The notes under the pieces: model-generated
What the model saw: the letters and a program-made list of their open reading frames with translations, nothing else
The model's database searches: none
What the model was told of the DNA's origin: nothing
Translations under genes and position numbers: made by a program
NCBI RefSeq assembly: GCF_009017415.1
Contig: NC_092406.1
Coordinates: 62,001 to 126,000 of the forward strand
Reading direction: 5' to 3'
DNA: 64,000 nucleotides
Origin: Aspergillus flavus
Lineage: Eukaryota; Ascomycota; Eurotiomycetes; Eurotiales; Aspergillaceae
In this document: positions 1 through 64,000 of the stretch, one piece after another
Layout: every line of letters begins with the position of its first letter
How positions within the stretch are numbered: position 1 is the stretch's first letter

Positions 1-488
1 AAGATGGTGCTGGAGGAAACCAAACACGACAGTGTAGAACATCGCGAACGCGTAGACTAGGCAGGCGGACCGCGCAGTTGGACATACAGGTCAGGATTGA
101 TACCGTGGTCAGCAATTCCAAGCTGCATAACACTGACTATATAGTGTCAGGAGACTATTCATGACGCACCAGCGAAAGGCCTTCTCATGGGAAAGCTCAG
201 GTTGAGGATACGAAGCATTCATAGTCTCCCCATGTTGGTTTCACGGTAAATATCTTAAACCATTTTTCGAGTTTCATAACGAACATGAATCTTGTACTAC
301 ACTGACTATTTTCGTTACGCCTCAACCAACAGTATAAACAAACTACCGAGGAAGTATTGTATTAAAGTACAAAATACGCATAAGGCTCTACGAATCGACG
401 TGAAATAGACAAAAGTCCAAAGATCCCACCAAAACAAGTGACCGATATGTATACACAATATAACTCTGCATTCTTTTTGGCACCACAA
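1..488. other. gene-free left edge
   Basis: I see no convincing coding region in this stretch. It is the 3' side of the minus-strand oxidoreductase that follows and probably contains its 3' untranslated region. No tRNA-like or repeat structure stood out. Confidence 0.5.
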
Positions 489-1742
489 CTAATTGCGAAT
501 AATCTCTCTCCCATCCAGCCAATCCATAAACCAAGCATAGCACATCAGGACCCTTCGCCTCCATGACCGCGTCCAGAAGAAGTTGCCAGATCTCCAACTT
601 AGCCATGCACCGTAGCCAGTGTACTCGCGCTGCCCTTGCACCACACCGTCCCAGGCACCCGTGTATGTTACCAGTGACCGCTGCTGATATTTAAATGGTC
701 GAGTATCCTTGAGACCAGAGTTGAAAAGCCGAATGAGATAATCCGCTTTCTGGATTGCAACTTCGGCCGTTGTCGGTAGTGTTCCGCCCTCAATGTCTGC
801 CGCATCGCCCATTGCAAACACATTCGGTATCACGTTGCCATCTGGTGAGAAGACGTTAAGATGATCATCTGTCAGGATTCGGACAAGGCCATGTTCGGTC
901 TTGCGGAGTTGCAATTGGTCGACCAGCGGGATTGATCTGTTTCCGGTGGCCCAAATGAGCATCCCGTAGCCAGTGATCCCAGATTCCCTGGTCTCAATGG
1001 TGTCCTTTGTCACGTTGACAATGTGGCAGTTCAGCTTGACCTTGACCTTGTTGGTTTTCAATGCGCTGCAAGCGTATTCTGATAACCTTTGGTCAAATGG
1101 GGCCAGAATCTGGGGTGCGACATCGATCACCGAAACGGATGTCAGGCCCTTGAGGTGTGGGAATAAGATTCCCAAATCGCCTTCGAAAAGATCGGTTAAT
1201 TCAGCGGCCACCTCGATGCCAGTCGGACCGCCGCCAACAATAACGATATGGAGCAGCTGCCTCTGGCGCGCCTCCGATGTCCCCGGCAATGAAGCCATCT
1301 CCAGGATGTCATTCAGACGAGTCCGCACAGTATTTGCATTGGCCACAGTCTTGACAAAGATGGCGTTCTCCGCCACCCCAGGGATACCGAAGGTGTTGCT
1401 TCGACAGCCTGGCGTGAGGATCACACGGTCATAAGATACTTCGAAACGATCCTCTTTCAGCTCTTCAAATGCGGGTTGACAGACGAGCACCTGCCGGCTG
1501 AAGTCGATGTCGACCACGAAGGCCTTGATGTATTTGGCATGAAAGTCCTTCCGCCGGATGGGCTCATGGGCCAGACGGGGGTCAAACAGCCCACAGGCCG
1601 CACTGGCGAGGAGGGGAGTCACTGCAGACGTGTTGTCCGGCGCAATGAGGGTGATATCGTATTTTCGGTGGTCGATGCCGTATCCAAGTCGATAACCACC
1701 CCATCCACCGCCAATGATAACTACCTTTTCCTTGCTAGACAT
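489..1742 (-). CDS. NDH-2-like FAD/NAD(P) oxidoreductase
   Basis: A single uninterrupted exon encodes 417 residues. Two Rossmann dinucleotide motifs are visible: GGGWGG near residues 11-16 (FAD) and IVGGGPTGIEVAAEL near residue 170 (NAD(P)H). The late FAD motif FAMGDAADIEGG lies near residue 310. The C-terminus is rich in aromatic and basic residues and contains WFMDWLDGREI, which resembles the membrane-binding tail of type II NADH dehydrogenases. Family knowledge: such enzymes pass electrons from NAD(P)H to quinone without pumping protons; AMID/FSP1-like oxidoreductases are close relatives and cannot be excluded. I see no clear mitochondrial presequence, since the FAD motif starts almost at the N-terminus. 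The gene diverges from the class III alcohol dehydrogenase across about 830 bases. The start is the first ATG before the FAD motif. Confidence 0.85.
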   Translation of the reverse strand: MSSKEKVVIIGGGWGGYRLGYGIDHRKYDITLIAPDNTSAVTPLLASAACGLFDPRLAHEPIRRKDFHAKYIKAFVVDIDFSRQVLVCQPAFEELKEDRFEVSYDRVILTPGCRSNTFGIPGVAENAIFVKTVANANTVRTRLNDILEMASLPGTSEARQRQLLHIVIVGGGPTGIEVAAELTDLFEGDLGILFPHLKGLTSVSVIDVAPQILAPFDQRLSEYACSALKTNKVKVKLNCHIVNVTKDTIETRESGITGYGMLIWATGNRSIPLVDQLQLRKTEHGLVRILTDDHLNVFSPDGNVIPNVFAMGDAADIEGGTLPTTAEVAIQKADYLIRLFNSGLKDTRPFKYQQRSLVTYTGAWDGVVQGQREYTGYGAWLSWRSGNFFWTRSWRRRVLMCYAWFMDWLDGREIIRN

Positions 1743-2446
1743 TGTTGATTTGTGGTCTGATGTTGGGGAGTGGTGCAGAAAGAGACTGCAGAATGAAAGT
1801 CACCTTCTCCTGAACGACCTTTATATTTCACACCGGGTATGCATTAGAAATACCTTGTCGATCTATGCAGAATATTCCTGACATCATGACTCCTTCGTAG
1901 ACATGGTACTGGCCTAGAGTTCTCTCCCAAGCTGGTAGGTTCAGGTAAGGGATGGACGCGCGAGTTGAGTGTTGGTATGGATGTACCTCCGGAACCTAGA
2001 ATCGTGAAGTTTAACTTAAAGCTGTCATGAATGCTTGGCAGCGGGCGGCCGAGCGTGCTTCTGATTGGCTGAATACTCGAACCCAAATCGGCAATCCTCC
2101 GCCCACACTAGCGTGCATCGATGATCTTCAAGTTGTGCCCTATATCAGGGGAAGATGATGTGGATTCATTCTCTCTCAACCATCTTACCTATGCCTATTT
2201 GGGTCCCCGACTCAGGACTGTTAGGGTTATGGAAATTCTAGCCTCCATGACAACGGGTCCAGCCCCATGTTTAACTTTAAAATGACAAGCTGAGTCTCTG
2301 TCTGCCGCTCCCCACATTCTCCACCCCGATTAAATCCTTTAAACCCCTCTATCATTGATGACTCCAATGCTCCACCTTCACTTGCTCGACGTCATTTTTT
2401 TTCTCATGATACTTGCGTCACAAATGTGGACGCCAGGGACCAATTC

Positions 2447-2453
2447 TATATAA
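2447..2453 (+). promoter_or_regulatory. TATA-like box of class III ADH gene
   Basis: TATATAA lies about 120 bases before the ATG at 2570, a plausible distance for a fungal TATA element plus a short 5' leader. Confidence 0.4.
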
Positions 2454-2518
2454 GTTCGACCATTTCGAACCTAGAGCTGCTTCACTCATTTAATCCCACC
2501 TTCAAATCAATTGCCCTG

Positions 2519-2539
2519 AAAAAAAAAAAAAAAAAAAAA
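2519..2539 (+). repeat. poly-A run in 5' leader
   Basis: An uninterrupted run of about 21 A lies 30 bases before the ADH start codon. It may help exclude nucleosomes or may lie in the mRNA leader. It is also a place where length errors are likely. Confidence 0.7.
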
Positions 2540-2569
2540 CCATCATTCCAAAGGCAAAAAGTTTTCATT

Positions 2570-4143
<1,574 letters not shown>

Positions 4144-6287
4144 AGTTGGCGCGATAAGGTATATCCATGCGTACAGTGTGCAAAATTTAGCTTCAGGAGT
4201 AAATATAAGAAATATAACTTTCCCCAATGACGGGAGTACGGTGTTGTCAATTTAGTAACATGGTGAACATGAGGACCTGCGAGCTTGGCGCTGAAGATGG
4301 CTCCTCCTTGCAGTCCCATCCAGGCGTCCCTCTTCGACCTCCCTGGTCGGGTGCTTATTACATGCCCTCTCCCCTCTCTCAGTCTTCTTCCATTTTCGCA
4401 GTTCTCTTCGTATCTCCAAACCCCCGATACCCAGAGCAGCTCTGCGAGATTTGCTGATTGTGTCTCCAGATTCCACCCTTGATCATTCATCTTGGCTTTT
4501 CCACATGGCACGCCCACTTATTCTGTGGCTCAAGGTGAGGAGCACCAATACTGGACTGATCCCATTCTTTGCGAGGAAACTCGAGCCAGGTTAGGACAGT
4601 TTTGTAACTTTGATGGATAGATTCAAATTGCAAACCCAATACTCTAAAAGATGTCGCTGTCGTTGAACACTGTCGGCGAAAGCAAGTGTGGATATTCCCT
4701 GGTGCAAGCCCGAAGTCCTCAACACACCTCTCCTGTGACCATATGAGCGCACTCTGTATGGTTATGGGCTTTACGACTCTCTAGGAATGGCTCCTAGAGC
4801 AATGTCGGCAAGCTCTGAAAGAACCGGGTGGAGATGCCAGGGTTGAAAATCATGTCAGACATTCGAACTTTCGTCGTTGGACGGCAAATGAGATAAATCG
4901 TCAGTTCTTCTTTCGCTAAATACGAAAAAGAAATAATCGGATACCGTGAAAACGGGATATCTTGACCTACCCGGGCTCACTAGCAGTGGTGATAGCCTCC
5001 GAAAAAAAAAGAAAAAAACAAAAGCCTACCAATCACAATTCTTTAGACGTGATCTTTAACATGCCGTTCTTCTTCGACCGCCTCAGGATGATCAAACAGG
5101 GACAAATGTGCTTGAAGTTAGGGGACGGAGACACGAGTTTCGATAGTCCTTCATCTGTCAGAGAGGACATATGCGTCGGATCAAGACATATTCAAGATCA
5201 TATAAAGAGCAAGCATCCAGTGTTGTAGAGGTGGGCGAACAAGGCTTCGCAGCAGCACGTCGGTCAATAGTTCTATCCTACTGAAGACGATACAGGATGT
5301 ACTACCTGAGATTCATTATAAGGTCTTGTGTAGAGTACCTTGCGAAGCCTCTTAATATTCCTCTTGTTTTTCAGGTCTTATAGTACGGGTTAAATTTGGA
5401 GAATGTTATACACAGAGTATAGCCCGGTGGTCTTGCTATGAGCACCTTTAGCCGACATATCAGATCAATTATCATGGGCAAAATCTACAGTCACCATCGA
5501 GATGAATCAAGATAATGGCGTACATAACCCACATAGGGCTCTTCAATCAACTACCAAAAGTTCGGAATTACAGGGAAAAGAAAACAGGGGTCTCAAATGG
5601 CCAGAATAGTGATTACTTCCAGCGTCAATCTCAAAAGCCCTCATTTTCTAATTAATATGATGGTTTGAAACCGAAAGCCGCTCAACATCCTCACCAGCAT
5701 CGCCATGCGAAAAGAAACTGCTAATATTCAAGCTCTTCCACTTTAACGAGCGCTTCCACTACTACTCGCCCTACTAATCCTGGTGTACATCACACAGCAG
5801 CAGGATAGCATAATCCAGCGTATATGGCAAACCACGGTATCTACCACGCACCTGCATAGTAATAATAATCAGCTTCAACACTAAATTGAACTGCGCACTT
5901 AGACTCGTCTCTCTCTTTGGATATTTCAATAACAGCCCCACCGTCCCGTACACGGAGACGATCTCAAATAGAAGTAGGAAGAGCGAGAACACGAAATCAC
6001 GGCCGTGGATTTATTAAATACGCTTACCCTTAGTAACGGAGATAAGAAAAAAGCCTAGCATTATATATCACAGGTCGAACCCGAGTTACCGCTAGATGTG
6101 TGCGGCCAGGTTGTACGGGTTGGATTTGTTCTCGTTGTCGTAGATGCCGAGGCTTTGTTCTTCGTAGACATTAATTTTTTTGGATAGCAATTGCAATCGG
6201 GAATTCTAATATATACATCATTACTACAAAGGAGACTTGTACTGCTGGGTGCAGGGTGCCTAGAGAGGTGATTGAGAAGCCGGCGGT
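4144..6287. other. 2.1-kb gene-poor stretch
   Basis: No open frame here has a recognisable domain or a coherent exon structure on either strand. Base composition is ordinary up to about 6 kb and then becomes more AT-rich. The first bases are probably the ADH 3' untranslated region. Confidence 0.5.
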
Positions 6288-6446
6288 TCGAGCCAGCGAC
6301 ACGCCTCATGGGATCGAATCAACAACACAACCCATGGGATCAAACCAGCAATACACCTAATGGGATCAACTAGCGATACGCCTAATGGAATCGAGCCGAC
6401 GACACAACCAATGCGATCAAACCAGCGACACACCTAGGGAATCTAG
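6288..6446 (+). repeat. degenerate 26-bp minisatellite, about six units
   Basis: Six consecutive units of 25-26 bp share the pattern TCrAryCrrCrAyACrmCyhATGGGA. Units differ mostly by C/T and G/A exchanges, which fits RIP-type mutation but is not proof of it. The period is not a multiple of three, so it does not look like a coding repeat. The first unit begins with GGTTCGAGCC, which resembles a Pol III B box, but no tRNA fold is seen around it. Confidence 0.75.
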
Positions 6447-6659
6447 CCCTTTAATAACCGCGCGCAGTGGATACAATCACGTGAGATTACCTCAGTTAGG
6501 GTCTATGTAGGGCGCTAGTATTTTCACAGTAGCTGGCAATAGTGGACCAGTATCAGAGTCCAACACGCCCTTGAGCAGAAGATCGAACATAAGGACCCTC
6601 ATAAACTAATAGAGATGGCGGCCCACCTGAACTCAAGTGGATGCGGGCCTGCCTAGTAT

Positions 6660-8480
6660 CTCCGTTTTAACTTACTATAACTAGGACTACCAGATTAGGC
6701 ATTACTCTAGTGGCCATGTTTCTTATTGGAACACATAAAGAAAAGCTAGAGATCAGTGTTATACTGTACAAATCCCTCACATTGTTGGACGCTTCGCTGA
6801 ACTTAGCTTTAAGCAAAGAGGGAATAAAGATCCTACAACATATGTAAGTAGTATTGTATATGGTTATCTTTAGTCGTGCGGCAACGGCAGCTTCGGAGCT
6901 ATTTATTAATAAATAATTGGAGATCAACCTCTTTACTAAATTGGATACCAATCTAGAGAAACTGCCAACTATATTAATCTATATAATATTAGCTTCAGCT
7001 ATTCTATATATCTAGATATCCCTGTTTTAAAGAACTTTAGTTTAAATATCCCCACAGATAAAATCACAGTATTAGTAGTAAGTAGTCTTTAGTTATATCT
7101 ATTCTAAAATCCTTTAATACTATAGTGGCTTAAAAAGACTATCTAGCTTAGAAAAGAGTATAGTTATTGATTTATTTAAATAGTAGTATAATCCCTATAT
7201 AGAAAGTATCTTCTTAGATAATAAAGATATTAGTTAGATTAATCTTAAATGGCTATAGATTAATATCTATCTAGTATAATAGATAAGATATCTAAAGATT
7301 ATATTATAGATATATAAGACATTACTTGCTAATAATTTTAAAAATAAATAGTTTTTAATATTAATATATTTAAGAATATTGCTAATAGTCTTATTAATAT
7401 TTAATAGAAGACTATTGTAAGCGCTCTATTGGCATACTATCCTCTATAGACAGTAGACTTGTGGGGTATAGTTAACAAATAGACTTTAGAAATATAGTAC
7501 TAGAAGATTAAAATTATTTAGAATTATGTAATAATTTTTTTATCTAGTATAAGAAAATAAATTACTTAAAAATTAAAGTTTTTTATATAATTTTAATAAA
7601 AATATATATATATTATATAAGTTAATAGTCTACTAATAATTTATTTATATAGAATCTAGTTATCTAAAATAATTATTATTATAATTATTTTTTTTTAAAA
7701 AAAATAAATTATTTTACTTTATATTTGAATTCTAAGATACTTAATATTTTATTTTAATATAGTTCTTATATTTTCTGGCGTCTAATAAGTAGATTCTTAA
7801 GGATATATCTATATCAATAAGTACCTTCTGCACTTAAGAGAACGTTGCTTTCTACTATCTAATTAGAGATTAACTTAGGAGTAAAGAGTATTTACTAATC
7901 TTAATTCTACTTAGATTTAATAGAGTACATTTATGGTATTTGTAGGTATATAGAAAAAGCACTATAATCTTATTTCTAGAGTGTTTCTATAATCTAATAA
8001 ATAGTGCTATTACTATTAACTTCTTCATATTTTTAATATCTATTAATCTATTTCTATATTATAAGCACGTAGTGTTAGTATAGTAAAAATTGACGCTTTT
8101 TCCAAATATAATCTATAATAATATCTTATAAGGTATACTAGATTTTAGTGTAATAATAGCAATGTTGAATGAGATACTAGAGATAATATACCGGGCGGCT
8201 AATATATAGGACTTTATATTTTTACTACTCGACAACATTAATATATTATATAGAACTAGCAGTAGCTAGTTTTTTAAAGATTAATACTAGTATATTACTA
8301 TTACTTAAGTGCTGATATATAAATCTAGTATAGTTTTATTTAATAAAGTAATAAGTACGCTTAATACTAAGTTAGAGAAACTTATTTAAAATGCTCTGTT
8401 AAAGGCCGCGTTATTTAGTAATTATATTACTATCACAGTGATATATTATTTTTAATAGTCCGCGATGTTAACTATATCTT
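6660..8480. repeat. AT-rich, probably RIP-mutated block A
   Basis: Very AT-rich sequence, dominated by TA, AAT and TTA words with frequent stops in all frames, between stretches of normal composition. This is what heavily RIPped transposable-element DNA looks like in filamentous ascomycetes. I could not recognise the element type or find terminal repeats. A TpA/ApT and (CpA+TpG)/(ApC+GpT) index scan would quantify this. Confidence 0.7.
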
Positions 8481-9113
8481 TGTCTTCTATATAGATAATA
8501 TTGTGAAGGTCAGGATACATAGTGAGTTGGTCGCAAAGAGGGGTATGTATACCAAGATGTGTGAGGCTCAGAGGCTTGACGGCGCTGCGTGATTTCTTCT
8601 CTGAATGTAATGGGTTAGTAAACCACTTTGTATGTAAATTTATTTTTTTTATTAATACACGATTCGGGTCAAAACCTGTGGGTTGGATTCACGGGATTTA
8701 GGGAGGCCTAATTAACGTACTTTTATATGTTAGTATTACCCAATTAGAAGTTTTATACTGAAATAGATTCTTCGCAGATGACCTACAGATTAGGTATATC
8801 AACCCGTAGGTTTCTAGGGTTATTCTTGAGTCCAACATTGGGAACCGACGTGTGATGAGGCCAAAACACATTATAATTAAAAAACCTGGACCTAGTTGTG
8901 GTTATCGTTCGTGCCGTAGATTTGCTCTCTAGAATGTATCTGGCTTGGCGGAATTTCACTTCTAGCAGTTTCTGATCAGGGATAATACCAACTTGCAGCC
9001 TCTCAGACATTTGGATCTCTGATACTTAGAGCAATTCTGAGCATTCTAGGATATTTAAGTATTTACATTGAGATGGGGATGAACAGCTTTCCGCAGGACA
9101 GGGCCGAATACTT
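8481..9113. other. gene-free transition
   Basis: Composition returns to normal over this stretch. No supported gene. It includes the 3' side of the secreted-protein gene. Confidence 0.5.
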
Positions 9114-9770
9114 TTAGGCGACAACCTCCTTACCAGTTCCGAACTCGATGTTATACACCGGCTCGTCGAGCGGAGCGGTGCTGCCGAGACCGCTGGGACA
9201 CGAGGGCTGGTTGCTGACAGAGAGGTCGAGGCTGCACACCTCATCGACGCCGTAGTGGCAGACAGGGTCGGCGATGTTGTACAACACATAGTTTTGGGCG
9301 ACAAAGCTGTCGGCCTGGCTAAGGCACGAAGAAAGAAAGTCCATGCTGTTGGCTGCCAAGAGGGGCAGCTTGCCGTTGTCCATGAGATCGGCGCACTTGC
9401 TAGGCTCGACGACCTCATACTTCATATGAATAGCTCCTCCAGTATGCGGGTCGTCCTTCGCAGATTGGCCGAAGGCGAGGTAGTTCCAAGCGTCGTAGGA
9501 GATGTCGTACGCGCCGCCAGAGGTGTCAATCTTGAGGATGTGGAGGGAGCGGTCCTTGTAGGTGACCTTGACGCAGATGTCGTTGCAGTCGACTGCGCTG
9601 GGCCAATAGGCCACACGGTTGGTGTTGATCTTGCAGCCGACAACGCCAACTGAGGAGGAGTACTGCTCGTGAGGAGTGATGCCTGCGCCTGTGCCCCGGG
9701 AGACCACAGGGATAGTGGCAGCTAAGGCCAGCGATGCCGAAGCGGCAAGAAGTGCAAGTTGACGGGACAT
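9114..9770 (-). CDS. secreted cysteine-containing protein, possibly barwin-like fold
   Basis: One exon of 218 residues. Residues 1-17 form a clear signal peptide (MSRQLALLAASASLALA), followed by a possible propeptide ending near a dibasic-free VVSRG segment. The mature part has paired cysteines (VGCKINTNR, AVDCNDICVKV, SKCADL, SSCLSQ, DPVCHYGVDEVCSLDL, QPSCPSG). The segment around VKVTYKDRSLHILKIDTSGGAYDISYD looks like a double-psi beta-barrel or barwin/cerato-platanin-like core, but this is an impression and not a domain hit. Likely an extracellular or wall-associated protein of unknown role. It is isolated between the two AT-rich blocks, a typical setting for small secreted proteins in fungi. 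Confidence 0.75.
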   Translation of the reverse strand: MSRQLALLAASASLALAATIPVVSRGTGAGITPHEQYSSSVGVVGCKINTNRVAYWPSAVDCNDICVKVTYKDRSLHILKIDTSGGAYDISYDAWNYLAFGQSAKDDPHTGGAIHMKYEVVEPSKCADLMDNGKLPLLAANSMDFLSSCLSQADSFVAQNYVLYNIADPVCHYGVDEVCSLDLSVSNQPSCPSGLGSTAPLDEPVYNIEFGTGKEVVA

Positions 9771-10966
9771 GATATAAATACACGTAATGAAATAATTGCT
9801 CTAAAGGAATGACGTGAACGAAATAATTAAAGGAGTGTGGTTGAATAGCATACAGAACGAACTCGATATGAGCGGCTATGGCCTCTATTTAAGGCTAGCC
9901 GTAAGCTTGTTGCTCACCCTGAAATTGCATGGGACTCTAGTTGCAGGCAAACTTAGCAATATCATATCTGAGCTAGCCGAAAGGAATAGAGGCGTGAAGG
10001 CGCATAACGTGCCTGTTGTCTGATAGTAAGCCTGAATAAGAAGGTGGTATGCTGTAGCTCTGATCCACATGTTGGCAGGAGAGATTTAACATAAATATAG
10101 TGGGTCAAAAGTATTGCAACACTGTTAAGCAGGAGTGGTATATTAGCTTTTATTTGTCAGGAGGTAGGTAACATAGACGAGGGTGTCAACACTAGCATGC
10201 TCAGGCAGCTCTTAGGATCAATCCTTTCGGCCCGGCCGACAAGGTCGGTAATTCCCGATGCTTCGGCACGAGCCGAGGGGGATTTCATTTATAAAATAAT
10301 GAATAGACTGATAAATGAAAGAAGAAGATGATTCTAAATTTGCCAAGGAGTTGGTATTATATCTTTTACTATTTACTAGCCCTAATGCTCCTGATCGGGG
10401 ACATTAAATCGCCTAGTTCTGTCCTGGCGGCGCAAAATTCATGCTGTATATAGCACAAGTGGATAGTACACTAAATATCGAGCTTCGCAATCTATAGAAC
10501 TTATTTTGAGCTCAAAGACCTTTAATTTCGTTGAGGCATTGGGGTCTAAAAGCGGTCCCTGGGAGGCCGAAATCCAGGTGTTGCGATACATTTGACCTCT
10601 GGCGCTTTCATGGACGCCTGAGATATGATAGGATGTTTGCTAATGGCGGCGAAGATTTTCTAATTCAAGCCAAGAGGGGATTTGAGGACCACTCGATCCA
10701 ATGCAACGTCTCATGAGCGTAATACGCTGGCCATCTGTCATACCCGTAACACTAGCTGGGTTCCGAAGAATATGATCATGCAAGTTCACCCGCAGGGTGA
10801 CAGGCTTGTCTATTAAAGCTATGGAACATCTATGTACCTGGTCCCGAAAAGTCGGGACAACTCGGTTCCTTCCAGACTCCAACTCATGTACTTCAATCAC
10901 TCCCAGGTACAGCATGCAATTGCCATACCTTGTCTATGACTTACGAGAAGAATACTACAAGATGTA
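9771..10966. other. 1.2-kb stretch without a supported gene
   Basis: Several open frames of 60-90 codons occur on both strands but none has a recognisable motif. A hairpin-prone GC-rich patch lies near 10225-10285. A stretch near 10098 (AGTGGGTCAAAAGTATT) resembles a Tc1-like inverted repeat end, but no partner was found. Confidence 0.45.
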
Positions 10967-11150
10967 TCAAATCCCTGTATGACGTCCTTCCAAAGCGCCG
11001 TCCTCGATCTGACTGCTCTCCTGGGCCATATCGAGTCGCTTATTCATCCGGGAGTGTACCATACGAATAATAAATACAAGGATCACAATGAGTAATACGA
11101 TTCCGGCCGTTGCACTGCCACCTGTAATATACCTGTTACGCCCGGGGCTT
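10967..11150 (-). pseudogene. 3' remnant of a single-pass membrane protein gene
   Basis: The minus strand encodes a coherent C-terminal fragment of about 60 residues: a Gly/Ser/Ala turn, a hydrophobic helix (AGIVLLIVILVFIIRMV), a basic stop-transfer patch (HSRMNKRL) and an acidic cytoplasmic tail ending in HTGI and a TGA at 10967-10969. Upstream the frame meets a stop near 11148 and then runs into AT-rich block B. No signal peptide or ectodomain is left. It looks like the last exon of a WSC-like or mucin-like surface protein cut off where repeat DNA begins. The fragment is too short for a family assignment. Confidence 0.6.
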
Positions 11151-11348
11151 CGTTGTTAAGTCTGTGATCAGTTAGCAGACCATGTTTTGGGGGTTACTAA
11201 CCTAAAGTTAATTCTTAACTTCTATTATTGTTAGGTTATAGTCCTAGTAGAATAGAAATTACTCTAAGACTGCCGTCGATACTAGACTACTATTATTATA
11301 GAGATATAGTCAATATATGTCAGAGATATATTTCCTATTTAGGAAATT

Positions 11349-11426
11349 TTCTTGAATATTCTAGAATTATTCTAGAATATTCCCCCTTTAGGTAATAGTC
11401 TAGAATTCTTCTAGAATATTACCTAT
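11349..11426. promoter_or_regulatory. array of heat-shock-element-like TTC/GAA units
   Basis: TTC and GAA triplets alternate with two-base spacers (TTCttGAAtaTTCtaGAA at 11349-11366), followed by TTCtaGAAtaTTC and a second group at 11402-11420. This is the layout of a heat-shock factor site. It lies near the left end of block B, possibly in a decayed LTR or promoter. AT-rich context makes chance occurrence more likely. Confidence 0.3.
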
Positions 11427-11449
11427 CTAGAAGAAATTAGACAAAAAAT

Positions 11450-11550
11450 CCTAACTAGGCAATATTAAGCGACTACATCCTAATTAGGAAATATTAGGCG
11501 AGTACTAAATTAGAAAATATTAAGCAAATTCCTAATTTAATAAGCCTAAG
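11450..11550 (+). repeat. short tandem repeats, about 27-bp period
   Basis: Three to four degenerate copies of a unit containing CCTAAyTAGGmAATATTArGCGA occur in a row. A second duplication of about 50 bp, built on CTAGGGCTTwrACTGCCTwAGCCCTA, follows at about 11680-11770. Such repeats are common in LTRs and other transposon control regions. Confidence 0.5.
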
Positions 11551-12819
11551 CGAGCCCAATTCAACATAAAAAGCCACTCAATCCCCTACTAAATTAAATC
11601 AATTTTTTCAAGCAGATCATCATCCAACTATCTGACTGCCAGATATTGATTCATTCTTTTAATCTCTTCTATTCATATCTAACCTAGGGCTTTAACTGCC
11701 TTAGCCCTAGTTGCCTGCCTTTATTATCTAATCTAGGGCTTAGACTGCCTAAGCCCTACCTACCTACCTGACCTAGGATTACTACTCAGTCAACCCTAGC
11801 TTTTCTATGTGATTTAGTCATTCAATTCATTCATTCTATTCAACTTTTCTATTCATCCTAGCTAGCCCTAAGACTATTCCGCTTTAGGATTAGGGCAGCT
11901 GACAATATAAAACTGCTATTAATACTAAACTTATGTCTAAAGAGCTAGATCTATTAAATATATATTTAATAGTTAAAAAAGTATAAATAAATTAAAATTA
12001 ATTATACTATTAAAGATAACTCTATAATAATAATTTAAATTAATTATAAAGAATTAAATTAAGTATATAAATAAATATTCTTATATATTCTTTTTTATAA
12101 TATTACTACTATAATTATTTATATTAGTAATATAAGATATTCTATTAGTATTATAAATTTATTATATTACTAATATATTTAGTTATATTATTGCTATAAT
12201 ATATATAGTTTACTATAGTAATTAGCATTAATATTAGTAACTCTTTCTAAATAACTACTATATAAATAATTTGTTGGATATCTTTTACTTAAAAATTGGC
12301 TATTATTATTCTATTATTATTCTGCCTTATATATCTATCTTTAATAAGATATGCTAGATAAGGGTCTGTAACAGTAACAGTCATTGCCCGTCATTTGGAT
12401 GCAGTACACTTATACTATGGCTTACTATACTCAACTTTATCTAAATCACCAATTATAACAAATATACATGTTTTCTTATAGAATATAAGCTTTTTAAAAT
12501 CTAGTAATATAGCAGTGCAACGGAGTATATTAAATATTTCTAAATTATAATGTTTTAATATAAAACAATACTTTAGTAGTAATAAATAGATATAGATATT
12601 TATTAATCTATATACTAGAGAATATATATATAATATACTTTAAGTATTTAGCTTTAATTAAAGAATTATTATATTACTAGTATAGTATAAATAGAGTGGT
12701 ACGGGTAACCCGATAAACCCGACCCCAAATCTAGAAAACGCGCCCCGACCCGAAAAAGGTCATGTGATCTAAAAATCTAGATTTTCTAGATTTTTTTTAT
12801 ATTTCTATATAGATCTAGA

Positions 12820-12843
12820 TTATATATATATATATATATATAT
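12820..12843 (+). repeat. TA microsatellite
   Basis: A run of alternating T and A inside the left arm of the hAT-like element. Confidence 0.8.
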
Positions 12844-12901
12844 AAAATATCAATTCAATATATATAGAAATGGTAGATATATAGAGCTTTCAAAATCACT
12901 A

Positions 12902-14774
12902 ACATAATCGGTAAGCACCCTACGCATGTAAGCACCCTGCGCACCACCCGCCATATAGAAAATTTAAATAATTAAAACACTATAAATTTAGACTTCTATA
13001 TAAAAATAAGTAGTTCTATTAATTTAGATAGTATATAATTTTATAACTTTATATACTATAGCTAGAATATTTAGATAGAGCGCGCCTAGAAGCTAATTTA
13101 ATAGATAAAGATCTATCTGTCTATATAGCTTTATCTATCTAATTTTAGTATTTAATAAGGATTTAGGCTTTAGATACTAATATATCTTTTTTAAAAATAA
13201 TCTATTTAATAGAGTACTTTTACTTTTTAAACTATCTTTTATATATAGTCTAATATTATTCTAATTAATACTTTAATATTATTATATTATTTATAACTTA
13301 TTCAGCATCTTTAATTAATTAATTTAAACTAGTTTTAATAAATAAATTAGAATTATAAGATTAATTTTTAAGCAGCTTTTTAAATATAGATTCTAATTTC
13401 TTTAACTACTTAATTATATAAGATATTTTAAGCACTAAACTACTTTAACTACTAGATCTATTACCCGAAGGCGTAGAAATCTTAAACTAAACTATTAGCT
13501 AAAAAAGAATATACTTAGAGCTTAGAGAAACTAGGCTAGTAGCTCTAAAAATACTATAGATATTGTTTTTAATAAAAATCTTTATATAGACCTAAGAATA
13601 TACCTCTAAAAAATTAAATTTATTAATATAATTAAATCTACAATATATCTTAAATTTAATTAAATTTCTATACAAGTCTTTTAATAGCAAAAAAATAATA
13701 ATATTAAATAATTAAAGTTTATAAAAAATATATATAGATATATAAATTAATATAATATTATTCTTTATATAGATCTAATTAAATTAAGATATTAAATAAC
13801 TATTATAGCTATCTAGAATAAGTAAACAATATTTTTCTATAGATTAGCTAATAGTATAAAATATAAAATAATTCTATAATTAATATAGACTAATCTTATT
13901 ACTTATCTAGCTATTAGAACTAATCTCGATTCTTTAATTAAAAAAAATATTTTTATTCTTGTACTAAGACTTTATATATATTTTATTTTTAAAAATAATA
14001 TAAAAAGATAGAGTCTATCTATTAAAACTAATATATTCTATAGTAATAATCTATTCTTAATTTTCTAGCTATAATAAAAATAGTTTCTCTAGTATATTAG
14101 ATCTAGTAACAACTTTAGCTGTAATTATTAGATCTATTATAAATCCTATTTTATTAAAATTATAGATATTGTTTAATACTATACTATACTTCTAAATAAT
14201 TTTATTTATTTATTTAAACTAAATACCTAGAATCTTAGGATCTTCTATTTTAATATACTAATAGTTATAGCGATATATAAAGTAGAATTTAAGTCTAGAT
14301 ATATAGTTAATAAAGTTATATATCTATTTTTTTTCTATAGTAGTAGAGAAAGAAATAGTATTACGCTTTAAAAATAGAATATTAGCTATTTTTTATATAT
14401 ATACCGGCTGGGGAGATACTCTATATTTATCTAGTAATAGAATCTACTATTTAAGCAATTTCTTTTTACTAGTAGTTAATTTATAAGTATTAATACATCT
14501 ATTATTTAAAAAAGAGACCTTTTTAAAACAACTACGCAGGGTAGATTTAAATATATTAAATATTTCAACTATCTTTTTTAAGCTACTGATTTTATTTTTT
14601 TTTAAAGTAGAAATAGCTAATAGAATTCAGCCTTCCTACTTAACGCGTAATTTTAAGGATTTAGATATTTTTAGTGGTATAGTTAATATTTAAATTATCT
14701 AAGAAATTAAGGCGCGTTGAAAACGCGGGTGGTATACAGGGTGCTTACATGCGCAGGGTGCTTACCGATTACGT
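12902..14774 (-). mobile_element. Fot1/pogo-type Tc1-mariner transposon, RIP-inactivated
   Basis: Inverted terminal repeats of about 50 bp face each other (left ACATAATCGGTAAGCACCCT, right complement ACGTAATCGGTAAGCACCCT). They are flanked by TA at 12900-12901 and 14775-14776, the target duplication of this superfamily. The length of 1,873 bp is typical of Fot1/Pot2 elements. Each TIR holds two direct copies of GTAAGCACCCTRCGCA. Confidence 0.88.
12960..14660 (-). pseudogene. Fot1-like transposase remnant
   Basis: On the minus strand near 14640-14390 a decayed N-terminal DNA-binding region is readable: residues like ILLAISTLKKNKISSLKK, then EIFNIFKSTLRSCFKKV, KLTTSKKKLLK, a stop, and ILLLDKYRVSPQPVYI. 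This order (helix-turn-helix, RST-type motif, HKLT segment, then a proline-containing PRP-like motif) is that of pogo/Fot1 transposases. A TAG where Trp is expected fits a G-to-A change. The rest toward 12960 is too mutated to read. Coordinates of the coding part are approximate. Confidence 0.75.
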
Positions 14775-16192
14775 TATACTAGGTCTAATTAGATAAGGCG
14801 CCTGGTTAATAAGCGACGCCTTACCTAACTAGGTTTAGCCTGTGGCTTGGCGGGGCCCCAACGAGTCGGGTTGATCTAGATTGGCCCGGGTTCGGGGTCG
14901 GGGCGGTTTCTAGATCTAGGACCTGAACCCGGCCCGAATACCACTCTATATATTAGATAGAGAAATTGCTATATAATTTTAAATAATCTTTAGTCTTCTA
15001 ATATTATATTTTTAAAATCTATTAATTAACTATATTTCATAAATCTATTATTTATAGATAGATATATGCCGGTAGAGCACTTATAGTTTAAATTATTTTT
15101 AATTAATAATTTTAAAATAGTTAGTATATAAAGTTTAAGTACTTTATTACTAATAGATTTTTAAAAAATTAATAGCACGGCTATTTAATTATCTATAATT
15201 CAAAGAGTCTTTTAAAAAAAGTTTTTAATAGATTAAAATACTTAAATCTTTAATATCTTGATAGAATTAATTATTAAAAAAATAAAAATAAAATTTTTAA
15301 AAAAGAACAAATACTAAAGTACTATAGTAAAACATTAATATTATTATTTTATATAATTATATAAATAACTAAAATATTAAGAATAATTATATAGACTAGT
15401 TTTATAAATAATAGATTTAATAATTTTAAGCTATCTATATCTATTTTTCTAAATATAAAATTATTTATAAAATATATAATTATATTATAGATATAAAAAA
15501 TTATTCTACTATAAATATATTAATTTAATAGAATAATAAAAATAAAATTCTATATATTATTAATTATTTTAATAATAAAATTAAGTAGATATAATATTTA
15601 AAAAAAAGTTTTAAAGAATTAAATTAAAAAAATATAAAAGACTTTTTGTTTATATTTATTAATTTAGAAATAGATTAATATTAGAACACCACGTATTATT
15701 TTGTAAATAAGAAATAGAATACTAAAAATATATATAGATAATATATTTAAAATCTAGAAATATAATAAATTTTTCTAAATAATTTTTCTAAATAATTTTT
15801 TTATAATTTAAATATAAATTTAAATATTTAATTAAAAGATCTAGAAAAAGATTATTTATATAGTTTACTAGCTATAAACTTTTAAAAGAATATATAATAT
15901 AGTAATTTAATACTAGTTAATTCTTTATTATAAATATAGTTTACATACTAATAAAAAAAATAGTTAAAAATATATTAATAGAAAAAACTATAGTTCTAGT
16001 AAATTTAAAAATGAAAAATATTTTTATAAAAATAAAATTTTTATTATATATTTTTATTGTAGCTATTTTTTAATTAAGTAACTATTTTTTAAAATTTATT
16101 AATAAAATAATAGTATATAGATAGTTTATATATATAAAAAAGACTAGTAGCAAAAAAATATTATTTTTAATATAATAAAAAGAGTTATAGAA

Positions 16193-17687
16193 TTAAAAAT
16201 ATTTTACTGTAGTCTCTGTCGTTTTTAAAATCGATAGTTCTATGGGCAGCTTCCTCTTCTTAGACGCGGACGAGCAACCCAGTGTGACGTTCTGGTAGCC
16301 CTCTTCCTGCCCCGTCTGAAAGGTGCCGAAACAGAAGTGGGTGACTTTACGATAGAACTGGCGGGCGGAAGGTAGGTTGATGCAGACTATGCCGCTGAAG
16401 CATTCGATTATAGACCAGTAGGAGGTGGCAACTGTGTCGTCTGCGGGATGGAAGGTTAGATGAAGTGAGTTTGGCTGGTGGGGATAGAGGGAGATACATG
16501 TGGCATTTGTGGTCGTTGCGTAGGTGATCACGACCGTGAGTCGGAGGATACTGACGGTGGTTACACTATACAGGTTAGTGGTCGGTTGACTCAGGAGGCA
16601 AAGAGGACACCAACAAGAATCCTAGCCCAAACATAGCTAAGAGCATAATCTTCTTCGACAAGCTTACAGACAGACCGGCTATCTTGTGCAGCGGAAGCCC
16701 GATGACTGCCAGATCGAGCGCGATATTGGTTGTCGCATTCGCGATGCCAAAGGCGTTGAAATTGAGACACGATCCTTCTGTTTCCCCGTGCCATTTTGTC
16801 CAGATATACGACACTAGGAGAAAGTTAAACGCGGTTCCAAAACCATAGGTTAAAAGATACAGGACGTTGATGGCTACAAGGACCCATGTGACTCGTCTGA
16901 TGCCTGTACTTGGGAAGATGCGGAGATATAGACATAGGAAGGCCATTTTGGTTGCGGCGAGTGCCGGGATGTAGAGCAGCTGTAGGAGCCAGGTGAACCT
17001 CAGAATGCGCGTAATGCTGTCAAAGGGGAGGGTCCAGATGTCTTTCCCATAGCCATCCTTCGCCATTGATGAGATTAGCATTGGGTCAAGCCTGAGAAGA
17101 AACCTGACGTACTTGGATATTCGAGGGCTCCCATTGGAAGTGCAAACAACTACCCTTTACTCAGTCTTCACATTATCGCGTCCTTTTTTGAGGAGGCATA
17201 CCAGGGCTAACACGGCAAAAATATCCTCTGGCTCATAATGATCACGGGAATTGGAGCACCGCATGAGGGTAAATGCTATCGCAAGAGCCATAAAAACACT
17301 TGTGACGGTTGTCGTGATATGGGAGATATCGCGAGGTTCAATCCCACACATCGTGTTCGACGCATTCTGCGAGGCTATGCAAGTCAGAGAAGCAGGTGAG
17401 CTCTACTATCGGCACATACTCAAAGCCTCTTTAACCGAACAGGTCATGACAATACAACCGCTGATGTTTTGCTCCAGCGCTGTATTGGCGCAAATACACT
17501 GCGTATCAAACGAGGAGCAAGATGAACCCCCAACCCCTGCGTCCATGCAAGCTGCCTAGAAAGTATTAGCCTATACAACCGCGTTCGAGTGAATCTATCA
17601 TACCGCGCATGGAGGCATTTGCTGACAAGTGATGTTGTTTGCGAGCAGGGCGACAGCCCAGACCCTGAAAAACCAAGCCCATCCCAT
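16193..17687 (-). CDS. CFEM-domain GPCR-like membrane protein (Pth11-like)
   Basis: Six exons (17604-17687, 17420-17555, 17202-17374, 16615-17111, 16498-16565, 16193-16440) sum to 1,206 nt, 401 residues. A short signal peptide leads to a CFEM domain with the expected cysteine spacing: PPCAAACMDAGVGGSSC, then FDTQCICAN, GCIVMTC. The fungal rhodopsin-like seven-helix domain follows, with KDGYGKDIWTLPFDSITR, LAATKMAFLCLYLRIF, NATYDTVATSYWSIIE and GIVCINLPSAR. In Magnaporthe, Pth11 of this class senses surface cues. The C-terminal tail is short and ends at the border of the AT-rich block, so it may have been trimmed. The exon 3/4 join (acceptor near 17112) is the least certain. The gene diverges from the P450 over about 530 bases. 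Confidence 0.8.
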
Positions 17688-18218
17688 GGTGAATAAAGAC
17701 GTTCACCCATCCTAGTGTTGGGAAGGCTTCATGGAAATCAGCTCTTAAAATGTTTCACCCATGTGCCTGGCGTAGCAGCCTTTAAATTATCCCCTTGGCG
17801 TAATTTGCAGCGCTCGGGCTAGTCCATGCCACGAATCCCCGCACTCGAATAAACTAACACGACTGACTCGGATACTCTTTAGTGTAGCGCTAAACCAGTC
17901 CGTGCCGGGCGGTTGCAAGACGGTCGTCTGCAGTTGGTTTGCATCGCACTAGTATTGCAATCAAAGCCAGCTGGTTCGTCCTCTGCTCCACTTCTGGATT
18001 GTGGAGCTGGAGCGCCGAGATAACTAGCGCTAGATACGCATCGAAGTCTGCCGTCGACAATTGTTATATTAAAAGAGCTGCTACCGCCCCCACGCTTCAG
18101 TCTATCTACAGGTAGTACTAGTAAATGGCAGGTGGGTCTCAGTATATTAAGAGGGCTGTGCACCCGCAGGGGTTTTTTTCTGCCCACTACACAGGAGTGC
18201 AATTGGATCAGTCGAGTG
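17688..18218. other. divergent promoter region, CFEM-GPCR and P450
   Basis: About 530 bases of normal composition between two divergent genes. No motif stands out clearly. Confidence 0.5.
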
Positions 18219-20031
18219 ATGGACTTGTTGGGACTTCGCGATAGATCCCTGCTGGGCCAAGGCGCCCTTGTCGCATTTGTCACGTACTGGGCAGTTTGGA
18301 TCATCTACACACGATGGTTTCACCCTCTCGCCAAGTTTCCTGGACCTTTCTGGGCATCTGTCACGAGAGCCTGGACGCTTCTTCATGTGCTTCATGGGGA
18401 TACTGAGAAGAGGCAGATGAAGCTACATGCGAAACATGGTTTGGTTCCTCCCGGAGATATACTTGAACCTTACTTATCAAGTATAGGGTCTGTTGTTCGC
18501 ATCGCCCCGAACGAGCTGGTCACCAGTGAGCCGGAGGCTATCCAAACGCTCTACGGAGTCAGATCTTTTACGGCCAAGGTATGGCCCCCAGTCTGAGCAC
18601 AGCATCACTGACTAACGGACTAGACCGACTTCTATTTGGCTTTCAGGCCACCCTGGGGTACGTCAGAACCCAGTATTATCCACAACAGCGATTGATAGGA
18701 GTAGCACGATTCCCGGATCACTTCTCGTCAGAAGGCGGAAAGCAACACGGGGAGCGCCGCCGCATCGTTAGCCATGTCTACACAATGACAAGCATCCTTC
18801 AATCGGAAAAGTACATTGAGAAGTGCATTGCTGTTTGGCTCGAGAAACTAGGCCAGATGGCGGACCGCAAGGAGTCTTTCGATCTGTGGATATGGACACG
18901 AATGTAGGCATTCCCACCTCTACAACGTTAAGTACTAATATCTTCATAGGTATGCATACGATGTGATCGGCGAGCTGTACTTTAGTAAGATGTTCGGCTT
19001 CCTCCAGGCCGGTCACGACCACCTAGGATACATCGATGCAACGGAAGATTTGGTCCCTGTCCAATTCCTGGCTGCCAATATGCCCACCTACGTCCGGGGT
19101 TTATTTATGCTGACCGGGATCCTGTTCCCAAAGGTCCGACGGGCATTGCGAGCCCTAGGAGATCTGACTGACGCTACAAATGCAATGCTAAAAGACCGCC
19201 TCGCTGCTATACAAAGCGATTCCGAGGATAAGCCTCAAAGACATGACATCCTAGGAAAGCTGCTCGTAATCTCCCAGGAAAGAGGTAAAGAACTTGATTT
19301 CGTTCTTGACGATATCAAGATGGAGTCGTTTGGTGCATTGTAGGTTCCCTCAACCGATGAGTAGTGGTATGCTAATAGATACATACGCAGCTTTGCCGGA
19401 AGCGAGACAACAGCTCTCACGCTCTCTGGCATCCTGTACCATATCCTCCGCAACCGCAGTGTATACGCAAAGCTCACCGCTGAAATTGACGTCGCCGTGC
19501 AATGTAACCAACTCAGCACCACGCACATTTCCTACAACGAGGCCATTAAACTTCCATACCTAACCGCCTGCATTAGAGAAGGAATCCGCATGCATCCCAT
19601 CACTGGTGTCTCTTTCCCCCGTCATGCACCCTCATCTGGGTGCACGATCGGCGGGTACTATATCCCCCCTAATGCGCGTATAGGAGTGAATCCTAGGGTT
19701 ATGCATTTCAACAAGACTGTTTTCGGTGAAGATGCGGATCAGTTTCGACCCGACAGATGGATTGACGGCGACGTGAGTAAGATGGATCGGTACATTATGC
19801 AGTTTGGGATGGGCGCTAGGACTTGTCTTGGCAAGAATGTGAGTTTCGTCCCATTCTGGCGGAGCTCTTACTGATGAATCTCTTCAGATCTCGATGTGCG
19901 AAATCTATAAGGCCATCCCGGAGCTTTTAAAGTCTTATACATTTGAACTTGCGGGTGATGAGGACATGCAGACGACGTCGTATTGGCTGTATAAGCCGGT
20001 GGCGATTGACGTGAATGTTCGACGTCGTTGA
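18219..20031 (+). CDS. cytochrome P450 monooxygenase (microsomal, pisatin-demethylase-like)
   Basis: Seven exons (18219-18438, 18487-18578, 18624-18657, 18705-18903, 18950-19339, 19391-19838, 19888-20031) sum to 1,527 nt, 508 residues, normal for a fungal P450. Residues 1-30 carry a membrane anchor (GALVAFVTYWAVWIIYT), followed by the proline hinge HPLAKFPGPFWA. The C-helix region is GERRRIVSHVYT, the I-helix FAGSETTAL, the ExxR motif CIREGIRMHP, and the heme loop FGMGARTCLGKN with the Cys ligand. Substrate is unknown. The two smallest introns (45 and 47 bases) flank a 34-base exon that gene finders may miss. No backbone secondary-metabolism synthase lies in the window, so a role in a biosynthetic cluster is not supported here. 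Confidence 0.88.
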
Positions 20032-21013
20032 TGGAGCTCGCTACCCTTGATAGAAAGTGCATTATATCATATATGTCATATAGATAGCAACTCTCCGGGG
20101 GATACCTGGGAACACTAGGGTACCCTACTACAACTAAATCGTCTACGAATGACAAGGGTACCTTGCGTACTTCTGTATTTATTCCGCTGACGTCAATGCT
20201 CTTCTTAGGCCCTCCAAGCTCCTCCTAGGTTGTATGTACCCTAGACAGTTTAATTAAGTGTTAATTCAGCCCTTCAGACATACTCTTTACTTGAAAGCTA
20301 CTTCGGTCGCTTCGAAAATTCATAATCCAGGGTCCTCTGGGACTGCTGGATACTTAGGGATAGCTAACTATGCTCAGGATGCTGAAGGAGAGACGGAAGA
20401 TCCTAACTATTTCGTAATATTGTTCCTAGTCAGGAACTTAGGAAGCGTCGACGAGCACTTGCAAAGAGATGGACTAAATAAATCTTGGTCAGTGAGAAAG
20501 CGATAGAGTTAAAATTAGTCTCAAAGTGGCCCGAGGCTTGAGTCGTCCCTGAATCGGTTGCGGAACGGCGTGTCCAACTCTGTGATCCACAAATGAGCAT
20601 TGGCAGGGAAAACAAGAGAGATAAACATGCCTCAGTCTAAAAAGCGCCTAGGCCATTGTGTGCCCATGTTGACATCATACCCGTACAAGTGAAGACACAC
20701 GCTTGGCCGTGGGGACAGCATACCATCCGCGGTTCTATTCTGTTCGACAGATGATAAGCAAATGCCCGTATAGAGACATTTCGAGAAGAAACTACCAGCT
20801 GATCGAAAATGGCGTCAGACAACCTTACCTTGATGACCCACACACGAAGGTTATATAACACCATCTAGCCTCTTATGGTGGACGTCGAACAACACACCAG
20901 CAAAGCGAGATTGAGCTCTATCCTTCTTCAGCTGTTGAAATTCCTCGACTATGCATTTCCTGTCACCGCATTTATAACGTAACATTCACTCTCCCGGTCG
21001 GTGATCTTGAATC
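20032..21013. other. gene-free stretch before hexokinase-like gene
   Basis: No recognisable coding region on either strand; open frames are short and without motifs. Confidence 0.5.
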
Positions 21014-22648
21014 ATGGCGATTGCCGCTGCAGTATCCAGTAATGGTGCGTCTACGCTTTTGATGTAACCACCTACACTTTCGTTGGAATAGTCTAACTGT
21101 AGTCATTAGAAGTGCTCAAGGGCGTGCCCGAAAATGTCCTCCGAGAAATACAGAAAATGAAAAGCGTGTTTACTATCAATCGAGAGACACTGAGAACAGT
21201 TACGGACAAGTTTGTGACAGAGCTCGAGAATGGTATACAAGCCCTCTTCAACTCAAGAAGATTGAATATATATTCACATATCGAGTAGGATTGTCATCCC
21301 ATGAGAATGAAATAGTATGTTCCGATGTGTTCATAAGAGCGGATCAACTGTAGGTACCGACGAGAAACTAACCTGCAGATAGCCAATGAACATAACTTGG
21401 GCGACAGGAAGGCCTACTGGTCAGGAGCAAGGGACATTTATTACTATAGATCTGGGCGGGACGAATCTAAGGGTGTGCAAGGTCGAACTCACAAAGGAGC
21501 TAGGAGGATACAAGATCACTCAGCGGAAGTTCAAGCTACCAGTGCAGCACCGACAACGCTCCGTCGATGATCTCTGGGCCCTGGTCGCGGACAAATTAGA
21601 AGAATCCCTGGAGAGTCAGCATATCACAAAGGGCAAGGAGGCGCTTCCTTTGGCAATTACGTTCTCCTACCCGGTAACTCAACATAATATCAGACGTGGG
21701 GCTTGCAGCGTTGGACGAAGGGCTCCAATATTTCTGGCGTTGAGGGATATGACATCGTTGCCCAGCTGGAGCACATCATTGCACAGAGAGGACGTATATG
21801 TTGAGTCTTACTGATATGGTGGCTGACCTTTTTGACAGAATCTGCCCGTGGAGATCGTGGCTCTTGTGAACCACACGACGGGGACATTGGTGGCAACAGC
21901 CTATCAATATGCCCAAGTCAAGGTTAGTAGTATATTTATCACAGGATGCAATCCTGCCTACATAGAAGATTGTGGATTAGTTACCAAAATTGCGAGCTAT
22001 GACCTTCCAGCTGGCAAGGAGATGGCCATACACACGGGGTACGGAGCGTTCAACAACAGTCATTCGGTGTTACCTCGTAACGTGTTTGACGAGGCGATCG
22101 AGAGTACATCGCGACCAGGACAGCAGACGTATGAGAAAATGGTCGCCGCACTGTATTTCGGAGAGCTTGTCCGTTTGATCATCTTACATCTTCACCATAC
22201 AACAGGGCTATTTACAGGTTGCGACCTCAGCCGGCTCGACCGTATCCACTCAATGGAGTCAACGTTCTTGTCGGCGATGGAAGGTGGCCCCTTGGGCTCA
22301 CTGGGTGAGATGCAGGCATTGTTTCGAGAACGATTTAATATCGAACCTAAAATCCAAGAACTAAAGATCTGTCGCCTTGTTGCGGAAATCATTTGCACAC
22401 GCGCCGCGAGGCTGTACGCCTGCGGTATTACCGCCATCTGCAAGAAGAAAAGGCATTGAATCTTATCACGTCGCGGTGGATGGCTCAACGTTCGCCAAGT
22501 ATCCTTTGTTCGGAGAAAGAGCTGCTGCTGCTCTGCAGGAGATTTAGATTGGCCATACGCCTCTAAAGGCCTTGTTTCTCTTCGCCCTGCTGAAGACGGA
22601 TCCGCAATTGGGGCTGCGTTGATTGCGACCTTGTCTAGTAGCGATTAA
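21014..22648 (+). pseudogene. hexokinase-like gene, frame-broken and lacking catalytic residues
   Basis: Exons 21014-21044, 21110-21232, 21289-21314 and 21383 onward read as a hexokinase: MKSVFTINRETLRTV, PMNITWATGRPTGQEQG, IDLGGTNLRVCKV, SYPVTQHNIRRG. The frame then slips near 21700; RWTKGSNISGVEGYD continues in the next frame. After an intron, LPVEIVALVNHTTGTLVATAY to GITAICKKK is in frame. A slip near 22450 follows (ESYHVAVDGSTFAKYP in the next frame), and a third near 22544 (DWPYASKGLV, EDGSAIGAAL). Independently of these breaks, the catalytic Asp of the NDTTG motif is His (VNHTTG), and the EWGAFD segment reads TGYGAFN. Catalytically inactive hexokinase homologues with regulatory roles (HxkC/XprF, HxkD) are known in Aspergillus, so the ancestor may have been one. 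All three slips sit in or beside mononucleotide runs. Confidence 0.78.
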
Positions 22649-23277
22649 TGCCACCTGTCGAATATCATCGCGCTGGCACTCTTTGCGGCCTTTACCTCCT
22701 CTTACGTAGAATTTCCTATACGGTCACTTCGAACCAAGGATGCACGGGAACTCCTTGCGCGTTTCCAATACCTATCTACCTACACCAGACATCGAATTTA
22801 TAATCCTCCTAACTCATCACCAGCGAGAATTACATTTTCTGACGGTCAATGATCAAAGACGATACACAACAGAAGTATTGGCCTACATATAAGGCAAATA
22901 GCTGATACAGTAAATATGTCGCAGCGACTCATACATAAGCCTGATACGACGCGCATTCCAAAGCTCAAATACTTAGCAACAGATGCGTCTGACATATGAA
23001 CTATGCAGCTCAGTCTTAGTTCATAGCTTGGCCGTTCTGTGAAGATGAGTAACGCCCATGTCAATGCTGATTTGTAGAACAGTTGGATGAACTCCAACAT
23101 CTCTGTTTGTAGTCTTTACTCAACGGCGACCATACAAACGGGTGACTCCCTTCTAGACTACAACAGGTTGCCGTCTCATTCTCGACTGTTGAATAGATAG
23201 AGGGCTTATGTTTCCGTGGCCACCAAGCATCAATTACAAATTCGCAATACAGACAATGAAAAGGAACAACGCTGACA
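22649..23277. other. gene-free stretch
   Basis: Convergent interval between the hexokinase-like gene and the NmrA-like gene; probably two 3' regions. No gene supported. Confidence 0.5.
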
Positions 23278-24510
23278 CTACTTATCCGCACTCAGTTTAC
23301 GTTTTTTGTGGCCACGTTTAGCATGGAACTCTTGTGCGTAAGTCTTGAAAAAGTCTGGAGGTTCTTGTGGATGGCCACCCGTCACATCATGGAAAGCCGT
23401 GGTCGAGATGTAGTTGGTCTTGCCTTCACGAACCAAGGAGTAGTACTCGAGAAGGTATTGAACCTCAGACTCATCGCTTTCCGATTGCGCATGGAGAACC
23501 TTCTTTGCTTCCGCCCTAGGATTGTTGACTTCGGTCAGAAAATGTTTGTCCAAATATCGGAAGAATGCAGGAAACCAACTCGGATATATCTTCGAACTTC
23601 AAATTCTCCCCCAGGGCCTGGCTAGCAGCAGAGGCCAGCTCATCGCCAGTGGTGAGCAGCGGGCCTGGCGGCAATGTCAGCTAACTCGACAGCGCAGATA
23701 CTTGACTTGTCATACCTGTCAGCACCATCAACTGGCCCCTATGTCTGTCGCTGAATCCATGCTTGCCCTTCCCAGTGAGGACGTGGGCGGCAACTTGGGC
23801 AACATCCTAGTATAGTAAGCACACCGCGTTATCCTCGTCCGAAACACTTACACCGAGAGCTATTGGTGCGAACTTATGATCTTTCCCAGTGGGAAGAGGA
23901 AGTATGCCTTCTTCCTGTGCTTGCCGAGAGTAGAGCAATAGATTTTCGGCGTAAAAGCCGGCTCTACGGATTGGTAAGTAAGTTGCACCGAAGGCCAACC
24001 CGGATAAGATAGAATTAGTAGCCAGGATTTCACCACGCACCGTATAATCACCGGGGAGTGACCAGTGGATGTCGACGGATCCCCCTTAGATGCCATGAAG
24101 CGTGCCTCCAAGTCGATGAATTCTCGCAGTCTCGGCTGTTTGTCCCTTTCTGCAAGATCACAACCAGCGGAGCTGAGAAAGCATACATTCGGTACATTGG
24201 CCTTCTTTGTCGCTTCGATAAGTTCTGCCGTTATGTCAAACTTCTCGGTATGGGCAGGCGGAATGAGACACATCGTATCGGCCCCAACCTCCTGGAGTGA
24301 TGACACCATATCTCTCAGTCGACCGGGTCTATGAGGAACAATCTTGGCACCGAGTTTCGACAGTTCCTTGCAAAACGGGGCATCTGGATGAAGCGTCAAG
24401 CCGGTGACGGTCCCAATAGCCTTTTTGAATTTGTTGTCCGTCAAGATTAGTTCCGCAATCAGAAAGCCGGTATGGCCATCAACTGAGGTGATACACAACT
24501 GACGAGACAT
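23278..24510 (-). CDS. NmrA-like NAD(P)-binding protein
   Basis: Five exons (24041-24510, 23852-23963, 23716-23806, 23580-23664, 23278-23515) sum to 996 nt, 331 residues, normal for the family. The N-terminus is a Rossmann strand-turn (LCITSVDGHTGFLIAELIL), with DGHTG in place of the usual GATG. Family features follow: VCFLSSAGCDLAE, FYAENLLLYSRQAQEEG, LPTGKDHKFAPIALGDVAQVAAHVLTGKG and a C-terminal EEF-like segment (FFKTYAQEFHAKRGHKKRK). NmrA/HSCARG-like proteins bind NAD(P) and act as redox sensors or atypical reductases; the substrate is unknown. The last intron uses a GTTGGT donor, but it restores a continuous family-like sequence (KFEDISEAEAKKVL). Confidence 0.85.
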
Positions 24511-25450
24511 TTGTCACTGTGGTGTTTAATCAGATATGGGAGAACTAGGCAATTTGAAATGTACAGTATTTGGAAATTGGAAGGGCAGTGTAAGCGATGT
24601 TATAAACTCATAGCTTGATCTAGAACCTGTGAGTCGGTGTCACTCTGAGATCATACGTATGTTACCTCCGTCTTGCCACGGTGACTCAATGTCCATGTCG
24701 CTTGTTCCAGAACAGCTCCCAAATTGGTTCTACTACATTTTATTTACGGGGATGATTATATCTGATGTCGTGCACATGACATAAGTGCTCCTTGCCCGGT
24801 AAGCCATCCGATTAGCCGTTCGGCCAATCCTCGGGAGATTCCGTATTAATCTCCAGAGGAGAATAACAACCGTGCCAAGATAGGTTTTCGATATCGAAAG
24901 CACACAGAAGAAATGTTCAGCGTGATTAAAGCTGACTTTGGGCGTCTTGGTTGGCAGGATTTATTTTTTGTGAATCGTATGGGTTGTGAGGTTGGATATA
25001 GATGATCGTGAGCGCCAGCGTTTCTTTCATGTAGCTCAGGTGCGGTCAAGACCTTTCATACTGTTACACTTGCACAGTTAAAAGTACAAATGGGCACTAT
25101 ATTCTATTACCGGTCGAGTGGGTTCATCTACATTCAATTCCAAATCGTTTGTTATACTCGCGAGGTTATTAAACTACCGCGGGCGCAGCATGAGAACCCA
25201 GGTTTCTGTACCCTCAGGGGAAATGCTAGCATTGTTTATACACCCTGCACTGGGGGGCAATGTTAGTGCGGCGTTGTTTTATAATGATTTGGCCTTTCCT
25301 ACAAGATAGCCTCAGAAATAGCGCGGCTATAATTATTATGCGACGCTATGAAGATGAGCATGTGCGAGTTCAGGCGTGGTACTAATATCTGGGTTCAACA
25401 AGGTCATTTTCTCTCCATCCTCCCTGCCTTACTTATTTCATGAACCCTTT
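24511..25450. other. gene-free stretch
   Basis: Upstream of the NmrA-like gene and downstream of the kinase gene, both minus strand. No supported coding sequence. Confidence 0.5.
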
Positions 25451-26780
25451 CTAAAGTGCATCTAACCAGGGGTGTCGTAAGAGGTCCTCCGCTGAAACCC
25501 GATCGGCGGGATTTATCTTCATCATCGCGTGCAGAAAGGAGGCAAACATATCCCTGAGCTCTTGGTCGAGGCCTGGCATGAAGGCTTCCGACGCCAGCCC
25601 AGGCCGATTCATTGGCGGCGCGTCCTTGATCCGACCATCGTCACCAAAGACGTCCCGAACCAGGTTTTGATCCCCTTTCGCCAGCAGCTCATTAGGAAGC
25701 GGCCCAAACAAGTCCACAATCTCCGCAAGGTGCTCTTTGAGCTCATAATGGCCGTCCGGCGGGACTGATCCGCTAAACATGCGAACCGCCTGAAAGATTT
25801 CCAGCACGACGGCCCCCAGGTTCCAGAAATCGGTGCTCGCGTCCCACGGCGCCTGGATCAGGACTTCCGGTGAACGGAGGGCAACGGGCTGAATCGTTTC
25901 GCTTAAATGCCGGTTCGCCCAGCTGGAGACGCCCCAGTCCCCCAGTGCAATGTCGAACTCGTCAACGCGCCTACTGTCGGCATCATTGAAGTAGTACTGG
26001 CGCAAGGGTGTTGAGGGCACGACGGAGTACTGTTCCTCAAACCGATCCTGTTGGGGAATCGCAACGTCGGTCAGATAACCGGATTCTATCAAGGAATGGT
26101 CCCTGAACTTGACAAAAATGTTATCTGGTTTGATATCTGATAGGTACTCGGGAACACATTAGCATAACGGTGGATGACCAAACATAAACTCCTGGACATC
26201 AAGCTCATACCAGTATGAATAACATTATGTTCGTGGGCAAAATCGAGAACCAGCAAAAGTTGGATGGTGAACCTCCGCATCACCGAGTTCGGAAGCCTGC
26301 TTTCAGCAAACCAGGCTCCGAAGCTCCGCAACGTCTCGCCCATCAGTTCAAAAACAAGGCAGACGTGCGTTCCATTAGGTCCACGATGCTCAAAGTCATC
26401 AAGCAGATGACAGACGTAGTCGTACCCTATCTGGTCACGGTCTCCGTCTCGGAGATGGGTCAGGATCTCTCGCTCAAAAATAGGTGAGTTCGTGCCCTCA
26501 TAGGAATCGGTACTAAGCACTTTGAGAGCTCGGAACTGATTTTCCAGCCCAGATCCGTGTATCTATGTCAGCTGTAATTTGTGTTCTTTGCTTCTGATTG
26601 GTCGACTCACTGTGCCGGCTCTAGGTCTCTAACCAGCCAGACTGTCGAATAGACACCGTATCCGATCTTGTTGAGTACTTTGTACCGGTCTTTAAACACA
26701 TCGCCGATGTACACTGGGTGAAATCCTTCCGGGCGATACACCTGCGTGCCTTCCTCGATATCAGTTGCCTCGCGTGGCAT
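25451..26780 (-). CDS. SRPK-like serine/arginine-type protein kinase, first splice doubtful
   Basis: The N-terminus from ATG 26780 reads YRPEGFHPVYIGDVFKDRYK with the glycine loop IGYGVYSTVWLV. Then come the VAIK-type lysine in FRALKVLSTD, the catalytic loop HTDIKPDNIFVKF (SRPK-type, Thr for Arg), GDWGVSSW in place of DFG, and RSPEVLIQAPWDASTDFWNLG. The C-terminus ADRVSAEDLLRHPWLDAL is typical. Fungal SRPK-like kinases commonly carry HTDIKPDN and DWG. Introns: one ending at 26563, and 26137-26210. The first junction does not close in frame with the best donor (GTGAGT at 26610): the upstream frame is off by one base. A weaker donor (GTTAGA, just after VWL) closes the frame but would remove VRDLEPA. 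So this is either an intact gene with an unusual splice or a one-base frameshift. Confidence 0.72.
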
Positions 26781-26972
26781 TTTGTAGATTGCTTTGTGTC
26801 TTTACTGGGCTTGGCCATGCTTGATAATTGATGTTTGACAGTGTAGGATTTATTTCATTATGGATTGGCCTGGGGGATTCCTGCTAGCCCGATGTGGAAA
26901 GGTACGTTACGATCCCGTGTCATGACAATACACATGGTACGGAAGGCCATCGCTAAATAAATATAAAACTAG

Positions 26973-28631
26973 TTATGCGGAAGCGTCCAAGATGATCTCC
27001 TTCACCTCCACCGTTTCTGATCTGATCCCCCACACCTCAATCATCCCACCAAACACCGCATGGGCCAGTTGATCAGCCGCAGTCGGACCCTTCAATTGCA
27101 GCACCAGCAAGCACCGTTTCCCTCGCACATCTCCCTTCAGGTCAACATTCCATAAAGGCAGCAACCATGCATTCGCCAGAAGGGGATCCTCCGCCACAGT
27201 AACCGTCCGGGAAGACACGATCCGCAACTCATCCAAGTCCTGGCGATAGTGACGGAAGAGGCTCATGGTCTGACTATCGGGCGGTTTGACGAGGAGATCG
27301 TTGGAGATGAACCTTTCGCCGGAGAAGTGAAAGGTTGGCTCCTTCTCTAGAGGCAGTTCTGGATCAGTATGCGATTCAACCAGGGAGAGACTGACAGGGA
27401 GCAAGGCGCCATCCACAACATCCGTCCACTGGAAGGGCCGTTGGATAGACCCCGTCGTTCGCTTTTCTTCGACTGGACACTCCAGAAACGGCAGGAAAAA
27501 CATCATCATTTGATACTTGTCCACGAGTGCGGAGAGAAACCGCTCTTAATTTCTTCCATGGGGAAGTCATAGCTGACTTCGATGTGCTCCAATTCCATTG
27601 CACCGATCAACGCCCAGCAGGAGTCCTGTTCCCAGCCATACTGTCGGCTGTTCTTCCCAGCGAGGATAGACAGAAGACTAAACGCGAAGTATCCGACCAG
27701 TCCCGAGCTAAAGTTCGGATCGATCGACGCAATCAAATGACCGACTCTGGTGCTTTCGGGGGCAGATGCCCGAACTGACCGGCCCTGGGTCTGGTAGTGT
27801 CCGAATCGTGACCTTCACTTTGGATGAAAAAGGCAGTCGCTAGATTATGGGCGAGGACGGAGACCGGGATTGACAGATCACGAATGATGGTCTCGCTGGA
27901 GTTGTAGAACTTGCTGTCAGAGAGGGTCATCCCATCCCGGTTGAGCAGACAAGTGCTCCCGAGAAGGACACCTTCCTGTAACGTCCAACCCGATTTCAAC
28001 CAGCGCTCGTCCGCCTGAGCTGCTTCAAGCCACCTCCCAGCCTTGCCAGTATAATCCTGAACGAGCGTGGGATCCCGGAAACCAGGCCGTGACATCTCGA
28101 GGAGCAGCAATTCTTTGAGAGCTGAATCCTCCTCCCAGGACGTCGAATGAAGCCAGACGATACTTTTGGCTGCGTTTTTGTAAATGTGCCTGGGAATGGT
28201 TAGCGTTTGTACGTCTGGTAAAGAGAGTCATTTCGTTGCACTCCAGGCAAGTAACTTGCTTACAATTGTTTCCCGATCTCCTCCCCTTTGGCCTTGAATA
28301 ATTCAGGGTCAAGCTGGTGCTTTAAACCTTGAGGAACGCACATCCAATCCCACCAGATATAGCGAGTTCCAATTTCCTCCATCACCTGTCTTGCCCTCGA
28401 CAAGGGGCATTTCGAAGTCGTGGGTACCGTCCAAACAACACCCTCGGGCGTATCCGATGCCGGCTTATCCCACCGCGCAATATAGCCCCAGGTATAGGAA
28501 GCCACGCCGTAACCTTCACGACCCAGGATCTCCCTTGAAATCTCAGTATATGGCTGGATTCTCTATTCTTGGAGGTCCAGAAGCCATCGTGGGGCCTTTG
28601 GGTCGTTGGGGGGTACGTTGATACTTGCCAT
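26973..28631 (-). pseudogene. HET-domain protein gene with stop and two frameshifts
   Basis: The minus strand encodes a heterokaryon-incompatibility (HET) protein. Visible are EGYGVASYTWGYIARWD, the second HET block RYIWWDWMCVPQG, a 74-base intron (28190-28263), NAAKSIVWLHS and the third block WLKSGWTLQEGVLLG, followed by a conserved C-terminal region (SGLVGYFAFSLLSILAG, DSCWALIGAMELE, FQWTDVVDGALLPV, GKRCLLVLQL). Three defects: an in-frame TAG at 28563-28565 between PRWLLDLQE and RIQPYTEIS, and one-base losses near 27739 and 27544 where the reading moves to the next frame. An intron starting at GTACCC near 28615 could skip the TAG, but not the two later breaks. HET proteins mediate allorecognition and cell death between incompatible strains; many alleles are inactive in nature. 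Confidence 0.72.
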
Positions 28632-29216
28632 GTTAAGGGTGACAGAGATCTGGGAGACGGTGAAAGTGGTTGTGAATGTGCCTAATGGAGGATTACGCTT
28701 GCTTTTATCATCGGCATTGTGGGGCAACAAGCACATTGACTTATAGTCGAGATAGGAAGAGGGGGGCAGTGTCTCCACCAGCTTCGTTCAACCATCTAGA
28801 GTCAACAAACTGGCAGGCTTAGCTGGAGTCGGTCACTCCCCGCTGCAGGTCTTTTCCCGATTCGTATGGAGGGGCCTTGAACAGTACGACGGTCAGAAGA
28901 ATTTAATGAGAGCGTGAAGGTGGCTGACTGGGAGCTGATGTCCCCCTGCATGAGATGTGCGCTCTCTCCAGCTCTGATATGTCGCGATCGGTCCTAGAAG
29001 GCACAGTCCATCACACAAGTCATAAGAAGCTTGGTTGCTTGAGGAATGAAGTTGTCTTGGGGCATTATTGGTTACGGCTACGAGGTTTACCAATGCATGG
29101 GAACGTTACAGAATCAAGGAAAAGCTCTAAATTCTTGCGGACTGGTTGATGAGTGTATTTGCTTCCCTGCTGTTAGCCAGGTCCGCTATCTATTGTAATC
29201 ATGGGCCATCAACTCC
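28632..29216. other. gene-free stretch
   Basis: Between the HET gene start and the 3' end of the giant gene, both minus strand. No supported gene. Confidence 0.5.
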
Positions 29217-32200
29217 TCAGGCTTTCTCGTCTGCAGCCTTGATTACTTTCAGCCCAATTTGTTCGTATAAGGCGTTGACATCTTGCCCGGGGGCCCATTG
29301 CACTTCAGCGTGGATTAGTTTACCCATCCAGCGGGCCTCAATCTTGAAGGTTAGTGGCTTGCGCTTGACGAATACATCGGTAGAAGCAGTAACAACAATG
29401 CGCTCCACGGCTGGGATGGCCTGCTTCAACACACGAATAGATTCTTGCGCTGCTTGCGTTGCCTGGTCGATACCTGTTTTAATCTCGTCAAGCTTTTTCT
29501 GAATCCACTGAATCTGAGCCGCGATACTTTCATGGTCTTGGAGCTTGGCCTTGTACGCATCCTCGAAGGGCCTCGTTTTGAGCTCGCCTTGCAACCTCTC
29601 GACCTCTTTTTGTAGCTTCGTCTCCTTCTCGGTAATGCGACCTTTGTTCTTCTTCAGCTCCTGGCGGGCGAGCTTGAGTTTCGTCTCGATCTTTTTGCTT
29701 TCCTCTTCGAGCTTCTGGATGCTGGCAATCTGGCGATCCAGTTCCCTTTTTTTATCGCGTGTCAGCGCCTCAAGTGCTTTGTAATGTTCACCATTGACAA
29801 AATATGCTAGGGCGTCGGCATGTTTCTGTATCTCCTCCCCAGCCTTGTTGAGCTCTTTCTCTATCTCGATCCATAAAGGATTGCAGAAGATGGCCTCTCC
29901 TACATGACGAGCCTCGGTTGCAATTGCTTTTTGTGCATGCACCCACTCTAGCTCAGCCTTTTGCTTGTTCGCAATGATGTTCTATGAGGAAGGTTTTGAT
30001 TAGCGATTCGTGACTGCTGCAACAAGAGGGCCTGTCTTACCCATTTCGTGGTCTCGCCCCAATACCAGAAGCCTTTCGCCCATGCATCGGCCGCGTTCTT
30101 CTCGCTCTTCTGGATCTCCCGCCACAAGTGGTCTTCCTGCGCTGTGAACAGACAATGGTGAGTATCATGTACTAGACGTCCATGGCATGAAGGGTATATA
30201 TATCATATCTACTTACCCACCCACGACGCCCAATCGGCGTCGGCCGCCTCTTTGCTCCTCAGGGCATCCCCGAAAGAGGCTTCTTTTTGGTTCTCCAGTT
30301 GCCGCCTTTTCGCCTTCCACTCTTCCTGTCTGTCGCGCTCTTCTTTTTCTTTGCGCTCGTACTCACGTTCCTTTTCACGGATCTTCTTATCGAATTCTAG
30401 CTCCTTCGCAGCTTTCTGGTTTTTCAACTTGTTGAGCTTGGTCTTGTTTTGGTCCTTCTCTGCCTCGGCGTCCGTCACTGCCTTCTCCAACTTCTCCAGC
30501 TCGTCTTCCAACCTCTTCCTCTCCAGGTTATCTTGATCGATCTTTGCCTCTCGCTTTCGTACCTCTTCGTCCACCTTCTCCTTCATAGCTTTCAGCTCGT
30601 TTGCCATTTTCTCGAGCTCCGATTGTTTCTCTTCCATCTGCTCCTGGAGCTTCCGCTCGGCATTTTCGATTGTTTCCGTGGCTAATTTCCCAATGTCACC
30701 AATGGTCTGGTTGATTGCATCAAAGATCGCCCCGAGTACATCGGGACGGATCTCTGCTTCGAAGTTCATCACAACTCCCTCCAATGACTTGGAATCGGGG
30801 ACCCTGGCGTTGGCCTTCAGATGGAGCATGATACTCTCGGTGAACTTGAGGGTGATGTCGGCGTCTAGGCGTCTCTCCTGCACATCCGCATCAATGAAGA
30901 TACTCAGCTCCAGAGCATGGAAACGGATCATCCCATCGATGAGGACTTTCTGCCTGTCGCCGGTCAATTCGATACCCATCGTCGCCCGCTCCTGCCCGGC
31001 CCTAGCGGCCCGAACTTCAAGCCCGCCGATGTTGAAATTATCGACGCCTCCATTGATCACAACCCCGTCATCACGGATCTGACCGTCAAAGTCGCCCTTC
31101 TTGCCGAAGAGTTCCACCATGCCTTTGACATGTATGCCCCGATCATAGTAGACGCCATGGACCTTTGCACCAGTGGACATATAGAAAGTGATGTCACGGA
31201 ACACGAGGAAGTCTTCTCCTCCGTTTACACTTTGCAGCGCCGCGATGTCCGTCATCTCCCCAGCCAGTTTAACAAGTTTAGATATGTTGAGTTCAGATAT
31301 GTGGAAGTAGATGACCTGTTCTTTTTTCACCCCTAAACTGAGGACTAGGTCAGCCGTCAAGGTGCTTCCAACGGCAACGCTTCCGGTGAGAGACAGTTCA
31401 CTGATTCATGTTAGTCCAATGATCGCGGACCGTTGGGATATTCACTTACTCAGGTCCCATAGCACAGACGGTGGCATATGTGATTCCCGCACCAAGACCT
31501 AGTTTTGATACCACAACCTTCTCGTTCAACTGAAATGGATTGATCCATTTATCATTTGGATTCATGTATCTATGGGGTATGTCAGTGTCAGAACATCTCT
31601 GGGCCTTGTTGGCTAGCAGAAGAACATACATAGCGGCCTTTGCTTCGGTAGCTGATCCTGTTATTGTGCCGGTAACTCTGATGGGCCTTTGGTCATCAAA
31701 CAAAAGGGTCAATGTGGCAGACAGCTCAAGTTCTCCCTTGGCAGGAAGGATGCTAGCGCCGAAATCCCCGAGTATGACATCGGGACGCACTCGAACCTAT
31801 GTATGCATCGTCAGAGAGGATGATTACTACCGAAATCCCGCGTGGTACTCCTCTTACCTGTAGGGTCTTGGGCAGGTTAATGGTGATCTCGAGGCCATTG
31901 GGGGTAAAGGCAATGATCAAGACCAGGCCGTCCATTGGCTTATTATTGTTAAGAAGATCGAGGGTGTCAAACTTCCGAATGGTCGCACACACTTGCACCC
32001 CTTTTCAAGCAGTCAGCTCAGACCTTAAAATCAACAGAGAATGCCATGGCGTACCTTTGCGGATAGGGTACTTGTAGGACTCGACTTTCTTGAGAACACC
32101 TGCATGCGCATCATCATCATCGGCTTCCTTCTTCTCCTTTTTTTTGTCGTCTTTCTTCTCCTTCTTGTCCTCCTTCTTGTCCTTCTTCTTGTCCTCCTTC

Positions 32201-35200
32201 TTGCCCTCCTTCTTCTTATCCATTATTTTCGAGTAGGCATCATCTATGTCGAATATCTTCTCAAGTTCAATCTTGGTGCCTTCTTCTGTCTTGTCTTCTT
32301 TCTTTTTCTTTTCTGTATCCTCTTTCTTTTCGTCCTTCTTTTCGTCCTTCTTATCGTCCTTCTTATCCTCTTCCTCTTCCGTTACCTCCCTGTCCTCGGA
32401 CGACGCGATCAGCGCAATATTGTCGAGTTGTAGATCAAAGTCGGTGCCTTTAAGGTCGGGGACCAATTGGGACAATGTAAAATTTCCGACACTGCCAAAG
32501 GCAAGCCAGTCGCGCTTCTCCTTGTCATTCTTCCGTGCCATATAGAAACCGACGGATACAGGGACTTCATGGATTTTCACAACCCCGAGAATTGCAAATT
32601 CACTCTCGCGTTTAGTCTTCTTCTCATTCTCACCCGGCTTTTCAACATTCTTGGTGTCACTCTTCTCCGGCTTGGAGTCTACACCAGCTTTAACAACTGC
32701 CGTCGTTTCATCCTGGTCGGGCTGGCCGCTTTTCCCTTTCTCACTCGAGGCATCGGTGATTGATTTGTTGTCATTCGTCTTGCTCTCCTCGATCTTCTTG
32801 TCCTTTTTGCTCCTCTTGAACCCGATGTAAATCTTCATCTGTGCCTGCTCAATGGTAACTTTGGTGTCAGGGATCTGGTAATCAGCAAGGCCGCCTGAAA
32901 TAGTCAATCCATCCCTAGTGAGCTCGAGTCGAGCGCGCGCACTAGATTTGCCGTTGAAAGTGACGTGGCCATCGAATAATAAAGACCCTTTCCAGGTTTG
33001 CTCTTTTTCGATGGTCTGGCGAGATATCCTGACGTGGATCTTTTTAAAGATAAGCTCATGGCCTTGAGCCTCCTCCTTTTCATCCTTCTTCTCTTCATCC
33101 TTCTTCTCGGCTTCCTTCTTGATCTCCTCCGCTGTCTTTTCTTTCTCTTCCTTTTTCTTCTCCTCTGGCACATGTTGACCCTGCATCTGGGCCTGGATCT
33201 TCTTAAAGTCGCTAAGGGAGACATCACCCAGTTCAGCATCTAGAAAGCTATCCGCTGTCCCGGCTGTCAGACCTCATGGAAAAAGTGACCTAGGGCTAGA
33301 GGCGACTTACCCTTGGAGATCTTGCCCTTGACCTTGAAACTCCCCCCACCGAGCTTGATATCGGCGGATAAGTTAAATTCCAGTGTTTTCTTGAAGTCCC
33401 CTTGCTCGAATGACGACTTGAGCTCGGCTTTTTTCAACTGCAACAGTCCAGTCAGTACAGGAAATTCCAATCGAGCTGCTGTTCTACTTACGGAGACATT
33501 CTTGACACCGTAGATATCTTTCCACTCGTCACAATAAATCGCTAATTTCCAAATTCTTTTATGTTTACCATCGGAATGCTTCTTGCCTTCGGCCTTCTTC
33601 GGCTTATCACCTGCCTCTGTCGATTTCTCTGAGGACATTTCCCCATCCTTAGCAAGCTCTACAGTGTCTTTACTTGCCTTGTTGGTATCACTGCTCGGTT
33701 CGTCTTTCTTCTCCAGCGCCTCAACCTTCTTCTCAGAGTCATTTTCCTTTCCTTCATTCTTCTCTTCGCCTTCATCTTCTTTTATTTCTTTTTTCTTCTC
33801 TTTTCCTTCTTCCTCTTTCTTCTTCCCCTTCTTCTCCTCCTTCTTCTCGTCCTTCTTCTCCTTTTCTACCTCAAAGTCTCTACCAATCCTAATATGTAAG
33901 TCCAATGGCGAGTTGGCGTGTGGGATCTTGATGAACGATACAGTTCCGAAGAAACCGAAACCATAATTATAGGACTTTTTCACCTTGTCCTTCTTATCCT
34001 TGCCATCTTTCTTGTCATCTTTCTCGTCGGCTTTGGATGGGCTCTTCTTCTCCTCACCCTTCTTGGAAGAATCGCCTTCCTCATGTTCGACATCTGCATC
34101 ATCCTGCTGCGGCCGACGAGGCTTAGGAAGATTGATTCAGACTGAGGGTGGAGTGAACACTGTACTTACCTGACTGTCGGTAGCGCTAGCTTCTGCCTGG
34201 GCTGAAGACACCTGCCTAATCGTGACTTCGGACCCGGGCTTATCGTCTTTGGTTGTCTTGGGCTCGTCCGTTGGACTTCCCTCGGTAGCGTCGCGAGACT
34301 GCTGTTCCTGTTCCTCGCTCTCATCGTCGCCCTTGTCATTTTTCTTCTTCGTTTCCTTCCCATCCTTTCCTTTGTCATTGTCTTTGGGTTTCTTACTCGC
34401 TGCCTTGGTGGCTGTAAGTTCCAGTCCGAGGGTTTTGAATTTCAGAATGTCCCATTCTTGGTTTCCAAAACCATCGAAATAACCTCGCAGGGCAAAATCT
34501 TCCACTTTCGGTCGCTTAGACCAGTCCCTAGTCTTGCCCAGGTCTGCACTGAGATGGATCTTCTTGGGTGTTCTTTTCTCACCAAACATCTTCTGCAATG
34601 CATCTGTGGCCCATTGCAGGCTACCACTGAGCGGGACATCCACCTCGAGACGCAGGCCAGGAGGGAAAAAGTGGCCGCTCTCCTCTTCACAGTACGTAAA
34701 CTCGAGGTTCTCGATGGGTAAGCTTTTAAGCTCTTCACTCTCGAGGAATGGGAGGATCTTCCCCAGCGGTTTACCCAACAATTTCAAACTCTTGGGGTTA
34801 ATCTTCACCTTCTCACGAGCTGGTTCCTTTTTCCCTTTGTCTTTCTTCTCCTCCTTGTCCTTCTTGTCACCTTTGCTCCCCGCCTCGTCTTCCTTTCCGG
34901 CTTTTTCTTCCTTGGGTGCGCTATCATTACTGTCAGCCTGAGCCTTCAGGGGGTCCTTACCTGCATCGCGGGCCTTTGGCCCGGCTTCTTCTTCGTCATT
35001 TTCATTCGATTGATCCTCCCCTTCCTCCGTATCTTCTTTCTTGCCTTCCTTCTTGGTTTCGCTTTTTTTCTTGTCTTCCTTGGTCTCGGGGCCTAAACGA
35101 GTGTAAGGGTGGGTCTTAGGTTTGTCGCTAGTGGCAGCCGTACCTTTAAATTTGTACAGTTTCCCTGTCAACCCTTTAATACCGAAAAGCTTTTCGATAT

Positions 35201-35951
35201 CCCCGGAAAGAACGTAGCTGTTCAGCTCAGACTTTGCGACTTTGCCTTCCTCGCCCTTGCCTTCCTCTTCTTTTGTCTCCTCCTCTCCCGTCTCCTCGTC
35301 CTTCGTCTCCTCCTTGCCTGACGCCTTGCCATCACTGGGCTTCGCCTTTGGTTCCTCCTTCACAGGCGCCTGTGTTCTCCGTTTGGCGGCGGTCTTTCCC
35401 AAGTTTACAAGGACAGAGGCAGCCGCGAGCTGCGAGAGGGTAGCGCTTGCGCTCGCCCTCTGCGACTCCCCCTCATCGTCTTCCTCATCTGGCAGAAGTA
35501 AAATCGGGATATTGGGGGCCGCACCCTCCTCGGGGTCTTTACCAACCACGGCCACCAGCTCCGCCTTCTCCTGTCCCACCCCCGTAATGGGCAACACCGG
35601 GAGATCACCATAACCACCAGTCGCATCTTTAGGGACGAGCAAAGTCAGATTCTTGACGACTGCGCCACCGATCGTGGTTTCGCGCAGGGATCCTGGCCCA
35701 GCGACGGCGGAGAGGGCAGTCTTGGCCATCGGTCCTCGAGCCATGACCGGTTCTTCATCGCTCTCGGAGTCCCCGTAGATAAGACCAGGAACGCCCTCGG
35801 GTACTTCCTCGGCATGGTCACGGAATTTCACCTGTGCATTGCGGAGGATCGAGTCCACGTATTTATCCAGCGGTTCGAACTCGACATTGTCCAGCTCTTG
35901 TTTGATCTCGCTCCCTGGGGCGAGATCGGAGGCTATAGCTTGGTCAGCCAT
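29217..35951 (-). CDS. 2,072-residue lysine/glutamate-rich modular protein, unknown function
   Basis: Ten exons (34170-35951, 33492-34121, 33311-33437, 32055-33254, 31858-32000, 31630-31796, 31450-31569, 30217-31400, 30041-30141, 29217-29981) sum to 6,219 nt with all joins GT-AG and in phase. No signal peptide or membrane helix is seen, so it is probably intracellular. The N-terminal 190 residues are acidic. About residues 190-1250 alternate beta-rich segments (for example LSADIKLGGGSFKVKGKIS, FALRGYFDGFGNQEWDILKF, FGFFGTVSFIKIPHANSPLD) with linkers made almost only of K, E and D. Residues about 1250-1610 are a continuous beta-rich domain (MGPDELSLTGSVAVGSTLT, VHGVYYDRGIHVKGMVELFG). The last about 460 residues are mostly coiled coil and end with a small globular piece (ALYEQIGLKVIKAADEKA). 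I do not recognise the family. Long conserved beta segments between disordered linkers suggest a scaffold or lipid-binding role, which is only a guess. Confidence 0.85.
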
Positions 35952-37740
35952 GGGGAGCGGCTATGGTAGAATACAAGATCTCTGGGATTGTGTTTCACCA
36001 GACACCCCGCTCTGCTTCCTAATCGCAAGGTAGAGGCAAAGACAAGGTCTGTGGGAGTGATGGGTCTTATGTCTGATTGACGGGCTGCCCCTCATCCTCG
36101 TCTACCGATGAAGTCCCCCCCCAACTACTCCGATATAGCGGTATGCACGACTTGAGCAGTCGGGCTACGACCCACCGAATCTGCTCCATCCTGCAGGTCT
36201 TGCGAGTCGCGATCGCCACGTCATGAACTCAAATTCCATCAAGCCAGCTACGTGTTTTGATCCGCTTCGAGAAGTGAAGCGGTAGCTGAGGATCTGGCAG
36301 TGCCCGATCTCTCTAGATCCGTCGACAATCGTGATTCATCCAGGTCGCTATGCATTGACTTCGCGGCAAACTTTCTGCTATCGCACCAATTATTTTTCAC
36401 TACAGATTAAGCGACCTGACCGCACAAATTCGACCCGAAGCGATGGGCGTCGGCAGAGTGAGCTGAATGGTGGGGAAGATCGACAGAAAGTCATCCCTTC
36501 TCTGGTTAAGTAGTGGATCCTACCAGACTACAGCTCGCTACCGCATCCGTGGGTGTCAATTGGATCCCAGCATCTTATCCTCCGTCCAAAGTGGACCCCA
36601 AGGTTGGCAGAAGTCTTCTCCGGATGCTTTGTACGGCTTTTGTCCAGCACGTCACAGCACATCATCATCTTACTGGGGTGCAATTCGAGAATGCAACAAT
36701 CTGCAAATCACTCGGTGTAACTCACTACAGTCGATTGACATGTCGGGTAGGCCGTAACGTACTGGACACATATAGGATACTGTTGCCAGTGGGTCATGTT
36801 CCACCACCCAGAATATATAGTTCCACACGATGATTGAGAGGTGCCTTTGCGGGTGGCATGATGGGTGTTGTTTTCAATCGGTTGCAGCCCTGATGTTGAT
36901 TCATCTGCATATTATGGAAGCAGTGTCGCGCTATTGCTATGAATTCGTCGTTAGTGGGAGTGGATGTGTTCCCCCAATCGAGGGTAATCCACTGCCCTAC
37001 TTTGAATCACTATCACCTCCAGCTGACGCAAGAATTAGTGAGATCCATCAGGGACATGGGACCTTATCCGTTCGCTCGATGAACCAGGTCGGGCACGGAG
37101 TTTTCCTTGTAGTCATGGTGGAAGAGGGGATTAGGCAAAGGGCTGACGTGACGTGCGTCGCAATATCACGAGGTGGATGTCGCATCGCCTGGTGCAGGCC
37201 TTGGAATGGACGTGGCAGATCGCTTGCCTCTATTCTTGGTTAGAGAGTAAGGCTAGAGGTGAGGATGGAGGAGTTCGTGCAATGTTATGATCAGGATACC
37301 TTCTGTACTTAGTGGTATCATCTCTGCATGATGGTCTTTTCTTTTCGAGTTGGGCCGTGAATGTGCGTTATAATCTTGTAATGGTCTTACTTGTTCTTGA
37401 TAGACTTGTTCTAATGCGAGAATGATTATTCTGTGCCTTTCCAGGCTGGTAGTATAATCCCCCCTAGAAAAATCGGCCAGGAGTGAGATCTTTCTCCCTA
37501 CATACTGGGATATATAAACGGAAATATTGAAACACCATGGCCACATGCGTAAGCCTAGGCTTTTCTCGACTTATCCGCAGACGGTTACTCCAACGACAGC
37601 GTTGACTCAATAACACGATCCTGGTTCATCCAGTCTCACCCAGGTGACACACAGGGCTGAGAAGAGCGAAATTTACATCAGATGAGAGAAACACCCCTAC
37701 TTTCTTCCTGAATTCCATTTTTATTCTTCCCTTTTATATA
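35952..37740. other. 1.8-kb intergenic region
   Basis: Divergent upstream region of the giant gene (minus) and the broken glycoprotein gene (plus). The longest open frame (36830-37243, 137 codons) has no recognisable motif, and I do not call it. A TATATA stretch at about 37735 precedes the glycoprotein gene. Confidence 0.45.
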
Positions 37741-37757
37741 GGCTATGCCGAAAGCCG

Positions 37758-38631
37758 TTGCGTGGTTCTTCTGTATCAACATTACACTTACCAACGAAGA
37801 TTGCGCTAAGTTGGGGAAATCACCTCTCTGGGCCTTTAAAGCTGTTTCTCTCCCTCGGTATTCTTATCCTCTCGCCGTCCGCAACTTCCGAGTGCTATTA
37901 TCCTAATGGTACCGCTGAAACGAACCCCAGTTATCACCATGCCCCCAATTTCACAGCCCAGCGAAGACATGCTGTGCTTTGAATCGCATTAATCCCTTCG
38001 GCCGTGCTGGTTCCAACGGGTAGACAGCAAACAAGTGTTTTCCGAATGGACTGTGTCTGACCGGCACGACAGACACTGATGCGGAGGGAAAGGCATCACT
38101 ACAATATAGGTACTGGAGGGACCAGTGCACAAGCCAGAATCGGGACGACGGAGGATGCTTGACAGTCTGTATCGGACAAGGGGTATAATCCTCAAATACG
38201 TTTCCACAACGTTATCATCTTGCCCAAGCCCGCTAACCGAACAATCGGCATTATAATAGGAGCATCAGAGCCCCCATCACACAGTGATCCTAACACCTTG
38301 CGGAGACCCAAACACTACCACAACATGGTGCTGTGGTGAGACGTACGACTGCGGCAACACGTCTAATGCAATATATATAAGCCCCACTCTTCAAGGATAC
38401 ATGCCTACTCCAAGCGCCACTCCAAGCGCCGCTCCGACAGTAGAACCGTCAAACTCATCATCCCCTCAACCAGCCTCAGGGCTCTCAACCGGGGCTAAAA
38501 TGGGCATTGGGGTCGGTGTGTTTGTCGGGGCGATCATGATGCTTATCAACTTTGCACGACTCTCACTCAGGAAAAGAGAACCAAAGACATCTATTAGAGA
38601 GAATGGAGAGATGCGTCCTCCTCACGTGTAA
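37758..38631 (+). pseudogene. single-pass membrane glycoprotein gene with frameshift and stops
   Basis: Pieces of a fungal surface-protein family can be read in order. A signal-like hydrophobic stretch (LKLFLSLGILILSPSATS) is followed by ECYYPNGTAETNPSY, then, one frame on, PCPQFHSPAKTCCALNRINPFGRAG. An in-frame TAG follows at 38021-38023, then KCFPNGLCLTG, QYRYWRDQCTSQNRDDGGCLTVC, and after a TAA at 38186-38188 a last part, LTPCGDPNTTTTWCCGETYDCG. The C-terminus has a Ser/Thr/Pro stalk, the helix AKMGIGVGVFVGAIMMLINFA and a basic tail. There is no ATG in frame with the first part. The final part is open from about 38280 to 38631. Such proteins may be wall or plasma-membrane sensors; function is unknown. 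Confidence 0.68.
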
Positions 38632-40628
38632 GCTCAGCTTCCTGCGTAATTGAATAGTCATTTCACTTATGAGATGCCTACGAGTCCAAGACAGCTGGCG
38701 GAAGATTTGCATGGGGATGTAGCAAACAGGACTTAAGGTCGCAGACTATTTGTACGGCGTTCTGTATACTTGCACGCGTTTCGCGTGATTTTAATCTCGC
38801 TATAATGTACTCCTCCGACCCTCGGTTATCAACGCTAGTGCTGTATCAATCGTCCGAAGACTATATATGTTGACTTGCAGCTGTAGAATTGAACATTGGT
38901 TTTCTAATAAATTCAAGACAAATATAACTACCAGTCGCACACGAGTTATGTATACTTGCTGGGAGGCGTCAGTATCGAGGAAGCGCTTACCACAGGCTTG
39001 AAAATACTAAAAGCCAATGAAAAAGGGTTTTAAACACTGCAATACAATTTGTTATATAAGCGCCAAATATCTTCCGAAGAACCCGGCCAGAAATGGGCTC
39101 ACATAATTCCGATGGTCCAGCTCGGAATTTCCTAGCATTTAGGCCAATTGCTCAAGGATGCTCCATGCAACTACTAGTATGGTGTCAAGGTCTCTGCCAG
39201 CGGAGTCAAGCTCAGACCAGCAAAGCTTCCCCTCGGCCGATAATCTACCAACCGTGATAGAGACAAAAACAGTCCAATATTGTATTCCAGTAGTAACCTC
39301 CAGTTCCAGTGCCTTGTCAGTGGGCGTCATCAATGAAGCATTTAAGCTATACTCATGTAGTATGGAAACTAGTCTGATACATAATCCTATCGTGCGTTTA
39401 GATTCCGGCAATTGAGTTAACGATGCAACACAGGCGGCTTGGCTGACCCTCATACTTCATCTACATAAGAGCTTTAAATGTAAGAAACCGGGGATGTCGT
39501 AGTATTGGAATGAAAAACTATTATTAATTATTGTTGCCTGTAGTCTGAGTGCTGACTGGATGAGAGAACCTCCGAATTGCTGCTCAACGCAATGAGAATC
39601 TAAACGAGGCTGGGGTCCTGAATCTCCTATTAAAACCATGTTGCCTTCTCATAGGCTGGCTACAATCATTAATCTATTTTATATGGGAGACTGTCAATCG
39701 CCATGTCCAGTCGACGGATCCTCCACACCCGAAGGCTGAGCCGAACCCCAATTCCACTAACAACAATTTGTTCGCTGGACCTCATTGGTGGTAGATTGAA
39801 TGAGCTAAGAACTAGACCATCCTTACTGGACGATGTCGTATCCAATCCGAGGATGCCCGCGGACCGAGGGCTTCCACATGTAACACTGGTTGATGCTGAT
39901 CAGCGGGGTTACCCCGTACCCTAAGATATCTCGTACCCTAAGGTATCTGATCGCCTTCTGCTACGGCAACAACAAGAATTGAGCGAACAGATGGCCATGG
40001 GCACTAGTACATTAAATGCCGACACGCGTATAGAGATGCGTTTGGATTATCACAATAAGAATCGGTTCGTGCGCATGAGCCGAGGACAATCATGTTGCTG
40101 GATGGTCTCCACAGGCTCTTCTGAGCCACGGATCAGAGGAACTACAATCATGGATATGATTCATGGCCAAGCTAATGACGCATAAACACTGATTCAGAGA
40201 ATTACAGCCGCGTAATGAATGATTAAGGTCTTACCCTGACCAGGCACACCGCGGTCAAGATTCTAGCCGTTGGGCCACCCGGCCCTTGCAGGCAAGGTTG
40301 CCCCCCCCTAGGCAAAGGATGGAGCAGAGGCAGTATCCCTCAGTATATGCAAGCTAGCGATGGACTCGGATTCGGATATGCTACTCGCTTATTCGTTCAT
40401 GAGATAGACTGCTTAGGGCAAGCATTGTTCAGGAATCTTGTGGCTACATGCTTCGCCCACCTGACCCGCTTCCCCGCATAACGTCGACTCTCCTTTTGGA
40501 CAGCATTCTACGATAACCATCTCACCTTTCTTAAGTGTGATACGTGTTGTCTCGGTTGTCGAGGTGCCTACACAAAGTAGCAAGCTCAAATCGGCGGCGT
40601 ACCGTTCAATTTAATCACCAACCCACAC
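38632..40628. other. 2-kb gene-poor stretch
   Basis: No supported gene. A minus-strand open frame (39139-39453, 104 codons) has no motif. A 17-bp direct repeat (GTACCCTAAGrTATCTC) lies at about 39915-39948, and a C-run near 40301-40308. Confidence 0.45.
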
Positions 40629-43345
40629 ATGTACTTACCACGAGCCAGAAGGGCCACCCGTGCCTGTATCTGGTGTCAGCAACGCAAGGTTCGCTGTGAC
40701 GCATCGTTTGGCGGGTGTCCTTGCTCCAGATGCCTCCAAGATGGCCAGGCTTGCACATTCCGTGAGCGAGCTCCGAGGCTGTACGTTCTATGTCTCATAT
40801 TCTCTCCCTGCATAGACAATATTGAGAAAGGTCCCACACTCATGTATGTCGCAGATCAAAAGGGCTTACATACGAAAGCAGGCATCGGGCCCCGTACCCA
40901 CTACAGGGGACTGAGACTTCCACAAACCTCGTGGATAAACAGCAGAGAATTGAAATCAGTCCCGACAATGGCAACAAGTTGTCTTCGGCTAATTTGCCCA
41001 TTAGTTCGACAGCTGTGTCCATGTTGGCCTCCGATGTGGAATATTCCGCTTATCCATTCCTCGACTTTCGCTCGATGTCCTGCTTGGACAAATGGGATAT
41101 TTCATACCTAGCATCCAAAGGATGCTTTACGTTACCCAGACGACGGGTTCTGGATGAGTTTGTCAAGAAGTACTTCTTACACATCCATCCGGGTACTCCG
41201 GTACTGAATGAGGCAGAGTTCTGGCAGTTGTACTCGCAGCAGGGCGATGGTGGAACATCGAGCGGCCGGAGCATCTCTGTCTTGGTGCTACAGGCAATAT
41301 TATTCAGAACCTGTCCGGTACGCCTCTTTCGTATAATTGCCGAGATACATAAGCTAAACCCTCTAGTATGTGTCTATGGAGGCCTTGCGTGAGTGTGGGT
41401 TTAATGACAGACCCACGGCAGGAGATACCTTCTTCAATAGAGCCAAGGTTAGCACCATATTCCTGTGAGATTGCTCGAGATTCCGGGACACTAACAGTCC
41501 CCAACAGCTTATACTAGACCTCAAGGCTGAAGACCAGCCGTTAGAGAGGGCACAAGGAGCTTTGTTGCTCTCTTACCAAGCCTCCCCAGACGACCCTCAG
41601 ATCGGTAGTTTACTTCTTGCCAATGCGATACAGAATGCCCTTATCCTCGGAAAACCACCGAAGCCATCCATCAATGTAGAGAGATCAACTATCAAACGTT
41701 TATGGTGGTCGGTCCTGTTGCGCGACCGATGGATTTCCTTAGCCCTTCGCCGACGCAGCCAACTCACGCCGAAGGATTTCGATGTAGAGAACAATCCATT
41801 AGAGGAGGCAGACTTTGGCAAGGAGATACAGGAATCCAAGGTATACGATGTGCACACCAAGCGGATTCTTTTCACGGCACTCCAGCAGCAGTGCCGTCTA
41901 GCAATTATCATTACCGACATGGTGTCCCTGATTTTCTCATCGTGCGATGGTTTTCCAATGGGTTTGCCCTCAAAAGAGTTCCCGGCATGTATGAGTAGAG
42001 CTATGAAGACCAGAAATAGATTGCGCCAATGGGAAACAGAGACGCGGTATGCTCTCTCGACTGCGCCTTCTGAAGTGCATCATTCGGTTATGTCGTTCAT
42101 CAAAATGACATATGTTTATTATCAGTAGGTAGCACATGCCTATACTCTGCTATAGCCCCAGCTAACAAGCCTATGCAGCACCGCTCAAGTCCATCTAGCG
42201 CACTACGAAGCTCTTCTCCTGGAAGCCAACCTGATGTTTGTCGGACACTCGTATACTGTGCAGCTCCGGGAGACTGGAAGCTGCCTCCACAAAGCGGTTA
42301 ATGAATTGCACGATGTGTTGAAGTATTTTAGCGATACAAAGGATATTGAAGCTATCCCACTTTGCATGTAGGTACCCTGCTTGCGCCATACCCTTCTTGA
42401 CAAAGAGCACTGACTCGCCGGTCGGTGAACAGACTGGCATTCGTTGGATGGCCAATAGTGGTGGCGGCGATTGATGTAGGCCTGGCACGCAATGATGCCG
42501 AAGCCCTACAACGGCAGCGAGAGCTCAACGCTTTAGGAACCATTTACAACATCCTCATAGACCTTTATGATGTAACTAAGTTTGTTGCAGTGGGTACTAG
42601 GGAGATTCTCCACCTCGTAACAAAGATGTCGGAAAGGATGGGTACTCGAGGACGCAGACCTGCGCAGACACCAGGAGCTCAAGATCCGTACCAACGAGGC
42701 GCGGCATTTGCGAATGCGACTTTGAAGGCTTTTGAGGACAAGCATGCCACTGGGTGGTTTGACTTGTTTCTCCACTACCCCCGTATATACCTCCTCATCT
42801 CAACCTCTACTGACTACTCGCTCTCGTCCGGCCGACTACCACATGAGAACGCTTTACCGGAGGTTCTGCAATCAGTGGCCTCCGGGTTCTTGGGTTTCCA
42901 ACTCCCATGGGTGACTAAAGTATCCTTAGGTGAGACTGAACGCAAGCCGCAAGAGCCGAATGTGAGGCTTCTAGAAAATAACGAAGTAGGCGTCATAGGC
43001 CCGAGAGCACAACTGAGCAGTACTATCGAGACTGGGAGACAAATGCACGCCAGACAGCAGGTTCCCGAGCCTTTGTCTCCACCATATAACGAGGCTCGTA
43101 ATAGCCGAGGGGTCAATGGTCACAGAGAGGAATATGCAGTAAGATTCGAATTTCTCCAGTCAATGCCATCCATTGACCCAACATTTTGCCTGCCCGTATT
43201 GGAGGATGTGGTGTATCATGTACCCTGGCAAGGTCCCCTAAATGGGTCGGAGATGGCCTTCCCAGTGGGAACGGAGATCATGGGTATGCAGGAACAGACT
43301 AGTTTTAGAGATAGTCAAGGCGTCCCATACGGGTGGAAAATCTGA
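40629..43345 (+). CDS. Zn2Cys6 transcription factor, copy 1 of a paralogous pair
   Basis: Exons 40629-40780, 40855-41317, 41367-41447, 41508-42124, 42179-42367 and 42433-43345 sum to 2,415 nt, 804 residues. The zinc cluster is near the N-terminus: CIWCQQRKVRC then CPCSRCLQDGQAC, with C-x2-C-x6-C...C-x2-C-x6-C spacing. The fungal-specific regulatory domain follows: KKYFLHIHPGTPVLNEAEFW, GFNDRPTAGDTFFNRAK, RAQGALLLSYQASPDDPQ and IKRLWWSVLLRDRWISL. This resembles cutinase-type (CTF1-like) regulators. The introns after FRTCP, after NRAK, after YVYYQ and before ILAF lie at the same places as in the second copy at 56726. It probably regulates neighbouring genes, by position only. Confidence 0.85.
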
Positions 43346-43715
43346 TTACCGTACTAGACAAAACATGGGTAGCGCTCCTGTTGTGTCCAAGAAAAGAACA
43401 TTTCCGAACTGTGCATGCAGACGATGTCCTGTTATGAGCCCACGGCGTTGGAACGGTCTTAATAGGGTGGCGAAGAATGGAAGTGTCATCTTATTGACCA
43501 TGGCAGGAACAGCGGTGATTATGAGATTATTCAGGCCCCTTCGTTTGTAAGTGAGTCCGGCGTATCATAATCATACGATCGGAATATAGTTTAGCAATGC
43601 ATTGATCAACGTGCGTCCGAACCGAGAATCAAGAGCAATGACCATTCTGTCACGTATTCCACATTAGCCACAGTGCCTCCTGTATCTGGACTCAGTCCCA
43701 TCAGCCCCAGGATAC
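43346..43715. other. convergent intergenic region
   Basis: Between the 3' ends of regulator copy 1 and the small secreted-protein gene. No gene supported. Confidence 0.5.
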
Positions 43716-44334
43716 CTACAGAAGCATGGCTGCGCCTAGAGTCCTCAGAGCCATCAACACGTGGCCTACCATAGCCTCCATTTCTCGTGGTGTTCTGTGT
43801 GGTGAGAAAGAACTGGGAGCATTTTCTGTCGCCTTAGCACCATCTGTAGTGATAGTGGTAGTAATCCCAAGGTTTGCTTCCGACAGCAGCTTCATCGGAT
43901 AGGTTACACCTGGCGATCTTATATTCGTTCGAATACTGGAGATATCGTGCCTGGTGTCATTGCGAATAGTTGGGTACCCAGCGGTTGTGTTGTCACTCTG
44001 CGAGTGGTTGGCCAGTATCGTGGGCAACTGCGAATTGATCAACCCGACAAGAACTCTTGCCGCTAGTATTGAGAGTATCTGATCCGAGGCCAGTGGCAGA
44101 TCAAAGGCTAAACTGTTCAAGGAGTCCGTCTTCTCTAGCAGAATGCTTGGATCCTTGATTATGGACCTTATCAATGAGCAAATCAGCAACTATTGTCAGT
44201 ACTGCGAAAGACCATGACACTCACCTCTGCTCCCGAAAATCTCGGGTATTGGCTCGTTGGCCTGTCCAGGCAATGCTCTCTGGCCCCATAGCAATAATAA
44301 AAGCGAGCAGCGGGACGTACCGGAAGTGCCGCAT
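43716..44334 (-). CDS. small secreted protein of unknown function
   Basis: Two exons (44225-44334 and 43716-44166) sum to 561 nt, 186 residues. The N-terminus MRHFRYVPLLAFIIAMGPESIAW looks like a signal peptide. The body has a helical segment (DQILSILAARVLVGLINSQLPTIL), an NHS and an NTT glycosylation site, and a Ser/Thr-rich middle. The last 20 residues (VGHVLMALRTLGAAMLL) are hydrophobic and could be a GPI-attachment signal. I do not recognise a family. Leucine-rich helices ending near LPTIL recall the repeat of the giant secreted protein at 47515, but this is a weak resemblance. It lies between regulator copy 1 and oxygenase copy 1. Confidence 0.6.
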
Positions 44335-45989
44335 CGTGCTTGGTTGCTGTAAATAAGAAAGAGAAATGACAGACCGGGGAAGGTCTGTATCAGAACCTAT
44401 CCAAAGACGAAGGTTTAGCTGATGTCCATCCGTGAACCCAGATGTCAATTTCCTAGTTCCTGAATTGCGACCATGGCTCAATTTTGCTTGCTGTGATGCC
44501 ACGGGCCCACTTCCTGGATATCTATAACAACAGATCATGTGCCCTACATAACTATATCACAGACGAAAGACACCAAAAGGAGACATGATCGACGCCATGG
44601 CAGCGCGCCCCCGAGAGAGAGGGACTGGTCCTAACGCATCCGCGGCCCGGGCGATGATTCCGCGGTTTGACCTCCAGACCCTATAGGCTGAAAGCTACCT
44701 CTTCCACGGAAGAATGAGGTTGCGGCCTGCTAGGATACAAATCCTTTAAAGTTACACAGATTGGACACGGCAAGCCTCGACACATGCATCTGGGAATGTC
44801 TTCACTGCTAGTGTTGCAGCCGGTAAGGTGGCCTTCCCGGGCAACGAAGCGACACATTGAAAATAGTGATTAGCTTTGGACTGACAGCCCAACCGTATGG
44901 GGTGACCTGCCGAAGGCAGTGGCTGCACTGCACGGAACAAAGCCAAGCCTAGACGGTAGGGTGCTATGCTAGAGAGACAGGGAACATTTCTCTCGTTAAT
45001 GCTTAGTCGAGTATCTAACCACTTTTGACCATCTTAGTTGGGCATCACTCATTCCGCCGTACAGATTCTATGACTATTAGGGGATGTTTATGCTCTCTGA
45101 AGCATCTATTCACGCAGACCTTGGGTTCAAAGCTGAACCAGCTATTCATCAGGAAGATAGAACTGTGGGTGATCACTGCATCGAGCTCTGCGCTAGCCTA
45201 GTATCTAATGGCTTATTGTTATGATCCTCGGTAGGGGCCCCAAGTGCACCGCCAAAGATAAGCTTCAATCGGGGGCTTGTGTGAGTGTCATGTCGCATGT
45301 GGGTGGCCGATGTTAAAGGCAGGCCCAACCTGAATCCATATAGTAAGCTTCCACCTTATAGGAGATAGTATGAATCATACTGAGGAGCTATGGATGAGTG
45401 AATATTGTCGATAACCCTTACTGCCGTCTACCATGCTTTCTCCAACCCATCATTGCCTTTCATAATCCAATGAACAGGTTTGAGACCACAGACACATTCA
45501 TATATTTCCGCTATGACAACGAACACACTGAGCGGTCCGAGGCAAGAAGGCACTTCTTTCGGAGCCCACCATACCATGACGTCTCAATGAACCACTTATG
45601 GCTTTGTTGCTGCTGGTGTTCATGTAATGGTGGGTGGCTACTGACTCTAATTTCGTCAGAGCTGTTTCGTCCCCCGCATTTCACTGTCATGCCCACCTTC
45701 TGAAGCATGGGATCATCGTAACAAGACCATCCCCCGCTATATGACTAGATTGATATGGTCATAGGGAGGGGTAACCTGATCCAGGTTCCCCGGACCGACA
45801 TCGATGAGCTGTCATGAGGACAACCCCAGGAGGTGGAGAAAAGCGTACATACAAGGTCTGTTTCACATTCCCCTTATAAATCTGGAGGTAATGCCTCATA
45901 TATGACCCTGCTCGACGGTTTGCCTCATTCTGACCCTTTACCGAATCTTGACAATATACTATTAGTTTCCACACAAGATAATTCCAATC
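44335..45989. other. 1.65-kb intergenic region
   Basis: No gene supported; open frames at 44752-44946 (minus) and 45398-45703 (plus) lack motifs. It includes the promoter of oxygenase copy 1 (TATA-like box listed separately). Confidence 0.5.
45875..45880 (+). promoter_or_regulatory. TATA-like box of MpaB-family gene copy 1
   Basis: TATAAA about 110 bases before the ATG at 45990. Confidence 0.4.
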
Positions 45990-46904
45990 ATGAAAACAAA
46001 AAGTGACGCGTACATTGACCAGGAAGATGATTACTCCTCCGTCGATGTGGAGAAGGGCTATTCCATGCCTGAAATCTCTGATCTGGCAATGCTGGAGCTC
46101 CAGATGGTCGCTCGGGAAAGCATCACTTTTGTCGGAGGCCCTGCGGCAATCCTGCTCCAAATTGCACACCCTTTGGTAGGAGCTGGCGTCGCAGATCATA
46201 GCACTTTCAAAACCCGCGCTATCAGTCGGGCGGAGTATACCCAGATGTACATCTACTGTATGATCTTTGGCACTACTTCTGAAAAGGCCGCCATGAGGGC
46301 ATACGTCGATAAAGCCCACTCTCGTGTCGTGGGGCAACATAACAAACAATCATACAACGCCAAAGACCCTGAGCTCCAGGTGTGGGTGGCAGCCACGATC
46401 TATGCCACTATGGTCAATATGTACGAGTTGATCTATGGGCCGCTTAATTCGACGAGGGCCGAAAGAGTCTATCAGGCATTCTCAATCATGGGGACGTCGC
46501 TTCAAGTCTCACCCGAGATGTGGCCAAAGAACCTCACGGAGTTTCAGCTCTACTGGGACGATATGGTGAACAAGAGACTATGTGTGACGCCGGATGCCCG
46601 GGCAGTTTTGCATGATATCTTTCACCCGGCCAAAGGTCTGCCACTGTGGGCCCGGCCACTAGCTGTTATAGCGATGCCATTTGTGAAACGCCTCACCATC
46701 GAACAGTTGCCTCCCCGCGTGCGTGATCAATTCTTCCTCACATCGACCAAGTCTTCCCGAGTCATTTCTGGTCTCTTCATCACTGGCATGTCCGGTGTCT
46801 ATCCCTTCATGCCACTGTTCGTGCGACAGTTTACGAAGACCTACATGATGGGCCAGATGAGGAGGCGGATAAAGAAACGTGGTGGACAGTTGATTAAGCG
46901 CTGA
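45990..46904 (+). CDS. MpaB-family (DUF2236) oxygenase-like protein, copy 1
   Basis: One exon of 304 residues. It matches the DUF2236 family, which includes the ER-bound oxygenase MpaB of mycophenolic-acid synthesis and bacterial latex-clearing proteins with a b-type heme. The core starts at residue 46: ITFVGGPAAILLQIAHPLVGAGVADHSTF. Next come the YCMIFGT motif with VDKAHSRVVG, DPELQVWVAATIYATMV, and MWPKNLTEFQLYWDDMV. The C-terminus is basic (MRRRIKKRGGQLIKR). His in IAHP is a conserved family position. The substrate is unknown. The second copy at 54358 is clearly paralogous over the whole length. Confidence 0.85.
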   Translation: MKTKSDAYIDQEDDYSSVDVEKGYSMPEISDLAMLELQMVARESITFVGGPAAILLQIAHPLVGAGVADHSTFKTRAISRAEYTQMYIYCMIFGTTSEKAAMRAYVDKAHSRVVGQHNKQSYNAKDPELQVWVAATIYATMVNMYELIYGPLNSTRAERVYQAFSIMGTSLQVSPEMWPKNLTEFQLYWDDMVNKRLCVTPDARAVLHDIFHPAKGLPLWARPLAVIAMPFVKRLTIEQLPPRVRDQFFLTSTKSSRVISGLFITGMSGVYPFMPLFVRQFTKTYMMGQMRRRIKKRGGQLIKR

Positions 46905-47514
46905 GTAGCGTTGGGCATTGTTCGTATGACTTGATAATTCAGTTTTATATATTCCACCAATGTATGTTACTATGATCCTCAATTTATGAATACATACTGC
47001 ACTTCCCTAGATGAATTGCCGAAGCCACACACAAAAGACTTCTTTACTCGCAGACCATCAATATATACTTTGTAATTGTAGTAACCTGAAGGAACTTATG
47101 GTGTTGAAGAATATTTCTGAATGCTTGATTGCATATATTAATGTCTGTTCACAGAGCCTTGTATTATACAGCGGTCGTGTAATTGTCCAAGGGAAAGCCT
47201 ACAGGAGCTCACAGAATTGGAGTACGACATTTATTTTGTGGGATTTCGCAACGGACTCCACGCGATTCGAGAATACACTGTGGTGCCCGCGGACAACATA
47301 AATCATTACATTATTGATCAGAGCATTAGATACGGGTCACATAGGACCAAATAGTCACTCGGTTCGATCAATACACAAGCCATCCAAGTCAACACTCATC
47401 TTTGTCAGATTTCCACCACATTGTCTCAGGTGCCCTTATTCATCTTCACAGGACACACTCGGAGTTTGTCTTAGGATCGCCAACATCCGAAGACAAGCCT
47501 TAGCTCGGCTCGGC
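46905..47514. other. convergent intergenic region
   Basis: Between 3' ends of oxygenase copy 1 and the repeat-protein gene. No gene supported. Confidence 0.5.
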
Positions 47515-50500
47515 TCATATAGATCCCAAAATATTGGTCAGCAATGGCAGCAACTGCAGAGTAGAGGTTAGCAATGATTCGCCATAGAAAATAGAGGGAA
47601 AGACATACAGCTACAACTGCCTTGATCAACGGGATGATGTTTTGCACCAGTGTCGTTAGTGTGTCTCCAGTGAAAATCGGTAGGATAGCATTGACAAGGC
47701 CCGGTATTGCAGAGATGACTGTGCCGATATCATTCAGGAAGTCGGTCGTCAGAATGCCAGTCAGATCGTTCACCAGCTGAGAGATAGTGTCTCCATTCAG
47801 CAGTGGCAAAAGACTGTTCAGCAGCTTAGGCACTGCGTCTAGCAGCGAGCTCACTGCGTCACTGCCGACCACTGAAATCAAGCTCTGGACAATGGCCGGA
47901 ACTTCATTGAGTACAGACCCAACGTTGTTCAGAAGATCGGGCGTAATCAGATCCTTGAGAACATTTTCTCCTGGAACGATAATGTCTTGGTGGAATAACG
48001 GCATGGTGTCGTTGAGAAGAGGCGGCACGGTATCAACCAGCCCTCCAACGTCTCCCAGGAATTCCTGTGTCAACAGCGTGGATATGACGTTCTCTATAGG
48101 TCCAAGAAGCTCTGTGCCAAAAATGGGGACCAAGCTGTGCAGCAGTGGTGGTATCGCTGCCAGGACGGAGCCAACATCAGTAACGAATTGCTTAGTGACA
48201 AGTCCAGTGAGAGCCTTTTCAAGCGCCAGGATAATGTCCACATTCAAGATTGGCAGTATACCGTTGATGATATCTGGCAGTCCTGCAATCAGGTTTTTCA
48301 CGGCATCACTTCCGATGATGGGAATAATATCTCCCACCACAGGGATGACTGCGTTGACCAGAGAGGTCAAATCGTTGATGAACTCTGGGGTTATGATGGC
48401 CGCCAGCAGATTCTCGATCGCCGAGATGAGATCTTTGTTGAAGATTGGAACAAGGTCGTGCACCAACGGCGGGATCAGACTTGCAATACTGCTGATATCA
48501 CTGATGAACTCAGGAGTGACGATATCGGTTACGATCTGCACCAGTGATTTGATGATATCACCCTGTAGCAATGGCAGCACATCCTGTATGATTGACGGGA
48601 CAGCGGCGAGTACTGACTCAATGGCGGAAATGAAGTCAGGAGTCAGGATCTTGGGAATGAGCTCCTCAATGGGCGGAAGCAGGGGTAGAAGGGCGTTGAG
48701 TAGTCCCGGAACTGCGGCCAGGACCTTCTGGATCTGACTGATGAAATCCGGGGTAAGGAGGTTGACGATCAGGTCTTCAAGCGAGGGTATCAGTGGCAGT
48801 AGCGTGTTGATCATACCAGGGACCTTAGAGAGGAGCGATTGGACGGCTGATATTAACTCCGGAGTCAGAACCTGTTGCAGGACGTCCTCTAGCGTAGGCA
48901 GGAGAGGCAATAGCGTATTCACCAATCCCGGCACTGCGTTAAGAACCGACTCGATGACCTGTAGGAGCTCCGGTGTGAGAACCTTCGTGACCAGGTTGAC
49001 CAAGTCCGGTAGGAGCGGTAGCAGACTATTGATCAGTCCTGGTACGGCATCGAGGATGGATCCAAGTGCACTTATGAGCTCCGGTGTGAGAATCTTAGTG
49101 ATTAGATTCACTAGGTCTGGCACAAGCGGTAGCACGCTATTTATCAGTCCTGGCACTGCATCCAGGACGGATTCGAGCGCACTGATGAGCTCAGGTGTTA
49201 GAATCTTCTGAATAAATTCCTCAACCTTTGGCAGAAGGGGTAGCAGGCTATTCAGCAGCCCTGGCACGGCGTCAAGAAGCGATTCAAGGGTCTGCAGGAG
49301 CTCCGGTGTTAGAACCTTCTGGACCAAGTTCACCAAGTCCGGCACCAGAGGTAACAGGCTATTGATCAGTCCTGGTACGGCATCGAGGACTGATTCGAGC
49401 GCACTTATAAGCTCTGGCGTTAGAATCTTTTGAAGCAAGTCTTCAATCTTCGGCACGAGCGGTAACAGACTGTTTAGCAGCCCTGGCACAGCATCAAGCA
49501 GCGATTCAAGGGTCTGCAGGAGCTCCGGTGTCAGAACCTTCTTTATTAGGTTGACCAAGTCCGGCACCAGCGGTAACACGCTGTTTATCAGATCTGGTAC
49601 AGCGTTGAGCACTGATTCGAGTGCACTTATAAGCTCTGGTGTTAGAACCTTCTGAAGTAACTCCTCAATCTTCGGCACCAGCGGCAGAATCGTGTCCAAA
49701 AGACCTGGCAATGTCTGGATTAATGATTTGATGTCATTCACAAACTCTGTCGTCAGGACCTCCTTGAGCAGATTGACGAGAGGGTCCAGGAGAGGCAGAA
49801 GCTCCTGGATGATGGGTGGCAGAGCCTTGATCAATGACCCGATCTGATTTATAAAGTCTGGGGTGATAATCTCGGTAAGGAGTTCTTCCACTGGTTTGAT
49901 CAACGGCACAAGGTTATTGAATAGATCAGGCAGGTCGCTGAGCAGAGACGAGATCTGTTTGATGAAGTCCGGAGTGAGGACCTCCTTGATCAGGTTCACT
50001 AGCGGGGTGATAATATCAGATCCCAGGAGAGGAAGGATATCCTTGATGATCGGTGGCAAGGCCGTCAGCACCTCTTCGATCTCATTAAGGAAGGTCGGGG
50101 AGATGATAGTCGTCACGAGGTTCAGGAGAGGCTCCATGGTCTGGTTCGACAGGATGGGTTGAATATCATGCAGCAGCGGACGCAGAGCGGACAGAGTCGA
50201 TGACAAGTCATTCACCAGCTCTGGCGTCAGGTTGTCCGTGATCAGCGACTCCAACGCCTTGATTAAGTCGGGGTTCAGGATGGGCAAGACCTTGTTCATG
50301 ATCTCAGGGAGCTCCTGGAGGAATCGTTGGACTTCATCGCTCGTCAATATATTGACGATCTCGCCAATTATAGCTGGTAGGGCAGCGATGTCCTTCAGGA
50401 TATTGTCGATGTCGTTTAAGAATGTTCCGTTGCCAAACAACGACGTGATCCCCTCAAGTCCACTACTGCTAATTCCACTACTGTTGTTATTGTTGCTGAT

Positions 50501-51307
50501 ACTCGACGTGAGCAATGGCTTGATACTAGCCAGCGTGCTGATCATGGCCTTCGTATCCTGCATCGTCTCATTGTCAAAGAACCCAGAGGCCTGGCTGACC
50601 AGCGTGGTGGCATCCGTAATGAACGATGGTGTGAACAGGCTTAGAACGTTCTTGATACCGTCCTCGATCTCCGAGCGAGCAGAGCTACCACCAGACCCGC
50701 TGCCACCCAGTAGACCTGATAGGAGGTCTTCCAGATCAACCCCTGAGCTGCTCGTAGTCGCTGTCGGCGTCGACCCGGCGCTCTTTTCGGTTACTGTGGT
50801 CTTCTCAGAGACGGTCGAGGTTGTGGGAACGTTGACAGTGGCGGAAAGCGATACGGTCGGGAGAACATCGCCCAGAGATAATGGAAGTGTAGGAACTGGG
50901 ATGTTCAATCCCTCCGTGCTTTGGTCGCTTTCTGCTACTGTGGATTGTGCACTGTTGCTGCCATCGCCAGTGGCAGCCGGTTCCTGTGCTGCACTGGAAG
51001 GTAGGATGTTGGCTGCGCTCACTACGGCTGGCTCCTGAGTCGCACTGTTGCTGTCTTCGCCAGCTGCAGTCGACTGTTGGGCTGCATTGTCAGGCAAGAT
51101 GTTTGCGGCGCTCATCACAGCTGGCTCCTGAGTCACACTATTGTTGCCATCACCAGCTGCAGCCGATGCCTGCGCCGCATTGACAGGCAGGATGTTAGCT
51201 GCACTCATCGCAGCCGATCCCTGAGTCGCATTGTTATTATCCGAGTCCGGAGATGTGACTGCAATCGCTGCGAGCAGCAATGGGGAAAATAGAGAAACAG
51301 CCCTCAT
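47515..51307 (-). CDS. giant secreted protein with about 37-residue leucine/proline repeats
   Basis: Two exons (47609-51307 and 47515-47553) sum to 3,738 nt, 1,245 residues. The short second exon restores LLPLLTNILGSI and a TGA; reading through the intron would give an unrelated tail. Residues 1-18 are a signal peptide. Residues 30-135 hold three copies of an Ala-rich unit (SAANILPxxAAQ, about 34 residues), then a Ser/Thr-rich region to about 200. The rest is a tandem array of amphipathic units of about 37 residues of the form LTPELIsaLESVLdAVPGLInSLLPLVPdLvnLvqKv, with divergent 35-40-residue versions toward both ends. There are no obvious cysteines in the repeats. It is likely all-helical and extracellular or wall-attached, with possible hydrophobin-like or lipid-binding surface activity. 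Function is unknown. Confidence 0.85.
48600..49720 (-). repeat. coding tandem repeats, 111-bp unit
   Basis: About ten near-identical 111-bp units inside the giant secreted-protein gene. In the most regular part, units alternate between type A (ELISALESVLDAVPGLIN...PDLVNL) and type B (ELLQTLESLLDAVPGLLN...PKIEDLLQ), giving a 222-bp higher-order period. Confidence 0.85.
50930..51235 (-). repeat. coding tandem repeats, about 102-bp unit
   Basis: Three copies of an Ala/Ser/Asn-rich unit (SAANILP...AAQ...AAGDG.NS.TQEPA) near the N-terminus of the secreted repeat protein. Confidence 0.8.
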
Positions 51308-52041
51308 CCTGCGAAGAGATTGGGACTTTCACTAGCCTGGATGAGCTCCGCAATACCCCAGGAAGCAAGCAGGAGCTGACTACCCTTATTAGTAGTCCGC
51401 CAGGGGCAGACCTTGCCGAGGACCAAGTGCATCACAACAGACAACAGACTAATTGTCCTAACCTTTACCCTGCATGAAGAGTCCTTGGCGCTCTCCGCAC
51501 AGTCTTCCTAGGCGAGTCATTTTCCCTCAAGAAGCTGCCTTCGCCTAGGTAGACAGCAAGAGGCACGGGCAGTCGTGTATTCTCGTGCGGGGACCAACGA
51601 TGATGCCATATTTTGCCTCGCACTACTTGACCGCGGCCAAGCTATGAAGACGGTCAGCGATTGGAGATCGAGATCAGCGCATGTAAGCGAATCCCATCAC
51701 CTCCTCTACATAAATAAAGACCTAACTTCTTCTACCGGCCCCACTGCCGCGGACCGATGAGCCGAAAGTCTAAAGGGAGAGGAGAATTCAAACACCATCA
51801 TGAGGAAAGCTGGGGAAGCGATGTTGATCTCTCGTGGACTGCGGGGTAATTAGACTCTAACTGACTCGCTTGAAGACTATCTGCCGAGTGAAATTAACTC
51901 GGCTTATCTGATAGCTGCCTCCTGCGAGGTGGAGATATCACCGGCCACTCACACGCTAGGGCTTTGCATTTCTGAACTACTATAGGAGGAAAAATCGCCA
52001 GGATCATCTCTTGTCATTAACACTAGCTCATTAATCATTCA
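51308..52041. other. intergenic region
   Basis: Upstream of the secreted repeat gene and downstream of the DUF3712 gene, same strand. No coding region supported. Confidence 0.5.
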
Positions 52042-53460
52042 TTAATTATCACTAACTACGCGCATATTCGGGCTGGACGACAAGTCTGTGTCCCGCAAAG
52101 CGTCGGTCACATTCTGCATCACATCGGGATTCGACGACACCAAGGTGGAGATGGTCCCAAACAGCACCTTGAGAATGGGCACGTTGGCGCTGATGGTCAG
52201 GTTATTCAGCACCTTCTCAAAGTAGGGGATATGCTCCCCCTCGTAGATAGTCGACTGGCCGGATGCCGAGATCATCACATTCCCTTGGCTCAGGGCATTT
52301 GTCTCGGCGGCCAAAATGGGTGCGATGTTCTTGATCGCGTTTGGAATATCTACCACTGCACGCAAAGGGACTGAGTTATTTCCGGGCTTCAGCAGCACGT
52401 TGTTGATAGTACCATTGCCTAAAATGATATCATCGATCTTAAGATCGAGAGTGACATTTCCCTGTACGAGAAATCAGTCGCTGAAGTCCAACAGACAGGC
52501 CGGTGGTGTAGCTTACCAGAGCAAAGGTAACAACAGAGTAGTTTGGCAATGTTGCCTGTCCGAGCAGGTTCGAACCATCGGCCTCTGGTGGGAGAACCAC
52601 TCCAGCATTGTCAATAGAGAAGCCCTTCAACATGTTGAGTCCTGAAATGCCGGAGGTTAATGCTAGTGGATCAGCGAGGGCGCAGCAGCACCACTTACCA
52701 TTTAGTTCTATATCTTTGTCCAGTTTCAGAGGGACTTTGATCTTTCCCAGGTGAGCTGTCGCCTTCCCGTAAGCCGATAGCTTGAACCGTTCCGAGTAAA
52801 CCGCATTGGACAAGAACGTAGTGAACTGGTCCTGGTCCTGGATTTTAGTCGTCTGATTGGTGATGGTGATATCTGATTTCCCTTTCAGGCGGAGTCCTTC
52901 GAGCGGAACCGTCACGTACGGTTTCATTGGCTTCACACCTCGATTGAATAGACTCAGGTTGAATGCATCGATTCGAACACTGAGTCCGAGTGGAACGCTG
53001 AGAGAGGCAGACAGCGAAAACGTTAGGCCATCAGGGGTTGGTTGCATGATAGCGGCCGAGTGGATTGGTATGCTGGCATCATTGACCAACCTCTGTGCAA
53101 TCGCTGGGATAATGACGAGAAAGCTAACCGTGAGTATTAGCAATGTTCCCTCTTTTCCACAGATAACGCATTCACAGAAAGGCGGTGGTCTTACAAAACA
53201 GGCAGGAAGATTGCCAGGAATATAAACCCCAGGAGGCCATAACACAGCCAGTACCGCTTAAAGTGCTTGAAGATGCGAGGCCAAAAGCCCTTGGGCTTAT
53301 TGTATCGGAGGTCTTTGGACCTCGCTCCCAGAGCAGTACTGCCACGAGGCCCTGCCCCTTCGCCATCACGCTGCTTCTCCTTGCCTGGGGAGTCGGAATC
53401 CATAGACTCTCTCCAGACACTAGAGCTCTCAAAGGGCCTTTCCGACTCACCGATAGCCAT
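52042..53460 (-). CDS. DUF3712-family type II membrane protein
   Basis: Four exons (53195-53460, 52699-53123, 52517-52641, 52042-52461) sum to 1,236 nt, 411 residues. A charged cytosolic N-terminus of about 75 residues precedes one membrane helix (YGLLGFIFLAIFLPVFFLVIIPAIAQ). The luminal or extracellular part is beta-rich with LEA-like segments: SLSVPLGLSVRIDAFNLSLF, KVPLKLDKDIELNG, FALGNVTLDLKIDDIILGNGTINN, LTISANVPILKVLFGTI. Several N-glycosylation sites (NLS, NQT, NVT, NGT, NNS, NLT) support that side being outside the cytosol. Proteins of this family in fungi are vacuolar or surface membrane proteins; yeast Tag1 is a distant relative. It lies between the repeat gene and oxygenase copy 2. 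Confidence 0.82.
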
Positions 53461-53846
53461 GGGGTCTCACAAATCGCAAATCCCACTCTAGAGATTATCT
53501 GCAGCGTACAAGACGGAGCTCCCAGTGCGCAAGAGGCAAAAGGGAATGGCTATGGCAAGTGTAACAAGTATAGCAGGAGTGCGGGGGATAAACATTTTAT
53601 CAGTCCAAGTGGGAATCTGGGGACGACTAACCGCCGCAAACACTATCATATTGAACATCTTGGCTACCACGATCCTCTGATCATCACTGAGTCAAAAACA
53701 AGCTTGCTCTGATTGGATTAGTCTGCTATAGGCAGAGTACGGAAAGGTCGGAGTCTGTTCATTCTTGTGCCTTGGGATATTGTCGGCTCGCAATGGTAAC
53801 GAGGATATTGAGCCCTAGGAACACTCTACCTTGGCTGACTCTGGCC

Positions 53847-53877
53847 AAAAAATAAAAATAAAAATAAAATAAAATAA
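53847..53877 (+). repeat. A-rich microsatellite (AAAAT type)
   Basis: Interrupted AAAAT/AAAATA units in a run, flanked by normal sequence. Confidence 0.8.
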
Positions 53878-54248
53878 GGGCAGATCTCAGGCCTCGTGAT
53901 GGCACTACCTAGGTTAGCACCTTGGAGGTAGGACTTAGTAATTTCGTCACTTCGATTCGTTTCCTTGAATTAGGTTTTTCCATCTGAAGGATTTACCCTA
54001 TCGATACTCACAATTTGACTTTGTCAGATGTGTCCTAGAGGCTGTGCATTGCTGCAGGCGTGCCTCGGACCGTTTACCACGGAACAAAATCCTTCCAGCG
54101 CCAATTTAATTTATTGAGCTTGATTAATTTATCCCTCTTGTTTCCCCGCAGATCCACGCCTCGGACTGCAGACCGCGGTCGTGGAATTAAATTCGTGGAT
54201 GACAGTCGCTACAGTCTTTGTGTGTGGCCAAATCCGTAGGATAAAGGG

Positions 54249-54257
54249 TTATATATA
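54249..54257 (+). promoter_or_regulatory. TATA-like box of MpaB-family gene copy 2
   Basis: TTATATATA about 100 bases before the ATG at 54358, a spacing close to that of copy 1. Confidence 0.45.
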
Positions 54258-54357
54258 CGAAAGCCATGCTGCGATATCTCGCTCTTGCGATGGAGTGGGA
54301 TTCTGTGTGCAAAGTTTCTACTAGCACGCGTTATCTACATTCTTGAAAAGCCTCACA

Positions 54358-55275
54358 ATGGCCAAAACAGAAGTTCCAAGAGCCACTACGCCTGACTCGG
54401 AGGAGTCCAAGCGAGACGACACCCCGGAGCCATGGCAATCCAGTATCTCGGAAAAGCCCACTCTGAACATGGTGCCGGACGACGAGCTGCTTGACTCCCT
54501 ACAAAGTACGGAGAATGTGCAGAAGATCGTGCGAGAAGGCGTTTTGCTCGCCACCGGGGCTGCAGCCATCCTCTTGCAAGTTGCCATGCCCGGCGTCGCG
54601 AAGGGCGTCGATAATCACAGCAGCTTTGCCTACCGGCCCCTCCACCGTCTGCGGACAACGTTGACCTTCGTCTACTGCATGGCATTCGGCACCAAGGACG
54701 AAAAGCGCGCCATCATCTCCATGGTCAATCGTGCCCACGCCGAGGTCAAAGGCCCGGATTATTCGGCGGATGACCCGCACCTTCAGATGTGGGTGGCAGC
54801 CACCTTGTATGCCAGTGGCATCTTCATGTATGAGGAGGTCTACGGCACCATGGAGCCCCGCAACGCGGATATGATCTATCGAGAATACTCCGTCCTGGCG
54901 CGGTCCCTGCGTGTGCCACAGGAGATCTGGCCCAAGGACCGAAAGGCCTTCTGGCGCTACTGGGACAAGACGGTGGCCAACCTGGAAGTTACCGATCACG
55001 CCCGCAATATCGCCCAGGACCTGCTGTATAACAAGGAGTTGTTCCTGCCCCTGCGTATGGGTCTGCCCTTTGTGCGCTTGATGACAGCTCAGATGCTACC
55101 CCAGCGTCTGCGCGTCGAGTATGGCATGAGCGACGGACGTCTGCGGCGCTCGATCTATAAATCGGTGATTCTGGGAGCCAAGATTGCATACCCTATCATC
55201 CCGCGATTCATCCGGACCGTCCCCATGAAGTACTACATGAGAGACATGCGTCGTCGGTTGAGAAGGATGGCCTAA
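54358..55275 (+). CDS. MpaB-family (DUF2236) oxygenase-like protein, copy 2
   Basis: One exon of 305 residues from ATG 54358. Landmarks are VLLATGAAAILLQVAMPGVAKGVDNHSSF, YCMAFGTKDEKRAIISMVNRAH, DPHLQMWVAATLYASGIFMYEE, IWPKDRKAFWRYWDKTV and a basic C-terminus (YYMRDMRRRLRRMA). All have counterparts in copy 1 at 45990. Unlike copy 1, the IAHP position reads VAMP, so a His that is conserved in much of the family is Met here; whether that His is a heme ligand in this subfamily is not known to me. The N-terminal 55 residues are polar and unrelated to copy 1. It lies between the DUF3712 gene and a small membrane protein, on the same strand as regulator copy 2. Confidence 0.85.
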   Translation: MAKTEVPRATTPDSEESKRDDTPEPWQSSISEKPTLNMVPDDELLDSLQSTENVQKIVREGVLLATGAAAILLQVAMPGVAKGVDNHSSFAYRPLHRLRTTLTFVYCMAFGTKDEKRAIISMVNRAHAEVKGPDYSADDPHLQMWVAATLYASGIFMYEEVYGTMEPRNADMIYREYSVLARSLRVPQEIWPKDRKAFWRYWDKTVANLEVTDHARNIAQDLLYNKELFLPLRMGLPFVRLMTAQMLPQRLRVEYGMSDGRLRRSIYKSVILGAKIAYPIIPRFIRTVPMKYYMRDMRRRLRRMA

Positions 55276-55746
55276 TGCGTTACGACCAGTTTTGTCATGT
55301 TTGATGATTATTCCCTCATTTCCATGCAGTCTGCGCTGTGTTTCTGTTTCTATTCATTGGCTCTACTGGCACTCTCGACCCTCACAGTCAATGTGCCAAG
55401 TACGCTCTCTGTATTACTCTCATGAATAGGCCGTTTTGCCCTCGACTTTTCGATAGGTTATGTATTTACGCGTATTCAACCAGACTGAAAAATGAATTAA
55501 CTACAAATCAAATCGCTTTAATGGGTATTGTAGCACTTTGGAAAATTGTAACATATGAACGATTACGGCACGTTAGGTTTATCCACAAAGAAGACTTATG
55601 TATACATGTTGATCCAGAGGTCCTAGATAGACTTATGGCCAGATTGATAAAAGCCAGATAATGAGTCTACCCAAAGTGCGAGACCAAGAATCACCGCACT
55701 ATAAAGGCAGCACCCAGTATGAGCCTCAGGAAACCACTGTGACGAG
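55276..55746. other. intergenic region
   Basis: 3' side of oxygenase copy 2 and of the small membrane protein gene. No gene supported. Confidence 0.5.
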
Positions 55747-55980
55747 TTAGCTTAGTTCATTCAGCTCAGCATGGAATGACTTACTGTACAGGTAGACGAC
55801 AGCAAGGAAGACAATCCACGAGAGTGTCCAGCACAGGACTCCCTCCAGATGATTCCTGAGTCGTGGCCATGCATATGATTGTTCAAACCAGCCGAGTCTA
55901 CCTGGGTAGTCGGCCGCCTCGAGGTCCACCTCCTCTTTGGCATGTGGAATATTCAGAAATTCCTGCTTCACTTGTCCCAT
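55747..55980 (-). CDS. small single-pass membrane protein
   Basis: An open frame of 77 residues: a polar N-terminus with acidic patches, then one hydrophobic helix (WTLSWIVFLAVVYLY). A good donor (GTAAGT) follows the helix codons, so an intron may end the protein as YLYMVS. No homologue is recognised. The composition and clear helix make it more than a random frame, but support is modest. Confidence 0.45.
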   Translation of the reverse strand: MGQVKQEFLNIPHAKEEVDLEAADYPGRLGWFEQSYAWPRLRNHLEGVLCWTLSWIVFLAVVYLYSKSFHAELNELS

Positions 55981-56725
55981 GATTTAGTGCCAGACTCTCG
56001 TCGTGGGAAGGGGATTTGAGGAACAAGGGGTTGGAGGAACGAGACGTGATTTCTTGAAAGAAAACGAGTGCCGTGATCAGGGTTGAATTAATGAAGGCAG
56101 TTATCGCCTGAGCGCAATGGGCCAGGCGGGTTCAGAACATAAGGACAAGGAAGACATCGCCGGCTCCTATCACCTATCCCCCCATAAATGTGGTCAATAG
56201 GTAGATCAAGACGGTGTGCACAGACAACGCCGCTGCATCTTCACACGACACTAGCAGAATGATCATCACCCGATTCGCTAGATGAGCAGAATGGTCCGAG
56301 GAGAACCCCGCAGGTCGATCATAGCCTGTCGCTGCCAATTAAGATTTCCCCCGCGGGGGATATTGCCTACCGCGGGCCGCAAGACTAGACTGGGCTCTGA
56401 TTCAACAAGAGTCAGGCGCGTGCTGAATAGTATTGGAGCAGATTGGAGATGCCCCAGAAACGCACACCTGGGGAAAGGATCGTGTGTGACGCGGCAATCA
56501 GCCATGGCCGTTCAGAGTACGAAAGGCAGGTCAGCAGGAAAGCCCTGGTTCATATCTAACCGCTGGACAGCCTTTGGAACACCCCAAAGCCGCTGAATTT
56601 TCACAGCTGTCATATCTGCTGCTCGTTGCGATCGCTGTTGCGCGCCATATTCCAAAGTTCAGAGATTCTATTCATTCGGATTCTCTTACACTGATTAGCC
56701 GCACTAGCTCGTCTCCTGAGATACC
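55981..56725. other. divergent intergenic region
   Basis: Between the small membrane protein (minus) and regulator copy 2 (plus). No gene supported. Confidence 0.5.
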
Positions 56726-59407
56726 ATGTACCAGACTAAAGGCCCTCGGCCAACGGAGAAGCGTATCCGAAGGGCGGCTGCGGCCTGCTACCGGTGCCAT
56801 GCACGCAAGGTGCGCTGCGATGCATCGATTCTCGGCTATCCCTGCACGAACTGCGTGCTCGACGGCAGAACGGACTGTACTCTGCGCCCCAACGCTACCA
56901 CACGTTTCAAGAATCTGAAACAGAGCCAGCGTCGGAACACTGTCCAGGGTTTGGTGAAGCCCAATGAGGAGGAACATACCACCCTGAATAGCAGCGGAGA
57001 GCCCTGCGAAACCACTCCCCAATCCGCCATGTTGCCACGAGCCTCTGGGTTCCCCGAACTGTTAGAGTCGCCCCGCCAGACCGAAACAATATACGAGTGT
57101 GAGTCTAATGCTTCGACTCAGATACTGGACCCACTGTCGGTGAGCTCGCCTCGGATGAGACTGGACAGTCTCGGGGCTAGTTCTTCTGGGCAACACTTTA
57201 TAGATCTCAATGCCTTATCTCTGCTTCCGATGAGCGATGCGCATATTCTCGTGACAGGTGGCTGTCTGGACATGCCCCCCAAGTCTGCGATGGATGTTTT
57301 CCTCATGAAATACTTCCTCCTCGTGCATCCGTCGGTCCCCATCTTGAATGAAGTCGAGTTTTGGAACACATATCTCCAATCAGAGGACACCAACTACGCA
57401 CCGAAAATCTCCCTCTTTGTATTTCAAGCCATGCTTCTTTCGAGCTGCGCAGTATGTGCCCTACTCCATCATGTGGCCGCGTGACCTCAAATTAACCATG
57501 GACATGATGTTGCAGTTTGTGCCCGTCGAGGTCATCCAGCAATGTGGCTTCAACGATGCATGCGAAGCGAGAAGAACGTTTTATCACCGCGCCAAGGTAT
57601 GTCTTGCCTTGATTTCTATCCATGCCGAGAAGAAGATTGTCCAGCTACTAATGTGCGCTCGGCAATACAGATGCTGTACGATACTAACTTCGAGAGCGAC
57701 CCCTTAGCACGAGCCCAAGGCGCCCTGCTGCTGACCTTCCATACCACAGCTGAAGACCCCCAAGCAACGATGACCTGGAACATGTGCGCCATCCACAATG
57801 CAACCGCTACAGGCTTGGGTCTCCATCCTTCGCTCCAGGATCCCAATAGGTGTGCCAAGAAACGACTGTGGTGGTCTATCTTTGTCCGCGATCGCTTCTT
57901 GTGGCTTGGCCGCCACCGTCGGCCTCAGTTCACCTCCGCGAACTTCAGCTTGAACATTGACTATCTACAGGAGGAAGAAATGACCAATGAAATCACCATG
58001 TCCCCGTTTTATGAGCCCAATGTCAAGCGCCTCCTGCTGAAAGTGTTCCAGGCCCAATGCCGGCTGGCTGTGATCCTGACGGATGTCATCACCATTTCGT
58101 TCTCGGCATCGGACGGGGATGCTCCGCGTTTATCACTTCAGGAGCTGGATATATATCTCACAAGGATTAAGCAGCTACGAGCGGGGCTCGCTCAGTGGGA
58201 AGAAACGGTTTACTCCCCTTTGCATCATACTGGCATCGCTGAGCTGGGGACGGTTGGAATTATCATCAATCTAACTGCTTTGCACTACCAGTGAGTGACT
58301 ATCGGTGAACATGATACGGTGATCTCGCTCACAAGATTGATAGAACCGCTCGCATGGTCCTAGGCAATTATGAAACGCTCCTTGTCGAAAGCCACCTCGA
58401 TATGATCCAAGATCGCTCGGCGTCAATCCTGTTGCCTGTGGCCAAGGAATTGAAAGATGCCGTATTTCAGATCACCCAGAAGCTTGGTTATTTCAGCTCA
58501 AGGAACCTAACGGAACATATCCCATTGAGTGTGTAAGTTCTGAGAGGCTTTGCCCCGCTCTTTGCAACAGACCCTAGCTCAAGTTTGAGATCCAAATCCA
58601 GGCGAGAATGCCGCCCAGACGGACCGTTTTCTCTTAACTGACCAGTACTAAAGGCTTGCTTATTGTGGCACTCCAATGGTGCTTGCGGCGATAGATGTCA
58701 AGCTGTCTATGTCGTATTCGGACATGATTGATCGGAAACGTACTCTTGACAAATGCTCCGAAGTCATAGATCAATCACGGAGAGTGTACGACGTCACCGA
58801 ACTATTCTCCCAAGGCACGAATCAAATCCTACACCTGGCATACGCCATTACCAAAAACCTGCTTCTAGAAAGCAATGTGCCAGAGACGGGCGCATCGCTG
58901 CTCGAAGACTCAAAATGCCTCGAAGGTAATGAGCTAGAGATGAAAGGGCGTGATAAGCTTTTGTCTCCTGCATTTAAAAGGCTGCGCATAAGAGGTTGGG
59001 CCGAGGCGTTCCTGAAATACCCCCGTGCATATCTCTTGATATCAACGTGTATTGATTCTAGCCTTGCAACTGGCCGCCTTCCACGAAACGAGCTCCTTCC
59101 GCCGATAATCAGAGACACGACGTACGTGATTCTGGGACTTCCAAAGCTTCCGTGGACAATACGGCTTGCCACCGGGGCCACAAGCGTGCCCACTGAGGAG
59201 AGCGTGCAGAAGGATCAACGTCGGTTAAGAGGTCGACCGGAAAGTGTGTCTCTCAACGATACATGGTATTTAAGCCTACTTCAAAATGTCGACGCAGACC
59301 CGTCTCTTTTTGATGCTTGCGCACTCGATGGAGGATCACGTAACGGCAATGTCGAGACCACTATAAAATATCTCACGGACGATAATCATGCAACCGTCAC
59401 TTCTTGA
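56726..59407 (+). CDS. Zn2Cys6 transcription factor, copy 2 of a paralogous pair
   Basis: Five exons (56726-57451, 57516-57596, 57671-58290, 58344-58532, 58654-59407) sum to 2,370 nt, 789 residues. The zinc cluster is CYRCHARKVRC...CTNCVLDGRTDC near residue 20. The regulatory domain reads MKYFLLVHPSVPILNEVEFW, GFNDACEARRTFYHRAK, RAQGALLLTFHTTAEDPQ and KKRLWWSIFVRDRFLWL, each with a counterpart in copy 1 at 40629. Introns after LSSCA, after HRAK, in HYQ and before VLAA match copy 1, which points to duplication rather than convergence. Copy 1 has an extra intron just after the zinc cluster. Likely a regulator of the genes between the two copies. Confidence 0.87.
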
Positions 59408-60486
59408 AACTGAGGCTATTTCAGCGCTATGCTCCGGGAACGAGTATGTGAAAGATGTTGGCCCATGCCACCAGGACACGAGCGTTCCGCCTGGGTGTTC
59501 ATGAGTAAAGGGTAGCCCATTGGGATGTAGCGTGTATAATCGCAAGTACTCGTCTGGGGTTTCTGGATTAATGTTGATGTGATTGACCGATGCAACAATC
59601 AGAGCTCGCACGGTGAAAAACACAAGTTGCGAGCCTACTGTATTGAGAGAAGGGAGTGGATCAAATTGTTTGTTTGTTTGTTTGCCTCATCCTTGTTGGG
59701 GTTAGGGTGGCCTTGGGGTTCAACCCTGCATCAAACTAAATATGATATGTTGACGATTTACCCTCCTGGAAAGCGCAGAGGATCACCGGTTTGAGTGTAC
59801 ACTCTATAAATGATTGTTTCTGGCTCCTCAGTCTTATTACTTTATACAGACACAGAGTTGCTTAGCAAGGTAATATCGGTAGAATCAAGCATCATCGCGC
59901 AGATATATATATACACAGGCCGAGAAGGACAGATGAACAAGACAACATAGTTAACCGCTTATCTCAATTGAATGAGTCTCATAACGACAACACTACCACT
60001 AATAGCTCAAAGCATACTACTCTGGAAAACCCGATATGAAGTATGTTGCAAATTATGTAGTTTATCTTGTTTCCCAGGAGACTATTGTCTCGGGTGGTGC
60101 GCCAGAAACGCACCAGCTTGGTGGAACGACGTCCAAACACCGCAAGTAGACACATGCAATGCTCTCCAGGTTTCAATAATGGTGTGGTCTAGATCAATCA
60201 TCCGCGACTTCAATAATAACAAGAGCTACTCCGTAGTTGTAATTGTCAGAACAAAGCTGGACCGCTCCGTCTATATCTAGTCCAATGACGGTCATGTGAT
60301 CCAGATGAGGGGTTACACTGCCTGAGGCATCAAGAATCCTAATCAGGTGCGCCTATGAATATTAGGAGTTGAGTAGCTCCTTCATCTCCTCTACATCAAC
60401 AACAACGTCTATTTGCTGAGCACGCGTGGCATTGACCGAGGAAACCGTACTTTAACATTCTCGCCTGATTAATTGAAACGGTTCCA
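59408..60486. other. intergenic region
   Basis: About 1.1 kb between two same-strand regulators. An open frame at 59972-60280 has no motif. A TTTG repeat lies at about 59669-59682. Confidence 0.5.
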
Positions 60487-62971
60487 ATGGCTGGCAATCA
60501 TGCAAAGCCCCAAGAAGAGAGCCAGATTCCCAGCTCACGTCGCCCATTTCCTTGCGATGAATGTCCGAAAACATTCACCAGAAATGTAAGTAACATATTT
60601 TCCCTTCTTACACCAGCTTAGATATCTGATACGCAAGCCATGTCTGTAGGAAAATCTGCGAAGACATAAACGCGCTCGTAAGTTCTCCCGCTTCAAGAGC
60701 AACCAGACTCAAGGTAGTGATTATTGTACATTCAGGCCATCGCCGTGCCCTGGGTCATGATTTCGAATGTGATGGCTGTCACGATGTTTTTTCCAGAAGG
60801 TCTCGCTAACCGTGGAGTTAACTTTCGCGTTCCAGTATCACTAACAAGCTCCCAGCGACGTATTCAAGCGGCACCGTGATCGTTGCCAGGGAGAGGTATC
60901 TAACAATCATGTATCTCGACCGCAAACGAATCTGCAGCAGGGCTGTCAGGTAACGGGCGACACGAGACCGCTCTTAACTACGACCGAGGCGCCAGCCGCG
61001 AGTCTTATATCTGGTGATCACTTCTGGGAGGAGCACAGCTCCTTTGCTACTAACTTTCCTCGGGAATTCCTATTGCCCTCACCGATGTATGCCTTTCCCT
61101 AACGGGCTTGATGACTTGATCTTATGCACATGGAAGACATTTCTAACTCTCGCAACCTCATGGATAGGAGCCACTATGACTTGGCAGGAAATGTCAAGTA
61201 CTATTTTGAGCATTTCCATCCGTCTTTGCCGTTGTTACATCGGCCCACCTTTACAGTATCATCGGCACCGAAGCTTTTACTGAACGCTGTGAGTCTGATA
61301 GGTAGCTTATATTCGACAAGTCCATGCACCGATGAAGTAGCCCAGGCTCGTGCGCACTGGCGTAGAGATACGTGGCAAAGTGGACAACAGGAGCTTCGGA
61401 ATATGGTACTTGAGACATCCTCTCTTTTCGGCTTCATGTGCTTAAATGCTAATTGATGTTGAGATAGGTCTCCAATGAATGCCGCGACATACGGAAACCC
61501 TGGGTCATGCAAGCCTGGATACTTTACATGATATACGGGGTCTATGCAGGAGAAGCAGCTCAGTTCCGAACAGCACGAGAGATGCTGCGGCAAATTGTTG
61601 ATGTTGGTCCAGCCTTTCCTTCCTTTTATTCTTTTCTGCCAAGGGTGTGCTTATTGAACTTAGGCGGTACGCGAGGTCGGCCTCTCTCATCAAGAGATTG
61701 CCATGCCAGAGTCACAGTCCTGGCTGTATGACCTCGATTATCCCCGCGGAGAGGAATCGCAAACGCTCTATGCTCGATGGACCTCCTACATAACCGCCGA
61801 GTCCACGCGAGTCGCGCTCTACATATTAATATTTCTGGATTCACACATATTCGTACCCTGCAATTATCGGCCATTAATGTCCTCAATGGAACTTGGATGG
61901 GAGCTTCCTTTTCCTACCAAGCTCTGGGAGGCCAAAGATCCTGAAATATGGATCCGAAGGTTTAGTGAATATTTTGGTGTCTCTGGTTTTACATTCACCA
62001 ACGATCTGCTTCACCGGCCACGCGGACTAGCAGCAGCTTCCTTGACAATGGCCACGCAGCAACTAATGACAGAAGCTCCCGGTACTGAGATCTCCTCGGT
62101 CCTAGAAGCATCTCCACTGGCCGCATTCTGCGTGCTAGCAAACCTGGATACATTGGTGCGGGATTTCACACGGTGTTACTACCAAATGCCACCCAGCTAT
62201 TCTGACCCAAATCCATTTCACATCTTGACTCAAAGTCAGACCAAGAGTGTTCATATGGCAATACGCAACATCGGGAAAATTGTGAACGACATGGCTTCCG
62301 CGAGTGACAGTCCCCAATATCTTCTATGGAGAACAAACGAGCTCTTTGTTGTTTCCCTCCAGGTCAATTTATGTCGGCCTGATCAGCTACTAATTGGAGG
62401 TATCGTCGACAATAGCTTGATTGCGGGCATGGCTGCCTCAACCCATCTTATGAGAGGTAACTTTGTCGCGGTCCGACGATCTGCGCCTTTACTGGGACCT
62501 CGCCCTGGCGGCAATGAAGGTGTGCTAGCTTTACTTAGTGAGCTTTCTGCTGCACTCGGCTGCATTTATGGCGGGAACTTGGACAAGGTTACCAATGAAG
62601 CGCCTTGGGTCACAGTTACGAGCTACGGGATCCTTCTGTGTGTTTGGGGAGCGCTCAGGCGTGCAACTACCGAGATTCGTGACCACTTGAATACATTCAA
62701 CGAGCTCCCACGGACATCTGAGCCGTCCATCTTGATCTTCAACGCACTCATGGAGACCACCTTGCTCTACTCTCCGGCCACTAGACATGACCGGGATAGT
62801 CGCGATCCACGCTTGTGGTCTACGGATCTTGAAGCCTTCTCTACCCTATTAGAGGAAGGGCATTTGGTGTTTGCGGATCTGGTCAAGACTTTCTGTCAGC
62901 AGCGATCCGTGTGGAGTATTGGGCCGTCGATGTTGGCTGTACTGAGAGAACTCCCTGACGACGCTGAGTGA
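60487..62971 (+). CDS. C2H2 zinc-finger transcription factor with fungal-specific domain
   Basis: Seven exons (60487-60585, 60650-60677, 60736-60799, 60856-61013, 61137-61405, 61468-61602, 61664-62971) sum to 2,061 nt, 686 residues. Two fingers lie at the N-terminus: FPCDECPKTFTRNENLRRHKRARH and, after a short link, CDGCHDVFSRSDVFKRHRDRC (second with a terminal Cys). The fungal-specific domain follows with YYFEHFHPSLPLLHRPTF, VMQAWILYMIYGVYAG, LYARWTSYITAESTRVALYI and FLDSHIF. The exon 4/5 join (donor GTGATC at 61014) was chosen because it is canonical and keeps frame; a stronger-looking donor near 61086 does not. No partner gene is evident. Confidence 0.8.
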
Positions 62972-63139
62972 ATAGAGGATGTGGAGCTCCACTTGCCCAA
63001 TGCCTCTAGCGACCCCTTTGGCTTCATGCTCCACTTCGGCAATCCCCGCCTTCTGGCCAGCACCCATTTAAGACAAGTTCACGTACTGCATACTGCTCCT
63101 AGAAGTCTTTCGAAGAGCATTCTCTATTCACAATCAAGC

Positions 63140-64000
63140 ATGACCCCGTCTATCCCACGAGTTGGCTGGGTAGGTTTGAACCCCCGATCCAATTTGTCTC
63201 CCAGGTAACTTACTCAATGATAGTATGGCCTTGGATCGATGGGTCTCGGCATGTCATTGAACCTCCAGATGTACTTTCAAGCAACCGACTTGCCTCCGCT
63301 TCGGTACAGCAACAGGACAATCTCCAAAGGGGATGTTCTTCGTGATGCAGGAGCTGTGCCTGAAGAATTCGGTGCGCTAGTTCAGAAGTCGGATATAATC
63401 TTCACAATGGTGGGTGCACCTTTTTCCTTAATCGCCTCATAACATCCGGGTCAAAAGAAAGACTAAACGACTTCCAGATCTCGACCGATGATGTTTTGAT
63501 CGATCTGCTGAAGAAGGCCGCCTCCCTAAAAATTTCTCTAAATGGCAAAGTCTTCGCTGATACATCCACTCTTCACCCCGACACATGTGAGTGGGCAGCG
63601 AAACACCTCAACGACCACAGTGCGACGTTCATTGCAGCACCAGTGTTCGGCGCAAGTCCAGTAGCGGCTGCTGGAAAACTCATATTTGCCGTGGCCGGTC
63701 CTGCAGCAGCAGTTGAGACAGTCAGACCTCTCATCATGAACATCATGGGGCGCAGCATCATTGATATGGGCGAAGACGTGCGCAAGTCGAGTCTCCTCAA
63801 GCTCTCAGGGTAAATAAATCAACGCCTCCCTCGAATGGTTATTCTTTGTTCGCTAAACTTTCGTCTATATGAAGGAACATCCTCGTCATCAGCTTCATGG
63901 AGGTCGTGGCTGAAGCACAGGTCTTTGCTGAAGTAGCAGGAATTGGCACCCGGCAGATGGAAGAATTTATTGGCAACATGTTCGGGTCCGTATTGCAAAG
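63140..64000 (+). CDS. 3-hydroxyisobutyrate-dehydrogenase-like oxidoreductase (partial at window end)
   Basis: Exons 63140-63169, 63224-63409, 63478-63809 and 63875 to the window edge are in phase. The start is a short exon encoding MTPSIPRVGWYGLGSMGLGMS, with the NAD(P) motif GLGSMG. The rest follows the beta-hydroxyacid dehydrogenase order: IIFTMISTDDV, DTSTLHPDTCEWAAKHL, FIAAPVFGASPVAAAGKLIFAVAG (substrate-side APVFGA..A..G motif), DVRKSSLLKLSGNILVISFMEVVAEAQVFAE. The Lys of the KLSGN segment is the catalytic position in this family. The C-terminal helical domain runs beyond base 64000. The reaction is probably oxidation or reduction of a beta-hydroxy or imine substrate; the substrate is unknown. 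Confidence 0.85.

Follow-up and report, generated by a model that had tools for sequence, protein, structure and literature searches.

In the genome of Aspergillus flavus a gene module recurs that is real and of which no description was recognised in the literature searched, a scope outside which most subscription journals lie. The module is best explained as a divergent pair of genes encoding a DUF3712 protein and an MpaB-family protein (MPAB) together with a secreted-type repeat protein, joined at two of its three places by a Zn2Cys6 regulator belonging to one clade. As parts of this gene group recur in the A. flavus genome as well as in related moulds, it seems to be a genuine system that has not been described so far. 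We infer that the window analysed here, a stretch of 64,000 nucleotides (C1:62001-126000 of the 37.7-Mb genome, which comprises 8 contigs) starting 62 kb from the contig end, holds two old, divergent copies of this module.

Gene content and order of the locus

Seven genes were rebuilt from splice signals, and all seven models are in frame and free of internal stops (Table 1). They follow each other as REG1, SSP, MPAB1, the giant repeat protein, DUF3712, MPAB2 and REG2, in an order and with strands and coordinates that agree with those of an earlier note on this DNA. That note had described a mirrored arrangement of regulator and oxygenase genes. The four duplicated genes do lie as described, but the mirror is not exact, since the extra minus-strand gene SSP between REG1 and MPAB1 had been overlooked. 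Its statement that the locus is not a simple inverted duplication holds, as all four duplicated genes are on the plus strand and the pairs are only 38% (MPAB1/MPAB2) and about 30–33% (REG1/REG2, over longer stretches) identical, which rules out an inverted as well as a recent tandem duplication. Two divergent sets that happen to be neighbours are the best reading of the mirror; its order seems to be a consequence of how these two old sets lie, and is probably incidental.

Table 1. Features of the locus, with positions counted from the first letter of the window.
Feature	Position	Strand	Remarks
REG1, Zn2Cys6 regulator, 804 aa	40629-43345	+	Zn_clus E 3.8e-6, Fungal_trans E 4e-15
REG1 exons	40629-40780, 40855-41317, 41367-41447, 41508-42124, 42179-42367, 42433-43345	+	
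SSP, small secreted-type protein, 186 aa	43716-44334	-	hydrophobic N-terminus by eye
SSP exons	44334-44225, 44166-43716	-	
SSP/MPAB1 shared intergenic stretch	44335-45989	.	one GCCTCGGACYG site, 45533-45543, minus strand
MPAB1, MpaB/Lcp-family protein, 304 aa	45990-46904	+	PF09995 E 6.3e-63
Giant protein, secreted-type leucine-rich, 1245 aa, 37-residue repeats	47515-51307	-	intron 47554-47608
DUF3712 membrane protein, 411 aa	52042-53460	-	PF12505 E 1e-38
DUF3712/MPAB2 shared intergenic stretch	53461-54357	.	two GCCTCGGACYG sites, 54062 and 54158
MPAB2, MpaB/Lcp-family protein, 305 aa	54358-55275	+	PF09995 E 8.2e-60; divergent from DUF3712
REG2, Zn2Cys6 regulator, 789 aa	56726-59407	+	Zn_clus E 1.6e-6, Fungal_trans E 8.1e-13
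REG2 exons	56726-57451, 57516-57596, 57671-58290, 58344-58532, 58654-59407	+	

MPAB1 and MPAB2 match the catalytic domain PF09995 over most of its profile length, with 213 bits over positions 2–220 and 203 bits over positions 5–219 of 231, respectively (cut-off 23), while a search of the PDB returned no sequence match for an MPAB protein. Three residues, R97, T101 and H127, are invariant in all 29 aligned rows, MPAB1 included; judged by spacing, they may correspond to the haem-pocket Arg, Thr/Lys and His of Lcp, in which case the place of Lcp K167 would be taken by Thr or Tyr. MPAB2 is 59% identical to the copy found on contig C8, to which MPAB1 is 41% identical, and the best identity of MPAB1 to other rows is about 41–45%. 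In a tree of 25 out of 120 database rows and five of the eight own loci, MPAB1 forms a long branch that has no close relatives, and long branches are also seen for two further own rows; as the rows were gathered with MPAB2, relatives of MPAB1 may be under-sampled. We know of few fungal MpaB/DUF2236 proteins with a known role.

Both regulators contain the Pfam domains Zn_clus and Fungal_trans, a combination common to many fungal regulators. They share intron positions, as had been noticed before: the four introns of REG2 have the phases of REG1 introns 2–5 and, matched by eye, the same places in the protein, REG1 having one extra. Since the model of the C8 regulator contains five introns matching all five of REG1 in phase and place, the shared introns do not date the REG1/REG2 pair, and we rejected them as a sign of its youth. 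A regulator tree was built with partial stretches for 13 paralogues and without one match that had no locus. It separates REG1, REG2, the C8 regulator and a gene at C4:3699 kb from the 12 remaining own-genome rows with a support of 100/100, and groups REG1 with the C8 regulator instead of REG2, if weakly (85/74, under the 95/80 mark). Close paralogy, which the earlier note required for its reading, is not supported: the duplicated genes are paralogous but old, with MPAB2 nearer to the C8 copy than to its partner in the window. All rows of the regulator tree come from the A. flavus genome, and the likeness of REG1 and REG2 to Far/Ctf1 fatty-acid regulators is presumed from motifs. The GCCTCGGACYG sites contain the published Far/Ctf1 box CCTCGG, which occurs nine times in the upstream stretches of the cluster where 3.0 are expected; judged by their letters, the sites in both intergenic stretches are candidate Far/Ctf1-type sites and suggestive only.

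The giant protein has a signal-like start and a Ser/Thr/Gln-rich stretch, both recognised by eye, followed by its repeats, for which autocorrelation peaks at 74, 37 and 111 residues. A stretch of 930 residues contains 406 Leu, Ile and Val, 90 Pro and 2 Arg at a net charge of −72, Cys is absent from the entire protein, and the repeat protein is probably helical. The 55-base intron near the 3' end of its gene removes the odd tail of the raw open reading frame. As no membrane or GPI-like tail was then seen by eye, “secreted” suits it better than “surface”. Neither the giant protein nor SSP matched any Pfam family above the cut-off, wall-binding domains and the HsbA family included. The DUF3712 model agrees with the public A. 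flavus protein P0001 at every one of its 411 residues (100% identity), and relatives occur in A. oryzae (P0005) and A. nidulans (AN2679). It comprises a long N-terminal helix followed by a beta-rich region, and its structural matches include 1xo8, which we take to be a LEA protein, 1yyc and TMEM106B (8b7d); the beta-rich region is possibly LEA-2-like.

Recurrence in A. flavus and in other moulds

Genome-wide, PF09995 is found at 8 loci and PF12505 at 8 loci as well, the latter with 13 matches of which one is borderline. DUF3712 and MPAB genes are divergent neighbours at three places, namely in the window, at C8:2.42 Mb and at C4:1.75 Mb, and repeats are present at all three, parts of the gene set being kept together within A. 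flavus. An MPAB gene is found within 3 kb of three of the eight DUF3712 loci (in the window and on C8 and C4; 0.010 expected), within 7 kb of three of four repeat loci (at the same places; 0.012 expected) and within 6 kb of three of four loci of the regulator clade (two of them in the window; 0.010 expected). The linkage of the gene set exceeds chance, and the places are duplicates of each other, so these odds overstate independence. At C8, DUF3712(−) and MPAB(+) are divergent and followed by a regulator(+), all three collinear with the window, and then by a repeat gene that is split over frames. At C4, an ORF of 160 aa with the repeat lies about 540 bases past MPAB, and no match to REG1 or REG2 was found at E 1e-3 in the 30 kb read there. 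The repeat family occupies at least four loci when queried with the C1:5.5 Mb protein (C1:5.5 Mb, C8:2415 kb, the window and C4:1752 kb); an HMM built from this protein matched C8 at 2.7e-36, the window at 9.4e-17 and C4 at 1.3e-10, and gave no match to SSP or the listed DUF3712 proteins.

Gene adjacency outside the A. flavus genome was judged by printed locus tags only, using rows whose tags are plain numbers: 98 for DUF3712 from the best 120 of 160 matches and 33 for MPAB from the best 120 of 474 matches. Among the matches listed, 20 of the 33 MPAB rows have a DUF3712 row with the same assembly prefix, and the DUF3712 numbering is adjacent in 14 of these 20, two apart in three and not near in three. 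The 14 adjacent pairs represent at least 13 assemblies of Aspergillus and Penicillium; JGI-style DRAFT numbers, which are less surely positional, account for three of them and for two of the three pairs that are two apart. The non-adjacent cases are T. proteolyticus, with contigs of equal size and far-apart JGI-style numbers, and P. riverlandense and P. paradoxum, in which the two genes sit on contigs of differing size. In relatives, locus tags support that the DUF3712–MPAB pair is kept together. Judged by its tag, DUF3712 lies between two MPAB genes in A. nanangensis (FE257_007494, _007496, _007497) and in A. ambiguus (203089, 203091, 203092), as in the window. The outer MPAB of A. nanangensis shares 62.5% identity with the C8 copy and 39.7% with MPAB1, and that of A. 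ambiguus is 38.6% identical to MPAB1, so both were rejected as its counterpart; the tree gives neither of them a firm position.

Proposed function and competing explanations

The lipid- or surface-related role put forward in the earlier note is a sensible guess. Going beyond the observed gene anatomy, domain assignments, linkage in A. flavus and tag-based DUF3712–MPAB adjacency elsewhere, we infer a haem chemistry, a substrate, protein locations, interactions and regulator control of these genes, and tentatively propose that regulators, repeat protein, DUF3712 protein and MpaB-type oxygenases might act jointly on a hydrophobic substrate. A lipid-like signal would cause the Zn2Cys6 regulators to turn on the gene set, and the acidic, leucine-rich repeat protein would coat or solubilise the substrate extracellularly. 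With its single N-terminal helix as an anchor, the DUF3712 protein, which carries the possibly LEA-2-like region, may bind the substrate or pass it on at a membrane; the MpaB-type haem oxygenases would cut C=C bonds of the substrate, be it an isoprenoid or an unsaturated chain, and the cleavage products would enter beta-oxidation. A bolder version, which we regard as unlikely, sees an undescribed fungal machine that recurs in Aspergillus and Penicillium and attacks water-insoluble unsaturated hydrocarbons by means of an apolipoprotein-like coat, a LEA-2-type shuttle, MpaB haem oxygenases with ozonolysis-like chemistry and a Zn2Cys6 clade of its own.

The acidic leucine-rich repeats of the giant protein, its length, its lack of Cys and its signal-like N-terminus (by eye) would also suit a surface or developmental module, where the repeat protein is a structural coat of spores or hyphae that relies on the DUF3712 protein for its anchoring or export, and the lipids of the coat are modified by the oxygenases. 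The A. nidulans DUF3712 protein AN2679 (P0022), which has a hydrophobic repeat tail of about 240 residues, points the same way by hinting that DUF3712 domain and hydrophobic repeats cooperate, but our repeat HMMs do not match this tail, and with neither a Pfam wall-binding domain nor a GPI-like end seen by eye in the giant protein we consider such a role doubtful. Similarly improbable in our view is a remnant of specialised metabolism, in which pathway-specific regulators would control MpaB-type enzymes that cut the prenyl chain of a metabolite. MpaB cuts such a chain in mycophenolic acid synthesis, where it is encoded in a cluster, and Zn(II)2Cys6 and DUF2236 genes occur together in a small terpene cluster of Fusarium according to the passage available (PMC5483468). 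The distance of the window from the contig end and a P450 fragment at 19365-19871 would also fit such a remnant, but no polyketide, terpene or peptide synthase is found among the seven cluster proteins and 10 further ORFs of the window, and the DUF3712–MPAB pair occurs across the Aspergillus and Penicillium assemblies described above. To our knowledge, giant secreted repeat proteins are also not usual in metabolite clusters.

Finally, the three places could be old segmental copies of one neighbourhood whose genes are functionally unconnected. Their duplicate origin, through which the linkage statistics overstate independence, and the partial decay evident from the split C8 repeat gene speak for such hitch-hiking. 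The linkage is maintained at 32–59% identity, the C4 place still retains its repeat ORF and the DUF3712–MPAB adjacency reaches at least 13 assemblies, all of which argue against it, and we rate it as quite improbable. Linking MPAB, DUF3712, the repeat-protein family and the regulator clade to one another makes a single testable system out of four unknowns; should the substrate be rubber-like, terpenoid or wax-like, fungal enzymes that cleave alkenes would be added outside metabolite clusters.

Relation to known systems

No publication on the term DUF3712 was found in the literature searched. In the parts of the reports available, the FarA system of A. oryzae and A. nidulans has one Zn2Cys6 regulator that jointly controls degrading enzymes and a protein binding to hydrophobic surfaces, with CCTCGG as its box (PMC4117967, PMC5068947). 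The A. flavus locus resembles this cutinase/HsbA response, as far as described there, in its Zn2Cys6 regulators and CCTCGG box, but differs in that its genes are clustered, no cutinase or lipase is among the seven, the giant protein belongs to no Pfam family above the cut-off, and REG1 and REG2 sit in their own clade apart from the 12 other own-genome rows. The small Fusarium STC1 germacrene cluster likewise combines a regulator with a DUF2236 gene, but is centred on a terpene cyclase, and the accessible passage mentions neither DUF3712 nor a repeat protein (PMC5483468). Unlike the mycophenolic acid cluster, the locus has no recognised synthase among its seven proteins and the 10 further ORFs. 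LEA-2 and TMEM106B luminal-type domains share with the DUF3712 protein the succession of a membrane helix and a beta-rich region. With MpaB and bacterial MpaB/Nro1, as far as the sources at hand describe them, MPAB1 and MPAB2 have PF09995 over 207–221 residues and putatively the invariant Arg, Thr and His in common, whereas DUF3712 and repeat protein partners and the presence of two divergent copies set the A. flavus locus apart.

Giant repeat protein and long DUF3712 proteins

The giant leucine-rich repeat protein was not retrieved from the public protein set, A. flavus included, unlike the DUF3712 protein encoded by the adjoining gene. Among the DUF3712 matches listed (120 of 160), 24 were 628–659 aa long. 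The C-terminal ~240 residues of A. nidulans AN2679, the sole protein of this long class that was read, consist of hydrophobic repeats, to which the HMMs of the giant protein gave no match.

Further genes of the window

The 186-aa secreted-type protein, without family match, is encoded between the Zn2Cys6 regulator REG1 and the MpaB/Lcp-family gene MPAB1, divergently to the latter. A cerato-platanin-like protein (PF07249, E 1e-6) and three long ORFs (398, 422 and 607 aa; no Pfam matches at E 0.001) are also encoded.

Features by position (C1, C8: contigs of the same genome)
Feature	Position	Strand
Cerato-platanin-like protein	window 9117-9800	-
Three long ORFs	window 30212-35960	-
186-aa protein	window 43716-44334	-
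Giant protein	window 47515-51307	-
Fourth repeat protein	C1:5505.0-5506.7 kb	
Frame-split repeat-protein gene	C8:2414.8-2416.2 kb	

Repeat-protein genes elsewhere

The fourth repeat protein (749 aa counted from the first likely Met) has 38-residue repeats, and neither MPAB nor DUF3712 matches were found in its gene's vicinity. The C8 gene comprises 376-aa and 113-aa ORFs; as its coding is spread over different frames, it is either broken or misread in this assembly.
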